Both the position numbers and the translations under genes were made by a program. From the NCBI RefSeq assembly GCF_033095945.1, contig NZ_AP026800.1, positions 744,001 to 808,000 on the forward strand: DNA of 64,000 bases. The letters are read 5' to 3'. The DNA comes from Bombiscardovia apis (lineage in GTDB: Bacteria > Actinomycetota > Actinomycetes > Actinomycetales > Bifidobacteriaceae). Under the pieces are notes generated by a model that saw only the letters and a program-made list of their open reading frames with translations, was not told where the DNA came from and ran no database searches. This document shows positions 1-64,000 of this stretch, in pieces. Every line of letters starts with the position of its first letter. Position 1 is the stretch's first letter.

Positions 1-1
1 C

Positions 2-46
2 GAAACCGTGTATCAGCAGGCACTGACGGGGAAGCGCGCTCAGTAG
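2..46 (+). CDS. 3' end of an unidentified gene (partial)
   Basis: Fifteen codons, starting at base 2 and ending in TAG, form the possible tail of a gene that begins before the window. The visible residues (ETVYQQALTGKRAQ) are too few to place in a family. The following 61 bases to the next start hold no clear terminator. The frame is chosen only because it ends in a stop shortly before the next gene, so it may be wrong. Confidence 0.35.
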   Translation, partial: ETVYQQALTGKRAQ

Positions 47-107
47 CTGCTTTGCGCCAAGTGAGGAGAGCGCTCCCAAGAGGCATATCTACCTGTAAGC
101 TGGCTGT

Positions 108-3100
108 ATGTCCTTTTTTGATATGTTCGGTGCCATGTTCGACGACGCCCGCGATCCTCGCTTTGATCGCCAAGGGCGTGCTGATGATGACCCGGTCATC
201 ATCAATGTAGAGGAAGACGGCAAGCCTCATGCCAGCTCAGCTGGGAGTCGCCCGCGCGGTCCTCAAGGGCCAGGTATGCCTCGAATGCCACGACTACAGC
301 GCCAGCCCTCGCCAAGCCCGGCTATGAGTCGGAGCTCGAAAATACTCCTGTGGGTGGTAGGCATTATCGCCGCAATAGTCGCGGTCTTGTTTGCCACTGC
401 CCGTTTTATTACCGACGTGATGTGGTATTCGCAGCTGGGCGCGGGCCGGGTAGTGTGGACTCAGCTGGCAGTCAAAATTGGCTTGTGGCTAGCATACGCG
501 CTTATCGTTGCGCTCGTTACCCTTTTTTCTGCTTCGCTCGCTATTAAAGCTCGACCAGACGACCCAGACGGCTCAACCATTCGCATTAAGGGCGATGTCA
601 TCGAGGTGAGTCATGGCATTACTTCTAAAAAAGCTTGGCGCATAGCAGGCCTCGTATCACTAGGCGTTGGCATTGTATTCGGTTTCCAATTCAATGCGGA
701 TTGGACCAGTATTCTCTTGATGTTTAACCGCCAATCTTTCGGCAGTTCCGACCCGCAATTTGGCCTAGACAACGGCTTCTACGTCTTTACCCTTCCAGGT
801 TTGAAGCTGGTGGCCTCTTCTCTTCTGCTTATTGTCTTCTTGGCAGGCTTGTTTAGTGTCATCACCCACTTCTTAATGGGTGGTATTCGTTTAACTATGC
901 CCATCCATGGCAGGGGCATTATCGAAATGACCCGTCGCGCTCGCCGCCAAGTGGCAGTGTGGCTCATGATTGTCATGCTGGCTTGGGCTTGTAACATTGC
1001 GTTTGGTGTTTTCGATCACTTGACCGAGCAGGGTCAGCGCATTACAGGTGCTTCCTACACTTCTGTTAATGCCAGCATTCCGGTTACGTTCATTATGGCG
1101 ACTTTGGTGGCTGTTTTGGGACTAGTCTTAGGAATCTGGATGCTGACTGCTAAGACGCTTGGCGAGGGCAGACCAACAGCGGTCAGTGTGTCGGATGCAG
1201 TTAAGCAGTGGCGGGTGCCTGCAGTGAGCATAGCCGCTGTGATTGTTACCAGCATCTTACTCACGGGCGTATGGCCTATGGTCATTCAGCGCTTCCGTGT
1301 GAGCCCCAACGAGCAAGAGATGGAATCGAGCTTCATCCAGCGCAACATAGCTGCCACCGGTGAAGCCTACGGTTTAAACAAGCTCAAAACCCAGCAGTAT
1401 GAAGCTACTACGCAAGTGCGTTCCGGTGCCTTGGCGCAAGACGCGGATACGACAGCTCAGATTCGTCTGCTTGACCCACAAGTGGTTTCTCCCACCTTCC
1501 GCCAGTTGCAGCAGTCCAAGCAGTACTACACTTTTGAAGACACCTTGGCAGTAGATAAATACGACATCGACGGCGTGAGCCAAGATACAGTGATCGGTGC
1601 CCGTGAGTTGGACTTGGACGGCAACGACAACCGCAACTGGGTCAACGACCATACCGTCTTTACCCACGGCTACGGCGTGGTTGCAGCGTACGGAAACAAG
1701 CTCACGCCCGACGGTCAGCCCGAGTTCTTCGAGCAGGACATTCCTACTCACGGCAAGCTGACCGACCAAGAGCACTATGAGCCGAGGATTTACTTCTCTC
1801 CCAACGCTCCCGAATATTCGATAGTTGGCTCTCCTGAGGGCACCAAAACCAAGGGCTGGGAGTTTGATTATCCCACTGGTTCCAACGGTGCTACTAACAC
1901 GTTTACCGGAAACGGCGGCCCTTCAGTGGGCAATCTGGCTTCGCGTTTGCTCTATTCCATCCGTTTCGGCTCCGACCAGATTCTCTTCTCTGACCGTGTG
2001 ACTTCGGACTCGCAGATTCTTTACGAGCGCAGCCCTAAGGAGCGTGTGGCTAAGGTAGCGCCGTATCTGACCTTGGACGGTCGCGTCTACCCGGCAGTGG
2101 TGGAAGGCCGAGTGAAGTGGATCGTGGATGGGTACACCACTTCTGACATGTATCCCTACTCGCAAAAGGTGGACTTGGGCCCTATTACTCAAGACACGAC
2201 TACGGTCAGTTCGCAAGCGGTTAAGGGCTTGGGGTCGCAAAATGCTAACTATATTCGCAACTCAGTCAAGGCCACCGTCGATGCCTACGACGGCTCGGTA
2301 GACCTGTATGCTTGGGATAGCAAAGACCCAGTCTTGAAGGCTTGGGAGCAAATATTCCCCGGCCAATACAAACCGCTCAGTGAGATTTCGGGCGACTTAA
2401 TGAGCCACATGCGCTACCCGGAGAGCCTCTTTAAGGTGCAGCGTCAGTTGCTCTCCCAATACCACGTTAACCAAGCCAGTCAGTTCTTCTCGGGCGAAGA
2501 TTTTTGGCAGACGCCAGTCGATCCTACCGGAAGCGACGAAGAGCAAAAGCGCGGTGTGAAGCAGCCCCCGTATTACTTGACTATGCAGACGCCGGGCACC
2601 AGTTCTCCCACCTTCTCGCTCACCTCTACCTTTATTCCTGCTGGTACATCGACCAGGGAAATTCTCACCGGTTTCCTCTCGGTAGATTCTGACGCTGGTA
2701 AAACTGCAGGCAAAATAGGCCCTGATTATGGTACGCTGCGACTGCTTGAATTGCCCAAGAACTCTAACGTTCCTGGCCCCGGTCAGGCGCAGAACAACTT
2801 CAACTCAGATGCCACGATTTCCACTGAGCTCAACCTCTTACAGTCGGGCTCCACTAAGGTGAAACGCGGCAACCTGCTCACTCTACCGGTGGGCGATGGT
2901 CTGATATACATTCAGCCGGTCTACGTGCAGTCTTCCGGTGCCACCTCCTTCCCGCTGCTCAAGCGAGTTCTAGTTGCCTTCGGAGACAAGGTGAGCTCAG
3001 CTCCTACTTTGGATGCGGCACTCGATAAAACCTTCAAAGGTAATTCGGGTGCAGCTGCCGGAGATGCGGCCAACGCTGGTAAGACGGCCGAAGCTCAGCC

Positions 3101-3344
3101 AGTAGCTCCAGGTCAATCAAACGACCAAGAAGCCGTGCAGGGGAGCCAGCCAAGCCAGGGGAGTGCCGATCAGCGCTCTTCCAAGTCCAACCCCGCCCTC
3201 CAGCAGGCTCTTACCGACGCTAATCAGGCTATGAAAGATTCGGACGCTGCCCTCAAGCAAGGCGATTTCAGTGCTTACGGTGAAGCACAAACCCGCCTCA
3301 AGGAGGCGCTCAACAAGGCGCTCGATAGTGAGGAAAAGGAGTAA
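108..3344 (+). CDS. UPF0182 family large membrane protein
   Basis: A 1078-residue protein of the UPF0182 family, widespread in actinobacteria and of unknown function. The N-terminus is acidic and proline-rich (residues 1-75). Several strongly hydrophobic segments follow up to about residue 390, the multi-helix membrane part typical of the family. The remainder (about 400-960) is a hydrophilic domain probably on the outer face. The last 90 residues are an Ala/Gln/Glu-rich tail with alternating charges that looks helical, and it ends in the family's usual repeat of short A-rich helices. No good Shine-Dalgarno lies before ATG 108, so the exact start is uncertain. A second ATG at 273 would remove the acidic part, but the encoded N-terminus (MSFFDMFG) looks like that of bifidobacterial relatives as I remember them. 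Confidence 0.85.
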   Translation: MSFFDMFGAMFDDARDPRFDRQGRADDDPVIINVEEDGKPHASSAGSRPRGPQGPGMPRMPRLQRQPSPSPAMSRSSKILLWVVGIIAAIVAVLFATARFITDVMWYSQLGAGRVVWTQLAVKIGLWLAYALIVALVTLFSASLAIKARPDDPDGSTIRIKGDVIEVSHGITSKKAWRIAGLVSLGVGIVFGFQFNADWTSILLMFNRQSFGSSDPQFGLDNGFYVFTLPGLKLVASSLLLIVFLAGLFSVITHFLMGGIRLTMPIHGRGIIEMTRRARRQVAVWLMIVMLAWACNIAFGVFDHLTEQGQRITGASYTSVNASIPVTFIMATLVAVLGLVLGIWMLTAKTLGEGRPTAVSVSDAVKQWRVPAVSIAAVIVTSILLTGVWPMVIQRFRVSPNEQEMESSFIQRNIAATGEAYGLNKLKTQQYEATTQVRSGALAQDADTTAQIRLLDPQVVSPTFRQLQQSKQYYTFEDTLAVDKYDIDGVSQDTVIGARELDLDGNDNRNWVNDHTVFTHGYGVVAAYGNKLTPDGQPEFFEQDIPTHGKLTDQEHYEPRIYFSPNAPEYSIVGSPEGTKTKGWEFDYPTGSNGATNTFTGNGGPSVGNLASRLLYSIRFGSDQILFSDRVTSDSQILYERSPKERVAKVAPYLTLDGRVYPAVVEGRVKWIVDGYTTSDMYPYSQKVDLGPITQDTTTVSSQAVKGLGSQNANYIRNSVKATVDAYDGSVDLYAWDSKDPVLKAWEQIFPGQYKPLSEISGDLMSHMRYPESLFKVQRQLLSQYHVNQASQFFSGEDFWQTPVDPTGSDEEQKRGVKQPPYYLTMQTPGTSSPTFSLTSTFIPAGTSTREILTGFLSVDSDAGKTAGKIGPDYGTLRLLELPKNSNVPGPGQAQNNFNSDATISTELNLLQSGSTKVKRGNLLTLPVGDGLIYIQPVYVQSSGATSFPLLKRVLVAFGDKVSSAPTLDAALDKTFKGNSGAAAGDAANAGKTAEAQPVAPGQSNDQEAVQGSQPSQGSADQRSSKSNPALQQALTDANQAMKDSDAALKQGDFSAYGEAQTRLKEALNKALDSEEKE

Positions 3345-3416
3345 AAGCCGGGCCCGGCGGTCTGGCAAAGCTTGTAGAATGCTCAAGGTTTGTACGTACT
3401 TGGGAAGTGAGCACAC

Positions 3417-4016
3417 ATGGCATCTCAATTCTGGCTGGTCGTAGGGCTGGGTAATCCCGGTTCAAAGTATGAAGGGACCCGCCACAACATGGGGTTCATG
3501 TGTGTCGACCTCTTGGCTCAGCGCTGGTCCCTGTCGATGAGCGATCATAAGGGGCTGGCCATGCTGGGCAAGAGCGTTATGCGCTTGCAAGGGCAGGAAG
3601 TGAAGTTCTTCCTTGCTAAGCCCCTGACGTTCATGAATGATTCAGGCAACGCTGTGGCCTCAATCTGCTCATATTACGACATTCCTGCCGAGCATGTAGT
3701 CGTGATTCACGACGATATGGACTTGGAATATGGACGTATCAAGGTCAAGACTGGCGGTTCAGCCGGCGGGCATAACGGTATACGCTCCATAGACCGCTCG
3801 CTAGGAACTAACGCCTACGCGCGCGTGCGTCTTGGAGTAGGGCATGCTCAGCGCGGGCCTCAGGCTCACCAGCAAACAGTCGACTGGGTTTTGGGGCGGT
3901 TCTCTGGTGACCAGCGCAGCAAGCTCGACGACTTCTTGGCCGACGGTGCTGATGCTACAGAAATCGTGATGACACAAGGCTTGCACCAGGCACAGGAGCA
4001 GTTTAATGGCCGCTGA
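3417..4016 (+). CDS. pth: Peptidyl-tRNA hydrolase
   Basis: The 199-residue enzyme frees tRNA from peptidyl-tRNA that drops off the ribosome. The family signatures are all visible: VVGLGNPGSKYEGTRHN at the N-terminus, the KPLTFMNDSG motif, and the HDD...GGSAGGHNG block. The residues equivalent to the E. coli active site appear to be Asn13, His23, Asn74, Asp99 and Asn120. Length is normal. The gene lies 72 bases after the UPF0182 gene, and its end overlaps the start of mfd by 11 bases, so the two are almost certainly cotranscribed and probably translationally coupled, an arrangement common in actinobacteria. Confidence 0.96.
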   Translation: MASQFWLVVGLGNPGSKYEGTRHNMGFMCVDLLAQRWSLSMSDHKGLAMLGKSVMRLQGQEVKFFLAKPLTFMNDSGNAVASICSYYDIPAEHVVVIHDDMDLEYGRIKVKTGGSAGGHNGIRSIDRSLGTNAYARVRLGVGHAQRGPQAHQQTVDWVLGRFSGDQRSKLDDFLADGADATEIVMTQGLHQAQEQFNGR

Positions 4017-7000
4017 GCAGGTGCCGGGCTTAGAACATGCACTCGCGCCCTATCTTGAACAGCTGCGCGCTGATTCGACTTTCTCCCGCTTAGTTTCGGG
4101 TCGTGCCGGTGATGATTCGCTGGATGGAAGACTCACCATCCAAGCTCCTTCTGGCATACGCCCGGCCTTGGTTGCGGCAGCTGCCCAGCGCCAGCCGGTG
4201 GTCTACATAGTGCCGTCCGAGCGAGATGGTGAGGAAGCAGTAGCTTCCCTGCGTTCTTGGTTCGATGGGCCTAGTGAGAATATCGCGCTCTTGCAAGCTT
4301 GGGAGACCTTGCCCCACGAACGACTCTCACCCCGGGCCGACACAGTGGCCGCTAGAATGGCGGTTTTCCGCCGCTTAGCCCATCCGAAGCCGGCAGACTC
4401 TCTCTTTGGGCCTATCGGTATTCTCGTCATGCCGGTGCGCTCGCTCATTCAGCCCGTGGTCAAAGGCTTGGGAGATATCGATCCGCTGGTGTTCGCCGTT
4501 GATGAAGAGCTGCCCCTAGAGGAGGCAGTGTCCCGCCTGCAAAAGGCCTCTTATACGCGCGTAGATTTGGTGATGGACCGCGGAGAGTATGCGGTGCGCG
4601 GCGGCATCGTAGATGTGTTCGTTCCCACGGCTGCCCACCCGGTGCGTATTGAATACTTTGGTGACACCGTTGACTCTATTCGCCCCTTCCATGCCTCCGA
4701 CCAGCGCACCTATGGCGACGGTTTGGACCAGGTTTGGGCCACGCCCTGCCGAGAGTTGGAACTTAACGAGCAGGTGCGCGAACGGGCAGCTCAGCTGGTG
4801 GGCAAGATTCCCAACGCCAACGATATGTTGGAATCCATCTCGCAAGGCATCCCGGTAGAGGGTATGGAATCGCTTCTGCCTGCCTTGGTGGACAACTTAA
4901 CTCCAGTGGAATCGCTCCTGCCTGAGCGGGCTACTGTTGTACTTTCAAACCCTGAATTGCTGAGGCGTTCGGCTGACGATTTGGCCAAGACTGCCAACGA
5001 GTTTTTGGCTGCCTCTTGGCATGTAGCCGCTTCCGGGCATGGTGCAGGGGCTCCGATTTCCTTTGACCAGGCTTCCTTCATTGACTATGAGCAAGCGGTT
5101 GAATCATTGACCAGTGCCAAGCGTCAAGTGTGGGATGTGACCGATTTTAGTGTCGATCCCAGCTTGGAAGGCCACGAGCTGCTGGCTGCCCAAACGCCTG
5201 ACGAATTCCGCGGCGATGAAGAACGGGCGCGAACCGGCATCGAGGGCCTTATAGCTCAGGGTAGTCAGGTCATCGTAACTGCAGGTGCCAAGGGCACCTT
5301 GAGTAGACTCCGGCGGGCAATCGAGGCAACGGGCAATTCCGGCATCACCTACGTTCAATCCTTGGCAGCCGATGGTTTCATCGATACCGAAGCCAAGTTT
5401 GCTCTGCTCACCGAGCGCGACCTGACCGGCCATGCCAGCGTGGCAGCTGGGCCAAAGTCTGCCAAGCGCCGCCGTAAGGCCATTGACCTAACTGAGCTGA
5501 AAGTGGGCGACTATGTGGTCCACGAAAGCCACGGTGTGGGCCGCTTCTTGGGTATGCGTCAACGGCAGGTGGGTCTCAAAGCTAGCAAGGGCACTCGCGA
5601 ATATTTAGTCGTTGAATATGCGCCTTCCAAGCGTGGTGCTCCCGCCGATAAGCTCTTCATACCGGCCGACCAGCTGGATCAGGTGAGCAAATATATAGGC
5701 TCAGAGGCGCCCAAACTCAACAAATTGGGCGGTTCTGACTGGGCGCAGACCAAGGCGAAAGCAAAGAAGCATGTCCACGAAATTGCTCAAGATTTGGTCA
5801 AGCTTTACTCGGCCCGTCAGCGCACGCGAGGCTACGCTTTTGGGCCTGACACGCCTTGGCAGAAAGAGCTTGAGGATGCTTTCCCCTATCAGGAAACGCC
5901 TGATCAGCTGACGACTATCGACGAAGTCAAGCACGACATGGAACAGTCGATGCCTATGGATCGCCTCATTTGTGGCGATGTGGGCTTTGGTAAGACCGAG
6001 ATAGCTATTCGCGCTGCCTTTAAGGCCGTGCAAGATGCTAAGCAGGTGGTGGTCTTAGTGCCGACTACACTCTTAGTGCAGCAGCATTATCAGACCTTCA
6101 CCGAGCGTTTTGAAGGGTTCCCTGTGCGTGTGGCGCAGATGAGTCGCTTCCAGTCCGCCAAAGAGAACAATGAGACCATAGAGGGCTTGGCTGACGGCAC
6201 GGTTGATGTGGTGATTGGTACCCATAAGCTGCTCAACCCGCACATCAAGTTCAAAGACTTGGGGCTCATGATTATCGACGAGGAGCAGCGCTTTGGTGTC
6301 GAAGATAAAGAGACCCTGAAAGCTATTCGTACCAACGTTGACGTGCTTAGTCTTTCGGCCACGCCCATCCCGCGCACCTTAGAGATGGCTGTGACTGGTA
6401 TTCGCGAGATGTCGACGCTGGCCACCCCGCCTGAGGACCGCCTGCCGGTTTTGACCTATGTTGGTGTCTATGAAGATGCGCAGGTGACGGCGGCTATTCG
6501 TCGAGAGCTTCTGCGTGGCGGGCAAATCTTCTATATTCACAACCGGGTGGAAGATATTGCTAAGATTTCCGCCAAGATTCATGATCTCGTTCCCGAGGCT
6601 CGGGTGGCTGTAGCTCACGGCAAGATGGGGGAGAAGCAACTCGACGCGGTGATTCAGAGCTTCTGGCACCGCGATGTCGACGTGCTTGTCTGTACCACGA
6701 TTGTGGAGACTGGCCTAGATATTCCTAATGCTAATACTCTCATTGTGGATAGGGCCGACCGCTTTGGTTTGAGCCAGCTCCACCAGCTGCGAGGGAGAGT
6801 GGGGCGTGGTCGAGAACGAGCCTACGCCTACTTCCTCTACGATCCTTCAAAGCCCATGACCCAGACTGCTCACGACCGCTTGGCTACTATTGCTCAACAC
6901 ACGGCTTTGGGCTCGGGCTACGACGTGGCAATGAAGGATTTGGAGCTGCGCGGCACTGGAAACTTGCTGGGTTCTGAGCAGTCTGGTCACATTGAAGGTG

Positions 7001-7545
7001 TGGGCTTTGATCTCTACGTACGCATGGTTTCTCAGGCCGTTGAGGCTTATAAAGAGCCCGAACGCAAGGAGCCGGTTTCAGTCTCGATTGACTTGCCGGT
7101 GGAGGCTTCCATACCCGTTGACTATATCGATTCCGATAAGCTGCGGTTGGAAGCCTATCGGAAGTTGGCCACAGCCCGCGGTGAGCAGGACTTGCAGGAG
7201 CTGTACGAGGAGCTTGCGGACCGGTACGGCACACCGCCTGCCGAGTTTGAAACGCTCTTCTCGGTGGCCCGCCTGCGAGCCAAGGCCCGAGCGCTGGGTA
7301 TTTCCGAGATTAACGGCCAGTCCAGCCGGGTGCGCATCAGCAAGATTGACATGCCCGAGTCTCTCCAGACGAGGATTGGCAGGATCTATAAGGGTTCGCG
7401 CTACCATCCAGTTACGCAGACCCTCCAGATTCCTGCGCCCTTCGCGGGCAGTCTAGGAGCTAAGCCTATGGATTCGGCAGAGATTTTGGCTTGGACCGAC
7501 GAGCTCTTGGACGATTTGGCTTGGCAACACCAGCCGAAAAAGTAG
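4006..7545 (+). CDS. mfd: Transcription-repair coupling factor
   Basis: The 1179-residue Mfd removes RNA polymerase stalled at DNA lesions and recruits the UvrABC excision system. In order there are: an N-terminal UvrB-homology part (1-350); the RNA-polymerase-interacting CarD/TRCF domain (about 495-595, beginning near VGDYVVHESHGVG); a superfamily 2 translocase with Walker A GDVGFGKTE near residue 656, the DEEQ box near 757 and the TRG-like segment ending in QLRGRVGRG; and a C-terminal TRCF domain that normally masks the UvrA-binding site. ATG 4006 lies inside the last codons of pth. uvrB, a partner in the same repair route, is at 38125 in this window. No LexA box was seen near mfd. Confidence 0.97.
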   Translation: MAAEQVPGLEHALAPYLEQLRADSTFSRLVSGRAGDDSLDGRLTIQAPSGIRPALVAAAAQRQPVVYIVPSERDGEEAVASLRSWFDGPSENIALLQAWETLPHERLSPRADTVAARMAVFRRLAHPKPADSLFGPIGILVMPVRSLIQPVVKGLGDIDPLVFAVDEELPLEEAVSRLQKASYTRVDLVMDRGEYAVRGGIVDVFVPTAAHPVRIEYFGDTVDSIRPFHASDQRTYGDGLDQVWATPCRELELNEQVRERAAQLVGKIPNANDMLESISQGIPVEGMESLLPALVDNLTPVESLLPERATVVLSNPELLRRSADDLAKTANEFLAASWHVAASGHGAGAPISFDQASFIDYEQAVESLTSAKRQVWDVTDFSVDPSLEGHELLAAQTPDEFRGDEERARTGIEGLIAQGSQVIVTAGAKGTLSRLRRAIEATGNSGITYVQSLAADGFIDTEAKFALLTERDLTGHASVAAGPKSAKRRRKAIDLTELKVGDYVVHESHGVGRFLGMRQRQVGLKASKGTREYLVVEYAPSKRGAPADKLFIPADQLDQVSKYIGSEAPKLNKLGGSDWAQTKAKAKKHVHEIAQDLVKLYSARQRTRGYAFGPDTPWQKELEDAFPYQETPDQLTTIDEVKHDMEQSMPMDRLICGDVGFGKTEIAIRAAFKAVQDAKQVVVLVPTTLLVQQHYQTFTERFEGFPVRVAQMSRFQSAKENNETIEGLADGTVDVVIGTHKLLNPHIKFKDLGLMIIDEEQRFGVEDKETLKAIRTNVDVLSLSATPIPRTLEMAVTGIREMSTLATPPEDRLPVLTYVGVYEDAQVTAAIRRELLRGGQIFYIHNRVEDIAKISAKIHDLVPEARVAVAHGKMGEKQLDAVIQSFWHRDVDVLVCTTIVETGLDIPNANTLIVDRADRFGLSQLHQLRGRVGRGRERAYAYFLYDPSKPMTQTAHDRLATIAQHTALGSGYDVAMKDLELRGTGNLLGSEQSGHIEGVGFDLYVRMVSQAVEAYKEPERKEPVSVSIDLPVEASIPVDYIDSDKLRLEAYRKLATARGEQDLQELYEELADRYGTPPAEFETLFSVARLRAKARALGISEINGQSSRVRISKIDMPESLQTRIGRIYKGSRYHPVTQTLQIPAPFAGSLGAKPMDSAEILAWTDELLDDLAWQHQPKK

Positions 7546-7558
7546 TCAATAGAGCAAG

Positions 7559-7572
7559 TGTGAGCGCTCACA
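7559..7572. promoter_or_regulatory. LacI-family operator upstream of eno
   Basis: TGTGAGCGCTCACA is a perfect 14-base palindrome with the central CG..GC dyad typical of LacI-family operators. It ends 82 bases before the eno start. A related site precedes pyk (41351-41364). I recall a motif of this kind as the predicted target of the bifidobacterial global sugar regulator AraQ. The binding protein is not encoded in the window. Confidence 0.7.
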
Positions 7573-7645
7573 TTATGGGAGCGTCCTTAGTCCAACAAAG
7601 GCACTAGTCTTGAGGGTGTTAGCACAACACAAGTTGTAACCGTAA

Positions 7646-8950
<1,305 letters not shown>

Positions 8951-8959
8951 GTCGGGACT

Positions 8960-8987
8960 GGTCAGACTCGGGTGACTGAGTCTGACC
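8960..8987 (+). terminator. Hairpin downstream of eno
   Basis: GGTCAGACTC and GAGTCTGACC form a perfect 10-bp stem with an 8-base loop, starting 10 bases after the eno stop. The sequence after it is only moderately T-rich, so it may act with the second hairpin at 9005. Confidence 0.6.
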
Positions 8988-9004
8988 GATTCTCACTTTC
9001 TACG

Positions 9005-9041
9005 CCCGTGGCATGTCGAGTCGGCTGCCACGGGTATTTTT
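9005..9041 (+). terminator. Rho-independent terminator after eno
   Basis: CCCGTGGCA and TGCCACGGG pair perfectly over 9 bp, followed by TATTTTT. This is a convincing intrinsic terminator. Its U-run ends exactly at the first possible start codon of the next gene. Confidence 0.85.
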
Positions 9042-9629
9042 ATGAGTATGACCAGAGCAAGTCTTCCGCATTCGCGGCGCAATGCACCAAGCAAGGGTTC
9101 TTCGCAGCCTAAGGACTCCAAGAGCCAGTCGCGCCGGCGTAGTCAGGGGCCCATATCCTTGTGTATTTCCCTGATTATCGTCTTTATTGGAGCTATTCAG
9201 CTGGTCTCAACCTTTCACACCTATGCTGTCAATCTTTCTGAGCTCAATGGTCTTAAAAATCAGCAGGCGGCACTCATATCCCAAAAGCGCGATTTAGAAA
9301 ACGACATCGCTCGCTGGGATGACAATGCTTACGTTACAGCTCAGGCCCGAGACCGTCTAGGTTTCGTCTTTCCAGGTGAGCAAGCCATTCGCGTGCTGCA
9401 TCCCGAGGCGGTGACTGGGGAGCAGCCCTCTTCAGCCCAGCGCAAGAGTGCCAATGAGCACAGTCAAGCCCACGCGCCTCTGCCTTGGTATCGAGAAATG
9501 GCCTATTCACTTAGTCGTGCCGACACTCCGGCCAATACGAAAACGCCTCAGGAGTCTAGCAGCGGTCAAGGAAGTGGACAGCAAGAATCTCTTCGTACTA
9601 GCAAGAATCAAGACCATTCGGGGGAGTAG
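9042..9629 (+). CDS. DivIC/FtsB-like septum formation protein
   Basis: A 195-residue bitopic membrane protein. A basic, Ser-rich cytoplasmic N-terminus (1-37) is followed by one transmembrane helix (about 39-60), a short coiled coil (about 66-92, with LNGLKNQQAAL and KRDLENDI), and the RDRLGFVFPGE segment characteristic of the DivIC/FtsB family. A Ser/Gln-rich tail follows. Members of this family link the divisome proteins FtsL and FtsQ. DUF501 starts 3 bases after its stop and exopolyphosphatase follows, the usual actinobacterial order eno-divIC-DUF501-ppx. ATG 9042 directly follows the U-run of a terminator and has no ribosome-binding site. ATG 9048 is an alternative, and the true start is uncertain. 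Confidence 0.85.
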   Translation: MSMTRASLPHSRRNAPSKGSSQPKDSKSQSRRRSQGPISLCISLIIVFIGAIQLVSTFHTYAVNLSELNGLKNQQAALISQKRDLENDIARWDDNAYVTAQARDRLGFVFPGEQAIRVLHPEAVTGEQPSSAQRKSANEHSQAHAPLPWYREMAYSLSRADTPANTKTPQESSSGQGSGQQESLRTSKNQDHSGE

Positions 9630-9632
9630 ACT

Positions 9633-10238
9633 ATGAGAACAGACAGCCAAGAGCCGCAGATGGCACTGCCGCCAACCCGTATCGATGAGCTAATCAATCG
9701 AACGTTTGAACACCAAGCTAGTGAAGAAGACATTGACGTTGTACAAGCTCAGCTGGGCCGCTATCCGCGTGGCATCGTGGCGGTGGGTGCCCGTTGCGTT
9801 TGCGGTAACCCTTTAGCGGTTATAACTCGCCCTATGTTGCCCAAGGGAGTGCCCTTCCCTACGAGCTGCTATCTAACTTCACTGGAAGCAGTAAAAGCCA
9901 TCTCTCGCCTTGAAGCTGATGGTCTCATGAACCAGATGAACGAGGAGCTAGCCAGCAGCGAAGAGCTCCAGCAAGCTTATCTGCGTGCCCATCACACTTA
10001 CTTGGCTTTCCGCCATGCTCTTGCCCTGCGATTAGGCGACGACGAGAGCCATATCGAGGGCATTACGGCCGGTGGCATGCCCAACCGGGTCAAGTGCCTA
10101 CACGCGCTTAGTGCCCAGTCACTAGTCATGGGCCCGGGAGTCAATCCCATTGGTGACCAGGCTTTAGCTGCGGTCCGTGATCAGTTTGATCCGCAAGTTT
10201 GCCGTTGCGCCCAACCTTGGCCCTTGATCCGGTCATAA
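9633..10238 (+). CDS. DUF501 family protein
   Basis: A 201-residue protein of the DUF501 family, function unknown. Visible family marks are GRYPRGIVAVGARCVCGNPL near residues 46-65, the segment PFPTSCYLTSLEAVKAISRLE (split here only as a motif name), and a C-terminal GVNPIGD...CRCAQPW. The cysteines in CVCG and VCRC could bind a metal, which is inference. It starts 3 bases after the DivIC-like gene and probably shares its transcript. Confidence 0.85.
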   Translation: MRTDSQEPQMALPPTRIDELINRTFEHQASEEDIDVVQAQLGRYPRGIVAVGARCVCGNPLAVITRPMLPKGVPFPTSCYLTSLEAVKAISRLEADGLMNQMNEELASSEELQQAYLRAHHTYLAFRHALALRLGDDESHIEGITAGGMPNRVKCLHALSAQSLVMGPGVNPIGDQALAAVRDQFDPQVCRCAQPWPLIRS

Positions 10239-10352
10239 GCATAGGCGGTGAGGCTGCGTGCAGAAGGGGTGCGCTGCGAACCGCTTGCGATCAGGCTGCT
10301 CTATGGTGTGCATGCTGAGTGAATTGTGGTGAGGAAAGGATTTCGTACGTTG

Positions 10353-11357
10353 ATGGATGCTGTAACGGTTGCAGGAATAGATTGTGGAACCAACTCTATT
10401 CGTTTGATGCTGGCCCAAGTCGACGAGAGCGGTTTGCATCCGCTGTGCCCGCGGACCATGCGTGTGGTGCGCTTGGGGGAAGGAGTCGACCGGGAGCACC
10501 GCTTCAGCCAAGCCGCCTTGGATCGCACCTATGCTGCAGCCCATGAGTTCGCAGACATCTTGAAAGAATACCAAGTAGAGGCCTTGCGTTTTGTAGCAAC
10601 TTCCGCCAGCCGCGACGCCAGCAATAAGGACGAATTTGAAGATGAGATCGAGAGCATTTTGGGCGTTCGACCTGAGGTCATTTCTGGAAACCAAGAAGCG
10701 CAGTTGAGCTTTTTGGGAGCGGTGAGCGTTTTAGAAGCCAAGCGTCAGGCCGCTGCGATGCCCAATCCTCCCTACTTGGTTGTGGATTTGGGAGGCGGCT
10801 CAACCGAGCTGGTGGTCGGCGGAGATGGGCGCGCTGAGCCTATTGACCAAGCGCAGGCCGGCTATTCGATGGACATCGGTTCGGTGCGGATGAGTGAGCG
10901 CCACCTGCTGAGTGATCCCCCAACCCAAGAGCAGATTAACCAAGCTCTTATTGATATCGACCGCAACATTGACCAAGCTTTCCAGGCAGTCCCTGTGCAG
11001 AAGGTCCAAACGCTGATTGGCGTGTCTGGTACTGTTACGACGATGAGTGCGCTGGCCTTGGGACTCGATTCTTACGATAGGGATGTGGTCGACGGTGCTC
11101 AGGTGCGCGTGAGCGATGCTCAAGAGGCTAACCGGCGAGTGTGGGCTATGAGCAGGCAAGAACGCTCTGAACTTAAGACCATCCATCCTGGTCGTATTGA
11201 TGTGATTGGCGGGGGAGCATTGGTGTGGAACCGCTTATTGGAGCGCCTACGGCAGGAAGCTCCGGGCTTGAGCTCTTCCTATGTTGCCAGTGAACATGGG
11301 CTGCTAGACGGCATAGTGCTCGACCTTGGGCGACACTTATTGGGACACCAATCTTAA
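10353..11357 (+). CDS. Exopolyphosphatase / Ppx-GppA family
   Basis: An actin-fold phosphatase of about 334 residues that should hydrolyse polyphosphate or pppGpp. The first phosphate loop GIDCGTNSIRLML and the second VVDLGGGSTELVVG are clear, and GVSGTVTTMSAL is the third nucleotide-binding segment. It belongs to the short, single-module actinobacterial form that lacks the C-terminal HD domain of E. coli Ppx. The start is a choice. ATG 10353 or TTG 10350 lies behind GAGGAAAGGA (10331-10340), whereas an in-frame GTG at 10326 has no clear binding site. It lies 114 bases after DUF501. Confidence 0.88.
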   Translation: MDAVTVAGIDCGTNSIRLMLAQVDESGLHPLCPRTMRVVRLGEGVDREHRFSQAALDRTYAAAHEFADILKEYQVEALRFVATSASRDASNKDEFEDEIESILGVRPEVISGNQEAQLSFLGAVSVLEAKRQAAAMPNPPYLVVDLGGGSTELVVGGDGRAEPIDQAQAGYSMDIGSVRMSERHLLSDPPTQEQINQALIDIDRNIDQAFQAVPVQKVQTLIGVSGTVTTMSALALGLDSYDRDVVDGAQVRVSDAQEANRRVWAMSRQERSELKTIHPGRIDVIGGGALVWNRLLERLRQEAPGLSSSYVASEHGLLDGIVLDLGRHLLGHQS

Positions 11358-11382
11358 TAAATTCCGGGCAGTGGGGTATAGT
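11354..11382 (+). promoter_or_regulatory. Candidate sigma-A promoter of tRNA-Leu(UAA)
   Basis: TTAATA (11354-11359) and TATAGT (11377-11382) are spaced 17 bases apart. Initiation would fall about 18 bases before the mature tRNA. The -35 overlaps the stop codon of the phosphatase gene. Confidence 0.45.
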
Positions 11383-11407
11383 AATCCCGTAGCTAGTTGA
11401 CTAGTTG

Positions 11408-11490
11408 GCCCCGGTGGCGGAACGGTAGACGCAGCGGACTTAAAATCCGCCGCTGTAACAGGCGTGTGGGTTCGATTCCCACCCGGGGCA
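11408..11490 (+). tRNA. tRNA-Leu, anticodon UAA
   Basis: The 83-base class II tRNA folds with acceptor GCCCCGG/CCGGGGC, anticodon loop CTTAAAA (anticodon TAA), a long variable arm, and T-arm GTGGG-TTCGATT-CCCAC. A is the discriminator base and CCA is not encoded. It decodes UUA, a rare codon in a genome of this composition. Confidence 0.96.
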
Positions 11491-11601
11491 CTCAGCGCTG
11501 AGGCGCACCTTGTGTGCGTGTAAGCGGTAAGAATACACGTAATTGCTAAAATAGTTTCTGAGTCCACAACTAGCGTTTGGCCCAAGAGCTCGGAGGATGA
11601 T

Positions 11602-12009
11602 ATGACAGAACAAAGCATGCCTAAGGTCAATGCTGCCTTTGGTGCTTATCCAACCATCGAATTCGAGGGCGCTGCTCCTCAGGGTTTGCGTGTGCAAGAG
11701 CTTGTAGAAGGCGACGGGCCTCTGGTTCGTAAGGGAGACACCGTTACTGTGAACTATCACGGCGTGGTCTGGGGTGGCGAAGCTCCTTTCGATTCGTCTT
11801 TCGACCGCCATCAGCCAGCAAGCTTTGCCATCGGTGTAGGCCAAGTTATTAAAGGCTGGGACCAGAGTGTACCAGGTCACAATGTGGGTTCACGACTCTT
11901 GGTTTCGATTCCTCCGGAGTATGGCTATGGCTCTCGTGGCGTGCCTCAGGCAGGTATTGGGGGAGACGACACGCTCGTCTTCGTTGTCGACATCATATCG
12001 ACGCGTTGA
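11602..12009 (+). CDS. FKBP-type peptidyl-prolyl isomerase
   Basis: A single-domain FKBP fold of 135 residues that catalyses proline cis-trans isomerisation. The conserved pocket appears in the segments VNYHGVVWGGEAPFDSSFDR, GVGQVIKGWDQSV and IPPEYGYGSRG, with the ending DTLVFVVDI. No signal peptide or membrane helix is seen, so it is cytoplasmic. GGAGG at 11592-11596 supports ATG 11602. It is followed by a terminator, so it is probably monocistronic. Confidence 0.94.
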   Translation: MTEQSMPKVNAAFGAYPTIEFEGAAPQGLRVQELVEGDGPLVRKGDTVTVNYHGVVWGGEAPFDSSFDRHQPASFAIGVGQVIKGWDQSVPGHNVGSRLLVSIPPEYGYGSRGVPQAGIGGDDTLVFVVDIISTR

Positions 12010-12024
12010 CGCTCTGACTGACTT

Positions 12025-12050
12025 GCGCCGGTCGGATCCGGCGCTTTCTT
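12025..12050 (+). terminator. Rho-independent terminator after the FKBP gene
   Basis: GCGCCGG and CCGGCGC form a 7-bp GC stem around a 6-base loop and are followed by TTTCTT. Confidence 0.8.
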
Positions 12051-12209
12051 ATATGTACAACTTGCAGTTAGACCTGCTATAGTTCAGCCTATTGGAGTTA
12101 TTCGTAGGTCGACATGTGGTAAGACTAGCGGCAGATGAAAGCAATCCAAGAAGATAGCGAGTGTGGTTGGGAAATACTTGCAGACTCGTGAAGGTACAAG
12201 GAGGATGTG

Positions 12210-12689
12210 ATGGCAGAGGAAAAGACGATTCTGCTCACACAAGAAGCATACGACAAGCTTGAAGATGAGTTGAAACATCGCCAAGGTGAGTATCGTGATG
12301 AGATTACCGAGCGTATAGCTGCGGCTCGCGCAGAAGGTGATTTGAGCGAAAATGGTGGCTACCAGGCCGCTCGCGAGGAGCAAGGTAAGAACGAGGGCCG
12401 TATCAACGAGCTCATTGTGAAGCTGCGCAATGCTAAGATTTTGAAGGCCCCCAAGGCCGGAACGGTTGGCAACGGCTCTATCGTGACTCTCGATTTAGCT
12501 GGCAACGAGATGGCATACGTGTTGGGATCACGCGATATCGCCGTGGCAACGGACTACGAGGTTATTAGCCCCGAGTCTCCCATTGGTGCCGCAATTATGG
12601 GTCACAAGAAGGGCGACTCAGTCTCCTATAAGACCCCGAACGGTAAAGAAATTGCCGTAACGATTAAGGATTCGCAGCCTCTACAATAG
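12210..12689 (+). CDS. greA: Transcription elongation factor GreA
   Basis: GreA of 159 residues stimulates cleavage of backtracked RNA by RNA polymerase. The N-terminal coiled coil (about 8-75) carries the acidic tip EGDLSENGGYQAARE, and the C-terminal FKBP-like domain includes GAAIMGHKKGDSV. ATG 12210 is preferred over the GTG one codon earlier because AAGGAGG ends 6 bases before it. Confidence 0.96.
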   Translation: MAEEKTILLTQEAYDKLEDELKHRQGEYRDEITERIAAARAEGDLSENGGYQAAREEQGKNEGRINELIVKLRNAKILKAPKAGTVGNGSIVTLDLAGNEMAYVLGSRDIAVATDYEVISPESPIGAAIMGHKKGDSVSYKTPNGKEIAVTIKDSQPLQ

Positions 12690-12702
12690 GTGCGGATATA
12701 CA

Positions 12703-12750
12703 TAAGAGGCCGGCGGCTTCACCTGTTACAGGTGGAACACCGGCCTCTTA
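12703..12750. terminator. Bidirectional terminator between greA and the hemolysin III gene
   Basis: TAAGAGGCCGG and CCGGCCTCTTA pair perfectly over 11 bp. An inner stem CACCTGT/ACAGGTG lies within the loop. It lies between convergent genes and has A/T-rich flanks suited to both directions. Confidence 0.85.
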
Positions 12751-12768
12751 GCTGTTCATCTGCCGGGT

Positions 12769-13665
12769 TTACATTAGGTGGCAGACCACCAAGTAGATAG
12801 CGACGACATGGCAGGCGTATCCTGCAACGGTTCCGCAGTGGAAGATTTCGTGGAATCCGAAAATTCGCGGCCAAGGATCGGGCTTGCGAAGAGCGTAGAC
12901 TACGGCTCCAGCAATATAACACACTCCGCCAGCGATGAGCAGCCACACAACCGCCGGTCCTGCTGACGGTGACTTCCAGAAAAGGTCGAGGAAACCCACT
13001 CCTGCCACACCAAAGATGACGTAGACGGAAGTGTAGAGCCAGCGGGGTGCTGAAATCCAAATCACGTGTATAAACATGACGACGACAGTTGCCGACCATA
13101 TGCCTATTAGAATAATGCGTCGCCAGAAGGGGTCAAGGGCAAATGAAATAGGAGTATATGTACCGGCAATCAGAAGAAAAATATTGACATGGTCTAAGCG
13201 CCGAAGCACGTCGGTAACCCGTGGCGACCAGTCGCCCAAGTGGTAGAGGGCGGAATTGCCGAAGAGCGCTAGCGAGCAGACCATAAATACGGCGCATGCC
13301 CACTTGAGGCCGGCTCCAGGGCTAATGCAGATAAGGACGATACCAGAAGCTAGGGCTAGGGGAGTGGCTACGGCGTGAATCCAACCGCGCAGCATGGGCT
13401 TTGGGCGTCCGTGAACGTCGAGACGCACCTTGCGCTCAAGCTCTTCAACGGGCAAGCCCTCGATTTTTGCAGCTTTGAGTTCTGCTTTCTCGACTATACG
13501 TGTGGACCGGGCCTGGGCCTTGGTGCGCACAGCTGCCGCCTTGGCTTTCAAATGCATCTCTCGAGCAATTTGCGCCTGCTCGCGGGCAGATAAAAGTTCT
13601 TGCCTGCGTTGCTCTCGTTTGGCTGCTACAAGTGGGTCTACCGACTCGTTAGGCTCTTGCGACAT
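12769..13665 (-). CDS. Hemolysin III / PAQR-family membrane protein
   Basis: A 298-residue membrane protein with seven hydrophobic segments between about residues 95 and 297. The three PAQR signatures are visible: SALYHL, DHVNIFLLIAGTYTP, and the C-terminal HEIFHCGTVAGYACHV. Their His and Asp residues form a putative zinc site. Bacterial members are named after a hemolysin, but their real role is unsettled and may be lipid hydrolysis. The first 85 residues are unusually long, highly charged and Ala/Arg/Lys-rich, probably a cytoplasmic coiled coil. AAGGAG before ATG 13665 supports the start. It faces greA across a shared terminator. Confidence 0.88.
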   Translation of the reverse strand: MSQEPNESVDPLVAAKREQRRQELLSAREQAQIAREMHLKAKAAAVRTKAQARSTRIVEKAELKAAKIEGLPVEELERKVRLDVHGRPKPMLRGWIHAVATPLALASGIVLICISPGAGLKWACAVFMVCSLALFGNSALYHLGDWSPRVTDVLRRLDHVNIFLLIAGTYTPISFALDPFWRRIILIGIWSATVVVMFIHVIWISAPRWLYTSVYVIFGVAGVGFLDLFWKSPSAGPAVVWLLIAGGVCYIAGAVVYALRKPDPWPRIFGFHEIFHCGTVAGYACHVVAIYLVVCHLM

Positions 13666-13828
13666 GATGCTCCTTATCGGACTACCTTGATCGTAGAAGC
13701 GTGCTGTAACTCCTTTTATTCCTTTAGTCTATCGCTAGGGCCTTATCCTGTCTGTTCTTGTCTCTAGTGGTGTGCGTATTCAGCTCGCTTTTCCCCGAGC
13801 GCAAGCTGTGTTGTGGCGCTGACTCGGC

Positions 13829-13840
13829 TATGATATAACT
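13829..13840 (+). promoter_or_regulatory. Candidate -10 element giving a leaderless pdtaS mRNA
   Basis: TATGAT at 13829-13834 is followed by 6 bases and then ATG 13841. Transcription would start at or next to the A of the start codon. No Shine-Dalgarno sequence is present, which fits leaderless initiation, common in actinobacteria. The -35 is weak. Confidence 0.45.
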
Positions 13841-15343
13841 ATGGCTGATTTTTCTGAGATACTCACTTCTTTTTCTGACTTTAACGAGAACGACCGTGAG
13901 TGGCTTCATTTGCTGGTGGCCGATTGGCAGGTCATCGCAGATTTAAGTTTTGCTGACTTGCTGCTCCTGCTCAAGCGTGAAGATGGTCGCTATGTGGTGG
14001 CTGAACAATGCCGGCCTTCTACGGTTATGTCTCTGCGCACCGAAGATGTTGTGGGCGATCTAATCCCTGAGGACCGCCAAGCCGAGCTTGATACTGCTAT
14101 GGAGGCTAAGACTGTCTTACGCTCCAATAAGATGCGAACGGTAGGCAAGGCCACGGTGTGCGATGTATATGCGCCCATCCGCCATCAGGGTAAGACCTTG
14201 GGGCTAGTGGCGAGGGAAACCAATATGGCGACTAGGGAGTCGAACGGCCGTTATGAGAGTGAGAGCATCAACGCAGGTAAGGCTCTTTTTGAAATGGTCA
14301 CCCGGGGGCAGTTCCCCTATTCGGATTCGGTGATGAATCAGCGGCATAACGCTCGCGTGGCCGACGGTTTTATCGTCCTCACTGCGGGTGGTATTGTGCG
14401 TTATGCTTCGCCCAATGCCATTTCGTGTTTTAGACGTCTTGGTTCTGTCGAGACTATGCCAGGCCAGTACTTAAGTGAGATTGGTACCTCACTTATCCGT
14501 CAGAATGACCCCCTGCCTGATTCATTGCCCTTGGTACTCACCGGCAAGGCAGCTGTTGATTCTGAATTAGTGGTTAATCGCTCGGCAGTATCTATGCGCT
14601 CATTGCCGCTGTATGGCAAAGATGGACGCATCGGCGGCATTGTCTTGTGCCGCGATGTAACTGAGCTGCGTCGGCGTGAGAAGGAACTGCAAACCAAGGA
14701 TGCCACTATATCTGAGATTCATCACCGGGTGAAGAATAACTTACAGACGGTGTCAGCCCTGCTACGGTTGCAGAGTCGGCGGACCAAGCAGCCCGAGGTG
14801 CGCAAAGAACTTGAGGAAGCTCAACGCCGTGTGCAGACGATAGCGGTTGTACACGAGGGATTGAGCCAAACGGCAGATGAGATTGTCGATTTCGACAAAG
14901 TCATCGCCAACCTTCTCAAGTTGAGCGTGGATTTGGCTACGACTGCTGACCAGAAAATTTCGATTTCTTATATCGGCAAGTTCGGTATGATGCCTGCCCA
15001 AGATGCAACCCCGCTCTCGCTTGTTTTGACTGAGCTTATCAACAATGCAGTCGAGCATGGCTTTGAGGGGCGCAAGGAGGGGCATATAACCATCTCTGTG
15101 GGCCGCGGGGGAGACAACCTAAATGTGGTTGTTGAAGATGATGGTAACGGTTACGACAGCGAATCTAGGGCAGGTGTGGCACGCACGTCTGGCTCTGGTT
15201 TGGGTACGCAGATTATTAGCACTTTTGTGACCAACGATTTCGGTGGCACTGTGCGTTGGGGGCCGCGGCGTGATGGTGGCACTCGTGTGGTCATCAATAT
15301 TCGGCTCCGCGTAGCTCAAAAAGCTAGCGAGAAAAGTCGCTAA
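13841..15343 (+). CDS. pdtaS: PdtaS-type sensor histidine kinase
   Basis: A soluble 500-residue kinase without membrane helices. An N-terminal GAF-like domain (about 1-155) is followed by a PAS-like domain (about 165-280) and a HisKA_2 dimerisation domain. The phosphoacceptor motif is IHHRVKNNLQTVSALLRLQ (His294/His295). An HWE/PdtaS-type ATPase follows, with N box ELINNAVEHGFEG and G box GSGLGTQII. In mycobacteria PdtaS phosphorylates the ANTAR regulator PdtaR. The matching regulator is encoded at 43870 here, about 28 kb away, as in other actinobacteria. Its neighbour whiB1 is the same as in Mycobacterium tuberculosis. It is probably a leaderless transcript. Confidence 0.9.
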   Translation: MADFSEILTSFSDFNENDREWLHLLVADWQVIADLSFADLLLLLKREDGRYVVAEQCRPSTVMSLRTEDVVGDLIPEDRQAELDTAMEAKTVLRSNKMRTVGKATVCDVYAPIRHQGKTLGLVARETNMATRESNGRYESESINAGKALFEMVTRGQFPYSDSVMNQRHNARVADGFIVLTAGGIVRYASPNAISCFRRLGSVETMPGQYLSEIGTSLIRQNDPLPDSLPLVLTGKAAVDSELVVNRSAVSMRSLPLYGKDGRIGGIVLCRDVTELRRREKELQTKDATISEIHHRVKNNLQTVSALLRLQSRRTKQPEVRKELEEAQRRVQTIAVVHEGLSQTADEIVDFDKVIANLLKLSVDLATTADQKISISYIGKFGMMPAQDATPLSLVLTELINNAVEHGFEGRKEGHITISVGRGGDNLNVVVEDDGNGYDSESRAGVARTSGSGLGTQIISTFVTNDFGGTVRWGPRRDGGTRVVINIRLRVAQKASEKSR

Positions 15344-15349
15344 GGAGAT

Positions 15350-15393
15350 AAGCAGGAGGGAGGGCCGATGTAAACCGGCCCTCCCTCCTGCTT
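15350..15393. terminator. Bidirectional terminator between pdtaS and whiB1
   Basis: Arms of 17 bp (15350-15366 and 15377-15393, AAGCAGGAGGGAGGGCC and its complement) enclose a 10-base loop. It lies between convergent genes, and GAATTTG follows on the plus strand. Confidence 0.88.
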
Positions 15394-15435
15394 GAATTTG
15401 TATATGAGTGCTAATAGCGAGCACTTCTACTTTGC

Positions 15436-15711
15436 TTAAACCTGTTGCATAGCCTGCGTGCGGCGGGCACGCATGGCTCTACGCTTCAAAGCCCTACGCT
15501 CATCTTCACTCAGGCCACCCCACACGCCGTAATCTTGGTTGGTGTCCAGAGCACACTTCAAACATGCATCGATAACTTCGCAGGTACGGCAGACGGCCTT
15601 GGCCTCTTCAATCTGCTGGTACGCTGCTCCAGTATTACCTACTGGGAAGAACAGCTCCGGATCCTTGTCTCGGCACGCTGCCTTGGCTCGCCAATCAAAT
15701 GCGCTGCTCAT
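15436..15711 (-). CDS. whiB1: WhiB1-type iron-sulfur transcription factor
   Basis: A 91-residue Wbl protein with the four cluster ligands Cys13, Cys41, Cys44 and Cys50, the GVWGG turn and a basic C-terminus (RRALKRR). The start FDWRAKAACRDKDPELFFPVGN closely follows mycobacterial WhiB1 as I recall it. The position beside pdtaS also matches M. tuberculosis, so WhiB1 is preferred over WhiB2. Mycobacterial WhiB1 is an essential [4Fe-4S] protein that reacts with nitric oxide and binds the housekeeping sigma factor; whether that holds here is inference. Confidence 0.88.
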   Translation of the reverse strand: MSSAFDWRAKAACRDKDPELFFPVGNTGAAYQQIEEAKAVCRTCEVIDACLKCALDTNQDYGVWGGLSEDERRALKRRAMRARRTQAMQQV

Positions 15712-15796
15712 GCTGATGTAACCCCTACCTTCCGCCAGTTTTACTGGTACTTCAGTTCATTCACTTATTATAGGGAACCACGATTAGCGCAACTTT

Positions 15797-17779
15797 TCAA
15801 GACTTTAGGGAAAAATTAGTCTGAGAGCACTGGATCAACTGAGATTTACCCTGCTTAATGAGCACAGCACGACCGGCGATAGAAGCAACATTACTGTCTA
15901 AACGCTGTACAAGAGGGCTAGGAATGCCTGCCATGAGATCGTCGGCCCGTTGGCCGCTGGGGAAGATAATCTGGGTTGGAAAGCGTTCAGGCTGGCGCAA
16001 GTACCGTGTAGATTCAAGACTCACTAAGACCGTGCGCGCAGGATCGGCCACGGCCTCTTGCAAACGTGTTGCCAGCGGGTCTTGGTTGAAGGGGTCCATC
16101 AGGTCATCTGCGCCGTCTAGCAGCCAAATCGAGCGAGGTGCTAGGGGAGGGGCCAAGGCTTTCTGCCTCGCCACCCGGGCTTTCCCGATACCAGCCGGCT
16201 CTCGTCGGGGAGGTACTCGTATTTGCCGATGCTCGGCCGTGCGCCCAGTACAGTCACTATAGGTCAGATGTAAGGCCTGATGTAAACTGGTTTGCGCAGC
16301 CAACCCAGCAAGTTGTGCGCACATAAGCTGTAAAAGTGTCGTTTTGCCTCGTCCCGCAGCACCGATAATAGCGATGTTACCGTGCAGAGGCAGGCAGCAT
16401 GGTTCGAGGCGGACTCCATCATCGGCTAATCCTAAGACCAAGCAAGGGTTGCCATTCTTCCAAGTGATGAGCGATGAGAGGCTGTCTCGACAACTGGCAG
16501 ACAAGACTTTCGGCAATGCAGGGGTAAAGAGGGCTGTGGCTGGTTCTATCGCACTAAAGTGGGCAGCGATACAAATGTGTTCAACGAGCGCATCAGGATT
16601 TGCGCAATAGGCGCAGCGGAAAGCCTTGAGCTGGTCCCCGTCGCTATACAAGCCAACTCCTGGCGTATGAGGGCTTATCTGGGCTGCGCAGGATGTTCCC
16701 AAGAGTTCCTTGGATTGCAAACTGTCTCGCACCCGTAAGCTAATGCTCAAATTCATATTGGCCTTCATCTGCGTACTAACCTGGCCCATGGGATTTTGCG
16801 TGCATGCCACAAGATTCATGCCCAAGGAGCGGCCCAGCGAAGCTAGCTGCACCAAATGATCCATATAGTCCGGAAGTTGTTGTCGCAAGGCTTGGAATTC
16901 GTCGATAACCACCATCAAGCGAGCGGGTGGGCAAGGCAAGTCGGCTGTGCTAGAAACTCCCTCGTTTGCCACTAGTTGCTCCCGGCGTTTGAGTTCGCGC
17001 TCAATGCCATCGATAGCCCGCGCCGCCGCCTCAAGGTTCAAATCCGAAACTGAACCTACGGTATGGGGTAGCCTGCTTAACTGGCTAAAGGCTGATCCGC
17101 CCTTAAAATCTAAGAAAATGAAGTTGATAGCGCTCGGAGGTAGTTTACCTGCAAGAGCCAAGCACCAATCTTGTAGTAGCACCGATTTACCTGAACCAGT
17201 TGTGCCCGCCACAAGCGCGTGGGGGCCCTGGCGGGGAAGGTCAAGTTCGAAACTGCCTTCCGAAGCGCTACCTAGCTTTACACTGTACCGGTCAGGATCG
17301 TCCCCTCCATTGTGCGCTTGACTGTCTTGCTTCAGCCATTCTCCTACGATGCCCTGCCACAGAGCACCACCCTGGGGCACTACTTGAGAAGCAGCAAGCA
17401 AACTTTCTACATCGCTGACCGGCAGTTCGCCGAGTTGTGCAAGCAGAGCTTCATCTTCTTGTGCCTCATGGGGTAAGGGTGAGTGCAAAGTCCGGGGAGT
17501 GCCTGTACGAGTTCCGCCATTGCCTGTCTCCTGGCGTTGGTTGAGTATTTGTACCAGACTCATAGCAGCGGCCGCCAAAACGCTGGGAGCCAATAGTGCA
17601 GCGTAGAGCCAATTACCTTGAGCGCCCATTAATACAATCATGCCGACTTGAGCGAGAATAGGACTAGTCTGCGCAAACATCGTGAGACGGGCCAAGCGTA
17701 CTCGCACCCGCTCTTGAACTTGGCTAGTATTGGTTTGTTGACCTGAAGAGGCGGTAGAGGTCTGTGGGGTACGTGTCAT
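15797..17779 (-). CDS. FtsK/SpoIIIE (EccC-like) ATPase, orphan
   Basis: A 660-residue membrane-anchored ATPase. Two hydrophobic helices lie at about 38-75. The first FtsK/SpoIIIE domain has Walker A GTTGSGKSVLL (about residue 192), the DFKGGSAF motif found in type VII secretion EccC proteins and Walker B MVVIDEF. A second, shorter ATPase has Walker A GAAGRGKTTLL and WLLDGADDLMD. EccC proteins normally carry three ATPase modules; this one has two, and it lacks the gamma winged-helix domain of DNA-pumping FtsK. No WXG100 substrate, EccB, EccD or mycosin gene is in the window. It could be a reduced type VII-like motor or a DNA translocase of unknown role. Confidence 0.8.
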   Translation of the reverse strand: MTRTPQTSTASSGQQTNTSQVQERVRVRLARLTMFAQTSPILAQVGMIVLMGAQGNWLYAALLAPSVLAAAAMSLVQILNQRQETGNGGTRTGTPRTLHSPLPHEAQEDEALLAQLGELPVSDVESLLAASQVVPQGGALWQGIVGEWLKQDSQAHNGGDDPDRYSVKLGSASEGSFELDLPRQGPHALVAGTTGSGKSVLLQDWCLALAGKLPPSAINFIFLDFKGGSAFSQLSRLPHTVGSVSDLNLEAAARAIDGIERELKRREQLVANEGVSSTADLPCPPARLMVVIDEFQALRQQLPDYMDHLVQLASLGRSLGMNLVACTQNPMGQVSTQMKANMNLSISLRVRDSLQSKELLGTSCAAQISPHTPGVGLYSDGDQLKAFRCAYCANPDALVEHICIAAHFSAIEPATALFTPALPKVLSASCRDSLSSLITWKNGNPCLVLGLADDGVRLEPCCLPLHGNIAIIGAAGRGKTTLLQLMCAQLAGLAAQTSLHQALHLTYSDCTGRTAEHRQIRVPPRREPAGIGKARVARQKALAPPLAPRSIWLLDGADDLMDPFNQDPLATRLQEAVADPARTVLVSLESTRYLRQPERFPTQIIFPSGQRADDLMAGIPSPLVQRLDSNVASIAGRAVLIKQGKSQLIQCSQTNFSLKS

Positions 17780-17876
17780 AAGCCTTATTGTGGGCTAAAC
17801 GATTGATGAATACCAACCAGCAGAGGCAATGTGGTCGAATGTGAACAAGGCCTAGAATTGCGGGAAAACGCTTGTG

Positions 17877-19235
17877 CTACATGCCCCCCACGGTACCGGT
17901 TTCGTGGGTACCGTCGTTGAGCTGGGTAAAGAGGTCCAAGTTGCGCTTAGCGTCGAGTAAGACAGTAGAGCCCAAGCCGCCGGGGTAGTAGTCTGGATCG
18001 GTCCAATACACGGAACCGTTCACGCCTTTTTCGCCAGAGGCATCGCGGAAGGCGAGCACCATGCGGGCAAGAATCCAAGGATTGGTGCTTTCGTCTACAA
18101 TAACCGCTCCTAGCGATGCTTTGGCCAGATTTGAAACATGCGAAGGATTGACGAGACTCTTGGGAGAAGCTGCCTTTTGAGCAATGGCGGCAATCACCTT
18201 GCGTTGGCGTTCGGCTCGGCCGAAATCGCCCTTGGGGTCGGCATAGCGCATACGGGAGAAGGCCAAAGCAGTGCCACCGTCGGCATCATGGCAGCCGGCG
18301 GTCCAATTCAAACCGGAATAAGGATCGTCGACCGTCTGGTCGTAGCACAAGTTCACGCCTCCAAGAGCATTGACAACACCTTCTAGACCGCCAAAGCGAA
18401 TAAGTACGGCATGGTCGATTTTGTGTCCAGTAATAGCTTCCACTTGGCTGGTCAGTGCCCTGTATCCGCCCAAATTTGCTGCGGCGTTAATCTTCATTCC
18501 CTCGCCGTTGACCGTTACCAAGGAGTCACGGGGAATGGAAATAAGCGAGGCTGCGCCGTGGCGGGGCTTGGTCAGTACTAAAATGGTGTCGGTGCGGAAT
18601 CCTGGAGCATCGTCATAGGTGCCGGTACCTTCTGTGCCGTCGCGCTCGTCTGATCCAAGAATAAGCCAGCTGGTAGCAGTGCCCGAAGCCATGTCGGTCA
18701 GCATATCTTTGTGCTGGAGCTGCTTGTCAATCCAAGACCAAGTGCTCACCGCGCTAAAAGCACCTACAGCCAAAATCAAGACCAAAACTGCAGCCACTAT
18801 CTTGCGGGCCCTATGCTTATGCGGCTTGCGAACCGCTGCTATCGATTGCGGACGCTGCCCTGAGTTATAAAGGGCTGCCTGGTGCGCTGGTCGGCTAGGA
18901 GCTGCTTGGCGAGAGGAGCCGCTAGAGCGTCGGGCTGGCTGCTGCACTCGTGCCGCTTGCGCAGGTGCTATCTGAGGCCGTCCGGAAGAGCGCCGGGGCT
19001 GAGATGGAACCTGGGCAGGTTGGCTGGCATGCTTGCCCGAATCGGGCGAAAAGCTGGGCAGTGTACGCGAAGGCTGGGCCTGCGAATTGGAATGAGTCCG
19101 ACTACTTCTTGGACTGCTGTGCTCGCTTGAGGATGGTGCAGGGGAGGTGCCTCTCTTGCTGCGCTGTGAGCTTCCGGTGGGTAGGAAGGAGGGCGGCTTC
19201 TGATTGGGCTCTTTGCCCCGCTCTCGCTCACTCAT
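17877..19235 (-). CDS. LytR-CpsA-Psr family cell-wall ligase (1)
   Basis: A 452-residue type II membrane protein. Residues 1-145 are a Ser/Pro/Arg-rich cytoplasmic segment, one helix spans about 147-168, and the LCP catalytic domain (about 188-390) follows. Its signature segments include ILGSDERDG, ISIPRDSLV and FSRMRYADPKGDFGRAERQ, which supply the Arg and Asp residues that bind pyrophosphate and Mg. LCP enzymes attach undecaprenyl-linked glycopolymers to peptidoglycan. It lies downstream of a second LCP gene with the same orientation (84 bases between them) and close to a large glycosyltransferase, suggesting a cell-envelope polysaccharide cluster. Confidence 0.92.
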   Translation of the reverse strand: MSERERGKEPNQKPPSFLPTGSSQRSKRGTSPAPSSSEHSSPRSSRTHSNSQAQPSRTLPSFSPDSGKHASQPAQVPSQPRRSSGRPQIAPAQAARVQQPARRSSGSSRQAAPSRPAHQAALYNSGQRPQSIAAVRKPHKHRARKIVAAVLVLILAVGAFSAVSTWSWIDKQLQHKDMLTDMASGTATSWLILGSDERDGTEGTGTYDDAPGFRTDTILVLTKPRHGAASLISIPRDSLVTVNGEGMKINAAANLGGYRALTSQVEAITGHKIDHAVLIRFGGLEGVVNALGGVNLCYDQTVDDPYSGLNWTAGCHDADGGTALAFSRMRYADPKGDFGRAERQRKVIAAIAQKAASPKSLVNPSHVSNLAKASLGAVIVDESTNPWILARMVLAFRDASGEKGVNGSVYWTDPDYYPGGLGSTVLLDAKRNLDLFTQLNDGTHETGTVGGM

Positions 19236-19319
19236 CAGCTTCTATCCTCTTTCTCTGTTTCCCCGTATTCTCCTAGCATCAGACTTACATATTCGTCTGA
19301 TGCGCCGGAGTATCTCCAA

Positions 19320-20732
19320 CTATTTCTGTGCAGGAACAGCACATACAGTAGTGGAAAGGTAACGATCTGCAATACCGATGTATTGCCCAGTGTTGGCATC
19401 GCGAATTGTGCCATCCTCGGGGTCAACGGTGCCACCAGTAACCGGATCAATGAGCTGATCGCCTTGGTGTATAAGACCGGTCTTGGGATCTGCTTCCGGT
19501 TGAGAGGCGCTAGGCGAGACAGCAGCTGCGTCTTCGCTATTCGCATCGGGCGTTGTTGATTGGTTAGCTGATGTGCTGTTGTCGGGGGAATGGTCCTTAT
19601 ATATATGCTCATCAGTTAACGGCTTTTCGGCCTTGAGTGTATCCCACACGTCTTGAGCTTCCGAAGCCCAGACCACGCGGGCTAGCGGATTGAGCGGATC
19701 GGGCTTAACCGGGAGCGTACGCGAATAAATGTGGGAAGAATTTATACTCTTCAAAGAATCCGCTAAACCATACAGGGTTGTAATGCTGCCTAAATCTTCT
19801 GAGAATTGCAAAGCATTTAACGAGGTTTTAGCCAGCTGATACATGCTTCCGAAGTTGGAATAGATATTATTGTGTTGGGCTTGATTCATTAAAGTTTTAA
19901 TCAAATACTGCTGGCGGGTGGTACGCATAATATCCGAGCCGTCAGTACCGGTGCCGTGGCGCATGCGGGCGTATTGGGTGGCGTTGGTGCCATCGAGATG
20001 CTGCAAGCCTTTGTGGAGATCAAGACCGGTGTAGTCGTCTTTAGTATTGACAGGAATGCATATGTCGACACCGCCTAAGGCATCAATCATATCTTTCATA
20101 CCGTTAAAATCGGCGACGACAAACTGCTGAATATCCAAGCCGGTTAAAGCATTGACCGCAGTTAAGGAGCAGGAGGCAGCAGAGGCGATGTCGCCGCCTT
20201 CTTGGTAGCCGGTAGCAAAGATGGAATTAAACATGACATACGGGCGGGCGGGAATCGTGGTGCCCTTGCTGGTTACACAGGCAGGAGCATTCACCATAGA
20301 ATCTCGAGGGATGGGAACCATATTAATGTAGCTACGGTCTGCTGAAATTTGCGCCACGATTGCTGTATCCGACTGATGGTTGCCGGCATCTTCTAAATCT
20401 CCGCCACCAATAGCGGCATTTGCGGCACCTTCTCTCGTATCTTGGCCTAATACCAAAATATTAAGAGTTTTCCCTTTGTAAATATCTTCCGGGTCAGTGG
20501 TTTTGTTGCCGGGAACAAGTGGAATTTTAGGAACTTTATGTAGGCTGCCCATTGTTTCGATAACGGCTGCTGCTGCAAAGGAAGAGGCGAAAGCTAATAC
20601 AGCGCAGATGCTGATGAGCACGCCATTACGCACACGGTGAGACACCTTAAAGCCGAGCGAGTGACGTGGGCCCATGCTCGCTTTGCCTCTAATGTTGGGT
20701 ACACCGTGGCTGTCTTTCTTGTGTGAGGTCAC
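19320..20732 (-). CDS. LytR-CpsA-Psr family cell-wall ligase (2)
   Basis: A second LCP enzyme of about 470 residues. One transmembrane helix lies near the N-terminus, followed by the LCP domain with ILVLGQDTREG, VPIPRDSMV, LGGVDICIPV and QYARMRHGTGTDGSD. The tail after about residue 375 is Ser/Ala/Asp-rich and ends in a proline-poor segment with repeated DP..G turns. GTG 20732 is chosen as the start because AGGAAGG lies 7 bases upstream; an upstream in-frame ATG at 20798 would add 22 residues without a binding site. The two LCP proteins are distinct in sequence, so they are unlikely to be recent copies. Confidence 0.9.
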   Translation of the reverse strand: MTSHKKDSHGVPNIRGKASMGPRHSLGFKVSHRVRNGVLISICAVLAFASSFAAAAVIETMGSLHKVPKIPLVPGNKTTDPEDIYKGKTLNILVLGQDTREGAANAAIGGGDLEDAGNHQSDTAIVAQISADRSYINMVPIPRDSMVNAPACVTSKGTTIPARPYVMFNSIFATGYQEGGDIASAASCSLTAVNALTGLDIQQFVVADFNGMKDMIDALGGVDICIPVNTKDDYTGLDLHKGLQHLDGTNATQYARMRHGTGTDGSDIMRTTRQQYLIKTLMNQAQHNNIYSNFGSMYQLAKTSLNALQFSEDLGSITTLYGLADSLKSINSSHIYSRTLPVKPDPLNPLARVVWASEAQDVWDTLKAEKPLTDEHIYKDHSPDNSTSANQSTTPDANSEDAAAVSPSASQPEADPKTGLIHQGDQLIDPVTGGTVDPEDGTIRDANTGQYIGIADRYLSTTVCAVPAQK

Positions 20733-21037
20733 GTTTGCGCCTTCCTGACCACTCCAGTAGAGTTCACCGTTGCTGTGCGCGAAGACGAACAGGCCCAAAC
20801 ATGGATGCCTTCAGCGCTTATACATCAGCTAATTGTAAGTCCTGCGGTATCCAGTTTGCTGATTTTGACTGGTAAAAGTGCCTCATTTGGCGTCTTTCAG
20901 AGGGCTGAGCCTCCTAGAAAAGTCGCTAAAACCCTAGTCCTGCAAGGTGCTTTGTGGGCTAAGGGCGCGAATGTGAAAAATGTGCAAGAAACGAGTACAG
21001 AGTTTCGTACGGTAGGGTCTTGCGTAGACTGGATTCT
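20733..21037. other. Divergent intergenic region between LCP 2 and the glycosyltransferase
   Basis: The 305-base stretch has no convincing gene; a short frame at 20775-21041 has no binding site and no recognisable sequence. It should carry the promoters for both divergent genes. The clearest element is TAGACT at 21025-21030, placed so that transcription would start at the A of ATG 21038 (a possible leaderless mRNA). No hairpin or riboswitch-like structure was recognised. Confidence 0.5.
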
Positions 21038-24000
21038 ATGAATTCGTCCACTTCAATAGTTACTGACGTTCAACAGGTCCTCGCCGGCGCTATAGCTGCG
21101 CGACCCCAGTCGACCCGGCAAGAGGTGGACTCGTCGGTGGCTGCCGTCATTACCGCCCAGGCTGACATGACCTACTTGCCGCAGACCTTGAGCGCGGTTT
21201 TGGCTCAGCAGCTGCTACCGGCAGTCATTGTGATTGCAGACTGTTCGGGGGCCACCAGCGAGCCTTTATCATCTCGCATTCATCTCGAGCCCATTGCCGG
21301 CCGCCCACAGACCCTACGCTATGTTGATGTCGAAATAGTTCGCGCCCACGGTGCCTCCTCCTTCGGCGACGCTGTTCGCAAGGCTTTGGGTTACGCCCAT
21401 CTGCCTCAGAGCGTACGGGCCCTATGGCTTCTTCACGACGATTCAAAGCCCTTAGACAAGCATTGCCTAGAAGCGCTGGCCGAAACATGGCGCGACACGC
21501 CGACAGCCTCCCTCTTAGGAGCCAAGCAGCTCGACTGGGAAGGCTGCGGCTTACACAACGTGGGATATTACGCCGCTCGAGGCAGGATTAACAGCCTAGT
21601 TGTCGACGGCGAGCCCGATCAAGAACAGTACGATGCCCGTCAAGATGTTTTCGGCGTTTCTCTGGCCGGAGCCTTGCTCCCCCTGCAAACCTTGCGAAGC
21701 ATGTCTGATTTAGGCTCTTGGGCTGGCACATTTGGCCAATCTGCTGATTTCTCTCGCCGCGTCTGCCTCTCTGGAGGTCGTGTCGTGGTGGTGCCCTCGG
21801 CCCGTATCGGCCATTGCCGGGCCCGTTATGAGGGTCTACGAGACAAGTCGGGCCAGGGGGAGCGCAAGCGCGAGCCCCGTGACAGCTCCATGCAGGTCAT
21901 CGACGCTCGTGAAACATATCTATATGCTGGCCACCGTGCAATTTTGTGGCCGCTTATTTGGCTCTTGCGCTTGGTCGGAGCTCTGTGGTTTGCGGCCGTA
22001 CGTTTGACGGCTAAACAGCCTTACGCAGCTATCTGCGAGCTGTGCAGCCCCTGGCGTGTGCTAGCTCGTTTGGGTAAACTTCTTGCTGCCCGTCGCCACT
22101 TAAATCAAGTAAGTACTACTACTTTGGCCCGATTGGAACCATTGCAAGCCAATAGGCAGCAGGTGAAGCAGTGGCAGTTGCGAGTAAAAGCATATGAGGA
22201 TCAGCTCAATCATCCTCTGCTCAATAATTTAGCCCGTGCGCACCTGCGGCACCAGCAGCGCATTCGCCTATATTGGGCACTTGCCATGACCGCTCTCGTG
22301 TGCGCTGGCACAACAGTTGCCTCATGGGACACCCTGAGAGGACTATTCTCGGGTGGTAGTTTGCACTCGGACTATCTCCTGGGCTCAGCAGCAGACCTGT
22401 CGAACCTGCTACAGACAGCCACCGTGCCTTGGACTTGGGGCGTTGGAGTTGGCGCTCCAGCAGCACCAACTCCCTTCTTCTTGGTATTGCTACCAGTAGC
22501 GATAGTTGCCGGCGGTAGCGTTTCTGCAGCCCTCGCCATCGTGTACTTCCTCTCTATTGCGCTTTCGGGGCTTTCATTCTGGGCGCTTGCTGGCATTTTC
22601 ACTCGTTCGAATCCCATTCGCGCCCTCTCTGGTTTACTTTGGTCAGCCCTAGCGTTTGCCCTGCCAATCAGCAGCAGTGGCGATTTGCCGAATCTCGTAG
22701 TGATGGCTTTCATGCCGGCCGCTTTTGCCTTTACCTTCAGAGCCGTGGGCATGTATTACACTGAGCAGCCCGCCCAGCCCCACCCTTCAGTGCGCAATGC
22801 AGCCTGCGCTGCCCTGTGCTTTACAGTCGTAGTTTTGGCAGAGCCTCAGCTCTTGCTGGCTTTGGCGGTAGTCTTTGTGCTCTTCACTATCTTGGTTGAA
22901 AGCCATCGGGTTATGTTGGTGCTGATTCCGCTGCCTGCTGCTTTAGCTATCTCGCCCACGTTGATCAATACTGTAGTCCATATGAATGAGGGCAACTGGC
23001 GTCAGCTCTTTGGGGATGTCACTATTCCAGCCGTAGCGCGTTTTGGTCAGCCTAGGGCGGCGAGTGTGAGCGAGATTACGGCATCACTGCTCGACCTTCA
23101 CTTCTCTGGTTCAATCACGTCTTGGCTCACTAGCAACAGTTGGCAGAGTCTGGCCTTACTTATCTCGCTCGTTATTATTGGCATCATTGCTTTGGTGAGT
23201 TTGTGCTTGCCATCTATTTCGCGAGTTTCGCGTCTTATGTGGTTCCTCTCTATCGTGGGTGCAGCTTTGGCTATGGTGTCCACTTGCCTTGCTGTCGGGC
23301 AAGACGGCTCTTTGCCCGCAGCTGGCTCTCCGTTGCCTGGTCTGCTGCTTGCTATGCTGGGCTTGCTGTCTTGCGTGGCGATGATGGCTGGCGGGGCGGT
23401 GCGGCCTTTTGAAACGCTTAATGTGCGCCGACAGAGTGCCTACCATGCTTATGCGGCTCTGGACAATCGAACTTCGGCTGCTGATGTGCAAGCGCAAGCC
23501 CGCCAAGCCCTTGAGCAAGACCCGGCAGTGCAGGAGCACTCTGGTAATTTTGCCGCACTCAACCAGCGTTGGACTGTCCAACGGGTGGCCCGGACTTTCT
23601 TATCCTGTGTGCTGCTGTTGGTGCTGGCTGCCACGAGTGCTGGTGGCATGAGCCGCTCAATTGCGGATTCAAGTTTGCGAGCTGACACCGGCGGCTTGCC
23701 CATGGTGGCTGTCGATTATTTGAACAGTTCCGACCGCCATCGGGTACTTGCACTGAGCCCTGTTAGTGAGCAACAGGTAGGCTATAGTGTAATGCGCACC
23801 GGCCGCGGAGACATCGTTGATGTTTCTGCTGCTTCTCAAGCCTTGCGTTTGGGAGGTCGTACTGATCAAGCTGAGCACAATCTTTCTACTGCTGCTGCCG
23901 ATTTGATGGCACGCCCAAGCGCTGATGCTATCGAAAGCATTAGCAAGCTTGGCTTCGGAGGCATTTTCGTTCCTACAATTCAGGAAAGAGCCCATGTAGG

Positions 24001-24259
24001 AACTTCGCCTACCGACGTACTCACCTCTAATCTCACTGCTTCCGACGGTACTCAGCAGGTAGTTTCTGGCACTTCCGGCACTTATTTCCGGCTCACCTTA
24101 GTTGATGCAGACCGTCAGGGTGTTGAGGTATCTGGGGAGCAGGCAGCCTCCAGTTTGTGGTGGCGTTCAATCTGGCTGTGGTCTGTAGGACTACTGGTAT
24201 TGGCTTACTGCTTGGTAGCTCTACCACGCTGGCGGTTCGCAGAAGGGGGACTAGCATGA
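21038..24259 (+). CDS. Large membrane glycosyltransferase (GT2 family)
   Basis: A protein of about 1073 residues. The N-terminal part (about 35-270) is a GT-A glycosyltransferase 2 domain: VAAVITAQADM at the start of the fold and LLHDDSKPLDKH carrying the acidic nucleotide-sugar/metal motif. The rest has many hydrophobic helices (first pair about 295-325, then a long polytopic block about 410-785, and one near the C-terminus) interrupted by a hydrophilic loop. Such proteins are conserved in actinobacteria beside DUF5719 and LCP genes and probably build an envelope glycan; the sugar is unknown. ATG 21038 is preferred over TTG 21020 because of a -10-like TAGACT. Its stop overlaps the next start by 4 bases. 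Confidence 0.85.
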   Translation: MNSSTSIVTDVQQVLAGAIAARPQSTRQEVDSSVAAVITAQADMTYLPQTLSAVLAQQLLPAVIVIADCSGATSEPLSSRIHLEPIAGRPQTLRYVDVEIVRAHGASSFGDAVRKALGYAHLPQSVRALWLLHDDSKPLDKHCLEALAETWRDTPTASLLGAKQLDWEGCGLHNVGYYAARGRINSLVVDGEPDQEQYDARQDVFGVSLAGALLPLQTLRSMSDLGSWAGTFGQSADFSRRVCLSGGRVVVVPSARIGHCRARYEGLRDKSGQGERKREPRDSSMQVIDARETYLYAGHRAILWPLIWLLRLVGALWFAAVRLTAKQPYAAICELCSPWRVLARLGKLLAARRHLNQVSTTTLARLEPLQANRQQVKQWQLRVKAYEDQLNHPLLNNLARAHLRHQQRIRLYWALAMTALVCAGTTVASWDTLRGLFSGGSLHSDYLLGSAADLSNLLQTATVPWTWGVGVGAPAAPTPFFLVLLPVAIVAGGSVSAALAIVYFLSIALSGLSFWALAGIFTRSNPIRALSGLLWSALAFALPISSSGDLPNLVVMAFMPAAFAFTFRAVGMYYTEQPAQPHPSVRNAACAALCFTVVVLAEPQLLLALAVVFVLFTILVESHRVMLVLIPLPAALAISPTLINTVVHMNEGNWRQLFGDVTIPAVARFGQPRAASVSEITASLLDLHFSGSITSWLTSNSWQSLALLISLVIIGIIALVSLCLPSISRVSRLMWFLSIVGAALAMVSTCLAVGQDGSLPAAGSPLPGLLLAMLGLLSCVAMMAGGAVRPFETLNVRRQSAYHAYAALDNRTSAADVQAQARQALEQDPAVQEHSGNFAALNQRWTVQRVARTFLSCVLLLVLAATSAGGMSRSIADSSLRADTGGLPMVAVDYLNSSDRHRVLALSPVSEQQVGYSVMRTGRGDIVDVSAASQALRLGGRTDQAEHNLSTAAADLMARPSADAIESISKLGFGGIFVPTIQERAHVGTSPTDVLTSNLTASDGTQQVVSGTSGTYFRLTLVDADRQGVEVSGEQAASSLWWRSIWLWSVGLLVLAYCLVALPRWRFAEGGLA

Positions 24260-25788
24260 GTAAAAACAAGCAGGGACTCGAATCGAAGTCGACACAATCT
24301 CGCTGGTGGCAGATGCTGACTGGTGCACTCACAGCTCTGATTATCATTGCTTTGTCGGTTGCTGTGATGGTGTTCAAGCCGCTTTCATCTACGATTGATG
24401 TTGGACACTTACAAGATACCGGCGTCAGAAATGTTAGTCAGCTCAACTCAACTGCATACTGCCCGGGCAGGATGGCTTTGGCAGATACCACTGCTTTTGG
24501 CGAGGTGAAACCTAGCGAGGGCAATATCGCCTCGGCCAGTCGTTTCGTAGCCTTTGGTCCTGTCTACAGTTCTACCGTTTCTGCGCTTTCTGGCTCGGGT
24601 CGGGAGCAGTTAGCAGACCATGATTTAGACGATGATGAACCGGTGCAGGCATGGTCTGGTTCTGCCGACAAAGGTGCGAGCTTACACCGCACTCAGCTCC
24701 TGCAGGCAGCACAGGGCGCTGGCGCAGCCGGGTCTGTGGTTTCTTGGGCTAGCCAAGGCGATTTGAAGGGTGTACAGGCAGCTTCTTGTCTTACTGCAAG
24801 TTTTGAACATTCATTCCTGCTGCCGTCAACTCAGCAGGGTTGGTCCCAGCAGCTGGTGGTCTATAACGCTTCGACCAAGGCCACGAGTGTCAATATCGAA
24901 GCTTATGGCAGTAAGGAGTCGGGCAAACTTGCTCTGGCTACTAGTGGTGGCATGGTGGTGAAAGCTACGAGTGAAGCCACCTTCGATATTGCTGCCGCGG
25001 CTCCAGAGCAAGATGGTATCTTAGTGCGTGTGTCTGGTACTGATGCGCCGGTGGCTGCTATGGTGCGAGTCAGTGCGATGGCGGGTACTCAATCTAAGGG
25101 TTCCGATTTTGCTATGAATGCTGGCAAATCCGCACGGCACGTTGCGCTGGCAGGCCTCGAAGCTGGTGATCAAACTAGGGTTTTGTTGGCTGGTCAGTCT
25201 AAGGGCAAGGTTCGAGTTTCTTGGGCTAAGCCCGACGGCTTGCACGAAGCGCAAACAGTGAATATAGACTCCCAAAAGGTTGTCAGTGTTGATTTGGGAG
25301 TTGCCCCAGATGACGTCGCGGGCTTACAGATTGAGGCTGATACTGCGGTGTATGCTGCGGCTCAAGCCACTCGCTCTGGAGACGAGGACCAGGCCGACTT
25401 TGCTTTCATCACTGCAGTCCCGGCTACCAAGGTGAGCGCTATGGTCCTGCCTGAGCATAGTGTCGGGCGCATCTTGCTGATGAACCCTGGCAAGAGCGAG
25501 GCGCGCGCTCACTTGTATGGTTTCGACGGTGAGGGCAGGTATGCAGCTAACCGACAGGTAGATATACAGCCTGGTGAAGGCATTGGCCTCGATCTCGACG
25601 AAATCGGCAAGAATGTAGCTATCGTGCGTTTGGAAGATGACAGCAAACAGCTAGTTTGGAATATGCGTGTGGGCACACCAGATGTGTCTGAGGCCAACGT
25701 GGCGGGGCTAGCCTTGTTGCAGCCTACCAGCTTGATGCCGCAGACGCTTACTGTACGTGCCCAGCCTACTCAAGGGCTCGTGCAGTAG
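24256..25788 (+). CDS. DUF5719 family membrane-anchored protein
   Basis: A 510-residue protein with a single N-terminal helix (about 18-42) and a large extracytoplasmic beta-rich domain, matching the DUF5719 family found next to actinobacterial glycosyltransferases. ATG 24256 overlaps the preceding stop (ATGA) and has AGAAGGGGG upstream, indicating translational coupling and probably a physical or functional partnership with the glycosyltransferase. The molecular function is unknown. It ends 9 bases before the convergent gene that follows. Confidence 0.82.
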   Translation: MSKNKQGLESKSTQSRWWQMLTGALTALIIIALSVAVMVFKPLSSTIDVGHLQDTGVRNVSQLNSTAYCPGRMALADTTAFGEVKPSEGNIASASRFVAFGPVYSSTVSALSGSGREQLADHDLDDDEPVQAWSGSADKGASLHRTQLLQAAQGAGAAGSVVSWASQGDLKGVQAASCLTASFEHSFLLPSTQQGWSQQLVVYNASTKATSVNIEAYGSKESGKLALATSGGMVVKATSEATFDIAAAAPEQDGILVRVSGTDAPVAAMVRVSAMAGTQSKGSDFAMNAGKSARHVALAGLEAGDQTRVLLAGQSKGKVRVSWAKPDGLHEAQTVNIDSQKVVSVDLGVAPDDVAGLQIEADTAVYAAAQATRSGDEDQADFAFITAVPATKVSAMVLPEHSVGRILLMNPGKSEARAHLYGFDGEGRYAANRQVDIQPGEGIGLDLDEIGKNVAIVRLEDDSKQLVWNMRVGTPDVSEANVAGLALLQPTSLMPQTLTVRAQPTQGLVQ

Positions 25789-25797
25789 GCCTTCCTC

Positions 25798-26232
25798 TTA
25801 TACGCCCCAAGAAGGGTCGAGGTCTTCGGGGTGTTTGCCGTATAGCTCTGCTAGGCGCAGCACCATCTCATCGCGAATAATAAATTGCATCTCGAGGCGG
25901 CCGTGAGCCTTGCCTTGTATGGGCATGCGGTAGAGGACCACGCGAGCTGGAATGCCTCGGCTGGCGGGGAATGCTCTTGAGAGCGCGCAGGGCTCTTCGT
26001 CCCAAGGCAGCGGATCCGAGGGAGGCACATCTTCGACTGCGAACTGTACAGAGCGCATGTATTGTGGCCAAGCAGCGTCTAAGCGTTTCATGTGTGAGGC
26101 TACCAAAGCGTCGAAAATGCCTGCTTTTGTTCGCGAGCGAGGTATGCGGGTGCCGAAGGTGGGTCGTCGGATGCCTCGGCCGTGAAGGTCTCTGTAGCTG
26201 CCTTCTTGCCAGGGTAGCGGTGTGGAATTCAT
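25798..26232 (-). CDS. Metallopeptidase-family protein (degenerate motif)
   Basis: A 144-residue protein that resembles the small zincin-like family (PF06262-type) encoded near whiB2 and phosphomannomutase in mycobacteria. Recognisable features are a basic N-terminus rich in RGIRRP, the segment FDALVASHMKRLDAAWP, the PARVVLYR strand and a C-terminal helix ending in HPEDLDPSW. The zinc-binding HExxH expected in the C-terminal helix reads RDEMVLR, so it may not be an active peptidase. ATG 26232 is the natural start; longer versions of the frame run into the opposing promoter. Confidence 0.7.
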   Translation of the reverse strand: MNSTPLPWQEGSYRDLHGRGIRRPTFGTRIPRSRTKAGIFDALVASHMKRLDAAWPQYMRSVQFAVEDVPPSDPLPWDEEPCALSRAFPASRGIPARVVLYRMPIQGKAHGRLEMQFIIRDEMVLRLAELYGKHPEDLDPSWGV

Positions 26233-26317
26233 GCATACTACTCTAACCAGCTGTCCTGATATGTGTTTTTTGCTACGATAACGAAGGTTACTGCTTCTGC
26301 ATACAAAAGGAGTTGGC

Positions 26318-27139
26318 ATGGGCGAACAAGACCAGCAGGCACTCGTAGTTCCTTCTTGGCGGCAGCAAGATTTGGCTGCCTTATGTGCGCGCACCCAATT
26401 GATGGCCTTCGACCTAGATACGACGCTGGCTCGCTCAAAAACTCGAATGAGCAATCAGATGGCCCTCCAGTTTGCGGCCTTGACCCATCTACGCCCAGTT
26501 GCCATCGTTTCGGGAGGCCGCTTTGAACAATTCCGCGACCAAGTTCTAGCCGCGCTCCCAGCAGATACCAACTGGTCTCAGCTCCACCTGATGCCTACTT
26601 CAGGAACTCGCTACTATCGTTGGGATGGCAACGATTGGGAGCAGGTATATGCTCATGATTTAAGTCCTGAGGACCGTATGGCAGCTATGGATAGCCTTGA
26701 GCAGCGGGCTAAGGAGTTGGGCGCTTGGGAAGAGCATACTTGGGGTCCGCGCTTAGAAGACCGCGGCTCGCAAATTACCTTCTCCGCCCTTGGCCAGCAG
26801 GCACCGGTTGAGGCTAAAGAAGCTTGGGATCCGACTAACGAGCGCAAGAATGCTCTGGCTTTGGCCGTAAGCCAAGACCTGCCTCACTTGCAGGTGCGCT
26901 CTGGCGGTTCAACCAGCGTCGATATATCTGCCAAGGGCATTGACAAGGCGTATGCGGTTGGGCAGTTGGCACGTATTACTGGCGTGCCGGTAGCACATAT
27001 GATGTTTGTGGGCGACCGCATGGATTCTGATGGTAATGATTATCCGGCAGCGCTGGCAGGCACCATGGCACTGCGGGTGAGCGATCCCGACGACACTCTC
27101 GAATTGCTTGGGCAGGTCGAGTCCCTGCTTAAGGCTTAG
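26318..27139 (+). CDS. HAD-superfamily hydrolase (HAD-IIB)
   Basis: A 273-residue phosphatase-like protein. Motif I is FDLDTTLARS (near residue 32, with the second Asp retained), motif II is IVSGGRF, motif III is the Lys in GIDKAYAV, and motif IV is FVGDRMDSDGNDYP. The cap between motifs II and III is of the C2 type seen in phosphomannomutase and sucrose/trehalose phosphatases. Substrates cannot be assigned. An AAAGGAG sequence precedes ATG 26318. It is divergent from the metallopeptidase-family gene, with 85 bases between the starts. Confidence 0.88.
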   Translation: MGEQDQQALVVPSWRQQDLAALCARTQLMAFDLDTTLARSKTRMSNQMALQFAALTHLRPVAIVSGGRFEQFRDQVLAALPADTNWSQLHLMPTSGTRYYRWDGNDWEQVYAHDLSPEDRMAAMDSLEQRAKELGAWEEHTWGPRLEDRGSQITFSALGQQAPVEAKEAWDPTNERKNALALAVSQDLPHLQVRSGGSTSVDISAKGIDKAYAVGQLARITGVPVAHMMFVGDRMDSDGNDYPAALAGTMALRVSDPDDTLELLGQVESLLKA

Positions 27140-27216
27140 GTGGATAAGCGGTCACATTCGACCACAAGGGTCTGCCGGGCTAGGAGCGCTGTCTTTCCTG
27201 CTATAGGCTCGCGGGT

Positions 27217-27957
27217 ATGGCAAGAGGATTGAACGTTGTACTGCAAGCGGGCTTGAATGTATTACGGCAGATGCGAGATGTACTCATGCCTCGGGGCTGC
27301 GCGGGGTGTGACCAGCCTGACCAAGTGCTGTGTCCGTGCTGTTTTGAGCGTTTTCACCACTACGAAACGTTTGATTCTGCTGGATTTGAGTGGGCGATTG
27401 GTTGTACCTGCGCCGCATATTCTGGGCCGGTTCGTCGCTCTATCTTGGAGTGGAAAGATCACGACGATAGGGAAGTGACCCGCGAGTTTTGCGCTATTGT
27501 GGCAGACTTGGTAGAGCGCATTAGTCCGATGCTTGCTGACCAAGCAGAGGCTAGGCTGCTCCTCGTGCCGGCTCCTTCTTCGAAACAATCTCTTCGCCGG
27601 CGGGGGAGAGTCCATCTGTGGCCTTTGGCCCAAGCGGCTGCCGCTCGTTTGCAAGATTACGGTTACCAGGCTTATGCGCAGCAGGTCTTGTCTATGCGCT
27701 CAGTTTCGGGTAAGGCGGTGCAACTGCGGGGTGCTGCTGCTCGTGCCCGGCGGGTGAGTGGTCATATTCAAGTTACACCAGGCAAAGATGTGGCCGGGCA
27801 GGCCATCATCCTTATCGACGATATAGTGACTACGGGTTCCACTGCCCGCCAGTGCGCCGCTGTCTTGCGTGAGGCGGGGGCAAAGCCTCTGACAGTGTTG
27901 GCTCTAGCTAGAGCAGGGGAGCGCTCTCAAGGAGATTTATCTTCTGTATGCGACTGA
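27217..27957 (+). CDS. ComF-family phosphoribosyltransferase-like protein
   Basis: A 246-residue protein with an N-terminal zinc-ribbon-like part (CAGC...CPCC, residues about 28-45) and a C-terminal type I phosphoribosyltransferase fold, marked by the PRPP loop IILIDDIVTTGST. ComF proteins act in uptake of transforming DNA in naturally competent bacteria, but homologues are near universal and no other competence gene is present here. A weak site precedes ATG 27217. It runs toward umuC, ending 19 bases before it. Confidence 0.87.
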   Translation: MARGLNVVLQAGLNVLRQMRDVLMPRGCAGCDQPDQVLCPCCFERFHHYETFDSAGFEWAIGCTCAAYSGPVRRSILEWKDHDDREVTREFCAIVADLVERISPMLADQAEARLLLVPAPSSKQSLRRRGRVHLWPLAQAAAARLQDYGYQAYAQQVLSMRSVSGKAVQLRGAAARARRVSGHIQVTPGKDVAGQAIILIDDIVTTGSTARQCAAVLREAGAKPLTVLALARAGERSQGDLSSVCD

Positions 27958-27976
27958 TTTAGGAGCAGTAGTCGAG

Positions 27977-29332
27977 CTAGTGAGCACGGACAGTTACCAT
28001 TTCTTCCCAGCGGGTAGTGGGCCTAGCTGAGAGCATTTTACGATTCATGGCCCAGTGCCCGCCGGTATCTGCATCTTGCCTGCCAGCTCCGCGAATACCG
28101 CCGTACCCGATGCCGACATGGAAGGGGCCGAAGCGACGGGCCGCCTCCTCTAAAACAGGACCTAGTCCCGGGTCGCGTTCGGCAGCTAACCCGTCTAACG
28201 TTTGGAAAGCATCAGCATCTTGCAGGTCGAGCAACACCACTCCGGCTCGAATGTAAGGGGCATGAGGGTCAATTCGGTCTTGTAGGGCTCTGCGAGCTGC
28301 CCGCGTGATAATCATAGGATTGTCACAGGGGTCTTCCAAGCGTATTGTGTGGCTGCAAGCTGTGTACCGGTAGGAGGCATAGGGGCTGGTAGAGCAGAAA
28401 GCTCGAACCTGGGAACATAAGCTGCCCTGTCGGCGTAGGCGGGTGCAGGCTTTCTGAGCGTAGACGCTCAGGGCTTGACTTAAGGTATCAAAGCCCACAA
28501 CGGGATCGGAAAACATGCGTGAGCACAGAATCTGCGTGGTGCGCACGCCGCTGTTGGCGTTTTCCTCATTTTCGACTGCTGGTATGCCTCGAAGCTCTAA
28601 GACGGTGCGTTCTAGGGTGACGGAGAAGCGGCGGCGGATGGTAGTTGGATCGGCATTTCGTAGATCTAAAGCGCTAATGATTCCCATGCTTTCAAGCTTG
28701 CGGGTCAGCCGGCGGCCTACGCCCCAAATGTCTCGTATAGGCACGGATTCGAGTATGTGGTCACCGTACCGGCGGTAGATACGGCTCCATAGGGTGATAC
28801 CGGCCGAAGAAGGGTGGCTCTTGGCCCAGTGGTTGGCCACTTTTGCCAAGGTTTTAGTAGGGGCAACTCCCACGCTGACTGGTATGCCGACACTACGGAG
28901 AACTTCCTCGCGCAGGCGGGAGCAAGCATCAAAGGTAGCGTCGTCATCCCATAAGCTCAGCATGAAGCACTCGTCGATAGAATAGACCTCTTGCTCGAGG
29001 AAGAACTGCTCCATAATGCCCATCATCCGGTGGGAGAGGGAGGCATAGAGCTCATAGTTAGAGCTACGAGCGATGACTCCATCTAGGCCCGCCTGTTCCT
29101 TGATGGTGAACCAAGGAGTGCCGTTGGTAATGCCTAGCTTCTTGGCAGCGGGACTTCGGGCCACCACACAGCCATCGTTGTTGGACAGCACCACGACTGG
29201 TTTGCCTGCTAGTGAGGGATCGAAAACTGACTCGCAGGAAGCAAAGAAGGAGTTAGCATCGGCTAGTACATATTGTGGCTGCTGTCGAGCATGGTCGTAT
29301 AAGTGGTCTGGATCGATAGCTGACTTATACAT
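27977..29332 (-). CDS. umuC: UmuC-type Y-family DNA polymerase
   Basis: An error-prone translesion polymerase of 451 residues. The catalytic carboxylates are in [13 protein letters not shown] and YSIDECFM, the sugar-selecting segment is [15 protein letters not shown], and the little-finger and UmuC C-terminal domains follow. ATG 29332 lies 8 bases inside the end of the upstream umuD-like gene, so the two are translationally coupled as in classic umuDC operons. An upstream LexA box indicates induction by DNA damage. Confidence 0.93.
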
Positions 29333-29993
29333 GATGCCCCCATTCTGCCGATGGATAGGGCGAATCTGGACTGGAATGGAAGCCAGGTTTACGATTGCCG
29401 GTGGGCTGACCGGCGCTCCTGCTGCTATTTGGCGTGCCTGCCAAGGTGTGGTTTGAGCTTGCGCCAGGCTGTGGATAAGTAACTTTGGGAGCGGGTCTGC
29501 CTTCAATATGCGTGGAAGTATCAGCGCGCTGCCAGTGGTAATTGCCAGTAACTACTCCCCAGACGACGAGCTCTTCACCTTCAAGCGGGTGAAAGTCAGG
29601 GTAGGCGGGATTTTCTGCATGTAAGTAAGTTTGCTGCCCTTGGCATCGCAGGCGTTTTACGGTGAGCTCATCGTTCAGAATAGCGATAACCACATCGCCG
29701 TCGGTAGGAGTTAGAGAACGGTCAACGATGAGCAGGTCGTTGTCGAAAATGCCGGCACCGATCATGGAGTCACCAGCTACACGCACTATGAATGTGGAAT
29801 TGGGATGCACGATGACGTGTTCGTCAAAACTAAATTCGCCCGAAAAGTAATCTTGCGCTACTGAGGGAAAACCGGCGTGTACGGCCTCCAGAGCCACGGG
29901 AACAAGCTGCGGTTTGAGGCTTATCGAATAGACGTTACTGACATCAAGAGTTTGGTCACCTGCTGTCGCCGGTCTCGCGGACTGATCTGCCAT
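29325..29993 (-). CDS. umuD: UmuD-like S24 peptidase
   Basis: A 222-residue self-cleaving S24 protease of the UmuD/LexA type without a DNA-binding domain. The cleavage site is Ala40-Gly41 in VHAGFPS. The catalytic pair is Ser76 (GDSMIGAGI) and Lys113 (ELTVKRL). After about residue 155 there is a Pro/Ser/Gly/Asn-rich extension of roughly 65 residues that classic UmuD (about 140 residues) lacks. ATG 29993 is chosen because GAGGTG precedes it; an in-frame ATG at 30005 has none. A LexA box lies 24 bases upstream. Confidence 0.9.
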
Positions 29994-30016
29994 GCCACAC
30001 CTCATCCATAATGTAC

Positions 30017-30032
30017 TCGAACATTTGTTCTA
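30017..30032. promoter_or_regulatory. LexA (SOS) box of umuDC
   Basis: TCGAACATTTGTTCTA matches the actinobacterial SOS palindrome TCGAAC-N4-GTTCGA with one change in the last half-site. It lies 24 bases before the umuD start, where LexA would block transcription. Confidence 0.9.
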
Positions 30033-30062
30033 ATTTATTATGGATGTACAAGCGGACAAAGT

Positions 30063-31190
30063 TTAGTCTTGTATGTTGTCTATTTCATCGTCTTCAATGT
30101 GGTACTTGGGTAGCGTAACTTCAAAGTCAGCTCCGCGATTATCATCTACTACACGCACCTGTCCGCCGTGCAATTGTGCAGCCCAGCGGGCGATGGAGAG
30201 ACCCAGCCCAGTGCCGCCAGACTCAGTACCGGGGCCCGACTTGCCTTTCACAAACCTGCGGAAAATGTCAGAGCGGGCCTGCGCTGGAATTTGCGAACCA
30301 AAGTTGATGACATTGGTTACTACCGTGCCATGAGTCTCGTCTTCATGTGCTTCTATAAGTACGTCAGTGCCGTCTGCTGAATGTTTTAAGGCGTTGGCAA
30401 TAATGTTGGTAAAGAGCTGGCGGAGGCGGTCTTGGTCGCCTTCTAGAGTGATCCCGCTAGGAATGTCTACATGAATCTGATGGGCATGCCCGGCATCGGC
30501 AATCTCCAGAGGCTCGACCGTGTCGTCGATGAACTCGGCGAAGTTGAACTTTTCGATTTCCAAACTGGCAGCGCCTGCCTCCATGCGAGACAAATCAAGC
30601 AGGAAAGCAATTAAATCGCTCAAGCGGTGGGTCTGGTTGAGAATGCCTTCTAGATTGGCTGGAGTAGGCTCAGTGACGCCATCAGCCATGTTTTCGACCA
30701 TAGCTTGCAGGGCAGAGACGGGCGTGCGTAGCTCGTGAGAGACGTTCGCCACCATGTCTCGCCTCATCTGGTCGGCATGCTCAAGCTCTTCAGCCATCTC
30801 ATTGAAGGACCGAGCTAAGAGCCCAACTTCATCTCGAGAACTCGTGGCGGTGTGAACGCGCACGCTGTAATTGCCCTCGGCCATAGCCTCAGCAGCATCC
30901 CTCATCTGCCGTAGGGGAGCGGTGAGTCCCCGGGAAAAGTAGTAAGTGATGCCCAGAGCCACTATTAGGGTAAGCGGCATGGCAATCCAGCCGGACCAGC
31001 CGATTTTCAGCAAGAACCAAGCCATCACAAAAGCAATGGCGGTAGATAGGGTAATCAACACGCTCAGCTCGGCCTTGAGCGAGGAAAAAGTACCAATAGG
31101 CCGATCTGTTTTGAGCGTGGAATCTACAGCAGAAGTGAGCGTCTGCTTTGCTGAGTTTCTTTTACGTTGAGAAGATGACTGCTTACTCAT
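30063..31190 (-). CDS. Sensor histidine kinase (HAMP-HisKA-HATPase)
   Basis: A 375-residue kinase with two membrane helices (about 42-62 and 68-88) and almost no loop between them, so it probably senses a membrane or cytoplasmic signal. A HAMP domain (about 90-142) follows, then the phosphoacceptor motif VSHELRTPVSALQ and an ATPase domain with N box NIIANALKHSA and G box GGTGLGLSIAR. The C-terminus is rich in Asp/Glu/Ile. It is 31 bases downstream of its response regulator in the same operon. The stimulus and targets cannot be read from sequence. Confidence 0.93.
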   Translation of the reverse strand: MSKQSSSQRKRNSAKQTLTSAVDSTLKTDRPIGTFSSLKAELSVLITLSTAIAFVMAWFLLKIGWSGWIAMPLTLIVALGITYYFSRGLTAPLRQMRDAAEAMAEGNYSVRVHTATSSRDEVGLLARSFNEMAEELEHADQMRRDMVANVSHELRTPVSALQAMVENMADGVTEPTPANLEGILNQTHRLSDLIAFLLDLSRMEAGAASLEIEKFNFAEFIDDTVEPLEIADAGHAHQIHVDIPSGITLEGDQDRLRQLFTNIIANALKHSADGTDVLIEAHEDETHGTVVTNVINFGSQIPAQARSDIFRRFVKGKSGPGTESGGTGLGLSIARWAAQLHGGQVRVVDDNRGADFEVTLPKYHIEDDEIDNIQD

Positions 31191-31221
31191 GCGCTGAACT
31201 TATAGCCCCCCAAGCTTTGTA

Positions 31222-31944
31222 TCAGTTGCTCTCCGGCGGTTCAAAGGCATAGCCCACGCCGTGTACGGTGCGAATCATCTGAGCACCCAGCTTATGGCGC
31301 AAGGCCTTCACATGGGAGTCAACAGTGCGGGTGCCTGAGGCATCTACCCAGTCCCAGACTTCTTCTAGTAGCTTTTCGCGGGTGAGTACCGACTTGGGCT
31401 TGCGGGCCAAGGTAGCCAGCAGGTCAAACTCAGTGGGCGTGAGGTGAACTTGCTCGCCATCTTGAATCACAATGCGCTGGGCTGGGTCGATGACTAGTGA
31501 TCCAAAATCGAGCAGCTTCTCGTTTTCTGAATTCTTGGCAATCACCTTGGCTCGCTCCACTCGGCGTAGGAGGGCCTTGCATCGGGCAATGAGCTCACGC
31601 ATGGAGAAGGGTTTGGTCATGTAATCATCAGCGCCGGCACCCAAGCCAGTGACCTTGTCGGCCTCATCGTCGCGGGCCGTCAAAATGAGCACAGGCACTG
31701 GCCGCTCAGCCACGATGCGCTTGGTTGCCTCAAGGCCATCCATAACGGGAAGCATGATATCCATGACCACTAAGTCTGGCTTAAACTGGCTAGCTGCTTG
31801 TACGGCGCTTGCGCCATCTGCGGCCACACGCGCAGTCCAACCCTCAGCAGTAATGCGCTGCGCTATAGCCGTAGCTAGCGTAGGCTCATCTTCGACCACG
31901 AGGATAGTGGTCCCTGCCGCGTAAGTGGTCGTATTTTTGATCAT
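31222..31944 (-). CDS. OmpR/PhoB-family response regulator
   Basis: A 240-residue regulator with a receiver domain (acidic pocket VVEDEP, phosphoacceptor Asp62 in VVMDIMLP, Lys111 in MTKPF) and a winged-helix DNA-binding domain (LTPTEFDLLATLARKP, RTVHGVGYAFE). It is the first gene of a two-gene operon with the kinase downstream. The start at ATG 31944 gives 13 residues before the receiver fold; the start is not strongly fixed by a binding site. TAGAAT on the minus strand near 31987 is a candidate -10. Confidence 0.94.
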   Translation of the reverse strand: MIKNTTTYAAGTTILVVEDEPTLATAIAQRITAEGWTARVAADGASAVQAASQFKPDLVVMDIMLPVMDGLEATKRIVAERPVPVLILTARDDEADKVTGLGAGADDYMTKPFSMRELIARCKALLRRVERAKVIAKNSENEKLLDFGSLVIDPAQRIVIQDGEQVHLTPTEFDLLATLARKPKSVLTREKLLEEVWDWVDASGTRTVDSHVKALRHKLGAQMIRTVHGVGYAFEPPESN

Positions 31945-32171
31945 GCTCGCTCTGCCTTTACTCTACGCAATAGTTCTCATCGTATTCTAGACTAGTCATA
32001 GGGGTAAAAAAAGTATTTTCCCCCTCTTTTTTGGCTTCTCCACAGGCGCTCGGACTGCTGAGTTTGTGGCTCAAAGTCCATAGCGAATGCAAATATATAC
32101 CTGTATTATTGTACATTTACGTTGCTACTACGCGCAGGCCATGCACCTGCTAGTACGCTGATGGAGGGTCC

Positions 32172-32798
32172 ATGGATTACAAGGTCGGCGATATGGTCGT
32201 CTATCCGCGTCACGGTGCTGCCAGGGTCGATGCCATTACGGAGCGGACCGTTAAGGGGATTACACGAGAGTATTTGCAACTCTCTGTACTGTCCTCAGAT
32301 GGACTTGTTATTGATGTTCCCATCGAGAACGCCAAGAAGGTTGGTGTGCGAGACATCGTCGATGGTAAGGCCGTTGCCAAGGTCTTCCAAATTTTACGCA
32401 CTCCAATTGTTGAAGAAAAAGAGATGAATTGGTCTCGTCGTTATAAGCTCAATGTTGAGAAAATTGCCACCGGTGAGGTCAACAAAATAGCTGAAGTAGT
32501 GCGCGATCTTTCTCAGCGAGACGTTGACGAACACGGACTTTCTGCCGGAGAGAAACGCATGTTGAGCAAGGCTCGCTCGATTCTCACCTCAGAGATTGCC
32601 CTATCAGAAAAGATAGGCGAAGAAGAGACTCAGCGCTTAATCGATGTAAATCTCGGCTATGGTCAGCCCCAAGCTGGAGATGAAAAGCATCACAGCAAGG
32701 CCCCTAAAGAGTCAGCCGACCAGACTTTGGCTCGGGTAGCAGAGCAGGCTAAGGCCAAAGCAGCCAAGGCCAAGTCAAAAACTAAGTCCAAGAAGTAA
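32172..32798 (+). CDS. carD: CarD/CdnL-type RNA polymerase-binding transcription factor
   Basis: A 208-residue protein. The N-terminal RNA-polymerase-interacting domain begins at YKVGDMVVYPRHGAARV, the same fold as the CarD module of Mfd. A helical DNA-contacting domain follows (about 60-160, with WSRRYKLNVEKI). The last 45 residues are Lys/Ala-rich. CarD stabilises open promoter complexes, notably at rRNA promoters, and is essential in mycobacteria. GGAGGG before ATG 32172 supports the start. Confidence 0.93.
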   Translation: MDYKVGDMVVYPRHGAARVDAITERTVKGITREYLQLSVLSSDGLVIDVPIENAKKVGVRDIVDGKAVAKVFQILRTPIVEEKEMNWSRRYKLNVEKIATGEVNKIAEVVRDLSQRDVDEHGLSAGEKRMLSKARSILTSEIALSEKIGEEETQRLIDVNLGYGQPQAGDEKHHSKAPKESADQTLARVAEQAKAKAAKAKSKTKSKK

Positions 32799-32822
32799 CG
32801 CTGTAATTCGTTACAAAGTAAT

Positions 32823-32877
32823 CGGGCAGTAGCATTCGCCGAGCGTCGTTGTATACGACTACGAATGCTACTGCCCG
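32823..32877. terminator. Bidirectional terminator between carD and the metal transporter
   Basis: Arms of 16 bp, CGGGCAGTAGCATTCG at 32823-32838 and its complement at 32862-32877, with a further short stem in the loop. It lies between convergent genes. Confidence 0.85.
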
Positions 32878-32909
32878 CTTGTGTATAAGCCAGCATGCCT
32901 CAGTCGGCG

Positions 32910-33755
32910 CTAGACGCTGCGCTTACCTCTGTGTTTCAAGCTTTGACCGGCCTGAGCAATAGCCCAAATTAGTGTGGAAATACTGACTATGATGAAGGAC
33001 GGGGGAGCGGGAAACATGGTGGAAAGCACTAGTCCGCCCCAGATAGAGACCAAGCAGATACAGCCGGAAACAATCATGGCTTTGAGTGGAGAAGCAACCA
33101 TGATGTTGGCTGTAGCGGCAGGCGTCACTATGAGAGCAAAAATAAGCAAGGTGCCGACTGCGGGCACAGCAATGGTAATAACGCCAGCCATAAGAGCCAT
33201 ATATACTAGGTTCATAGCGGCAATGGGAACGCCTTTGGCTTGAGCTACTTGCTCGTCGAGAGAGCTAAAGAGCAAGGGGCGATACATAAGCATAAGCACC
33301 ACAACCAGCGCTATATCAAAGATGACGAAGCCAATGATTTGATCGCTGGTTACCGTCAGAATTGAGCCAAACAAGATGGCCTGCATCTGTTGAGAAGCCG
33401 AAGATGAGAGCCGAGCAAAGAAAAGCCCTAAACCTGTTGCAAAAGCTAATACGGTGCCGGTAGCAATTTCGCGCTGAGAAGCCTTCTTGCCCAAGGCACC
33501 GATAATAAGTGCGCCCCCTAATGCAAAGATACCCAATCCTGCCGAGACCGGGAGCCCCAAAAGTACAGCTCCGGTAGCGCCGGGCAATCCGATGTGGGCA
33601 AGGGCATGGGCCGCGAAGGTGGAGTGCCGCGCAATAGTGAAGTAACCCATCGCTCCGGCAGCAATAGCTATGAGAGCCCCAGCTAGGATGGCCTTAATCA
33701 TAAAAGGTGACCCTAGGGTCTCTAACCAATTTGGGTCAAAACTGAAGGCGTTCAT
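32910..33755 (-). CDS. Metal ABC transporter permease (ZnuB/MntB family)
   Basis: A 281-residue polytopic membrane protein of the ABC-3 family with about eight helices. The conserved AHALAHIGLPG loop and the VVAVGTLL-like segment (here AVPAVGTLLIFALIVTP) are present. It forms the channel for a divalent metal, most often zinc or manganese. Its start overlaps the ATPase stop by 4 bases. No substrate-binding protein gene is adjacent, so the binding partner must be encoded elsewhere. Confidence 0.9.
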   Translation of the reverse strand: MNAFSFDPNWLETLGSPFMIKAILAGALIAIAAGAMGYFTIARHSTFAAHALAHIGLPGATGAVLLGLPVSAGLGIFALGGALIIGALGKKASQREIATGTVLAFATGLGLFFARLSSSASQQMQAILFGSILTVTSDQIIGFVIFDIALVVVLMLMYRPLLFSSLDEQVAQAKGVPIAAMNLVYMALMAGVITIAVPAVGTLLIFALIVTPAATANIMVASPLKAMIVSGCICLVSIWGGLVLSTMFPAPPSFIIVSISTLIWAIAQAGQSLKHRGKRSV

Positions 33756-34624
33756 GCTTGCCTTTCCTGTGCGCTGTGTTCCATGTCGAGTCTGGCGATT
33801 TCTGTGGCTGTGTGCGTGTGATGCCGTCGCATGCTTGGGCCTTGAACGCTTGGGCTGATAAACATTTCGCCCTGCGCGGTCGTGACCACCTCCACATCGG
33901 TGCCATACAAGTGAGTTAAAAGTTCCGAGTCCATTACATCGTGAATACCTGCGTAATGAGGGTGCCCATCTAATAGATATATGGCGCCGTCCAAAATGGG
34001 CAGGAGCATATTCAAATCATGGGCCACCACCTGCACGCTCATACCTAACTCAGAGTTGAGCCGGGCCAAGACTTGCACAATTTCGCGCTGACTGGCCAAA
34101 TCAAGGTTGGCAAGCGGCTCGTCGAGCATGAGGAGTTTGGGCTTACCGGCGAGAGCCTGGGCAATGGCCACCCGTTGCCTCAGGCCTCCCGAAAGGTCGC
34201 TCAGTCTGGAGTGGGCCCTGTCGTGCACGCCTGTAAAGGTCATGGCTTGATTGGCCTGTTCGCGCTCGCTGCGAGTGGTGGGGTGGAGACCGAAACGGGT
34301 GCCGTTAATACCTAGGAGTACCGATTGCTCGACAGTCAGATTGGCATCAATTTCGCTGGTATATGACTGAGGCACATATCCAATCTGTGCCGTTGCCTTG
34401 CCTGCGGGCTGCCCCAATACGCTGATGGAGCCTTCCGAAAGGGGGAGTAGTCCCAGTTCTGCTTTCATCAGAGTAGTTTTGCCAGCGCCGTTGGTGCCTA
34501 CAATGGCCGTTACTGTGCCAGTAGGAATGGCGAAATTGCCGTGGGACCAAATGCTGTGCCCGCTGCGGGCAATGGCCGCTTGAGTGAGAACGATTACTGC
34601 GTTCCCGTGTTCGTGTTCTGACAT
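33752..34624 (-). CDS. Metal ABC transporter ATP-binding protein (ZnuC-like)
   Basis: A 290-residue ATPase with Walker A GTNGAGKTTL, Q-loop GYVPQSY, signature LSGGLRQRVAIAQAL and Walker B LLMLDEPLANLD. Histidines cluster at both ends (SEHEHG and RRHHTHT), which fits metal handling. It is first in a two-gene operon with the permease. A Fur-family-like dyad lies 44 bases upstream of its start. Confidence 0.92.
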   Translation of the reverse strand: MSEHEHGNAVIVLTQAAIARSGHSIWSHGNFAIPTGTVTAIVGTNGAGKTTLMKAELGLLPLSEGSISVLGQPAGKATAQIGYVPQSYTSEIDANLTVEQSVLLGINGTRFGLHPTTRSEREQANQAMTFTGVHDRAHSRLSDLSGGLRQRVAIAQALAGKPKLLMLDEPLANLDLASQREIVQVLARLNSELGMSVQVVAHDLNMLLPILDGAIYLLDGHPHYAGIHDVMDSELLTHLYGTDVEVVTTAQGEMFISPSVQGPSMRRHHTHTATEIARLDMEHSAQERQA

Positions 34625-34667
34625 GTACGTTCTTTCTGGCCAGATTCAGATGCAAATCATCTCTTAA

Positions 34668-34682
34668 TGATTATGATTCTCA
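34668..34682. promoter_or_regulatory. Candidate Fur-family (Zur/Fur-like) operator
   Basis: TGATTATGATTCTCA is a 7-1-7 inverted repeat of the form TGAnnAT-n-ATnnTCA, the layout of Fur-superfamily boxes. It stands upstream of the metal transporter operon on the minus strand. Which metal regulator binds is not clear. Confidence 0.55.
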
Positions 34683-34767
34683 ATATGGACAAGGAAACAT
34701 GCTCGACAAGACCTGTCGATAGGCTAAAGGCACACCAGATAACTCCAGCGCATGGGAGGCGGTAGGC

Positions 34768-35649
34768 ATGGCCTTACGATTAGACGGAACTGCCCAGGCG
34801 GCTCAGATAAAAGAACAGCTTAAAGCAAGGGTTGAAACCCTCAGACAGCAAGGTATCGAGCCGGGCTTAGGGACTTTGCTCGTAGGAGAAGATCCAGGTT
34901 CGGTCAAGTATGTTGAGGGAAAGCATCGTGATTGTGCTGAAGTAGGCATTCGCTCTATCCGCCGCCAACTGCCAGCCAGTGCTAGCCAAAGTGACATCGC
35001 TAAGGAAGTTGCAGCGCTCAATGCCGATCCTTCCTGCACCGGTTTTATTGTCCAGCTGCCGCTTCCTCGGGGCGTAGACCAGACCGCAATTATCAATCAG
35101 ATAGACCCAGCCAAAGATGCTGACGGCATGCATCCTTACAATCTTGGACAGCTCGTTTTGCATACTGCCGGTCCTATTGATACGCCTTTGCCCTGCACTC
35201 CGCGAGGTATTATCAGCCTGCTGGATGCCTACGATGTGAAATTAGATGGCAAGCAAGTGTGCGTTATTGGGCGCGGACTCACCGTCGGCAGAACCATTGG
35301 TTTACTGCTGACTCGCAAGAGCGTCAATGCTACCGTGACTTTGTGCCACACCGGTACCCGCAATCTCAGCGAGCAGATGCGTCAAGCCGATGTGATTATT
35401 GCCGCAGTTGGGCAAGTGGGAATAGTGAAGGCTCAAGATGTTTCTGAGGGAGCGGTCCTAGTCGATGTCGGAGTTACCCGGTTCTGGGATGAAGAAGCAC
35501 AGCGTTGGCGGGTGCGTGGCGATATTGAACCAGCGGCTCGTGAACGGGCAGCGGCTTACACGCCAAATCCTGGGGGAGTGGGGCCCATGACCCGGGCTAT
35601 GCTCTTGGTTAATGTAGTCGAAGCAGCGGAGCGTGCAGAGGCTCAATAA
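34768..35649 (+). CDS. folD: Bifunctional methylenetetrahydrofolate dehydrogenase/cyclohydrolase
   Basis: A 293-residue FolD that interconverts methylene-, methenyl- and 10-formyl-tetrahydrofolate for purine and formyl-Met synthesis. Tyr48 and Lys52 (in [15 protein letters not shown]) are the catalytic pair. [10 protein letters not shown], the nucleotide-binding [11 protein letters not shown] and the ending [13 protein letters not shown] are all present. GGAGGCGG before ATG 34768 supports the start. It stands alone between divergent and downstream promoters. Confidence 0.96.
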
Positions 35650-35827
35650 GTTGTCCCGGTGGCTCACCCCGGAAAGAATTCGCGACACGCCGAGCGCTTT
35701 CAGTCCATTTGACTGCCCCAGCTCCTATTATGTAAGAGTATGTCCGTCAAGGGCGGGCCAAAATTTAAGATTCATAACTGAAAATTAGTAATTATCCATC
35801 CATACTATTCAAGAAAACTACTCATTA

Positions 35828-37348
35828 ATGGCAGAGAATACACAAGAAGTTCCACAGGTCGCTATCAACGATATCGGCTCCCAAGAGGACTTCATCAAGG
35901 CAGTCGATTCCACAATTAAGAACTTCGACGATGGCGATTTGGTTCAGGGCACCGTCGTTAAGATTGATCACGACGAAGTTTTGCTGGACATTGGCTACAA
36001 GACTGAGGGCGTGATCCCCGCTCGCGAGCTTTCCATCAAGAAGGATGTCAACCCGGACGAAGTCGTCCAGGTAGGTGACGAGGTTGAGGCACTCGTCGTC
36101 ACCAAGGAAGACAAGGAAGGCCGGCTCATTCTGTCCAAGAAGCGTGCTCAATATGAGCGTGCTTGGGGCGACATTGAGAAGATCAAGGACTCCGACGGCA
36201 TCGTTGAGGGTACTGTCATTGAGGCTGTCAAGGGCGGTTTGATTGTAGACATCGGTCTGCGTGGCTTCCTGCCTGCTTCCTTGGTCGAGATGCGCCGCGT
36301 GCGCGACCTGTCTCCTTACATTGGCCAGAAGATTCAGGCCAAGATTCTGGAACTCGACAAGAACCGCAACAATGTGGTCATTTCTCGCCGTCAGTACTTG
36401 GAAGAGACTCAGTCCGAAGTGCGCGAGACCTTCATGGCTCAGCTCAAGAAGGGCCAGATTCGCGAAGGCACTATCTCCTCGATCGTCAACTTCGGCGCAT
36501 TTGTCGATTTGGGCGGTGTCGACGGTCTCATTCACGTTTCCGAGCTTTCTTGGAAGCACATCGATCACCCCTCAGAGGTTGTCAAGGTTGGCCAGAAGGT
36601 CACCGTCGAGGTGCTGGATGTGGATTTGGATCGCGAGCGTATTTCTCTCTCGCTCAAGGCTACTCAGGAAGATCCTTGGCAGCGCTTTGCTCGCACTCAC
36701 GTACCTGGACAGGTCGTCAAGGGCAAGGTCACCAAGATTGTGCAGTTCGGTGTCTTCGTTTCCGTCGAAGATGGCATCGAGGGCCTGGTTCATATCTCCG
36801 AGCTGGCCAACCGCCACGTCGAGAATCCCGAGACTGTTGTCAAACAGGGCGAAGAAATCTTTGTCAAGGTCATCGATGTCGATCTCGATCGTCGTCGCAT
36901 CTCCCTGTCTCTTAAGCAGGCCGACGAGTCTGTTGATCCGGCTTCCGAGGACTTCGATCCAGCCATCTACGGCATGCCCGCAGAGTACGACGAAGAAGGC
37001 AATTACAAGTACCCCGAAGGCTTCGATTCCGAGACCAACGAGTGGATTGCTGGTTACGAAACGCAGCGCGAAGAGTGGGAAGCTCAGTATGCAGCAGCCC
37101 ACGAGCTGTGGGAGCAGCACAAGGCCTTCGTGGCCAAGGAGCTCGAAAACGCCGAGGCTTCTGCAGCCGAAGACGCCAAGAACTCCGAAGGCTCCGAGTC
37201 TTCTGAACCCGCTGCAAAGGGTGGTAACAAGGAAGCAGCTGATGCTTCTGCTAACACCTACTCCTCTGACGCTTCCACCGAGGGCACTTTGGCCGCTGAC
37301 GATCAGCTGGCAGCCCTGCGTGAGCAGCTCCTCAAGGAAAAGAAGTGA
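35828..37348 (+). CDS. rpsA: 30S ribosomal protein S1
   Basis: A 506-residue protein with four S1 RNA-binding domains (about 36-105, 123-190, 208-278 and 293-365) and an acidic C-terminal tail of 140 residues. The actinobacterial form has four domains rather than the six of E. coli. No Shine-Dalgarno precedes ATG 35828 (ACTCATTA), an A/U-rich leader like those of S1 genes elsewhere, where S1 regulates its own translation. It heads the rpsA-coaE-uvrB block conserved in mycobacteria, though a terminator follows it here. Confidence 0.96.
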   Translation: MAENTQEVPQVAINDIGSQEDFIKAVDSTIKNFDDGDLVQGTVVKIDHDEVLLDIGYKTEGVIPARELSIKKDVNPDEVVQVGDEVEALVVTKEDKEGRLILSKKRAQYERAWGDIEKIKDSDGIVEGTVIEAVKGGLIVDIGLRGFLPASLVEMRRVRDLSPYIGQKIQAKILELDKNRNNVVISRRQYLEETQSEVRETFMAQLKKGQIREGTISSIVNFGAFVDLGGVDGLIHVSELSWKHIDHPSEVVKVGQKVTVEVLDVDLDRERISLSLKATQEDPWQRFARTHVPGQVVKGKVTKIVQFGVFVSVEDGIEGLVHISELANRHVENPETVVKQGEEIFVKVIDVDLDRRRISLSLKQADESVDPASEDFDPAIYGMPAEYDEEGNYKYPEGFDSETNEWIAGYETQREEWEAQYAAAHELWEQHKAFVAKELENAEASAAEDAKNSEGSESSEPAAKGGNKEAADASANTYSSDASTEGTLAADDQLAALREQLLKEKK

Positions 37349-37384
37349 ACTATTAGTCTGAGCGCTTAGCGCTTGTGCTAATCA

Positions 37385-37420
37385 GAAGGCCCGGCTCTGC
37401 TGAAGAGCTGGGCCTTCTTC
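37385..37420 (+). terminator. Rho-independent terminator after rpsA
   Basis: GAAGGCCCGGCTCT pairs with AGAGCTGGGCCTTC (14 bp, one G-U) around a 5-base loop, followed by TTC. It is followed by coaE, 43 bases away. Confidence 0.85.
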
Positions 37421-37462
37421 GTACAGTTATGCTGAGGTGAAGCTCAGAGGAAGGCCGCGGCT

Positions 37463-38077
37463 ATGTTGCGAGTTGGTCTAACTGGTGGAATAGCTGCCGG
37501 GAAAAGCACTGTTGCTCGGCGCTTCGTGGAGGCCGGAGCTTGTCTTATTGACTATGACCGCATTGCTCATGAGATTACTGAGCCGGGCGGTTTGGCTATT
37601 GAGCCGATTTATGCTGCCTTCGGGAAGCAAGCTATCGAGAGTAACGGTGCGTTGAACCGGATCTGGCTGGCAAGCCAAGTGTTCAGCTCACCTGCTCAGT
37701 TAAAACGGTTGAACACGATTGAACACCCACTCATTTATCAAGAAGCTGCCCGCTTAGAAGAGCCTTGGATGGATACTGCCAGTGTTGTCGTTCACGACGT
37801 TCCACTGCTGGCAAGTGTATATCAAACAATTCCGTTTTCTTTTGATTTCATCATTACGGTTGAAGCTCCCGAGACTACCCGAATTGCGCGGATGGTGAAC
37901 GAGCGGCATATGACGCAGGCTCAAGCTGTTGCAAGAGTGGCGAATCAAGCCAGTCAAGCGGACAGGGAGCGTTTGGCTGACATTGTTATCGATGCCTCCC
38001 AGCCTATCGAACAAATGTTCGACTGTGTTGATAGAATATATGTACAATTACAGCAGCAAGCTCAACTGCGTCTGTAG
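37463..38077 (+). CDS. coaE: Dephospho-CoA kinase
   Basis: The last enzyme of coenzyme A synthesis, 204 residues. The P-loop is GLTGGIAAGKST at the N-terminus. The CoA/lid features include VVHDVPLL and the segment ERLADIVIDAS near the C-terminus. AGAGGAAGG precedes ATG 37463. Its 3' end contains a LexA box and -10 element that probably serve uvrB. The mycobacterial-type fusion with a C-terminal UPF0157 domain is absent. Confidence 0.94.
   Translation: MLRVGLTGGIAAGKSTVARRFVEAGACLIDYDRIAHEITEPGGLAIEPIYAAFGKQAIESNGALNRIWLASQVFSSPAQLKRLNTIEHPLIYQEAARLEEPWMDTASVVVHDVPLLASVYQTIPFSFDFIITVEAPETTRIARMVNERHMTQAQAVARVANQASQADRERLADIVIDASQPIEQMFDCVDRIYVQLQQQAQLRL
38007..38022. promoter_or_regulatory. 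LexA (SOS) box inside coaE, upstream of uvrB
   Basis: TCGAACAAATGTTCGA has perfect 6-base half-sites on both sides of a 4-base spacer, the full actinobacterial SOS consensus. It is within the coaE reading frame, 102 bases before the uvrB start. Confidence 0.88.
38032..38037 (+). promoter_or_regulatory. Candidate -10 of the uvrB promoter
   Basis: TAGAAT lies 9 bases after the LexA box. The matching -35 region would fall within the box, so LexA binding would occlude polymerase. The -35 itself is weak. Confidence 0.5.
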
Positions 38078-38124
38078 TTAAGGGTGCTGGGCACTGACTG
38101 TTGGAAGAGGAGCTAAGGAGTGGC

Positions 38125-40236
38125 ATGGGGTTTAATATAGAACGTACGGAAAAACCGTTCGTGGTGAAGTCACCCTACCAGCCGTCCGGTGACCAGCCTC
38201 AGGCCATCAATGAGCTGGCCAGTCGAATTGAAAACGGCGAAAACGATGTGGTGCTCATGGGTGCCACGGGTACTGGTAAAACTGCTACTACGGCTTGGAT
38301 GATTGAGAAGTTGCAGCGTCCTACGCTAATTCTGGAACCTAACAAAACGCTGGCTGCTCAGTTGTGCGCTGAATTCCGTGAGCTCATGCCCGATAATGCT
38401 GTCTCGTACTTCGTCTCCTACTACGATTACTACCAGCCTGAGGCCTATATTCCTCAGACTGATACGTATATCGAGAAGGATTCCAATATCAACGACGATG
38501 TGGAGCGTCTGCGGCACGCTGCCACTGCAAATCTCTTGACTCGCAGGGACTGTGTGGTTGTCGCCACCGTCTCCTGTATTTATGGTTTGGGTACTCCTGA
38601 GGAGTATGCGGGTCGTATGCTCTTCTTGCGTGAAGGTCAGCAGATAAGTCGAGATGAGCTCTTGCGCCAGTTTGTGAACATGCAATACAAGCGCAACGAT
38701 ATTGCTTTTACTCGTGGTACTTTCCGCGTGCGCGGAGACACAGTCGAGATTATCCCCGTATACGAGGAACTGGCTGTACGCATCGAGTTTTTTGGAGATG
38801 AAATCGACCGTATATCGACTCTCCATCCCTTAACGGGTGATGAAATAGCTCACGAGAGCGAAGTGCATATTTTCCCGGCTTCTCACTACGTGGCCGGGCC
38901 TGATCGTATGCAACGGGCTTTGAAGAGTATTAAAGAAGAGCTTGACTGGAGGGTTGGGCAGCTACGCAAGGAAGGCCATGAGCTGGAGGCCCAGCGTCTC
39001 ACTATGCGTACCACTTACGACTTGGAGATGCTCACTCAAATTGGCACCTGTTCAGGAGTTGAAAATTACTCCCGTCATTTCGATGGGCGTGAGCCAGGAA
39101 CAGCCCCGCATACGCTTCTAGACTTCTTCCCAGACGACTTTTTGCTGGTCATCGACGAGTCCCATGTGACGGTGCCTCAGATTGGTGCCATGTATGAAGG
39201 CGATGCTTCTCGTAAGCGTACCTTGGTTGAGCATGGTTTCCGTCTGCCTTCCGCTATGGATAACCGCCCGCTGAAATGGCCAGAATTCCTGAACAAGGTT
39301 GGACAGACCATATACTTGTCGGCAACTCCGGGCGATTATGAGATGGGCTTGTCTGATGGGGTAGTGGAGCAGATTATTCGCCCCACGGGCCTGCTAGACC
39401 CTCAGATTGAGGTTCGCCCAGTCAAGGGTCAGGTTGACGACCTGTTAGCAGAGATTAAGGATCGCGTGGCCAAGCACGAGCGTGTCTTGGTAACGACTCT
39501 CACTAAGAAGATGGCTGAAGACCTCACAGACTACTTGCTTGAGCGTGATATCAAGGTGGAGTATTTGCACTCAGATGTTGATACCCTGCGCCGCGTTGAG
39601 CTCTTAAGGGAACTGCGTGAGGGCAAGATAGATGTCATTGTTGGCATCAACCTCTTGCGTGAGGGCTTAGATTTGCCTGAGGTATCGTTGGTGGCCATTT
39701 TGGATGCTGATAAGGAAGGTTTCTTGCGCTCCTATCGCTCACTTATTCAGACTATTGGTCGTGCGGCTCGAAACGTATCAGGCACAGTCATCATGTATGC
39801 AGATGCGCAGACCGACTCCATGAAAAAGGCTATTGACGAGACGGACCGCCGCCGAGCTAAGCAGATTGCTTACAATAAGGAGCACGGTGTCGATCCCAAG
39901 CCACTGATTAAGAAGATTTCTGATGTCAACGATATGTTGGCCAAAGAAGACATTGACACACAGACTCTTTTGGAGGGCGGTTATCGCAATGCCGGCAAGG
40001 CTGGAAACTCACACTTGGGAGTCCCCAGTTTTGACAAGGACGAGGCTGACAAGCGTCATCAAGAGATTCTGCAGGCTGGTCTACCAGCTCAAGACTTGGC
40101 TGATTTGATTCGTCAACTTAGTGATCAGATGCATACCGCCGCTGAGCAGCTGCAATTCGAACTGGCAGCTCGCCTACGAGACGAAGTACGCGATTTGAAG
40201 AAGGAACTGCGGCAGATGGCGGAAGCCAGCAAATAG
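38125..40236 (+). CDS. uvrB: UvrABC system protein B
   Basis: The 703-residue damage-verifying helicase of nucleotide excision repair. Walker A is GATGTGKT, the beta-hairpin segment that probes damage is [13 protein letters not shown], Walker B is VIDESH, motif VI is QTIGRAARN, and the C-terminal UVR helix pair that binds UvrC is at the end. ATG 38125 is chosen over TTG 38101 because AAGGAG lies just before it. It is followed by a terminator. Confidence 0.96.
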
Positions 40237-40270
40237 CAGTGTGGTTAAAACATTGGCTATGTAATACAGC

Positions 40271-40298
40271 AGACAGGGCTCAATGTGGGCCCTGTCTT
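40271..40298 (+). terminator. Terminator after uvrB
   Basis: AGACAGGGC and GCCCTGTCT pair over 9 bp around a 9-base loop, followed by TTAA. The hairpin ends 2 bases before an in-frame ATG of the next gene. Confidence 0.7.
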
Positions 40299-40321
40299 AA
40301 ATGGCATATAGAGTGAAAGCT

Positions 40322-41320
40322 ATGTCTGAGACCCCTCTTGCCTTTATGGTTATAACCCTGATTGTTCTCGCCGTATTCTTCGTTGTTGACTTGTTTGTCA
40401 TCGGCCGTAAACCGCATGTGCCCTCTACTAAAGAGTGTGTGCAACACATTGTCTTCTTCGTTGCAGCTGCCCTCATTTTTGGGGCCATACTCTGGCTTAT
40501 TGCCGGCCCTCAGTCCGCTATTGAATTCTACTCTGGCTGGCTCACCGAATATTCGCTCAGCATCGATAACCTCTTCGTATTTGTCATCATCATGAGCAAC
40601 TTCGCCGTGCCTAGAGACCTGCAAAAATATGTGTTGAGTGTGGGAATCACTATAGCGTTGGTCTTGCGGGGCATTTTTATTCTTGTCGGCGTTACGCTGA
40701 TTACCAAGTTCACATGGGTTTTCTTTATCTTCGGCGCTTTCCTGCTTTATACTGCTTTTAAAGTTGCCAAGGGCAACGATGGTGAGGAATACCAAGAAAA
40801 TGCTTTCGTTACCATGTTGCGAAAAGTAATGCGCATCAGTGATGAATACGACGGCGAACACTTGCGGGTCAAGCGTGGGGGAGTGACCTATTTTACCCCT
40901 ATGTTGGTAGTATTCCTGGCCATCGGTACTACGGATGTTATGTTCGCCTTTGATTCGATTCCTGCTATTTTTGGTCTGACTCACGATCCCTTCATTGTCT
41001 TTACCTCCAACGTGTTTGCCCTACTGGGTCTTCAGCAGCTCTACTTCCTTTTGGGCGCCATGCTCGACAAGCTGGCTTACTTGCCCATAGGCCTATCAGT
41101 GGTATTGGCCTTCATTGGTGTCAAGCTTATACTCGAAGCACTTCATGGTAATACCTTGCCCTTTATCAATGGCGGCAAGCCGGTTACTGCCGTTCCTGAA
41201 ATTCCTATCTGGCTCTCTCTGGCGGTGATTGTAGTGTCCATAGGAGCATCTGCTATTGCCAGTTTGATTAAGGCTCGGCGAGATAACATGCCTAGGCTGC
41301 AAAACGATAAAAAAGCTTAA
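40322..41320 (+). CDS. TerC-family membrane protein
   Basis: A protein of about 332 residues with about nine hydrophobic helices, of the TerC family linked to tellurite resistance and, more recently in other bacteria, to manganese export and metalation of secreted enzymes. The conserved acidic segments EYSLSIDNLFVF and MFAFDSIPAIFG are present. ATG 40322 is favoured (GTGAAAG upstream) over ATG 40301, which directly follows the uvrB terminator; the longer form would add 7 residues. Confidence 0.9.
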   Translation: MSETPLAFMVITLIVLAVFFVVDLFVIGRKPHVPSTKECVQHIVFFVAAALIFGAILWLIAGPQSAIEFYSGWLTEYSLSIDNLFVFVIIMSNFAVPRDLQKYVLSVGITIALVLRGIFILVGVTLITKFTWVFFIFGAFLLYTAFKVAKGNDGEEYQENAFVTMLRKVMRISDEYDGEHLRVKRGGVTYFTPMLVVFLAIGTTDVMFAFDSIPAIFGLTHDPFIVFTSNVFALLGLQQLYFLLGAMLDKLAYLPIGLSVVLAFIGVKLILEALHGNTLPFINGGKPVTAVPEIPIWLSLAVIVVSIGASAIASLIKARRDNMPRLQNDKKA

Positions 41321-41350
41321 TGTGTCGCAAAACCGTTGCAAATAAACGAT

Positions 41351-41364
41351 TGTTAACGCTAACA
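41351..41364. promoter_or_regulatory. LacI-family operator upstream of pyk
   Basis: TGTTAACGCTAACA is a near-perfect dyad of the same type as the eno operator (one mismatch between halves). It lies 111 bases before the pyk start. Confidence 0.6.
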
Positions 41365-41475
41365 GTTTTTTGGGCTTTCAGTCCGCTATTCCGCGTAAAG
41401 TTGAGCATGTGGATGTCGCAGAGCCTCTTCTCTGTGACCAGAAACAATTCAAAGGAATAGGTAGGCAAGCAGGAT

Positions 41476-42918
41476 ATGCGCAAAGCCAAGATTGTAGATA
41501 CTATCGGACCAGCTACCGAGTCGCTCGAAGGTATTACCAAGCTCGTTGAGTGCGGTATGGACGTGGCTAGGCTCAACCGTTCGCACGGCACCCCCGAGGA
41601 TCACTTGAAGGTGTACAACAACGTGCGTGAAGCCAGCAAGAAGACGGGGCGCAACGTAGCCGCTCTGGTCGATCTTCAGGGGCCAAAGATTCGTTGCGGT
41701 TGGTTTAAGAAGAACGCTGAAGGCGAAGACAAGGTCAATCTCAAGGCTGGCCAAGAATTCATCATCACCACCGACGATGTCGAAGGTGACGAGCACATTA
41801 CTTCCACTACCTTCAAGGGTCTACCCGGCGACTGCCACAAGGGTGATCCCATCCTGATTGACGACGGCAAGGTGCGCCTCGAAGTCACTCAGGTTGAGGG
41901 CAATAACGTTCATACCAAGGTCATCGTTGCTGGCCCGGTTTCCTCCCACAAGGGTATTAACCTGCCCGGCGTGGCTGTGAGCCTGCCTGCATTGACCGAG
42001 AAGGACGAGTTCGATTTGCGCTGGGGCATCAAGACTGGTGCAGATATCATCGCTATGTCCTTCGTGCGTTTTGCAACAGACATTGACCGTGCCCATGAGA
42101 TTATGGATGAAGAAGGTCGCCGTATTCCGATCGTTGCTAAGATCGAGAAGCCTCAGGCTGTAGAAAACCTCGAAGAGATTGTCAAGACCTTCGATGGCAT
42201 CATGGTTGCCCGTGGTGATATGGCTGTGGAAATGCCGCTCGAAGAGGTGCCTCTGGTGACCAAGCGCTGCATCGAGCTGGCCCGTCAGTATGCCAAGCCT
42301 GTCATCGTGGCTACCGAAGTGTTGGGCACCATGACCCATTCGCCAATTCCTACCCGTGCAGAGGCTTCTGACTGCGCCAACGCCATCCTCGACGGTGCAG
42401 ATGCCACTATGACCTCCAATGAAACGGCAGTGGGAGACTACCCAGACGTAACCGTCTCCACCATGTCTCGCATTTCCGAGTACGCCACAACTCACGGCTT
42501 CGATCGCATTCCCGCCATGAAGGACTTGGATATGTCCAACGCTGGCGCTGTGTCTTCGGCTGCTGTGGACTTGGCCGACAAGCTCGATGCCAAGGCTATC
42601 GTTGCCTTCACTCAGACCGGTAACACTGTGCATCGCGTTTCTCGCGAGCGCCCGGCCGCTCCGATTTATGCACTGACCAGCAACGAGCATACTTTCCACT
42701 GGCTGGCTCTGTCTTGGGGCACTGAGGCCTTCCTATGTGAGCAGGATTACCACGGCCTGAATCGTGAATCTCTCATGGCTTACATGGACAAGACCCTCAA
42801 GGGTGCCAACAAGCTCGCTGACGGCGACAAGGTTGTAGTGCTCAGCTGCGCCCAGGGTGACCATGCCCCCGGCTCCACTGACTCCATCTATGTTCACACC
42901 GTTGGTGAGGCTCAGTAA
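41476..42918 (+). CDS. pyk: Pyruvate kinase
   Basis: The 480-residue enzyme converts phosphoenolpyruvate and ADP to pyruvate and ATP. The start RKAKIVDTIGPA is that of the family, the substrate-binding Arg-containing RLNRSHG segment follows, and the active-site lysine lies in VAKIEKPQAV. MVARGDMAVE and the segment VIVATEVLGTM are the Mg/K-site blocks (VLGTM where many have MLESM). The C-terminal allosteric domain is present. Codon bias is strong, as for eno. A terminator follows. Confidence 0.96.
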   Translation: MRKAKIVDTIGPATESLEGITKLVECGMDVARLNRSHGTPEDHLKVYNNVREASKKTGRNVAALVDLQGPKIRCGWFKKNAEGEDKVNLKAGQEFIITTDDVEGDEHITSTTFKGLPGDCHKGDPILIDDGKVRLEVTQVEGNNVHTKVIVAGPVSSHKGINLPGVAVSLPALTEKDEFDLRWGIKTGADIIAMSFVRFATDIDRAHEIMDEEGRRIPIVAKIEKPQAVENLEEIVKTFDGIMVARGDMAVEMPLEEVPLVTKRCIELARQYAKPVIVATEVLGTMTHSPIPTRAEASDCANAILDGADATMTSNETAVGDYPDVTVSTMSRISEYATTHGFDRIPAMKDLDMSNAGAVSSAAVDLADKLDAKAIVAFTQTGNTVHRVSRERPAAPIYALTSNEHTFHWLALSWGTEAFLCEQDYHGLNRESLMAYMDKTLKGANKLADGDKVVVLSCAQGDHAPGSTDSIYVHTVGEAQ

Positions 42919-42950
42919 GGGTCTAAACTAGGGCGAGTGTTTATCGTCCG

Positions 42951-42996
42951 AGGGGTGGCTGTCTTCTTTCTTTGGAAGGCAGCCACCCCTTCTGCT
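42951..42996. terminator. Terminator between pyk and the Nudix gene
   Basis: AGGGGTGGCTG (42951-42961) pairs with CAGCCACCCCT (42980-42990), and the loop has a further CTTC/GAAG stem. TCTGCTT follows. It sits between convergent genes. Confidence 0.82.
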
Positions 42997-43026
42997 TAAT
43001 GCAGGTCTTGTGGATCTCTTGAATCT

Positions 43027-43626
43027 TTATGAACGCTCTAAATCACCGAAACCGGCCTTGGTTCGCAAAATGGCGATGACCGTTTTAGCGTCAAGAATCG
43101 TGCCGGCAATGACCATATCGTAAGCTTCGTCAATACTCACTAATCGCACGTCGTGGTGGGGTGTCTCTGGTCCCAGCTTTCCCCGTTCGACTTGAGTTAG
43201 GTCTTGCGCATAGAAGAGCGCGGTGTGTTGGTTAGAAAAGCTGGGTGTGTTGATAAAACGCTCAAATTGGGTGAAGCTTCGGGCCTCGTATCCTGCTTCC
43301 TCCCGCAGTTTGCGTTGTGCAACCTCTAGGGGTCTCTCAGAACTGTCGCGGGGGTGTCCTGCTGGCAATTCGAGGGTCCAACGATGTGTGGGCAGGCGGT
43401 ATTGTTCTATGAGCGCAATCGTGCCCTCGTCTGTCATCGCCAGCACCGCGATGGTGTCGCCTGTGCTCTCATTGAGCATGGTACGTGTAAATTGCTTGTT
43501 CTGCGCGGACGCGTATGTTACTTGATCCACGCTAAAATAGTGGCTTGCCAACACTTCTTTGCGATCTATCTCTTGCACAGGCGCTGTCCTCCAGGGATCG
43601 AAACGCCGGTATATCTGTTGAGTCAT
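43027..43626 (-). CDS. Nudix hydrolase (ADP-ribose pyrophosphatase-like)
   Basis: A 199-residue Nudix protein resembling ADP-ribose pyrophosphatases: an N-terminal beta-rich part, IALIEQYRLPTHRWTLELPAG before the Nudix box, and then the box GHPRDSSERPL...RKLREEAGY. The position normally Glu in REUXEE is Lys (RKLREE), although both following Glu residues are retained. This may reduce or change activity. AAGGAGA precedes ATG 43626. Confidence 0.87.
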   Translation of the reverse strand: MTQQIYRRFDPWRTAPVQEIDRKEVLASHYFSVDQVTYASAQNKQFTRTMLNESTGDTIAVLAMTDEGTIALIEQYRLPTHRWTLELPAGHPRDSSERPLEVAQRKLREEAGYEARSFTQFERFINTPSFSNQHTALFYAQDLTQVERGKLGPETPHHDVRLVSIDEAYDMVIAGTILDAKTVIAILRTKAGFGDLERS

Positions 43627-43759
43627 ATTGCTCTCCTTTGAGATATAGGCTGTAAACCTATAGTTCTATTTTAGTTCTTCGACTTCGCTAAAAGCGTGAG
43701 CAACACGGCGACTGTTGTTCGTCGTCCAAGTGTGCTACATTCTGACAAGGAAGCGATTA

Positions 43760-43833
43760 GCCCCCGTATCCCAATTGGTAGAGGAAACGGCCTCAAAATC
43801 CGTGTAGTGTGAGTTCGAGTCTCACCGGGGGCA
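43760..43833 (+). tRNA. tRNA-Leu, anticodon CAA, with short variable loop
   Basis: The 74-base tRNA has acceptor GCCCCCG/CGGGGGC, D-loop AATTGGTAG, anticodon loop CTCAAAA (CAA), T-arm GTGAG-TTCGAGT-CTCAC, and discriminator A. The variable loop is only 5 bases (GTAGT), whereas bacterial leucine tRNAs are normally class II with a long arm. The anticodon stem has a C-U mismatch at its inner end. CCA is not encoded. Confidence 0.9.
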
Positions 43834-43869
43834 CGACACACGTGAGCTTCCGTTCAAGGCACCACAATA

Positions 43870-44523
43870 ATGAGCCCGAGCGGGATTGTAATGGAAACGA
43901 GGTTGGCATTGGCTTCAGAGGACAAGGCATACGAGGAAGAATCGGTCAGCCGCACGGTAGTTGTTGCTGAAGACGAGGCTTTGATTCGTCTCGATACTGT
44001 CGAAGCTCTTGAAGATGCTGGCTACGAGGTTGTTGGTCAGGCCGCATCTGGTCAAGAAGCGATTGATCTTACTCGTGAATTCAAGCCAGACGTTGTGGTA
44101 ATGGATGTCAAGATGCCTGGAAAAGATGGCATCGAAGCAGCAACCGAGATTGGCCAAGAGAATTTGGCACCTGTCGTCATGCTCACTGCCTTTTCTCAGC
44201 AAAGCTTGGTGGAAAAGGCTGCTGATGCTGGAGCTATGGCATACGTTGTAAAACCGTTTGCACCGGAAAAGCTTTTGCCTGCTATTGAGGTTGCAATTTC
44301 TCGCTTTGATCAGATTAATGCGCTTAAAGACGAAGTTACTGATATGAAGTCTCGTTTCGAAGCTCGTAAGCGCGTTGATCGGGCCAAGGGTCTGCTCATG
44401 GAAAACATGGGACTCACCGAATCTGAAGCCTTCCGCTGGATTCAGAAGACATCGATGGATCGTCGTCTGACCATGCAGGAAGTCGCCGATGCTGTTATCG
44501 CCCAAGTCCAAGGTGATAATTAA
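43870..44523 (+). CDS. pdtaR: PdtaR-type ANTAR response regulator
   Basis: A 217-residue regulator. The receiver domain has the acidic pocket VAEDEA, phosphoacceptor Asp79 (VVMDVKMPG) and Lys128 (VVKPFAPE), and is followed by an ANTAR RNA-binding domain (about 145-205, with RAKGLLMENMGLTESEAFRWIQ split across it). ANTAR proteins bind paired hairpins in leaders and prevent termination. The cognate kinase is PdtaS at 13841. The N-terminus before the receiver is longer (about 27 residues) than usual, and ATG 43891 is an alternative start. polA follows 35 bases later, the mycobacterial order. Confidence 0.9.
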   Translation: MSPSGIVMETRLALASEDKAYEEESVSRTVVVAEDEALIRLDTVEALEDAGYEVVGQAASGQEAIDLTREFKPDVVVMDVKMPGKDGIEAATEIGQENLAPVVMLTAFSQQSLVEKAADAGAMAYVVKPFAPEKLLPAIEVAISRFDQINALKDEVTDMKSRFEARKRVDRAKGLLMENMGLTESEAFRWIQKTSMDRRLTMQEVADAVIAQVQGDN

Positions 44524-44558
44524 GGCACTACTACACAATAGGCCGAGAGGGGCTGGAG

Positions 44559-47456
44559 ATGAGCGAGTCAACACATTCGACTAACACTAAGGGCCCTCTG
44601 CTGATAGTCGACGGTCACTCGTTAGCTTTCAGGGCTTATTATGCTCTGCCTGTTGATTCTTTCACAACCTCTGAAGGGCAGCCCACTAACGCTATTTGGG
44701 GCTTCGCGGTCATGCTTTCCGAGGTTATCGAAGCTGAGCATCCTTCCCACATGTGCGTGGCTTTCGACATGGCTGGCGGCACTTTCCGCAGTAAAATGTT
44801 GCCTCAATATAAGGGTACGAGAGACGCTGCTCCTGAAGACTTGATTAGTCAGTTGCCGCTCATTCAGAAGTTCTTACAGACTCTAGGCGTGAGCTATATT
44901 GAAAAAAAAGGTTACGAAGGCGACGACATTATGGCAACCCTCGCGACTCAGGGTGAGGAAGCTGGCTATCGTACGCTGGTGCTTTCTGGCGATCGTGATG
45001 CTTTCCAATTAGCAGACGACAACGTGACTGTACTTTTCCCCGGCTACCATTTCCGACAGCTCAAGCGCATGACACCGGAAGCTATTGAAGAAAAATACCA
45101 CGTTAGCCCGCAAATGTATCCTGATTTAGCTGCTCTGCGCGGTGAGCAGTCAGACAATATTCCTGGCGTTCCTGGTGTTGGCGACGCTTTTGCTGCTCGT
45201 TGGCTCAACGAATACGGCAGCCTTGAGGGCATTTTTGCTCATGCAGACGAGGTCAAGGGCAAAAAAGGCGAGGCCTTACGCGAAAGCATTGAGCAGGTAA
45301 AACTCAACCGTAAAGTCAACGCTCTGGTCTGCGATTTAGACTTGGGAGTGAACGTCGACGATCTTACCTTCGGGCACATTCACCTCGACGAAGTCACCGC
45401 CTTGTTTGACCAGCTCGAATTTGGCTCCCACACTCGCAATAAGATGTTGAAGGGCTTCAAATGCGTTGAAGACTTTGACGATCCGGCAGTTCCGGCTGAT
45501 TTCAACCAAGAAGCGGGCATGGATTTTCATGATCCTGAGCGCGATGAAATCACTGATGTGGCCTCTTTCGAAGCGTGGTGTCAGGAACACCTGCCCAGTG
45601 CCGAGCATTCTCAATCGCTAGCAGAAGCCATGCCAGATGCAGCTCCGGTTATCGAAGCAGCGGGCGATGGGGTGAAAGCGGCCCAAGCTGAGGAAGTTCA
45701 CTGCCCAGATTTAGGCAAAGAAGTGTGGTATTTGCACGCGCAAGGCCAGGCAAAGCCGGGAGATGCCAAGCTAGAAGAGCTGGTATTCTTAGCCCCTGAT
45801 GCTCACACCGTCTTAGTGCATGCCGACGATTTAGATGCTAGCATGACTGCCAGTGTGCAGGCTGTTATCGATAGCCGGGTGGGCTCATGTGTAGTTCACG
45901 GATATAAGGAACATATCCACTTGCTGGAGGCTGCCGGCCTGCGTATGCCCATGCCGCTCTTTGATACAAAACTGGCTGGATACTTGGTGGAGCCTGACTT
46001 CCACGCAGCCGACTTGGACCAGGCTTTCTCGCACTTCTTGCAGGTGCCGATGGACGAAAAACCAGAGGTTGAGCAGGGCGCGTTAGATTTCGGAGATGGT
46101 CAAGATGAGGCTGACGAGTCGCTGTCTCAAGATCAGATGTGCTTGCGTCGGGGACTCTATGTGCAGCTCTTAGCCAATCATCTTGAGCCCTTGATTATTA
46201 AGCGCAAACAGTTCAATCTGCTGCGTATTATCGAGATGCCCACCTCCACCGTGCTCGCTCAAATGGAGCGTCAGGGCGCCAAGGTAGATACCAGCCGTTT
46301 GAAAGAGATGGGTGACCAGTTTGCTGCCGAGGCCCAAGAAGCACAAGACATAGCTTGGGATAGGGCGGGAGACAAGGTCAATCTTCAAAGCCCCAAGCAG
46401 TTGCAAAAGGTACTCTTTGAAGACATGGGCTTGAAGCCTACTCAGCGCACTAAGAATGGTTCCTATTCGACTGCTGCAGCAGCCTTGCAAAAGTTGTATT
46501 TGACATCTGTCAACAATGTGCGGGCTAACGACTTCTTGGGAGCTCTCCTGCGCCACCGGGAGACCAACAAGCTCAAGCAAATTGTGAACTCGTTGATGGA
46601 TGCAGTCAATCAGCGCGATGGGCGTATTCACACCACTTTTGAGCAGACAGTAGCGGCGACAGGTCGCTTGAGTTCGGTCGAACCCAACTTGCAGAATATT
46701 CCCAACAAGAACGCTGCAGGCCGTGAAATTCGCTCAGCATTCGTGTCTGGCGACGAGTTTGAGACCCTGCTCAGCTGTGATTATTCGCAGGTTGAGCTAC
46801 GAATTATGGCTGACTTGTCTGGCGATGAGGCGCTGATCGAAGCTTTCAAGTCCGGAGCCGACTTCCACAAGTACGTGGCTTCTTTGGTCTATCAAACATC
46901 GATGGACGAGGTCACTTCCGATCAGCGTTCACACGTGAAAGCCATGAGTTACGGCTTGGCTTACGGTCTGTCGACCTACGGTTTGGCTCAGCAACTTAAT
47001 GTCAGTCCGGCTGAGGCAGACATTTTGCGTTCCCAGTATTTTTCGACCTTCGGCAAGGTTCACGAATACTTGGAGTCGTTGGTGGCCGACGCGCGTGTGA
47101 AGGGCTATACGGAGACTATCTTTGGTCGCCGCCGCTACTTCCCGGGGCTCAACTCCAAGCGTCGCCTGACCCGCGAAGCAGCCGAGCGAGCAGCATTGAA
47201 TGCCCCTATTCAGGGTTCAGCGGCCGACATCATGAAGATTGCCATGATTAAAGCACAGCACGCTCTGAGCGAGGCTGAATGCAAGAGTCATATTGTCTTG
47301 CAGATTCACGACGAATTGGTTGTAGAAATGGCTCCGGGCGAGGTGGAGCAGGTGACTACTATCGTCAAAGATGCTATGGAGCATGCTGTTGAGCTGGCAG
47401 TGCCGCTCGATGTTTCTACCGGTATCGGCTCAGACTGGCAGCAGGCAGCCCACTAA
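44559..47456 (+). CDS. polA: DNA polymerase I
   Basis: A 965-residue polymerase for Okazaki fragment processing and repair synthesis. The 5'-3' nuclease is N-terminal (LIVDGHSLAFRAYYAL, GYEGDDIMATLA, SGDRDAFQL). The proofreading domain (about 330-540) lacks the DxE metal residues and is probably inactive, as in mycobacterial Pol I. The polymerase domain has motif A DYSQVELR (near 740), a helix O region and motif C LQIHDELVVE (near 915). A run of eight A lies in the nuclease domain (44902-44909). GAGAGGGG precedes ATG 44559. Confidence 0.96.
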   Translation: MSESTHSTNTKGPLLIVDGHSLAFRAYYALPVDSFTTSEGQPTNAIWGFAVMLSEVIEAEHPSHMCVAFDMAGGTFRSKMLPQYKGTRDAAPEDLISQLPLIQKFLQTLGVSYIEKKGYEGDDIMATLATQGEEAGYRTLVLSGDRDAFQLADDNVTVLFPGYHFRQLKRMTPEAIEEKYHVSPQMYPDLAALRGEQSDNIPGVPGVGDAFAARWLNEYGSLEGIFAHADEVKGKKGEALRESIEQVKLNRKVNALVCDLDLGVNVDDLTFGHIHLDEVTALFDQLEFGSHTRNKMLKGFKCVEDFDDPAVPADFNQEAGMDFHDPERDEITDVASFEAWCQEHLPSAEHSQSLAEAMPDAAPVIEAAGDGVKAAQAEEVHCPDLGKEVWYLHAQGQAKPGDAKLEELVFLAPDAHTVLVHADDLDASMTASVQAVIDSRVGSCVVHGYKEHIHLLEAAGLRMPMPLFDTKLAGYLVEPDFHAADLDQAFSHFLQVPMDEKPEVEQGALDFGDGQDEADESLSQDQMCLRRGLYVQLLANHLEPLIIKRKQFNLLRIIEMPTSTVLAQMERQGAKVDTSRLKEMGDQFAAEAQEAQDIAWDRAGDKVNLQSPKQLQKVLFEDMGLKPTQRTKNGSYSTAAAALQKLYLTSVNNVRANDFLGALLRHRETNKLKQIVNSLMDAVNQRDGRIHTTFEQTVAATGRLSSVEPNLQNIPNKNAAGREIRSAFVSGDEFETLLSCDYSQVELRIMADLSGDEALIEAFKSGADFHKYVASLVYQTSMDEVTSDQRSHVKAMSYGLAYGLSTYGLAQQLNVSPAEADILRSQYFSTFGKVHEYLESLVADARVKGYTETIFGRRRYFPGLNSKRRLTREAAERAALNAPIQGSAADIMKIAMIKAQHALSEAECKSHIVLQIHDELVVEMAPGEVEQVTTIVKDAMEHAVELAVPLDVSTGIGSDWQQAAH

Positions 47457-47555
47457 CCTACCTAACTGGCAGTGTCGTTTCTTAGCCCTGAGCCTACGAT
47501 AGGCTTGGGGCTAAGCGCTAGAGGCCAGTAAACCAGTGGAAGGTTGTGTGAACAG

Positions 47556-48482
47556 ATGGGGCAAGCAATGCAAGCGGAAACAAGCGTGAGTTTGGGCAAG
47601 GCTGTAGAAGTACTTGAGCAGCTTTATCCCCTGTCCTATGCCGAAGATTGGGACCATCCGGGCTTGATAGTTGGAGAACCTAGTTGGCCAGTGAGTACAA
47701 TATATTGCGCGGTCGATCCTACACTTGAGATTATCGACGAAGCCATCGCTGCCGGCGCTCAGCTCTTGATTTGCCACCATCCGCTCTTCTTCCGCTCTAT
47801 CAACAACGTTTCGGGCTTTGGTGTGCATGGAGCAATCGTCAATCGACTAGTGGAGGCTCACTGCGGGTTGTGGGTGGGCCATACGAATGCTGATGCGGCG
47901 GTGCGAGGAGTAGCACAGGCCGCCGCTGATGCTTTTGGCCTCAGCGACCAGCGTCCCCTGCAAGCGGTGGCCTTTGACTCTCACGACTGGCATGCTCAAA
48001 CTGGCAATGAGCAAAGCGTTGGTTCGGGCCGAGTTGGTCGTTTAGCAGAGCCGACGAGTTTGCGTGACTTTGCCAATAGAGTAGCGGCTGTACTGCCAAA
48101 GACCGAGTTAGGAGTGCAAGTGGCTGGTAGCCCAGACGCTATGGTCCAAACGGTTGCAGTATTGCCCGGCTCTGGTGATTCCATGTTCGACGATGTGAGT
48201 GCCAGCGGGGCAGATGTATACGTGACTAGCGACCTGCGCCACCATCCAGCCACTGATGCCTACCAGCAGGCCCAATATGAGGCCCGATTGCGGGGGAGTA
48301 CAGGCCAAGCCTCGCAGGTGAAGCCTCTGCTCATAAATACGCCCCATTCCGCCATAGAGGGACTATGGTTCAGGTATGCCAGCCAAGACATTCATGCTGC
48401 TATAGAACAGGCCACCGGGGCTAGGCTCAAGGTGCAAGTGAGCACCCGCTCTACAGATCCCTGGACCTTCACCGCAGGCTAG
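47556..48482 (+). CDS. Nif3/YbgI-family metal-binding protein
   Basis: A DUF34/Nif3 protein of about 308 residues, with the di-metal site residues in ICHHPLFFRS, LWVGHTNADA and the C-terminal INTPHSAIEGLWF. Members have been called GTP cyclohydrolase 1 type 2 homologues, but the real function is unsettled. The start is uncertain: TTG 47544 directly abuts GGAAGG, while ATG 47556 has it 12 bases upstream. The MFS gene begins 10 bases after its stop. Confidence 0.86.
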   Translation: MGQAMQAETSVSLGKAVEVLEQLYPLSYAEDWDHPGLIVGEPSWPVSTIYCAVDPTLEIIDEAIAAGAQLLICHHPLFFRSINNVSGFGVHGAIVNRLVEAHCGLWVGHTNADAAVRGVAQAAADAFGLSDQRPLQAVAFDSHDWHAQTGNEQSVGSGRVGRLAEPTSLRDFANRVAAVLPKTELGVQVAGSPDAMVQTVAVLPGSGDSMFDDVSASGADVYVTSDLRHHPATDAYQQAQYEARLRGSTGQASQVKPLLINTPHSAIEGLWFRYASQDIHAAIEQATGARLKVQVSTRSTDPWTFTAG

Positions 48483-48491
48483 GGAGGCATA

Positions 48492-49817
48492 ATGGTCCAC
48501 AATCACCACAGCGAACTAGTAGGTTCAGCTTGGCAGCGAAATGTATCCTTGCTGGTTGTGGGACAATTCGTCTCAATATTTGGATCTAGTCTGGTGCAGT
48601 ATGCCATCACTTGGGATATGGCTCTGCGTACGAACTCTGGCCTAGTGGCCATGCTGGGTTTTCTGTGTGCTAACTTGCCGCAAGCCTTCATGTCCCTCTG
48701 GGGCGGCAGCTTGGCAGACCGTTATCCAAAGCGTCTGCTTATCAACCTGCCCGATGCTTGCACTGCCATATTGTCGCTCGGTTTGGCCTTGGCTTATATG
48801 AAGGATTTTGTGCCCATCTGGCTGGTTTGTGCTGTCTTGTGTGGGCGTTCGCTAGCGGCAGGCATCCAGTCGCCAGCCGTGGATTCATACTTGCCCCAGC
48901 TGGCTCCCAGTTCTCGCTTGATGAAGGTCAATTCCATAAACGGCACCCTGCAATCTGCCATCGCTATCTTGGCCCCAGCCTTGAGCGCTGGCCTGATTGC
49001 TACCCTCCACATGCAGGCTGTGCTCATGGTTGATGCTGTGACCGCGGCCATCGGAATTGGTATGCTCCTGCTCATTCGTCAGCCCGCCCAAGCAGTGGCT
49101 CGCCAAGCTAGCGACAATACTGACCTCCCTGACAGTATCGAAGCCGAAGAATTAGATGCCGCCCTAGGCACGCCGCTTTCCGCAAGAGCCGGTATCAAAC
49201 AGGCCTTCCAATACTGCCGTACCCACTCAGCAGTAGGCATGGTGCTGGTGACGTATGCTCTCTGTTTCATGCTTACGGTAGCTCCCGGAGGCCTCAATGC
49301 GGTATTCGTAGGTCGCAACTTTAGCGCTGGCTCGCTCGACATATTCGGCATCCACCTCACCAATGCAACAGATAAACTCGGTTGCATCGAATTACTGTAC
49401 GGCTTGGGCGCTGTCAGCGGCGGCCTACTGATGACCGCTTGGGGAGGCTTCGCTAAGCGCCTGCGCTCTATGGGCTTCGCTATGCTCTGGCTGGCAGTAG
49501 CTGACATTGTAATGGCTTGCGCGGCCCCGAATCTCACCGGCTCATTCTGGCTCTTCGCCCTAGCCTACGCGTCCACCGGTTTCATATCACCGCTCCTACT
49601 CGCCCCAGCCTCCACCCTCATACAAGAGCAAGTATCGCCCGCCATGATGGGTCGCATTTTCGGCCTCCTCAATGCTGTACGCACCCTAGCCCTGCCCCTG
49701 GGCCTAGCTGTAGCCGGCCCTCTCTCCGACGCTTTCCCCATCGCTTATATTTACATTGCTGGCGGCATCGTCTCAATTCCCATCAGCCTATGGGTACTGC
49801 GCTCGCGGGTAGAGTGA
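48492..49817 (+). CDS. MFS transporter (EntS/MFS_3-like exporter)
   Basis: A 441-residue transporter with about twelve hydrophobic helices. The loop after helix 2 carries GGSLADRYPKR, the major facilitator signature, and the central cytoplasmic loop is long and acidic (about 200-230). Members of this subfamily export siderophores and drugs; the substrate here is unknown. AGGGAGG precedes ATG 48492. Its stop is only 8 bases from the end of the convergent RCC1 gene, and no terminator lies between them. Confidence 0.88.
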   Translation: MVHNHHSELVGSAWQRNVSLLVVGQFVSIFGSSLVQYAITWDMALRTNSGLVAMLGFLCANLPQAFMSLWGGSLADRYPKRLLINLPDACTAILSLGLALAYMKDFVPIWLVCAVLCGRSLAAGIQSPAVDSYLPQLAPSSRLMKVNSINGTLQSAIAILAPALSAGLIATLHMQAVLMVDAVTAAIGIGMLLLIRQPAQAVARQASDNTDLPDSIEAEELDAALGTPLSARAGIKQAFQYCRTHSAVGMVLVTYALCFMLTVAPGGLNAVFVGRNFSAGSLDIFGIHLTNATDKLGCIELLYGLGAVSGGLLMTAWGGFAKRLRSMGFAMLWLAVADIVMACAAPNLTGSFWLFALAYASTGFISPLLLAPASTLIQEQVSPAMMGRIFGLLNAVRTLALPLGLAVAGPLSDAFPIAYIYIAGGIVSIPISLWVLRSRVE

Positions 49818-49825
49818 CCCGCGAA

Positions 49826-52800
49826 TTAAGCCCGAGACAGCTTTGTATTCGCTCTTTTCTTCCGCTGTGCCACGTAGGCCGCGTAAGCGAAACTTGCGCT
49901 AAGTCCGAGCGTAAGAGCGAGGCTGGCGCTGATGCGTTGCAAGGGTATCGTTCCGGCAGCAGGTAGGGTGTAGTGGTAGGTGTAGTTCAGCGTGTAGTCA
50001 GGTTGGCTGTACCCACCTAGGCTCCAGTGAATGTTGGTATTAGTCGTACCTGCTGGGTTGGGTGCGGTGTGTGTTTGCCAGCTGTTGGTGTTGGAGTTCC
50101 ATACGGGTGTGTCGGTGTCGGTCGTGCGCATGGTGAGTCCGGTTACAGTGAGTTTTTGTAATGCGCTTGCTTCCGCCGGCTTGGGGTGGGGGTCGGCGTC
50201 ATCGTTGCCTTGCCCGAGTTTGCCGAGGGTATTGCCTCCCCAGGTGTAGGTGTGGTGGTTGCGGCTGATTGCCATTGCATGACTATCGCCCGTGCCGATG
50301 CGTTTGCATTCTGGCAGCAGCGCGCTGGCGGTGAGGTCGTTGGGGGAGTTGCTGCTGGTGATGCTGGTGTTGTCATTGCCGAGCTGGCCTTTCGCATTGT
50401 CTCCCCAAGTGTATACGTGGCCGTTATTTGCCAGTGCTGCAGAGAAGGAGCCTCCTGCGTTGATGGCGCTGATGCTGGCAGGTAGACCGCTGGCCGAAGT
50501 TAGGTCGGTGGGTGTGGGGTCGGTGCTGATGGTGTGGTTGTGGCCGAGCTGGCCGAGGTTGTTGTTGCCCCAGGTGTAGAGGTGGCCGTCGCTTGCTAGG
50601 GCGAGCGAGTGCTGGTCTCCGGCCGCGACATGGACGATGTTAGCGGGTAGTCCGCCGGCGGCGCTTATGTCGACGGGTGTGAACTGAGCATCGCTGGTTC
50701 CTAGACCTGTGGTGGTTCCTAGTTGGGCGAATTCGTTGCTACCCCAAGCGTAGACGTGACCGCTGCCGCTTACTGCTAGGGCGTGGTTGGTGCCTGCCGC
50801 CAGCTTTCGAATAGAGGAGGGTAGGCTGCCGGCGGCGCTGATATCTACGGGGTTGAGCACTGGCATGTACGTGCCGGCGTTGGTGGATATGCCCAGTTGG
50901 CCGGAAGCGTTGAATCCCCAAGCGTAGACATGCCCATTGGAGCTGACTGCGAGTGAATAGTCGGTGCCTGCGGCTACTTGAGTGATGGTTGTGGGGAGCT
51001 TGCCGAGCGCGGTGAGATCGATGGGGGTGTCTTGGGCGCTAGTATTGCCGTTGCCCAGTTGGCCGGCATTGTTGCTGCCCCAGGCGTAGACATGATGGTC
51101 GCTGCCGATGGCGAGCGAGTGGTTGGCGCCGGCGCTCACCTTGAGCGCGCGGACCGAGTCGGGCAGGTGGACCCGGCCGGGTGCGGAGTGGGGCTTATTG
51201 TCGCCGTGGCCTTGGCCCAGAACGCCTCGCTCGTTGCCGCCCCAGGAGTAAGCGTTGCCGTCGGAGCCGATGGCCAGGCTGTGAGAACTGCCGGCCGCGA
51301 CTTGGGAATACGTAATCGTACTCGGCGGGTCCGGGGCGCCGATGTTCACCAAGTCCCCGCCCTTGGAGGGGCCGTAGATGGGAGAGAGGGTGAATTTGTA
51401 TTCCTCCCAGCCTGCGGTCAGTGTCATATTGTGGTCAACGGTATCGCCGAAATCCCACGGCTCGCCCGTGTCGGTGTACCAGCCGGTGAACCAATGATGC
51501 TCCCAGGCCGGGGTGGTAGGCCAATCCAGTGTTTTGCCGCTGTCCTCCTCGATCTGTTGGTCGGGTGGGGCAGTGCCGGGCGCTCCACCTAGCTTGAACT
51601 GTACGGTGTAGAGGTCGAGGTAGTGGAGCTGGTAGGTTTCACTGGGTTGAGTACCGAGTCCGACCAGACTCCAATCCACTTTAATATCAACCGTCGTACC
51701 CGGAGTGCCAGCCGGAACTTTACCCGACCACGCATAGGTTGTAGGATTTTTTGTTCCACTGGTAGTAACACCATCGATGGTGACCTTATCAATATTGACG
51801 GCACCACCCACACGAACAGCAGAATCATAATAGGCTACAACTTTGCCATCGCCTAGTTGACCATTATCATTACGGCCCCATGCGTAAGTGTTGCCATCGC
51901 TTCCGATTGCAAAAGAACTTACGTCGCTAGCAAAAACTTTGGTGAAGGTGATTCCTGCTGGTACAGTTACCAAACTCGGAGTTGTTGCAGCGTACATATA
52001 GTTTCCTGAGGGGAATCCGGCTATGCCTAGAGCTCCCCACCAGTTTTGGCCCCATGTGTAGACTTTGCCATCGCTGCCGATAGCGAGAGTGTGCCAGCCG
52101 CCACGAGCCATGCTTTTAATGGTTACTCCTGCCGGCATGCTTACGTTCACGGCTACTGGTGACACGTACTGTCCGGTGGTTGAACTGGTGGTCAGCGTGC
52201 CGTCTCCGATTTGGCCCCATTGTGTAGCGCCCCATAGGTAGGTTTTGCCGTTGCTGGCTGTTGCGTAGTCTGTCCAATTGCCGGATACTATGCTAGTAAA
52301 ACGGTATCCTGCTGGAGGGTTGATAGCCCTAGCCGTGGCGCTGTATCCTCTAATGCCTCCGTTTGCCATCTGCCCATGGTAGTTGCTGCCCCACACGTAG
52401 ACAACGCCGTTATCTCCCAAAGCCATTGATGCAAGATATGGAGCTTGGAGGCTGGTGATACGCACTCCGCTCGGTATGCCAACAACAGGAGTTGGGCGTA
52501 GCCGCATAGCTGTATCGCCCACGCCGAGCTGACCGTTGCCAGTAGGCTCTCCAAAATCCCAACCGTTGAAAAAGTCATCGTTGTTGCCCCAAGCGTAGAC
52601 TCTTCCGTCATCTCCAATGGCTTGGCTATAAGCGTCAGCCGCGTTGACATGGGTGAATTTATTCACTCCAGCTGGAGGTGGCACAAGAGTGGGGAGGGAA
52701 CGGTTGGTGGTATCTCCCAAGCCGAGTTGGCCTTTGTCATTGCGACCCCATGCGTAGACATTACCTTTGTCATCTAAAGCTAGGGAATGCTGATCATAAC

Positions 52801-53170
52801 CGGCGCTCACTTCAACGAATTTCGTGTTTGCTGGCATGGTGATTGGTGCAGGTTTGAGATGCGCGGTGGTGCTACCATCGCCCAGCTGACCAAAGGAATT
52901 GTCTCCCCAAGAGTAAGCTTTACTATCACTATCGAGTGCGACTGTGTGATAGTGCTTGGAATCCAAAGTTGTGAATGTTATTCCAGCCAATGTCTGAGGC
53001 GTGATAGTAAGGTCGCTGCCGCCTGTTGCAGATGCTCTTCTTGGGTCGACGCGGAAGTGGGGTGACGCGGGGTCAGCGTGTGCAGTTTGGGCTAGTTGAA
53101 TAGCCCCCCCCCCAAGGACAATCAGCGCTAGCGCCAAAATGATGGTGCTAGCAGTACGAATGCGGCGCAT
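49826..53170 (-). CDS. RCC1-repeat surface protein A, phase-variable, ON (G10)
   Basis: A 1114-residue secreted protein in frame as sequenced. The signal peptide is residues 1-33 (basic MRRIR, hydrophobic core, cleavage expected after AHA). The Gly20-Gly22 codons and the first base of codon 23 form a run of ten G (53104-53113 on the plus strand). Seven RCC1 repeats (motif YsWG-x-Nxx-GQLGnG) follow, then a TIG-like linker, an InlB/Flg_new-type domain (HHWFTGWYTDTGEPWDF, about 520-590), seven more RCC1 repeats, and a cell-wall sorting signal: LPAAG at 1069, a hydrophobic stretch and a basic tail. AAAGGGG precedes ATG. The ligand is unknown; seven RCC1 repeats normally close one beta-propeller, which can bind proteins or glycans. 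Confidence 0.9.
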   Translation of the reverse strand: MRRIRTASTIILALALIVLGGGAIQLAQTAHADPASPHFRVDPRRASATGGSDLTITPQTLAGITFTTLDSKHYHTVALDSDSKAYSWGDNSFGQLGDGSTTAHLKPAPITMPANTKFVEVSAGYDQHSLALDDKGNVYAWGRNDKGQLGLGDTTNRSLPTLVPPPAGVNKFTHVNAADAYSQAIGDDGRVYAWGNNDDFFNGWDFGEPTGNGQLGVGDTAMRLRPTPVVGIPSGVRITSLQAPYLASMALGDNGVVYVWGSNYHGQMANGGIRGYSATARAINPPAGYRFTSIVSGNWTDYATASNGKTYLWGATQWGQIGDGTLTTSSTTGQYVSPVAVNVSMPAGVTIKSMARGGWHTLAIGSDGKVYTWGQNWWGALGIAGFPSGNYMYAATTPSLVTVPAGITFTKVFASDVSSFAIGSDGNTYAWGRNDNGQLGDGKVVAYYDSAVRVGGAVNIDKVTIDGVTTSGTKNPTTYAWSGKVPAGTPGTTVDIKVDWSLVGLGTQPSETYQLHYLDLYTVQFKLGGAPGTAPPDQQIEEDSGKTLDWPTTPAWEHHWFTGWYTDTGEPWDFGDTVDHNMTLTAGWEEYKFTLSPIYGPSKGGDLVNIGAPDPPSTITYSQVAAGSSHSLAIGSDGNAYSWGGNERGVLGQGHGDNKPHSAPGRVHLPDSVRALKVSAGANHSLAIGSDHHVYAWGSNNAGQLGNGNTSAQDTPIDLTALGKLPTTITQVAAGTDYSLAVSSNGHVYAWGFNASGQLGISTNAGTYMPVLNPVDISAAGSLPSSIRKLAAGTNHALAVSGSGHVYAWGSNEFAQLGTTTGLGTSDAQFTPVDISAAGGLPANIVHVAAGDQHSLALASDGHLYTWGNNNLGQLGHNHTISTDPTPTDLTSASGLPASISAINAGGSFSAALANNGHVYTWGDNAKGQLGNDNTSITSSNSPNDLTASALLPECKRIGTGDSHAMAISRNHHTYTWGGNTLGKLGQGNDDADPHPKPAEASALQKLTVTGLTMRTTDTDTPVWNSNTNSWQTHTAPNPAGTTNTNIHWSLGGYSQPDYTLNYTYHYTLPAAGTIPLQRISASLALTLGLSASFAYAAYVAQRKKRANTKLSRA
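51541..51753. repeat. Near-identical block shared by genes A and D (copy in A)
   Basis: This part of the linker and InlB-type domain of A matches about 62240-62452 in D with roughly ten differences by eye over 213 bases, far closer than the flanking RCC1 repeats. The copies are direct repeats about 10.7 kb apart. Confidence 0.8.
53104..53113 (-). repeat. Poly-G tract of gene A, 10 units (ON)
   Basis: C10 on the plus strand, G10 on the coding strand. It joins ...ATT GTC CTT to GCT ATT CAA in frame, so translation continues into the mature protein. A change of one or two units would end translation shortly after. Confidence 0.95.
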
Positions 53171-53182
53171 GTGTTTCCCCTT

Positions 53183-53215
53183 TAGTGTGACAACAACTGT
53201 AGAATTGTCACACTA
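53183..53215 (-). promoter_or_regulatory. Hairpin in the 5' leader of gene A
   Basis: TAGTGTGACAA (53183-53193) and TTGTCACACTA (53205-53215) pair perfectly over 11 bp with an 11-base loop. On the mRNA the 3' arm ends next to the AAAGGGG ribosome-binding site, so the structure could modulate translation or be a protein-binding dyad. The same structure stands before gene D. Confidence 0.75.
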
Positions 53216-53283
53216 GTGTTTCTTGAGTTGCATCTGATCCCCATCAAACACAACAATCATATATTTCTTACAAGTCTCACATC

Positions 53284-53293
53284 AGTATAGCAA
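53284..53293 (-). promoter_or_regulatory. Extended -10 promoter of gene A
   Basis: TTGCTATACT on the coding strand (extended -10 TGCTATACT). The identical decamer stands before all four RCC1 genes, 95-120 bases from each start. No conserved -35 is seen. Confidence 0.7.
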
Positions 53294-53375
53294 AGCGTTG
53301 AGCAAGCTTCATAAGTGTTGGCTGATTGCGGTTTGTAAAGTTACTGATTTGTGGGGCTGTGATAGTAGTTGACTG

Positions 53376-56300
53376 TTACCTTTTTCGTCCTTGTACTCGT
53401 TGTTTGATGTTGTGTGCTGTGTAGGCGAGGCTGGTGCTGATTCCTAGTGTGAGGGCGAGGGTGGCGGCGGCTCGTTGGGGCTGCGCGCTGCCGGCTTGGG
53501 GAAGGTTATAGGTGTAAATGTATGGCAGGGGGTAGTCGGGTTGGTTGTAGGTGCCTAGTGTCCAGTGAATAGTGCTGGTGGTGGGCCCGGGATTGTGGGC
53601 CGTGCTGTGGGTGGTCCAGGCGTGTTGGCTGCTGTTCCAGACAGGGGTGTTGGTGTCTGTGGCGTCGATAGTGAAGCCGGTGACATTCAGCGTTTGTTTC
53701 GCGTTGGCGATGGCTGGCTGGGGGTGTGGGTTGGTGTCGCTGGTGCCTTGGCCGAGTTGGCCGTGATTGTTGGCGCCCCAACTGTAGATGTGGTTGGTGT
53801 CTGTGAGTGCTGCTGCGTGGTGGCTGCCGGTGCTGATAGCACTGAGCGGGGGTAGGGAAGTGTTGGCGCTGATGTTAGTAGGTTGGTTGCTGTCGGTAAG
53901 GGTGTTGTTACCAAGTGTGCCGTTATTGTTGGCTCCCCATGTGTAGGCTTGCTGGCTGCTGGTCAGAGCTATGGAGTACTGGTTGCCGGCTTGTACTTGA
54001 TTGATAGTTGCGGGGAGTAGGCTGCGAGCGGTGAGATCAACCGGTGTAGGCCCTCCTGACTGTGTGGGGTCTCCTAACTGACCACGAGCATTCGAACCCC
54101 ACGAATAGGTGTGGTGGTTGTTGGCTAGGGCTAGGTTATGGTCTTGGCCAGCGCTGATTTGACTGATGGTATCGGTGAGGAGGTTGAAGTCAGCGAGGTC
54201 TACTGGGATGGGTTGGGCGGTAGTGCTGCCCAGTTGATTACTGGTACCTAATTGTCCTGCTTGATTCGTGCCCCATGACAAGACGTGGTGGTCAGAGGTC
54301 AGGGCTAGAGCGTGGTTAGGACCGGCGCTGATAGCGACCACGGTATCGGGTAGGTTTCGTTTGGTGGTGATGTCAGTAGGAGTGGGATTAGGAGTGGCTG
54401 TGCCTGCGTTGGTAGTGGTAGCGAGCGTGCCTGTGGTGTTGTTACCCCAAGTGTAGGTGTGCCCGTCTTGGGTTAAAGCCAAGCTGTATTGATCGCCAGC
54501 TGCTATAGCAATGATGGTAGAGGGCAGGGTGCCAGCAGCCGTGAGATCGACTGGACTACTCGCGCCAGTAGTGCTGCCGTTACCTAACTGTCCGCATGTG
54601 TTACTGCCCCAAGCGTAGACGTGGTGGTCACTGCCTAAGGCGAGAGCGTGGGTGTTACCAGCGCTGACTTGTAAGGCTTTGACTTGCTCGGGTAAATGCA
54701 CGCGTACCGGCTGGATGCTGGAAGGAGTAGCGGAACCAGTGCCGAGCTGGCCTTCATTATTAACACCCCACGCATATGCATTGCCATCAGAGCCGATGGC
54801 TAGTGTGTAATCCAATCCAGTTGAAAGAGCGGTGTAGGTCAGTGCTTGTGGTGGTGCAGGCGGGTTAATGCTTAACGCAGTGTCTCCAGAGGAAGGACCA
54901 CCTGCAGGAGTAAGAGTAAATTGGTATGGTTCCCAACCCGCGGTGAGTGTCATATCAGACTCGACACCATCCGCGAAATTCCATACCTGGCCTGTGCTGG
55001 TGTACCAGCCCGTGAACCAGTGCCCGTCCCAGACAGGGGTCTGGGGCCATGCTATCGCGTCTTCGGTCAAGACTTGTTGGTCTGGTATCGTGCCGGGAGC
55101 GCCACCGGTATCGAAGTGAATGGTATGCGTGGTCATATACGTGTAATGGAAAATAATTGGCGGCTGTTCGGAGAAGCCGTTGCTCCAGGTAATCGTCACC
55201 TCAACACGACCAGCCGGGTGAGCAGGCACCGTCACCGTCCACGCACCATCAGCACCAACCGTATGAGAAGGCACTGCTATCCCGTCAAACGCCACGCCAG
55301 TAATACTCGCTTTCGGAGGTTCCGGACGAGCTGGGGTAGAGCAGATTCCGTTGATACTAGTAACATTGGGGTCGCCTAGCTGTCCGGCTACTATGCTGCC
55401 CCAAGAGTATGCTTCAACGCCTTTTGCTACAGATAGGGAGAAGTTTCCTCCTGCACTTATTTGGGTCATGTTTGGGTTTACTCCACCTGCGTTGTAAATG
55501 GGAGATGGGGTGGTGTAAGGGAACGCTGAATAGCCGGTGCCGAGTTGTCCGTTACTGTTATCGCCCCAGCAATACACATAATGATTGTTTCCTAAGAGCA
55601 TGGAGTGTGCCGCACCAGCACTGACTTGCAAGACTTTACCTGCGGAAACGCCCGTTGGTACTGCTGAATCGGGATGAGACCACATGGAACCATTGCCTAA
55701 TTGATAACTTCCGTTGCTTCCCCAAGCATAGGCATAATCGTTTGTTCCCACAGCGAGGGCGTGGGAGCCTCCAGCGCTGACTTGTTTGAAATTGACACCA
55801 GCTGGCATGTTGCCTTGTAATACGGCTACCGGGGCATCTTGATTAGTGCCATTCCCAATGCCGAGTCGTCCGCTGCCCCCGAAACCCCATGAGTAGGCGC
55901 GCTGGTCGCTTCCAAGAGCAAGAGTGAAGTTGCTTCCACCGCTGATTTGCGTCAGGCTTACGCTGGCTGGTATGGCTCCTTGGGCTGCGGCTACTGGTTC
56001 GTATTGGTTGGCGTGTGTAGGGTCGTTGTTACCGAGTTGTCCGTATTGGTTGTTGCCCCATGCGTAAGCTTTACCATCGCTGCCAATAGCGAGAGAGTGG
56101 CCATCTCCGGCAGCTATGTGCACGATGCGAACTCCGTCTGGTATAGCTCCGCGATTGACCAATGCTGGGGTTTTCTGCAAAGCTCCGCTAGTATCCCCGT
56201 TACCGAGCTGCCCCTTATCGTTGACACCCCATGCGTATATTTTGCCGCTACTAGCTAAGGCCATAGAGTGGTTATATCCAGACACGACCTCTGTGATTTT

Positions 56301-56664
56301 TATACCACGGGGGAGCTCAGCTAATACCGGAGCCCTAGATCCCCATTGGCCATAGATATATGAACCCCACCAATACACTCCACCATTTTCATTCAGACCA
56401 GTTCCATGAGTGGACCCTGCACTTACTTGAGCGAAAGGGATTTCGTTCTGTGGTTTGGTGACACGGGCAGTGTTGCCGCCTGAAACGGGGCCGTGGGTTG
56501 GGGTGAGGGAGAAACCATTGCTGGAATCAGAGCCGGGTGGGCGTGCTCCTATGCGTAGTCCGGGGTCAGCGTGTGCTGGTTGGGCTAGTTGAGTAGCCCC
56601 CCCCCCCAAGGACAGTTATAGCTAGTGCTACTACAACGGCGCTGGCAGAACTGAAGCGGCTCAT
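53376..56664 (-). CDS. RCC1-repeat surface protein B, phase-variable, OFF (G11)
   Basis: From ATG 56664 (AAAGGGG upstream) the frame runs through a signal peptide (MSRFSSAS...) into eleven G and ends at TGA after 32 residues. Removing one G restores 1095 codons to the stop at 53376, with cleavage expected after AHA. The rest is intact: a GPVSGGN TIG-like start, seven RCC1 repeats, an InlB/Flg_new-type domain (HWFTGWYTSTGQVWNF), seven further repeats, then LPQAG, a hydrophobic helix and a basic tail. TTG 56609, made by the tract itself, could start the mature frame but has no binding site and would lack a signal peptide. Intact downstream sequence argues for a switched-off gene rather than a decayed one. 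Confidence 0.87.
56597..56607 (-). repeat. Poly-G tract of gene B, 11 units (OFF)
   Basis: C11 on the plus strand in the signal-peptide codons, at residue 20 onward as in gene A. One unit more than gene A, it shifts to a frame that stops 27 bases after the tract. Confidence 0.93.
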
Positions 56665-56763
56665 GAGTTACCCCTTTAATCAATACATATAGTGCTCAAA
56701 CTGTTGGCTGTGAGCGTTCTTTCCCCTGACGCTGCAAGCACATGTCTGCCACAAGTAGTTGTC

Positions 56764-56773
56764 AGTATAGCAA
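56764..56773 (-). promoter_or_regulatory. Extended -10 promoter of gene B
   Basis: TTGCTATACT on the coding strand, identical to the element of gene A, about 100 bases before ATG 56664. Confidence 0.7.
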
Positions 56774-56875
56774 AACACTCTGTCGGCTTCACACGCGGGC
56801 GGGATTATATGGCTCTGCTTAGCGTTGTGCTCATACGAGTTGCCCGCCACGCATGCTAAAGCCGCAGTATTTTGA

Positions 56876-59800
56876 CTATGAGTCCTTGTTCCTGTGAAGC
56901 TGTTTCTTCGATTGACGAAGTTTGGTGGATGCGTAAGCAAGGCTCATGCTGGCAACGAGCGTGAACACTAAGCCTGCGCTCATACGCTGAAGAGGTATAG
57001 AACCTGCACTGGGCAGCGTGTAGTGGTATGTATATGGCAAGATGTAATCGGGCTGTTCGTAGCTTCCTAAGGTCCAGTGGACGGCACTATCGACTGGACC
57101 CGGCGGGTTGGGAACGCTAGTAGTTGACCAAACATTTCGTGAGCTATTCCAAATGGGGTCAATTGGTACTCTAGTTGAACCCATAGTGAGGCCGATAACA
57201 GTTAACACTTGCTGAGTAGTGACTGCTGCTGGTTGAGAGTGCTTACTACTGTCCAAGTTGCCTCGCCCCAGCTGTCCTGAATCATTCGCGCCCCAAGTGT
57301 ACGTTTCTGCATTAGTTGTCGTAGCAGCAACATGGTCGAAGCCGCTGCTCAATGTTCGTACATCAGCGAATTGCCCTGCAGTGGTAATGTCATTGGGTTG
57401 GTTGGTATCGGTTAGGTTAGCGTTACCTAGTGTGCCGTCGCCGTTTGCGCCCCAAGTGTAGGTGTGCTGGTTACTAGTAAGCGCGACGGAGTACTGGTTG
57501 CTGGCTTGAATTTGGACAACTGTGTTGGGGAGGAGACTTTTGGCAGTCAAATCTACTGGCTGTGGTCCTCCAGCTTGCGTCGGGTCGCCGAGCTGACCGC
57601 GAGTATTTGACCCCCAAGCGTAGACGTGCCCATCATTCGTTAAGGCGAGGCTGTGCTGGTTTCCGGCGCTGACTTGGATGATTTTTCCTTGGGGGAGTGC
57701 GCCTTGGTCGGTTATGTCTACTGGTATGGGCTGAGCGTTGCTATTGCCTAGATTCGTGCTTGTAGCGAGTTGCCCTTGCGCGTTGGTTCCCCAAGAAAGC
57801 ACGTGGTTATTGCTCGTTACAGCAAGAGCGTGGTCGTAGCCGGAGCCTAGACCCACAACAGTTTCAGGTAGGCGACCGGCAGCCGTGATGTCTACCGGAT
57901 TCGGATTCGGCGTGTTAGAGCCCGCGTTGCTTGCAATAGTGAGGCTACCTGAAGCATTGCTTCCCCAAGCCCATGTGTGCCCGTCTTGGGTCAAAGCTAA
58001 GGAATATTGGTTACCTGCGAGTACCTCTATCACGTTGTTGGGGAGTTTATTGCTTGCAGTTAAGTCAACAGGAATCTTACTGTCTGCAGTATTTCCATTG
58101 CCTAGTTGGCCTGCGTTATTCGCCCCCCAAGCATACACATGATGATCCGAGCCAATTGCCAAAGCGTGTTGATTGCCATTGCTAACTTGAAGGATTTTGA
58201 CTCCTTCCGGTAGGTGGACGCGGTGAGGCTGTCCGGAGGCGAAAGTATCTGCTTCGTCAATACCGAGGGCGCCATGTTCGTTGCTGCCCCAAGCGTAGAG
58301 ATTTCCATCTGAGCCAATTGCAAGCGTGGATTGTTTTCCCGCAGCAAGGTCAGCGTAAGTGATGCTTTGAGGCGGGGCAGGAGTTTTGATGTCAATAGAA
58401 GCTCCACCCGAAGAGGGGCCACTGCTAGGGATTAAAGAGAAATCATAGGCTTCCCAACGGGCAGTTAAGGTCATATTGCTAGACACTCCGTCTGCAAAAT
58501 CCCAAGGCTGGCCTGCATCGGTAAACCAGCCAATAAACCAGTGTTTATCCCAAGTAGGAGTTTCAGGCCAAGCTATCGGATCACCAGAGGTAACCGATTG
58601 CGCAATAGGCGCAGATCCCGGAGCCCCGCCATTGTTGAATTGCACAGAAAAGATGCTGAGATACTCATAGTGAAGAACGATAGGCAGCTGGTTGGCATTG
58701 CCATTACTCCAGTACACTTTGACATCTACTTTACCCGGGGCATGTGGAGGAACAACCACTTGCCAGTTGTCTGCAGCGTCCGTGGTGTGTGAAAGGACAG
58801 GTGTGTTATCGAAACTCACACCAGTTATGAGCACGGTAATAGGGATTGCTCTCACCGGCGAGCATTGTGTAGGATTAGGAGCTGCCGTGGCCAAATTTCC
58901 GTGAAAGTTAGTGCCCCAGCTGTCGAAGTTATCTTCGCTGGTGCTCAAGCTAATCGCTGTATCTTTACCGGCACTCACATACGACACATCTGAAATGGTC
59001 CAGACTTGGCCGGGGTTGGCGGTGGTTCCCATCGGAGTTGAGCTTCGACCCAATTGACCCTGCCTGCCATCACCCCACGAGTAGGCTTTATGGTCTGTAC
59101 CGATGGCCAGTCCTAGTCCGTAACCGGCGCTCACTTGAAGGACAGGGCCCAAGCCTACTACTCGACCGGGGAGAGCTTGATTCACACGGCCCGAAGGGTT
59201 GTTGTCACCGTTGCCGAGTTGTCCATCTATATTCCAACCCCACGAGTAAGCCAAGTGATCTGAGCCTATGGCCAGGATGAAACCATCGCCAGCACTGACT
59301 TCCGTCAGATAGACGCCGGCCGGTATGTCTCCTTGATGGATAGGCTGTGGTGTTGTCTGATAAGGGCCGGTCCAGTTGCCGTTGGGTGCTATCGTGCCAT
59401 TGCCCAGCTGTCCGGCGCCATTGACTCCCCAAGCGTAGGTCCTATGGTCTGAGCCGATAGCGAGGGAATAACCGTTGCCAGCGCTGACCTGCGTTATCTC
59501 TACAGTGGCAGGTATCGCGCCCAAGTGAACTTCTACTGGTGAAAACTCTTGAGTGAGGACGGGCGGATCGTTGCCCAATTGTCCGTAAAAATTAACGCCC
59601 CAAGCATACATTTTGTGGTTAGAGCCCAAAGCTATAGAGTGATTCTCTCCTGCAGAAATCTGTATGATTTTAACATCGGCCGGGATTTCTCCTCGGCTGA
59701 TAGGTGCTGGTAGGGGATTGGTCGCACCGCTGGTGTCGCCGTTACCTAACTGGCCCACTTCGTTGTAACCCCACGAATAAACCTGTCCGTTGTCTGCTAG

Positions 59801-60230
59801 AGCTAAGGAAAACTTCCGATCCGTACTGATCTGAGTAAAACGCACACCAGTCGGTGTCTTCACTCGTACCGGTTTCCATTGGTCAGCTGTATCGCCGTTG
59901 CCTAAGGCGCCATCACTGTTCATACCCCAGCTGTATATACCGCCATCAACACCAAGTGCAAGTCCGTGATAGTGCCCCATTTCAATTTGCACAAAACGGC
60001 TGTTGGCAGGCGGCTTTGTCACATAAGCTTTGTTATTGCCTGTTTCGGGCCCATGCGTGGGGGAAAGAGTTACACCGTCTACAGTTTCTGATCCGGGCGC
60101 TCGCGAAGAGCCGCGCCTACTGCTGAGCGGGTCAGCGCTGGCGGGCTGAACAAATTGGGTAGCCCCCCCCCCCAAGGATTATCAGAGCTAGGACCGCTGC
60201 TATAGCGTTGGCGGTGCGGAGTCTGCGCAT
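56876..60230 (-). CDS. RCC1-repeat surface protein C, phase-variable, OFF (G11)
   Basis: From ATG 60230 (AGAGGT upstream) the frame encodes MRRLRTAN..., enters eleven G, and stops after 32 residues. With ten G it would give 1117 residues to the stop at 56876, with cleavage expected after ASA. The downstream frame is unbroken: TIG-like GPETGNN start, seven RCC1 repeats, linker, InlB/Flg_new-type domain (KHWFIGWFTDAGQPWDF), seven repeats, and LPSAG with a hydrophobic helix and basic tail. It is the most divergent of the four in its signal peptide and 5' leader. Confidence 0.87.
60163..60173 (-). repeat. Poly-G tract of gene C, 11 units (OFF)
   Basis: C11 on the plus strand at codons 20-23 of the signal peptide, the same place as in the other three genes. 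Confidence 0.93.
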
Positions 60231-60346
60231 GCGAGTACCTCTTGTGTGGAACAGCGCTGTGAGCGCCTTTCATTAAGCCTTGCAGCGTGTAAAGAGATTC
60301 CCCAACCAGATACACCAAGACTATATTTTTCAACAAATATTCCACC

Positions 60347-60356
60347 AGTATAGCAA
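60347..60356 (-). promoter_or_regulatory. Extended -10 promoter of gene C
   Basis: TTGCTATACT on the coding strand, about 117 bases before ATG 60230. The leader contains GCGCTCACAGCGC, a short dyad. Confidence 0.7.
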
Positions 60357-60416
60357 GCACAGTTAGGTTTTGCTTACTTATACATAAGATTGCTGGGCAC
60401 AGTGGTCAAAATAATC

Positions 60417-60462
60417 TAGACAACTGAGCTGGATGTAACGGGGGAAATAGCTCAGTTGTCTA
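60417..60462 (-). terminator. Terminator of gene D
   Basis: AGCTCAGTTGTCTA and TAGACAACTGAGCT pair perfectly over 14 bp. On the minus strand the hairpin is followed by TTATTTTG. It lies 51 bases after the gene D stop and before the gene C promoter, so the RCC1 genes are probably separate transcripts. Confidence 0.8.
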
Positions 60463-60512
60463 GTTATAGGAGGCTTCATTGCCTCGGGGTGGTGACGGGG
60501 GGCAAGCCGCTT

Positions 60513-63500
60513 TTAATGCTGCTGGTTTGCGAGTATGTGGGCTTTGTTGTCTCTCTTCCTGCGATGGATCATGTTTGCTGTAAAGGCGAGGCTGGCGCTG
60601 AGTGTGAGTGTGAGGGCGAGGCTGCCGCTGATGCGTTGGAGTGGTATTGTTCCGGCGCTGGGTAGTGTGTAGTGGTAGGTGAAGGGGTGTAGGTAGTTGG
60701 GTTGGTCATAGGTTCCTAGCTTCCAGTGGATGGTGCTGGTGGTTTGGCCCGGATTACCGGCTGGGCTGGTGGCTTGCCAAGTGTTACTGGCGGTGTCCCA
60801 ATGGGGTGTGTCTGGTGTGTTTGTGGTGCCTATGGTGAGCGCTGTGACAGTGAGAGCTTGTGTGGCCTGGGCTTGTGTGGGCTGGCTGTGCTGATTGGTG
60901 TCGCTGCTGCCTTGTCCGAGTTGGCCTGCTGTGTTGGCTCCCCAACTGTAAACTTGCCTGCTGTTGGTGATCGCGCTTGTGTGGTTGCGCCCGGCTGTGA
61001 TATGGGTCATGGCTGGTAAAGCGTTGATGGTGGTGATGTCGAGTGGTCTGGTGGCTTGTGACACGTTCGTATTGTTGTTGCCGAGTTGGCCGCTAGTATT
61101 GATTCCCCAAGTGTGTACGTGTCCGCTCGTGCTGAGCGCTATGGAAGTGTGCTCTCCTGCTGCGAGTTGGCTAATGCTAGAGGGGAGAAAACCGGCTGCG
61201 CTGATATCCGTGGGTGTGCTGCGACTGGTGGTGGTACCGTCTCCTAACTGGCCGTGCTGGTTATCGCCCCATGAGTACGTGTGCTGGTCTTGGCTCAGGG
61301 CTAGTGAGTGAGTGCTACCAGCCGTAACCTGTGTAATGGTAGCGGGTAAGGCTCCTACGGTAGTGAGGTCAACAGGACTGGGTTGCGCGGTATCAGTGCC
61401 GAGACTGGTACTGGTACCGAGCTGACCATACTCGTTAGCTCCCCACGAATAGGTGTGATGTTCGTTACTGACGGCTAGGGCGTGGTGGCTGCCAGCACTG
61501 ATAGAACGAATCGTGGTAGGTAAACTACCAGCAGCGCTCACATCAGTGGGCAGGCTATTAGGATTAGTGGTGCCAGCGTTAATGGTAGTGGCGAGAGTGC
61601 CGTATTGGTTGGATCCCCATGTGTAGAGGTGGCCATCACGAGTAAGCGCTAGTGAATAATCATCACCGGCTGCCAATTGCATAATGGTAGAGGGTAGGCG
61701 AGCGGTGTTGGTTAGGTCGATGGGAGTGTTCTGGTCTGTACTAGTACCGTCTCCTACTTGTCCTTGAGCATTTGCTCCCCATGCGTAGACGTGGTGGTCG
61801 CTGCCTAAAGCGAGTGCGTGTGAACTACCGGCTGCTACTTGTAAGACGCGTACCGTATCGGGTAGGTGCACGCGTGAAGGCGAAGGATGGGCTTGCCTGT
61901 CTGCGCTACCCGAGCCGAGCCTGCCGTGTTGGTTGGAGCCCCACGAGTATGCGTTGCCATCAGAGCCGATCGCTAGCGTGTAATCCTGGCCCGCGGACAG
62001 TGATGAATAGGTGATAGTGTGCGGCGCGACTGGAGCAGACACTGATAAGCTCACGCCGCCCTGGGAAGGACTGTGAGCTGGGTAAAGCTTAAACGCATAC
62101 TTTTCCCAACCCGCAGTCAAAGTCATACTCGAAGTAACTGGTTGAGAAAAATCCCACGGCTCGCCCGTATCGGTGTACCATCCAGTGAACCAGTGATGCT
62201 CCCAGGCTGGGGTAGTGGGCCAGTCCAACAGCTTCCCACTGTCTTCCTCGACTTGCTGGTCGGGCGGGGCAGTGCCGGGCGCTCCACCTAGCTTGAACTG
62301 TACGGTGTAAAGGTCGAGGTAGTAGAGCTGGTAGGTTTCACTGGGTTGAGCACCGAGTCCGACCAGACTCCAATCCACTTTAATATCAACCGTCGTACCC
62401 GGAGTACCAGCCGGAACTTTACCCGACCACGCATAGGTTGTAGGGTTGGAAGTTCCGGTGGCTGTGGTTGTACCGACAGTGACTTTATCAATGCTGATAG
62501 CGCCTCCGACTCGCACAGGCGCATCCCGGTATGCAACCACGGTGCCGTCGCCTAATTGCCCATATTGATTTTGTCCCCATCCGTATAGGTTCCCATCGTT
62601 GCCGATTGCATAGGAATTCCAGTACCCGGAAAACACTTTTATGAAGGTAATACCTTGGGGCACGGAAACAGGGTAGGGAGCATTGCTCCATGATTGAAAG
62701 CCAACTACTGCTCCAGCAAGTCCTAAACCTCCCCAAGCATTTTGGCCCCAGCTGTAGGTTTTCTTATCGCTGCCAATAGCGATGGCGTGCCAGCCTCCTT
62801 GAGCCATACTTTCAATACTCACACCCGCAGGCATTCGACGAGAAATAACTATAGGGGAGAGCATGTCACCAAAGGGCGTATTGTTGCTGCCCGAGCCGTC
62901 TCCAAAAGTGCCCCATTGTGAAGCTCCCCAAGCGTACGTTGAACCATTACTGGCAATGGCGGTAGAGAAATTACCGCCGGTGGAGATTGATGTCCAGCGT
63001 TGGCCTGCGGGTGGGTTGACGGGCAGTGCAGTGGCGCTGTTGTATCGGTTACCGTTCGCAAGCTGCCCGTGAACATTGTTGCCCCAGGTGTAGATGACGC
63101 CGTTGTTGCCTAGGGCGGTGGATGTCATGTATAGGGCGCTGATGCTGGTGATTTTCACGGTTGCCGGTATGCCGACGACTGCTGTGGGCCGGGTTCTGGC
63201 TGTGGTGTCTCCCACGCCGAGCTGGCCTCCGCCTTGGTGCTCGAGCTCGTCGCTGTTGTTATTGTTGCCCCAGCTGTAGGCTTTGCCGTCATCTCCTATG
63301 GCTAGGCAGTAGTCTCCTGCTGCGGTTGCGGTGATGAATTTGTTGACGCCTGCGGGTGGGGTTACTTTTGTGGGGGTGTTTCTGTTGGTGGTGTCGCCTA
63401 GGCCGAGTTGGCCTTTGTCGTTGCGGCCCCAGGTGTAGAGGTTGCCTTGGTCGTCGAGGGCTAGGGAGTGTGGGTAGTATCCGGTTGATACTTTAACGAT

Positions 63501-63852
63501 GTTGGCGCTTGTGGGGAAGGTGATGGGTACTGGTTTGAGTCGGCTGGTGGTTGTGCCGTCGCCGAGTTCGCCGTAGGTGTTGTCTCCCCATGAGTAGACG
63601 TTGTGTTTTGAGTCGATGGCCAAGCTGTGGTAGTACTTGGAGTCCATATCGATGAAGGTGACACCTGCCAAAGTGAATGGGGTGATGGTGAGGTCGCTGC
63701 CGCCTGAAGGTGAGGCTTTGCGTGGTTTGACGCGGAAGTGGGGTGACGCGGGGTCAGCGTGTGCGGTTTGGGCTAGTTGAGTAGCCCCCCCCCCCAAGGA
63801 CAGTTAGAGCTAGCGCTAAAATGATGGTGCTAGCAATACGAATGCGGCGCAT
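60513..63852 (-). CDS. RCC1-repeat surface protein D, phase-variable, OFF (G11)
   Basis: From ATG 63852 (AAAGGGG upstream) the frame MRRIRIAS... enters eleven G and stops after 32 residues. With ten G it gives 1112 residues to the stop at 60513. Otherwise intact: cleavage site AHA, seven RCC1 repeats, linker, InlB/Flg_new-type domain nearly identical to that of A, seven repeats, and LPSAG followed by a hydrophobic helix and basic tail. The leader, signal peptide and central linker closely match gene A at the DNA level, so A and D are recent copies or exchange sequence. Confidence 0.87.
62240..62452. repeat. Near-identical block shared by genes A and D (copy in D)
   Basis: This copy, in gene D, covers the end of the first TIG-like linker and the start of the InlB/Flg_new-type domain. 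Most of the roughly ten differences from the A copy look silent. The boundaries are by eye. Confidence 0.8.
63785..63795 (-). repeat. Poly-G tract of gene D, 11 units (OFF)
   Basis: C11 on the plus strand at codons 20-23. The flanking sequence is almost identical to gene A, which has ten units. Confidence 0.93.
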
Positions 63853-63864
63853 GTGTTTCCCCTT

Positions 63865-63897
63865 TAGTGTGACAACAACTGTAGAATTGTCACACTA
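63865..63897 (-). promoter_or_regulatory. Hairpin in the 5' leader of gene D
   Basis: TAGTGTGACAA and TTGTCACACTA, identical to the 11-bp stem and 11-base loop before gene A, next to the ribosome-binding site. Confidence 0.75.
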
Positions 63898-63967
63898 GTG
63901 TTTCTAGAGTTGTATCCGATTCCCCAACGGCTACAACAACCCTTCTATTGTTTGTAAGTATTACACC

Positions 63968-63977
63968 AGTATAGCAA
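63968..63977 (-). promoter_or_regulatory. Extended -10 promoter of gene D
   Basis: TTGCTATACT on the coding strand, about 116 bases before ATG 63852. Confidence 0.7.
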
Positions 63978-64000
63978 GCTACAAGCTAAGTGCCATTGTT

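Follow-up and report, generated by a model that had tools for sequence, protein, structure and literature searches.

Four tandem RCC1 genes with G-tracts

We analyzed a window of 64,000 nucleotides of the chromosome of Bombiscardovia apis (NZ_AP026800.1, positions 744,001 to 808,000). Coordinates of genes A to D, their tracts, and their hairpins are window positions; those of other loci are genome positions. The window carries four tandem RCC1 genes on the minus strand. Gene A (49826..53170) is in frame, its ORF translating into a surface-type protein of 1114 aa, and a scan for single-base runs located a G10 tract in it (C10 on the plus strand) at 53104..53113. Genes B (53376..56664, with the long downstream frame open to 53376), C (56876..60230), and D (60513..63852) are out of frame as assembled, each with a product of 32 residues, and have G11 tracts (C11 on the plus strand) at 56597..56607, 60163..60173, and 63785..63795, respectively. 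The tract starts 57 nt after the ATG in all four genes (ATG at 53170, 56664, 60230, and 63852). Counted from the ATG to the long-frame stop, B has 3289 bases, C 3355, and D 3340, each of the form 3n+1. A preliminary description of the locus had reported runs of ten, eleven, eleven, and eleven at the same signal-peptide codons, the open frame of A, the stop after 32 residues in the others, and base counts that are divisible by three once one is subtracted; run positions and translations bear all this out. It had also stated that the window has no other single-base run longer than eight, and the only others of at least seven are indeed one A7 and one A8.

The share of GGG among glycine codons is 6.1% in the bodies of the four RCC1 genes, compared with 12.0% in a set of 24 other window ORFs. 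Three consecutive GGG codons are nevertheless found at the identical site in genes A to D, despite the proteins of B to D being only 43-61% identical to that of A. Since GGG is rare among glycine codons and the proteins have diverged, the conservation of the tract is more than expected by chance. The 5' regions of A and D are nearly identical.

The protein of gene A comprises a signal peptide, RCC1 repeats flanking an Flg_new domain, and a C-terminal LPAAG followed by a hydrophobic helix and a basic tail. It matches PF00415/PF25390 above the curated cut-off and has a propeller fold: its AlphaFold2 model (mean pLDDT 87.3, pTM 0.62) has UVR8 as best PDB fold match (4dnv_A, E 4.8e-34). The position of the repeats on both sides of Flg_new agrees with the paired propellers proposed earlier. 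A search of ncbifam with gene A returned 0 families. The likeness to UVR8 and RCC1 (PDB 4dnv, 1a12) concerns the RCC1-repeat propeller fold, whereas the proteins studied here are predicted to be secreted, are doubled, with Flg_new in between and a C-terminal anchor, and have no link with either photoreception or Ran exchange. The C-terminus has the helix and tail of a sortase substrate, but the motif in the class is mostly LPxAG, not LPxTG, and anchoring is predicted from sequence. We rejected a sortase-pilus cluster in the window: none of the eight sortase matches of the genome lies inside it, the nearest, at 735985, being some 8 kb ahead of the window start. Nor does the window show the arrangement described by Penno et al., a pilus cluster that carries its own sortase and has the tract in its first pilin gene.

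A chromosome-wide class of genes

The initial view of a system limited to four genes, with sixteen surface combinations, was too narrow. The 1.94-Mb genome has 80 runs of at least nine G, which speaks against a local four-gene system, and about 44 genes are concerned chromosome-wide; if all switched freely, they would allow nominally 2^44 combinations. Forty G10/G11 runs sit 56-62 nt past a start codon, nine of them in frame and the other 31 not. The corresponding genes, which code for large proteins of surface type, are 29 RCC1-type, 10 leucine-rich-repeat, and one Flg_new-only, the number of RCC1 genes being a lower bound (150 of 497 candidates were scored in the PF00415 search). An ATG start is present in 39 members (31 G11 and eight G10), of which nine are in frame, 26 are off by one base, and four by two; the fortieth, at 470350, has a TTG start and is out of frame. 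In this class, a long coding homopolymer decides the frame, as in simple-sequence-repeat phase-variable genes. Four more genes, co-directional with replication (leading strand) and of other types, have the run as poly-C. Two of these, at 384168 and 729204, each have a sortase some 7 kb away (390849 and 735985, respectively) and may, judging from this arrangement, belong to pilus clusters of the Penno type; Pfam gave no domain for them, the fetched frames being incomplete. Two further G runs lie just beyond the window edge, at 811807 (in another RCC1 gene) and 815604 (non-coding). Three RCC1 genes, one at 593.7-596 kb and the copies at 842 and 865 kb, lack the run.

Upstream of most genes of the class there is a promoter-like box as well as a covarying hairpin with a GGGG loop; the genes also have their own SD-like site and start. 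On the minus strand of the window, the hairpin precedes gene A at 53219..53262 (variant stem TGAT/ATCA), gene B at 56703..56746 (divergent), gene C at 60280..60323, and gene D at 63902..63945. Taking together the upstream regions of this genome and of its sister genome G017 (see below), the box is present in 57 of 67, against 10.7% in shuffles. The hairpin alignment comprises 64 of the 67 regions, the three without a GGGG-like pattern having been dropped, and seven of eight stem pairs show changes on both sides (compensatory). Its covariation is 0.342 compared with 0.202 in shuffles, none of 500 being as high, with the best register at slide 0; rows were picked by GGGG-like patterns, a choice that in part dictates the fixed loop and the closing U-A pairs, but not the outer stem. 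Applied to the upstream element, RNAalifold predicted no consensus structure. A search of the window against Rfam at gathering score matched two tRNAs only, which speaks against the hairpin being a known RNA family. The hairpin, the leucine-rich-repeat class, and the orientation relative to replication had escaped the preliminary description.

The nine in-frame genes are scattered across the chromosome, and the long frames after the tract stay largely open in the out-of-frame copies. At least four of the latter have a further downstream break (562273, 565877, 696470, and 1522798), which suggests that some copies are decaying. The dN/dS ratio is 0.167-0.421 in the 13 computable of 14 pairs, poorly aligned stretches having been left out, which favors low values, and 0.185-0.233 in four pairs with both members out of frame. 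The bodies of the out-of-frame genes look maintained by these ratios. One might regard such copies as a silent archive for gene conversion into an expressed copy, or as plain pseudogenes, with the tract being incidental. The tandem array in the window, the resemblance between the 5' regions of A and D, and the four genes with extra breaks are in line with this explanation, but the copies have their own box, SD-like site, and start, the in-frame genes are dispersed, and dN/dS is well below 1 in the computed pairs. We consider it very unlikely.

Comparison with related genomes

The sister genome G017 has 28 genes of the same architecture, 20 of them in frame, and the tract is G10 in 26. Between the two genomes there are 11 reciprocal-best pairs. 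The seven most alike (bodies 58-90% identical, leader DNA 71-98%) are G11 and out of frame here, G10 and in frame in G017. In an eighth pair the lengths differ, yet both genes are in frame; two pairs are G10 and in frame in both genomes, and one, with 25% identity, is G11 and out of frame in both. As assembled, the tract length differs at the same gene between related genomes, a difference in which assembly error is possible: lengths are assembly calls, and the near-uniform G10 of G017 could partly be a platform effect. Penno et al. (PMC9187656) warn that annotated G-tract lengths can be wrong, such tracts being error-prone. Carried to the extreme, some or all G10/G11 differences would be homopolymer length errors, and the genes might all be in one state; the uniformity of G017 would fit. 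Against this, G10 and G11 occur side by side in one assembly at nearly identical sequence, and a constant offset would merely change which of the genes are read in frame. The main counterargument is that paralogues, though diverged, retain the run itself at the same codons, with three RCC1 genes lacking it. An artefact of this kind is thus very improbable.

We searched 27 genomes for the cassette pattern (56-nt distance). It has 23 matches in this genome (G000), 22 in G017, eight in G006 (six with a typical leader), and six in G023, and no more than one in any of the remaining 23, with reversed-pattern controls giving 0-3. GGTTGGGGAA is enriched in G000 (39 vs. 5) and G017 (38 vs. 7) only, with no enrichment in G006 (8 vs. 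11) or G023 (7 vs. 10). Together, these counts speak against a genus-wide system. In a contig scan, which may not have covered records close to this genome, the sole bifidobacterial locus was in B. polysaccharolyticum (31%). This locus, the one examined, has no G or C run of seven or more and a different signal peptide; a related protein (P0067) ends in LPLTG, whereas proteins of the tract class have LPxAG.

Orientation relative to the replication fork

All 40 poly-G genes are head-on to replication and all four poly-C genes are co-directional, so that the G-run is on the nascent lagging strand in all 44. Among other ORFs, 53 of 141 are head-on (Fisher p 1.5e-14 for 40/40 vs. 53/141), this baseline coming from stretches chosen around tracts and from the window, with a simple ORF caller. 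The terminus was set between 893 and 990 kb solely by the GC skew of those stretches, the ones at 343 kb and 1182 kb being exceptions. In G017, 27 of 28 class genes are head-on and one of five poly-C candidates has the opposite polarity, taking as origin a DnaA-like first ORF recognised by eye and assuming a mid-chromosome terminus. With base 1 taken as the origin, the coordinates that PMC9187656 lists in its Table 1, as we read them, give the pilus tracts of B. breve the opposite polarity; tract polarity is therefore no genus rule.

The polarity could have been inherited, without any role in switching, from a few ancestral head-on genes by tandem duplication and origin-symmetric inversions. 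The genes are paralogues and partly clustered, and all but one of the six cassettes of G023 look head-on (with base 1 assumed as the origin), which favors this account. However, the ATG class forms 21 clusters more than 20 kb apart on both replichores, the four poly-C genes keep the G polarity despite their other types and orientation, and non-coding runs have no clear bias (16 vs. 9 for at least ten G, 4 vs. 7 for G9). For the polarity alone, we put inheritance just short of an even chance.

Fork polarity also bears on the level at which slippage occurs. Long G-runs can slip in transcription, and among the titles cited by PMC9187656 is one on stem-loop-mediated transcriptional slippage. By slippage in transcription, or by frameshifting of the ribosome on the run, an out-of-frame gene could yield some full-length protein with its DNA unchanged; this could coexist with replication slippage. 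But the four co-directional genes have poly-C on the sense strand, so that the constant is fork polarity and not RNA sequence, and length and frame differ between the sister genomes. We regard slippage in expression as the explanation of the pattern as quite improbable. Also in favor of replication slippage, no MutS gene was found in this genome; 11 of 14 control genomes have one.

Probable phase variation and relation to known systems

We consider it very likely, from the sequences, that replication slippage, by adding or removing one G, switches each of the 40 genes on and off independently (phase variation). In frame, a Sec-exported, sortase-anchored protein would be displayed, with either two RCC1 propellers around Flg_new or leucine-rich repeats and Flg_new; out of frame, translation would end after 23-44 residues. 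Slippage is more probable during DNA replication than during transcription or translation, given that the run keeps its polarity to the fork in head-on and co-directional genes alike. The hairpin would be located in the presumed 5' untranslated region. As they have the box and the hairpin in common, the genes may be expressed jointly, the tracts then reducing this set in individual cells. One clone would show very many different surfaces. More tentatively, and in a form that we think rather unlikely to hold as a whole, this bee-associated commensal lineage would have a replication-oriented phasome of about 44 genes built on one cassette (promoter box, GGGG-loop hairpin, and signal peptide with the G10/G11 run), where fork polarity would be kept as it sets the slippage rate and the hairpin would let a common factor tune the whole set.

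In B. breve UCC2003, G-tracts switch sortase-dependent pili ON and OFF (Penno et al. 2022, PMC9187656). The slippage type of the tracts and their likeness to pilus switching in Bifidobacterium had been proposed from the start, and the sequence agrees with both. In that system, a G9-G13 tract near the 5' end lies between the Sec signal and the body of a cell-wall protein, a one-base change joins the frames, and the bacterium is of the same family. It differs in being a human-gut species with one or two pilus clusters per genome, each with its own sortase; here, a genome has 40 to 44 tract genes with a common hairpin upstream, most of them coding for RCC1 or leucine-rich-repeat proteins; those in the window have no adjacent sortase, and the G-run is invariably found on the nascent lagging strand. 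Honeybee bifidobacteria have RCC1/Flg_new surface proteins (Bottacini et al. 2012, PMC3447821; Ellegaard et al. 2015, PMC4449606), in 7-24 copies per genome (10 in B. actinocoloniiforme), which resemble those studied here in their tandem diversifying genes, RCC1 beside a Listeria-Bacteroides (Flg_new) domain, and cell-wall anchor. The accessible parts of these two papers contain no match for homopolymer or phase variation terms. The idea that the paired propellers may be undescribed thus fails for the proteins, published in 2012 and 2015, but stands for their phase variation, on which we found no paper. Poly-G pilus switching and bee RCC1 surface proteins are each already published, and our literature search found no paper linking the two.

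Contingency loci of Campylobacter, Neisseria, and Helicobacter (phasomes) comprise many homopolymeric tracts that independently switch surface genes. Here, in contrast, 40 genes, belonging to two main families, have the tract at one standard signal-peptide position, and the bacterium is Gram-positive and related to bee symbionts. If our interpretation is true, annotations of such genomes would miss or truncate many genes with an out-of-frame tract; the annotated proteins of genes B and D (the latter P0002) begin after it. Through the polarity, an influence of fork direction on slippage could be tested directly, and the seven G017 pairs are ready targets for measuring switching. A harmless gut symbiont would then have a switching system comparable in gene number to the well-known phasomes of pathogens, built by repeating one module, and would provide a test bed for surface diversification (phages, niche, competition) in symbionts of hosts without antibody-based immunity.

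RCC1 genes of the window

The four tandem minus-strand RCC1 genes of the window, here called A to D, were proposed in the preliminary description to be switched by one-base gains or losses (slippage) in a poly-G run at their signal-peptide codons. The runs are indeed present on the plus strand at the claimed places, as C10 at 53104-53113 and C11 at 56597-56607, 60163-60173, and 63785-63795, and all four start 57 nt past an ATG on the minus strand. Also as described, the frame of gene A is open (1114 aa) and those of B, C, and D, as assembled, end after 32 residues. Identity to A is 43% for B, 44% for C, and 61% for D. In all four, the RCC1 matches (PF00415, PF25390) form two halves separated by a Flg_new domain, and the C-terminus carries an LPxAG motif followed by a hydrophobic helix and a basic tail. 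The AlphaFold2 model of the gene A product had a mean pLDDT of 87.3 and a pTM of 0.62, with residues 1-35 below 50. Its top Foldseek match was UVR8 (E 4.8e-34), in an alignment covering one propeller, and the sequence search with this product also returned UVR8, HERC2, RPGR, and RCC1. Since GGG is rare among the glycine codons (12.0% in 24 other ORFs of the window vs 6.1% in the RCC1 bodies), the run is kept rather than drifting.

Candidate switch genes across the genome

The B. apis genome is a single contig of 1,937,113 bases, of which the window covers 744001-808000, and has 80 runs of at least nine G. Such runs number 8-103 per genome in 24 relatives of the same genus and 0-9 in 14 genomes from other families of the order. 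We examined the sequence stretches around all 80 runs and found 40 G10 or G11 runs lying 56-62 nt past a start codon and entering a long frame, hereafter the signal-peptide class. The distance is 56 nt in 23 genes, 57 in 15, 62 in one, and 59 in one with a TTG start. The class comprises 29 RCC1-type genes (28 from one BLAST group, plus 562273 by its PF00415 match), 10 genes of another BLAST group, and a single gene with Flg_new alone. All five members of this other group submitted to Pfam have leucine-rich repeats and Flg_new. Among the 39 genes starting with ATG, the eight with G10 are all in frame, as is one of the 31 with G11. The 30 out-of-frame genes, shifted by one base in 26 cases and by two in the other four, have predicted products of 23-44 residues. 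The 40th gene, at 470350, is also out of frame.

The run also occurs as poly-C on the opposite strand, in the signal-peptide-like region of four genes with uncertain start codons, all out of frame as assembled: 242216, 246585 (RCC1, 1775 codons), 384168, and 729204. Sortases are encoded about 7 kb from 384168 (at 390849) and from 729204 (at 735985), two loci that may represent pilus clusters.

The run is absent from three RCC1 genes, of which one lies at 593.7-596 kb and has the upstream motif described below, and the other two are copies at 842 and 865 kb. A segment of about 9.2 kb is present in two copies (about 829.5-844.5 kb and 858.5-868 kb) that align at 99.7% identity across 4793 columns and at 98.5% across 4454. 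A tractless RCC1 gene lies in each copy, close to an inverted homopolymer pair in which a poly-C faces a poly-G across about 12 bases (C10/G10 in one, C8/G11 in the other). Outside the signal-peptide class there are 25 runs of at least ten G, some of which, 815604 and 863149 among them, stand immediately before boxes resembling TATGAT or TATAAA and are possible promoter-spacer tracts. A C11 run at 1765984, equally outside the class, lies far from the start of a leucine-rich-repeat-like frame and is in frame as assembled.

The dN/dS was 0.167-0.421 in the 13 computable of 14 pairs of B. apis gene bodies (identity at least 50%) and 0.185-0.233 in the four pairs with both genes out of frame, values biased downwards by the omission of poorly aligned stretches. 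A further break is present in at least four genes of the class (562273, 565877, 696470, 1522798).

A shared upstream element

A promoter-like box of TGnTAnAnT type precedes 57 of the 67 genes of B. apis and its sister genome, G017, vs 10.7% in shuffled DNA. The motif GGTTGGGGAA is found upstream of 25/39 genes in B. apis and 17/28 in G017, rising to 34/39 and 27/28 with relaxed forms; exact copies in the B. apis genome number 39, vs 5 for the reversed pattern. A hairpin alignment with a GGGG loop, the loop being partly fixed by the procedure used to find the rows, takes in 64/67 upstream regions. Its stem covaries (0.342 vs 0.202, sd 0.020, in shuffles, with 0/500 as high), shows changes on both sides at 7/8 pairs, and has 72.1% of cells paired vs 49.8 and 49.6% at a one-column offset. 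RNAalifold proposed no structure for the element. As a guess, the whole gene set would share a factor that reads the hairpin, either a regulator acting on RNA or a stabiliser of mRNA. At 176550-177060, an upstream GGTTGGGGAACC motif precedes a G10 run where the usual leader is absent, perhaps the remnant of a deleted switch gene.

Orientation relative to replication

Judging by DnaA at base 793 and a change of sign in GC skew between 893 and 990 kb, replication starts close to base 1 and ends around the middle of the chromosome. On this basis, the 40 poly-G genes all run head-on to replication, all four poly-C genes are co-directional, and the nascent lagging strand bears the G-run in 44/44. 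Among other ORFs of at least 250 aa in the same stretches, 53/141 are head-on (Fisher p 1.5e-14 vs 40/40, which is not a true probability because the genes are paralogues). The remaining runs split by polarity 16 vs 9 for at least ten G and 4 vs 7 for G9. In G017, 27/28 genes of the class are oriented head-on, all but 243246 (G12), which is without the typical leader; 4/5 poly-C candidates obey the rule and 1/5 is opposite. The letter of the run follows gene direction and fork polarity is constant, a pattern that favours DNA replication as the step at which slippage occurs. The polarity of the B. breve pilus tracts, as far as Table 1 of PMC9187656 goes, is apparently opposite, making this at most a feature of the B. 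apis lineage.

MutS (PF00488) was not found in the B. apis genome and is present in 11/14 control genomes; this fits a high slippage rate, without proving it. Genes for Mfd-like (Pfam), UvrB, and DNA polymerase I lie on the leading strand of the window (4006-7545, 38101-40236, and 44559-47456). An FtsK/EssC-like ATPase on the minus strand (15797-17779) has NCBIfam type VII secretion matches below the curated cut-offs.

Sister genome and range

G017 has 28 genes of the class (26 G10, one G11, one G12), 20 of them in frame. Reciprocal-best matching gave 11 pairs from the 39 B. apis genes. The seven closest (58-90%), with leader DNA identity of up to 98%, are all G11 and out of frame in B. apis and G10 and in frame in G017. 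Three more are in frame in both, one being G11 vs G10, and the last pair, only 25% identical, has an out-of-frame G11 in each genome. These length differences may reflect either true change between species or an effect of assembly.

The cassette pattern (56-nt distance) occurs in quantity in 4/27 genomes of the genus, two genomes are enriched in exact copies of the hairpin motif, and the one RCC1 locus examined in the honeybee B. polysaccharolyticum has no G or C run of at least seven. This distribution suggests that RCC1 genes acquired the switch within one branch. In another relative of 1.8 Mb (G023), an identical leader with a G run occurs four times (1539, 57959, 927995, 1190958), a sign that the 5' cassette was recently duplicated or spread by gene conversion.

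Relation to published work

Two RCC1 papers (PMC4449606, PMC3447821) gave no match for homopolymers or phase variation. No paper joining RCC1 with phase variation or poly-G in Bifidobacterium was found in a search of open-access journal papers, where those returned for RCC1 together with phase variation were off topic by title and abstract; for RCC1 and Bifidobacterium since 2013, PMC4449606 was the only on-topic paper found, judging by title. The switching mechanism is of a known kind. New here, and what makes the system worth testing by experiment, are its scale, the uniform position of the run, the use of two repeat-protein families, the hairpin upstream of most genes, and the polarity relative to replication.
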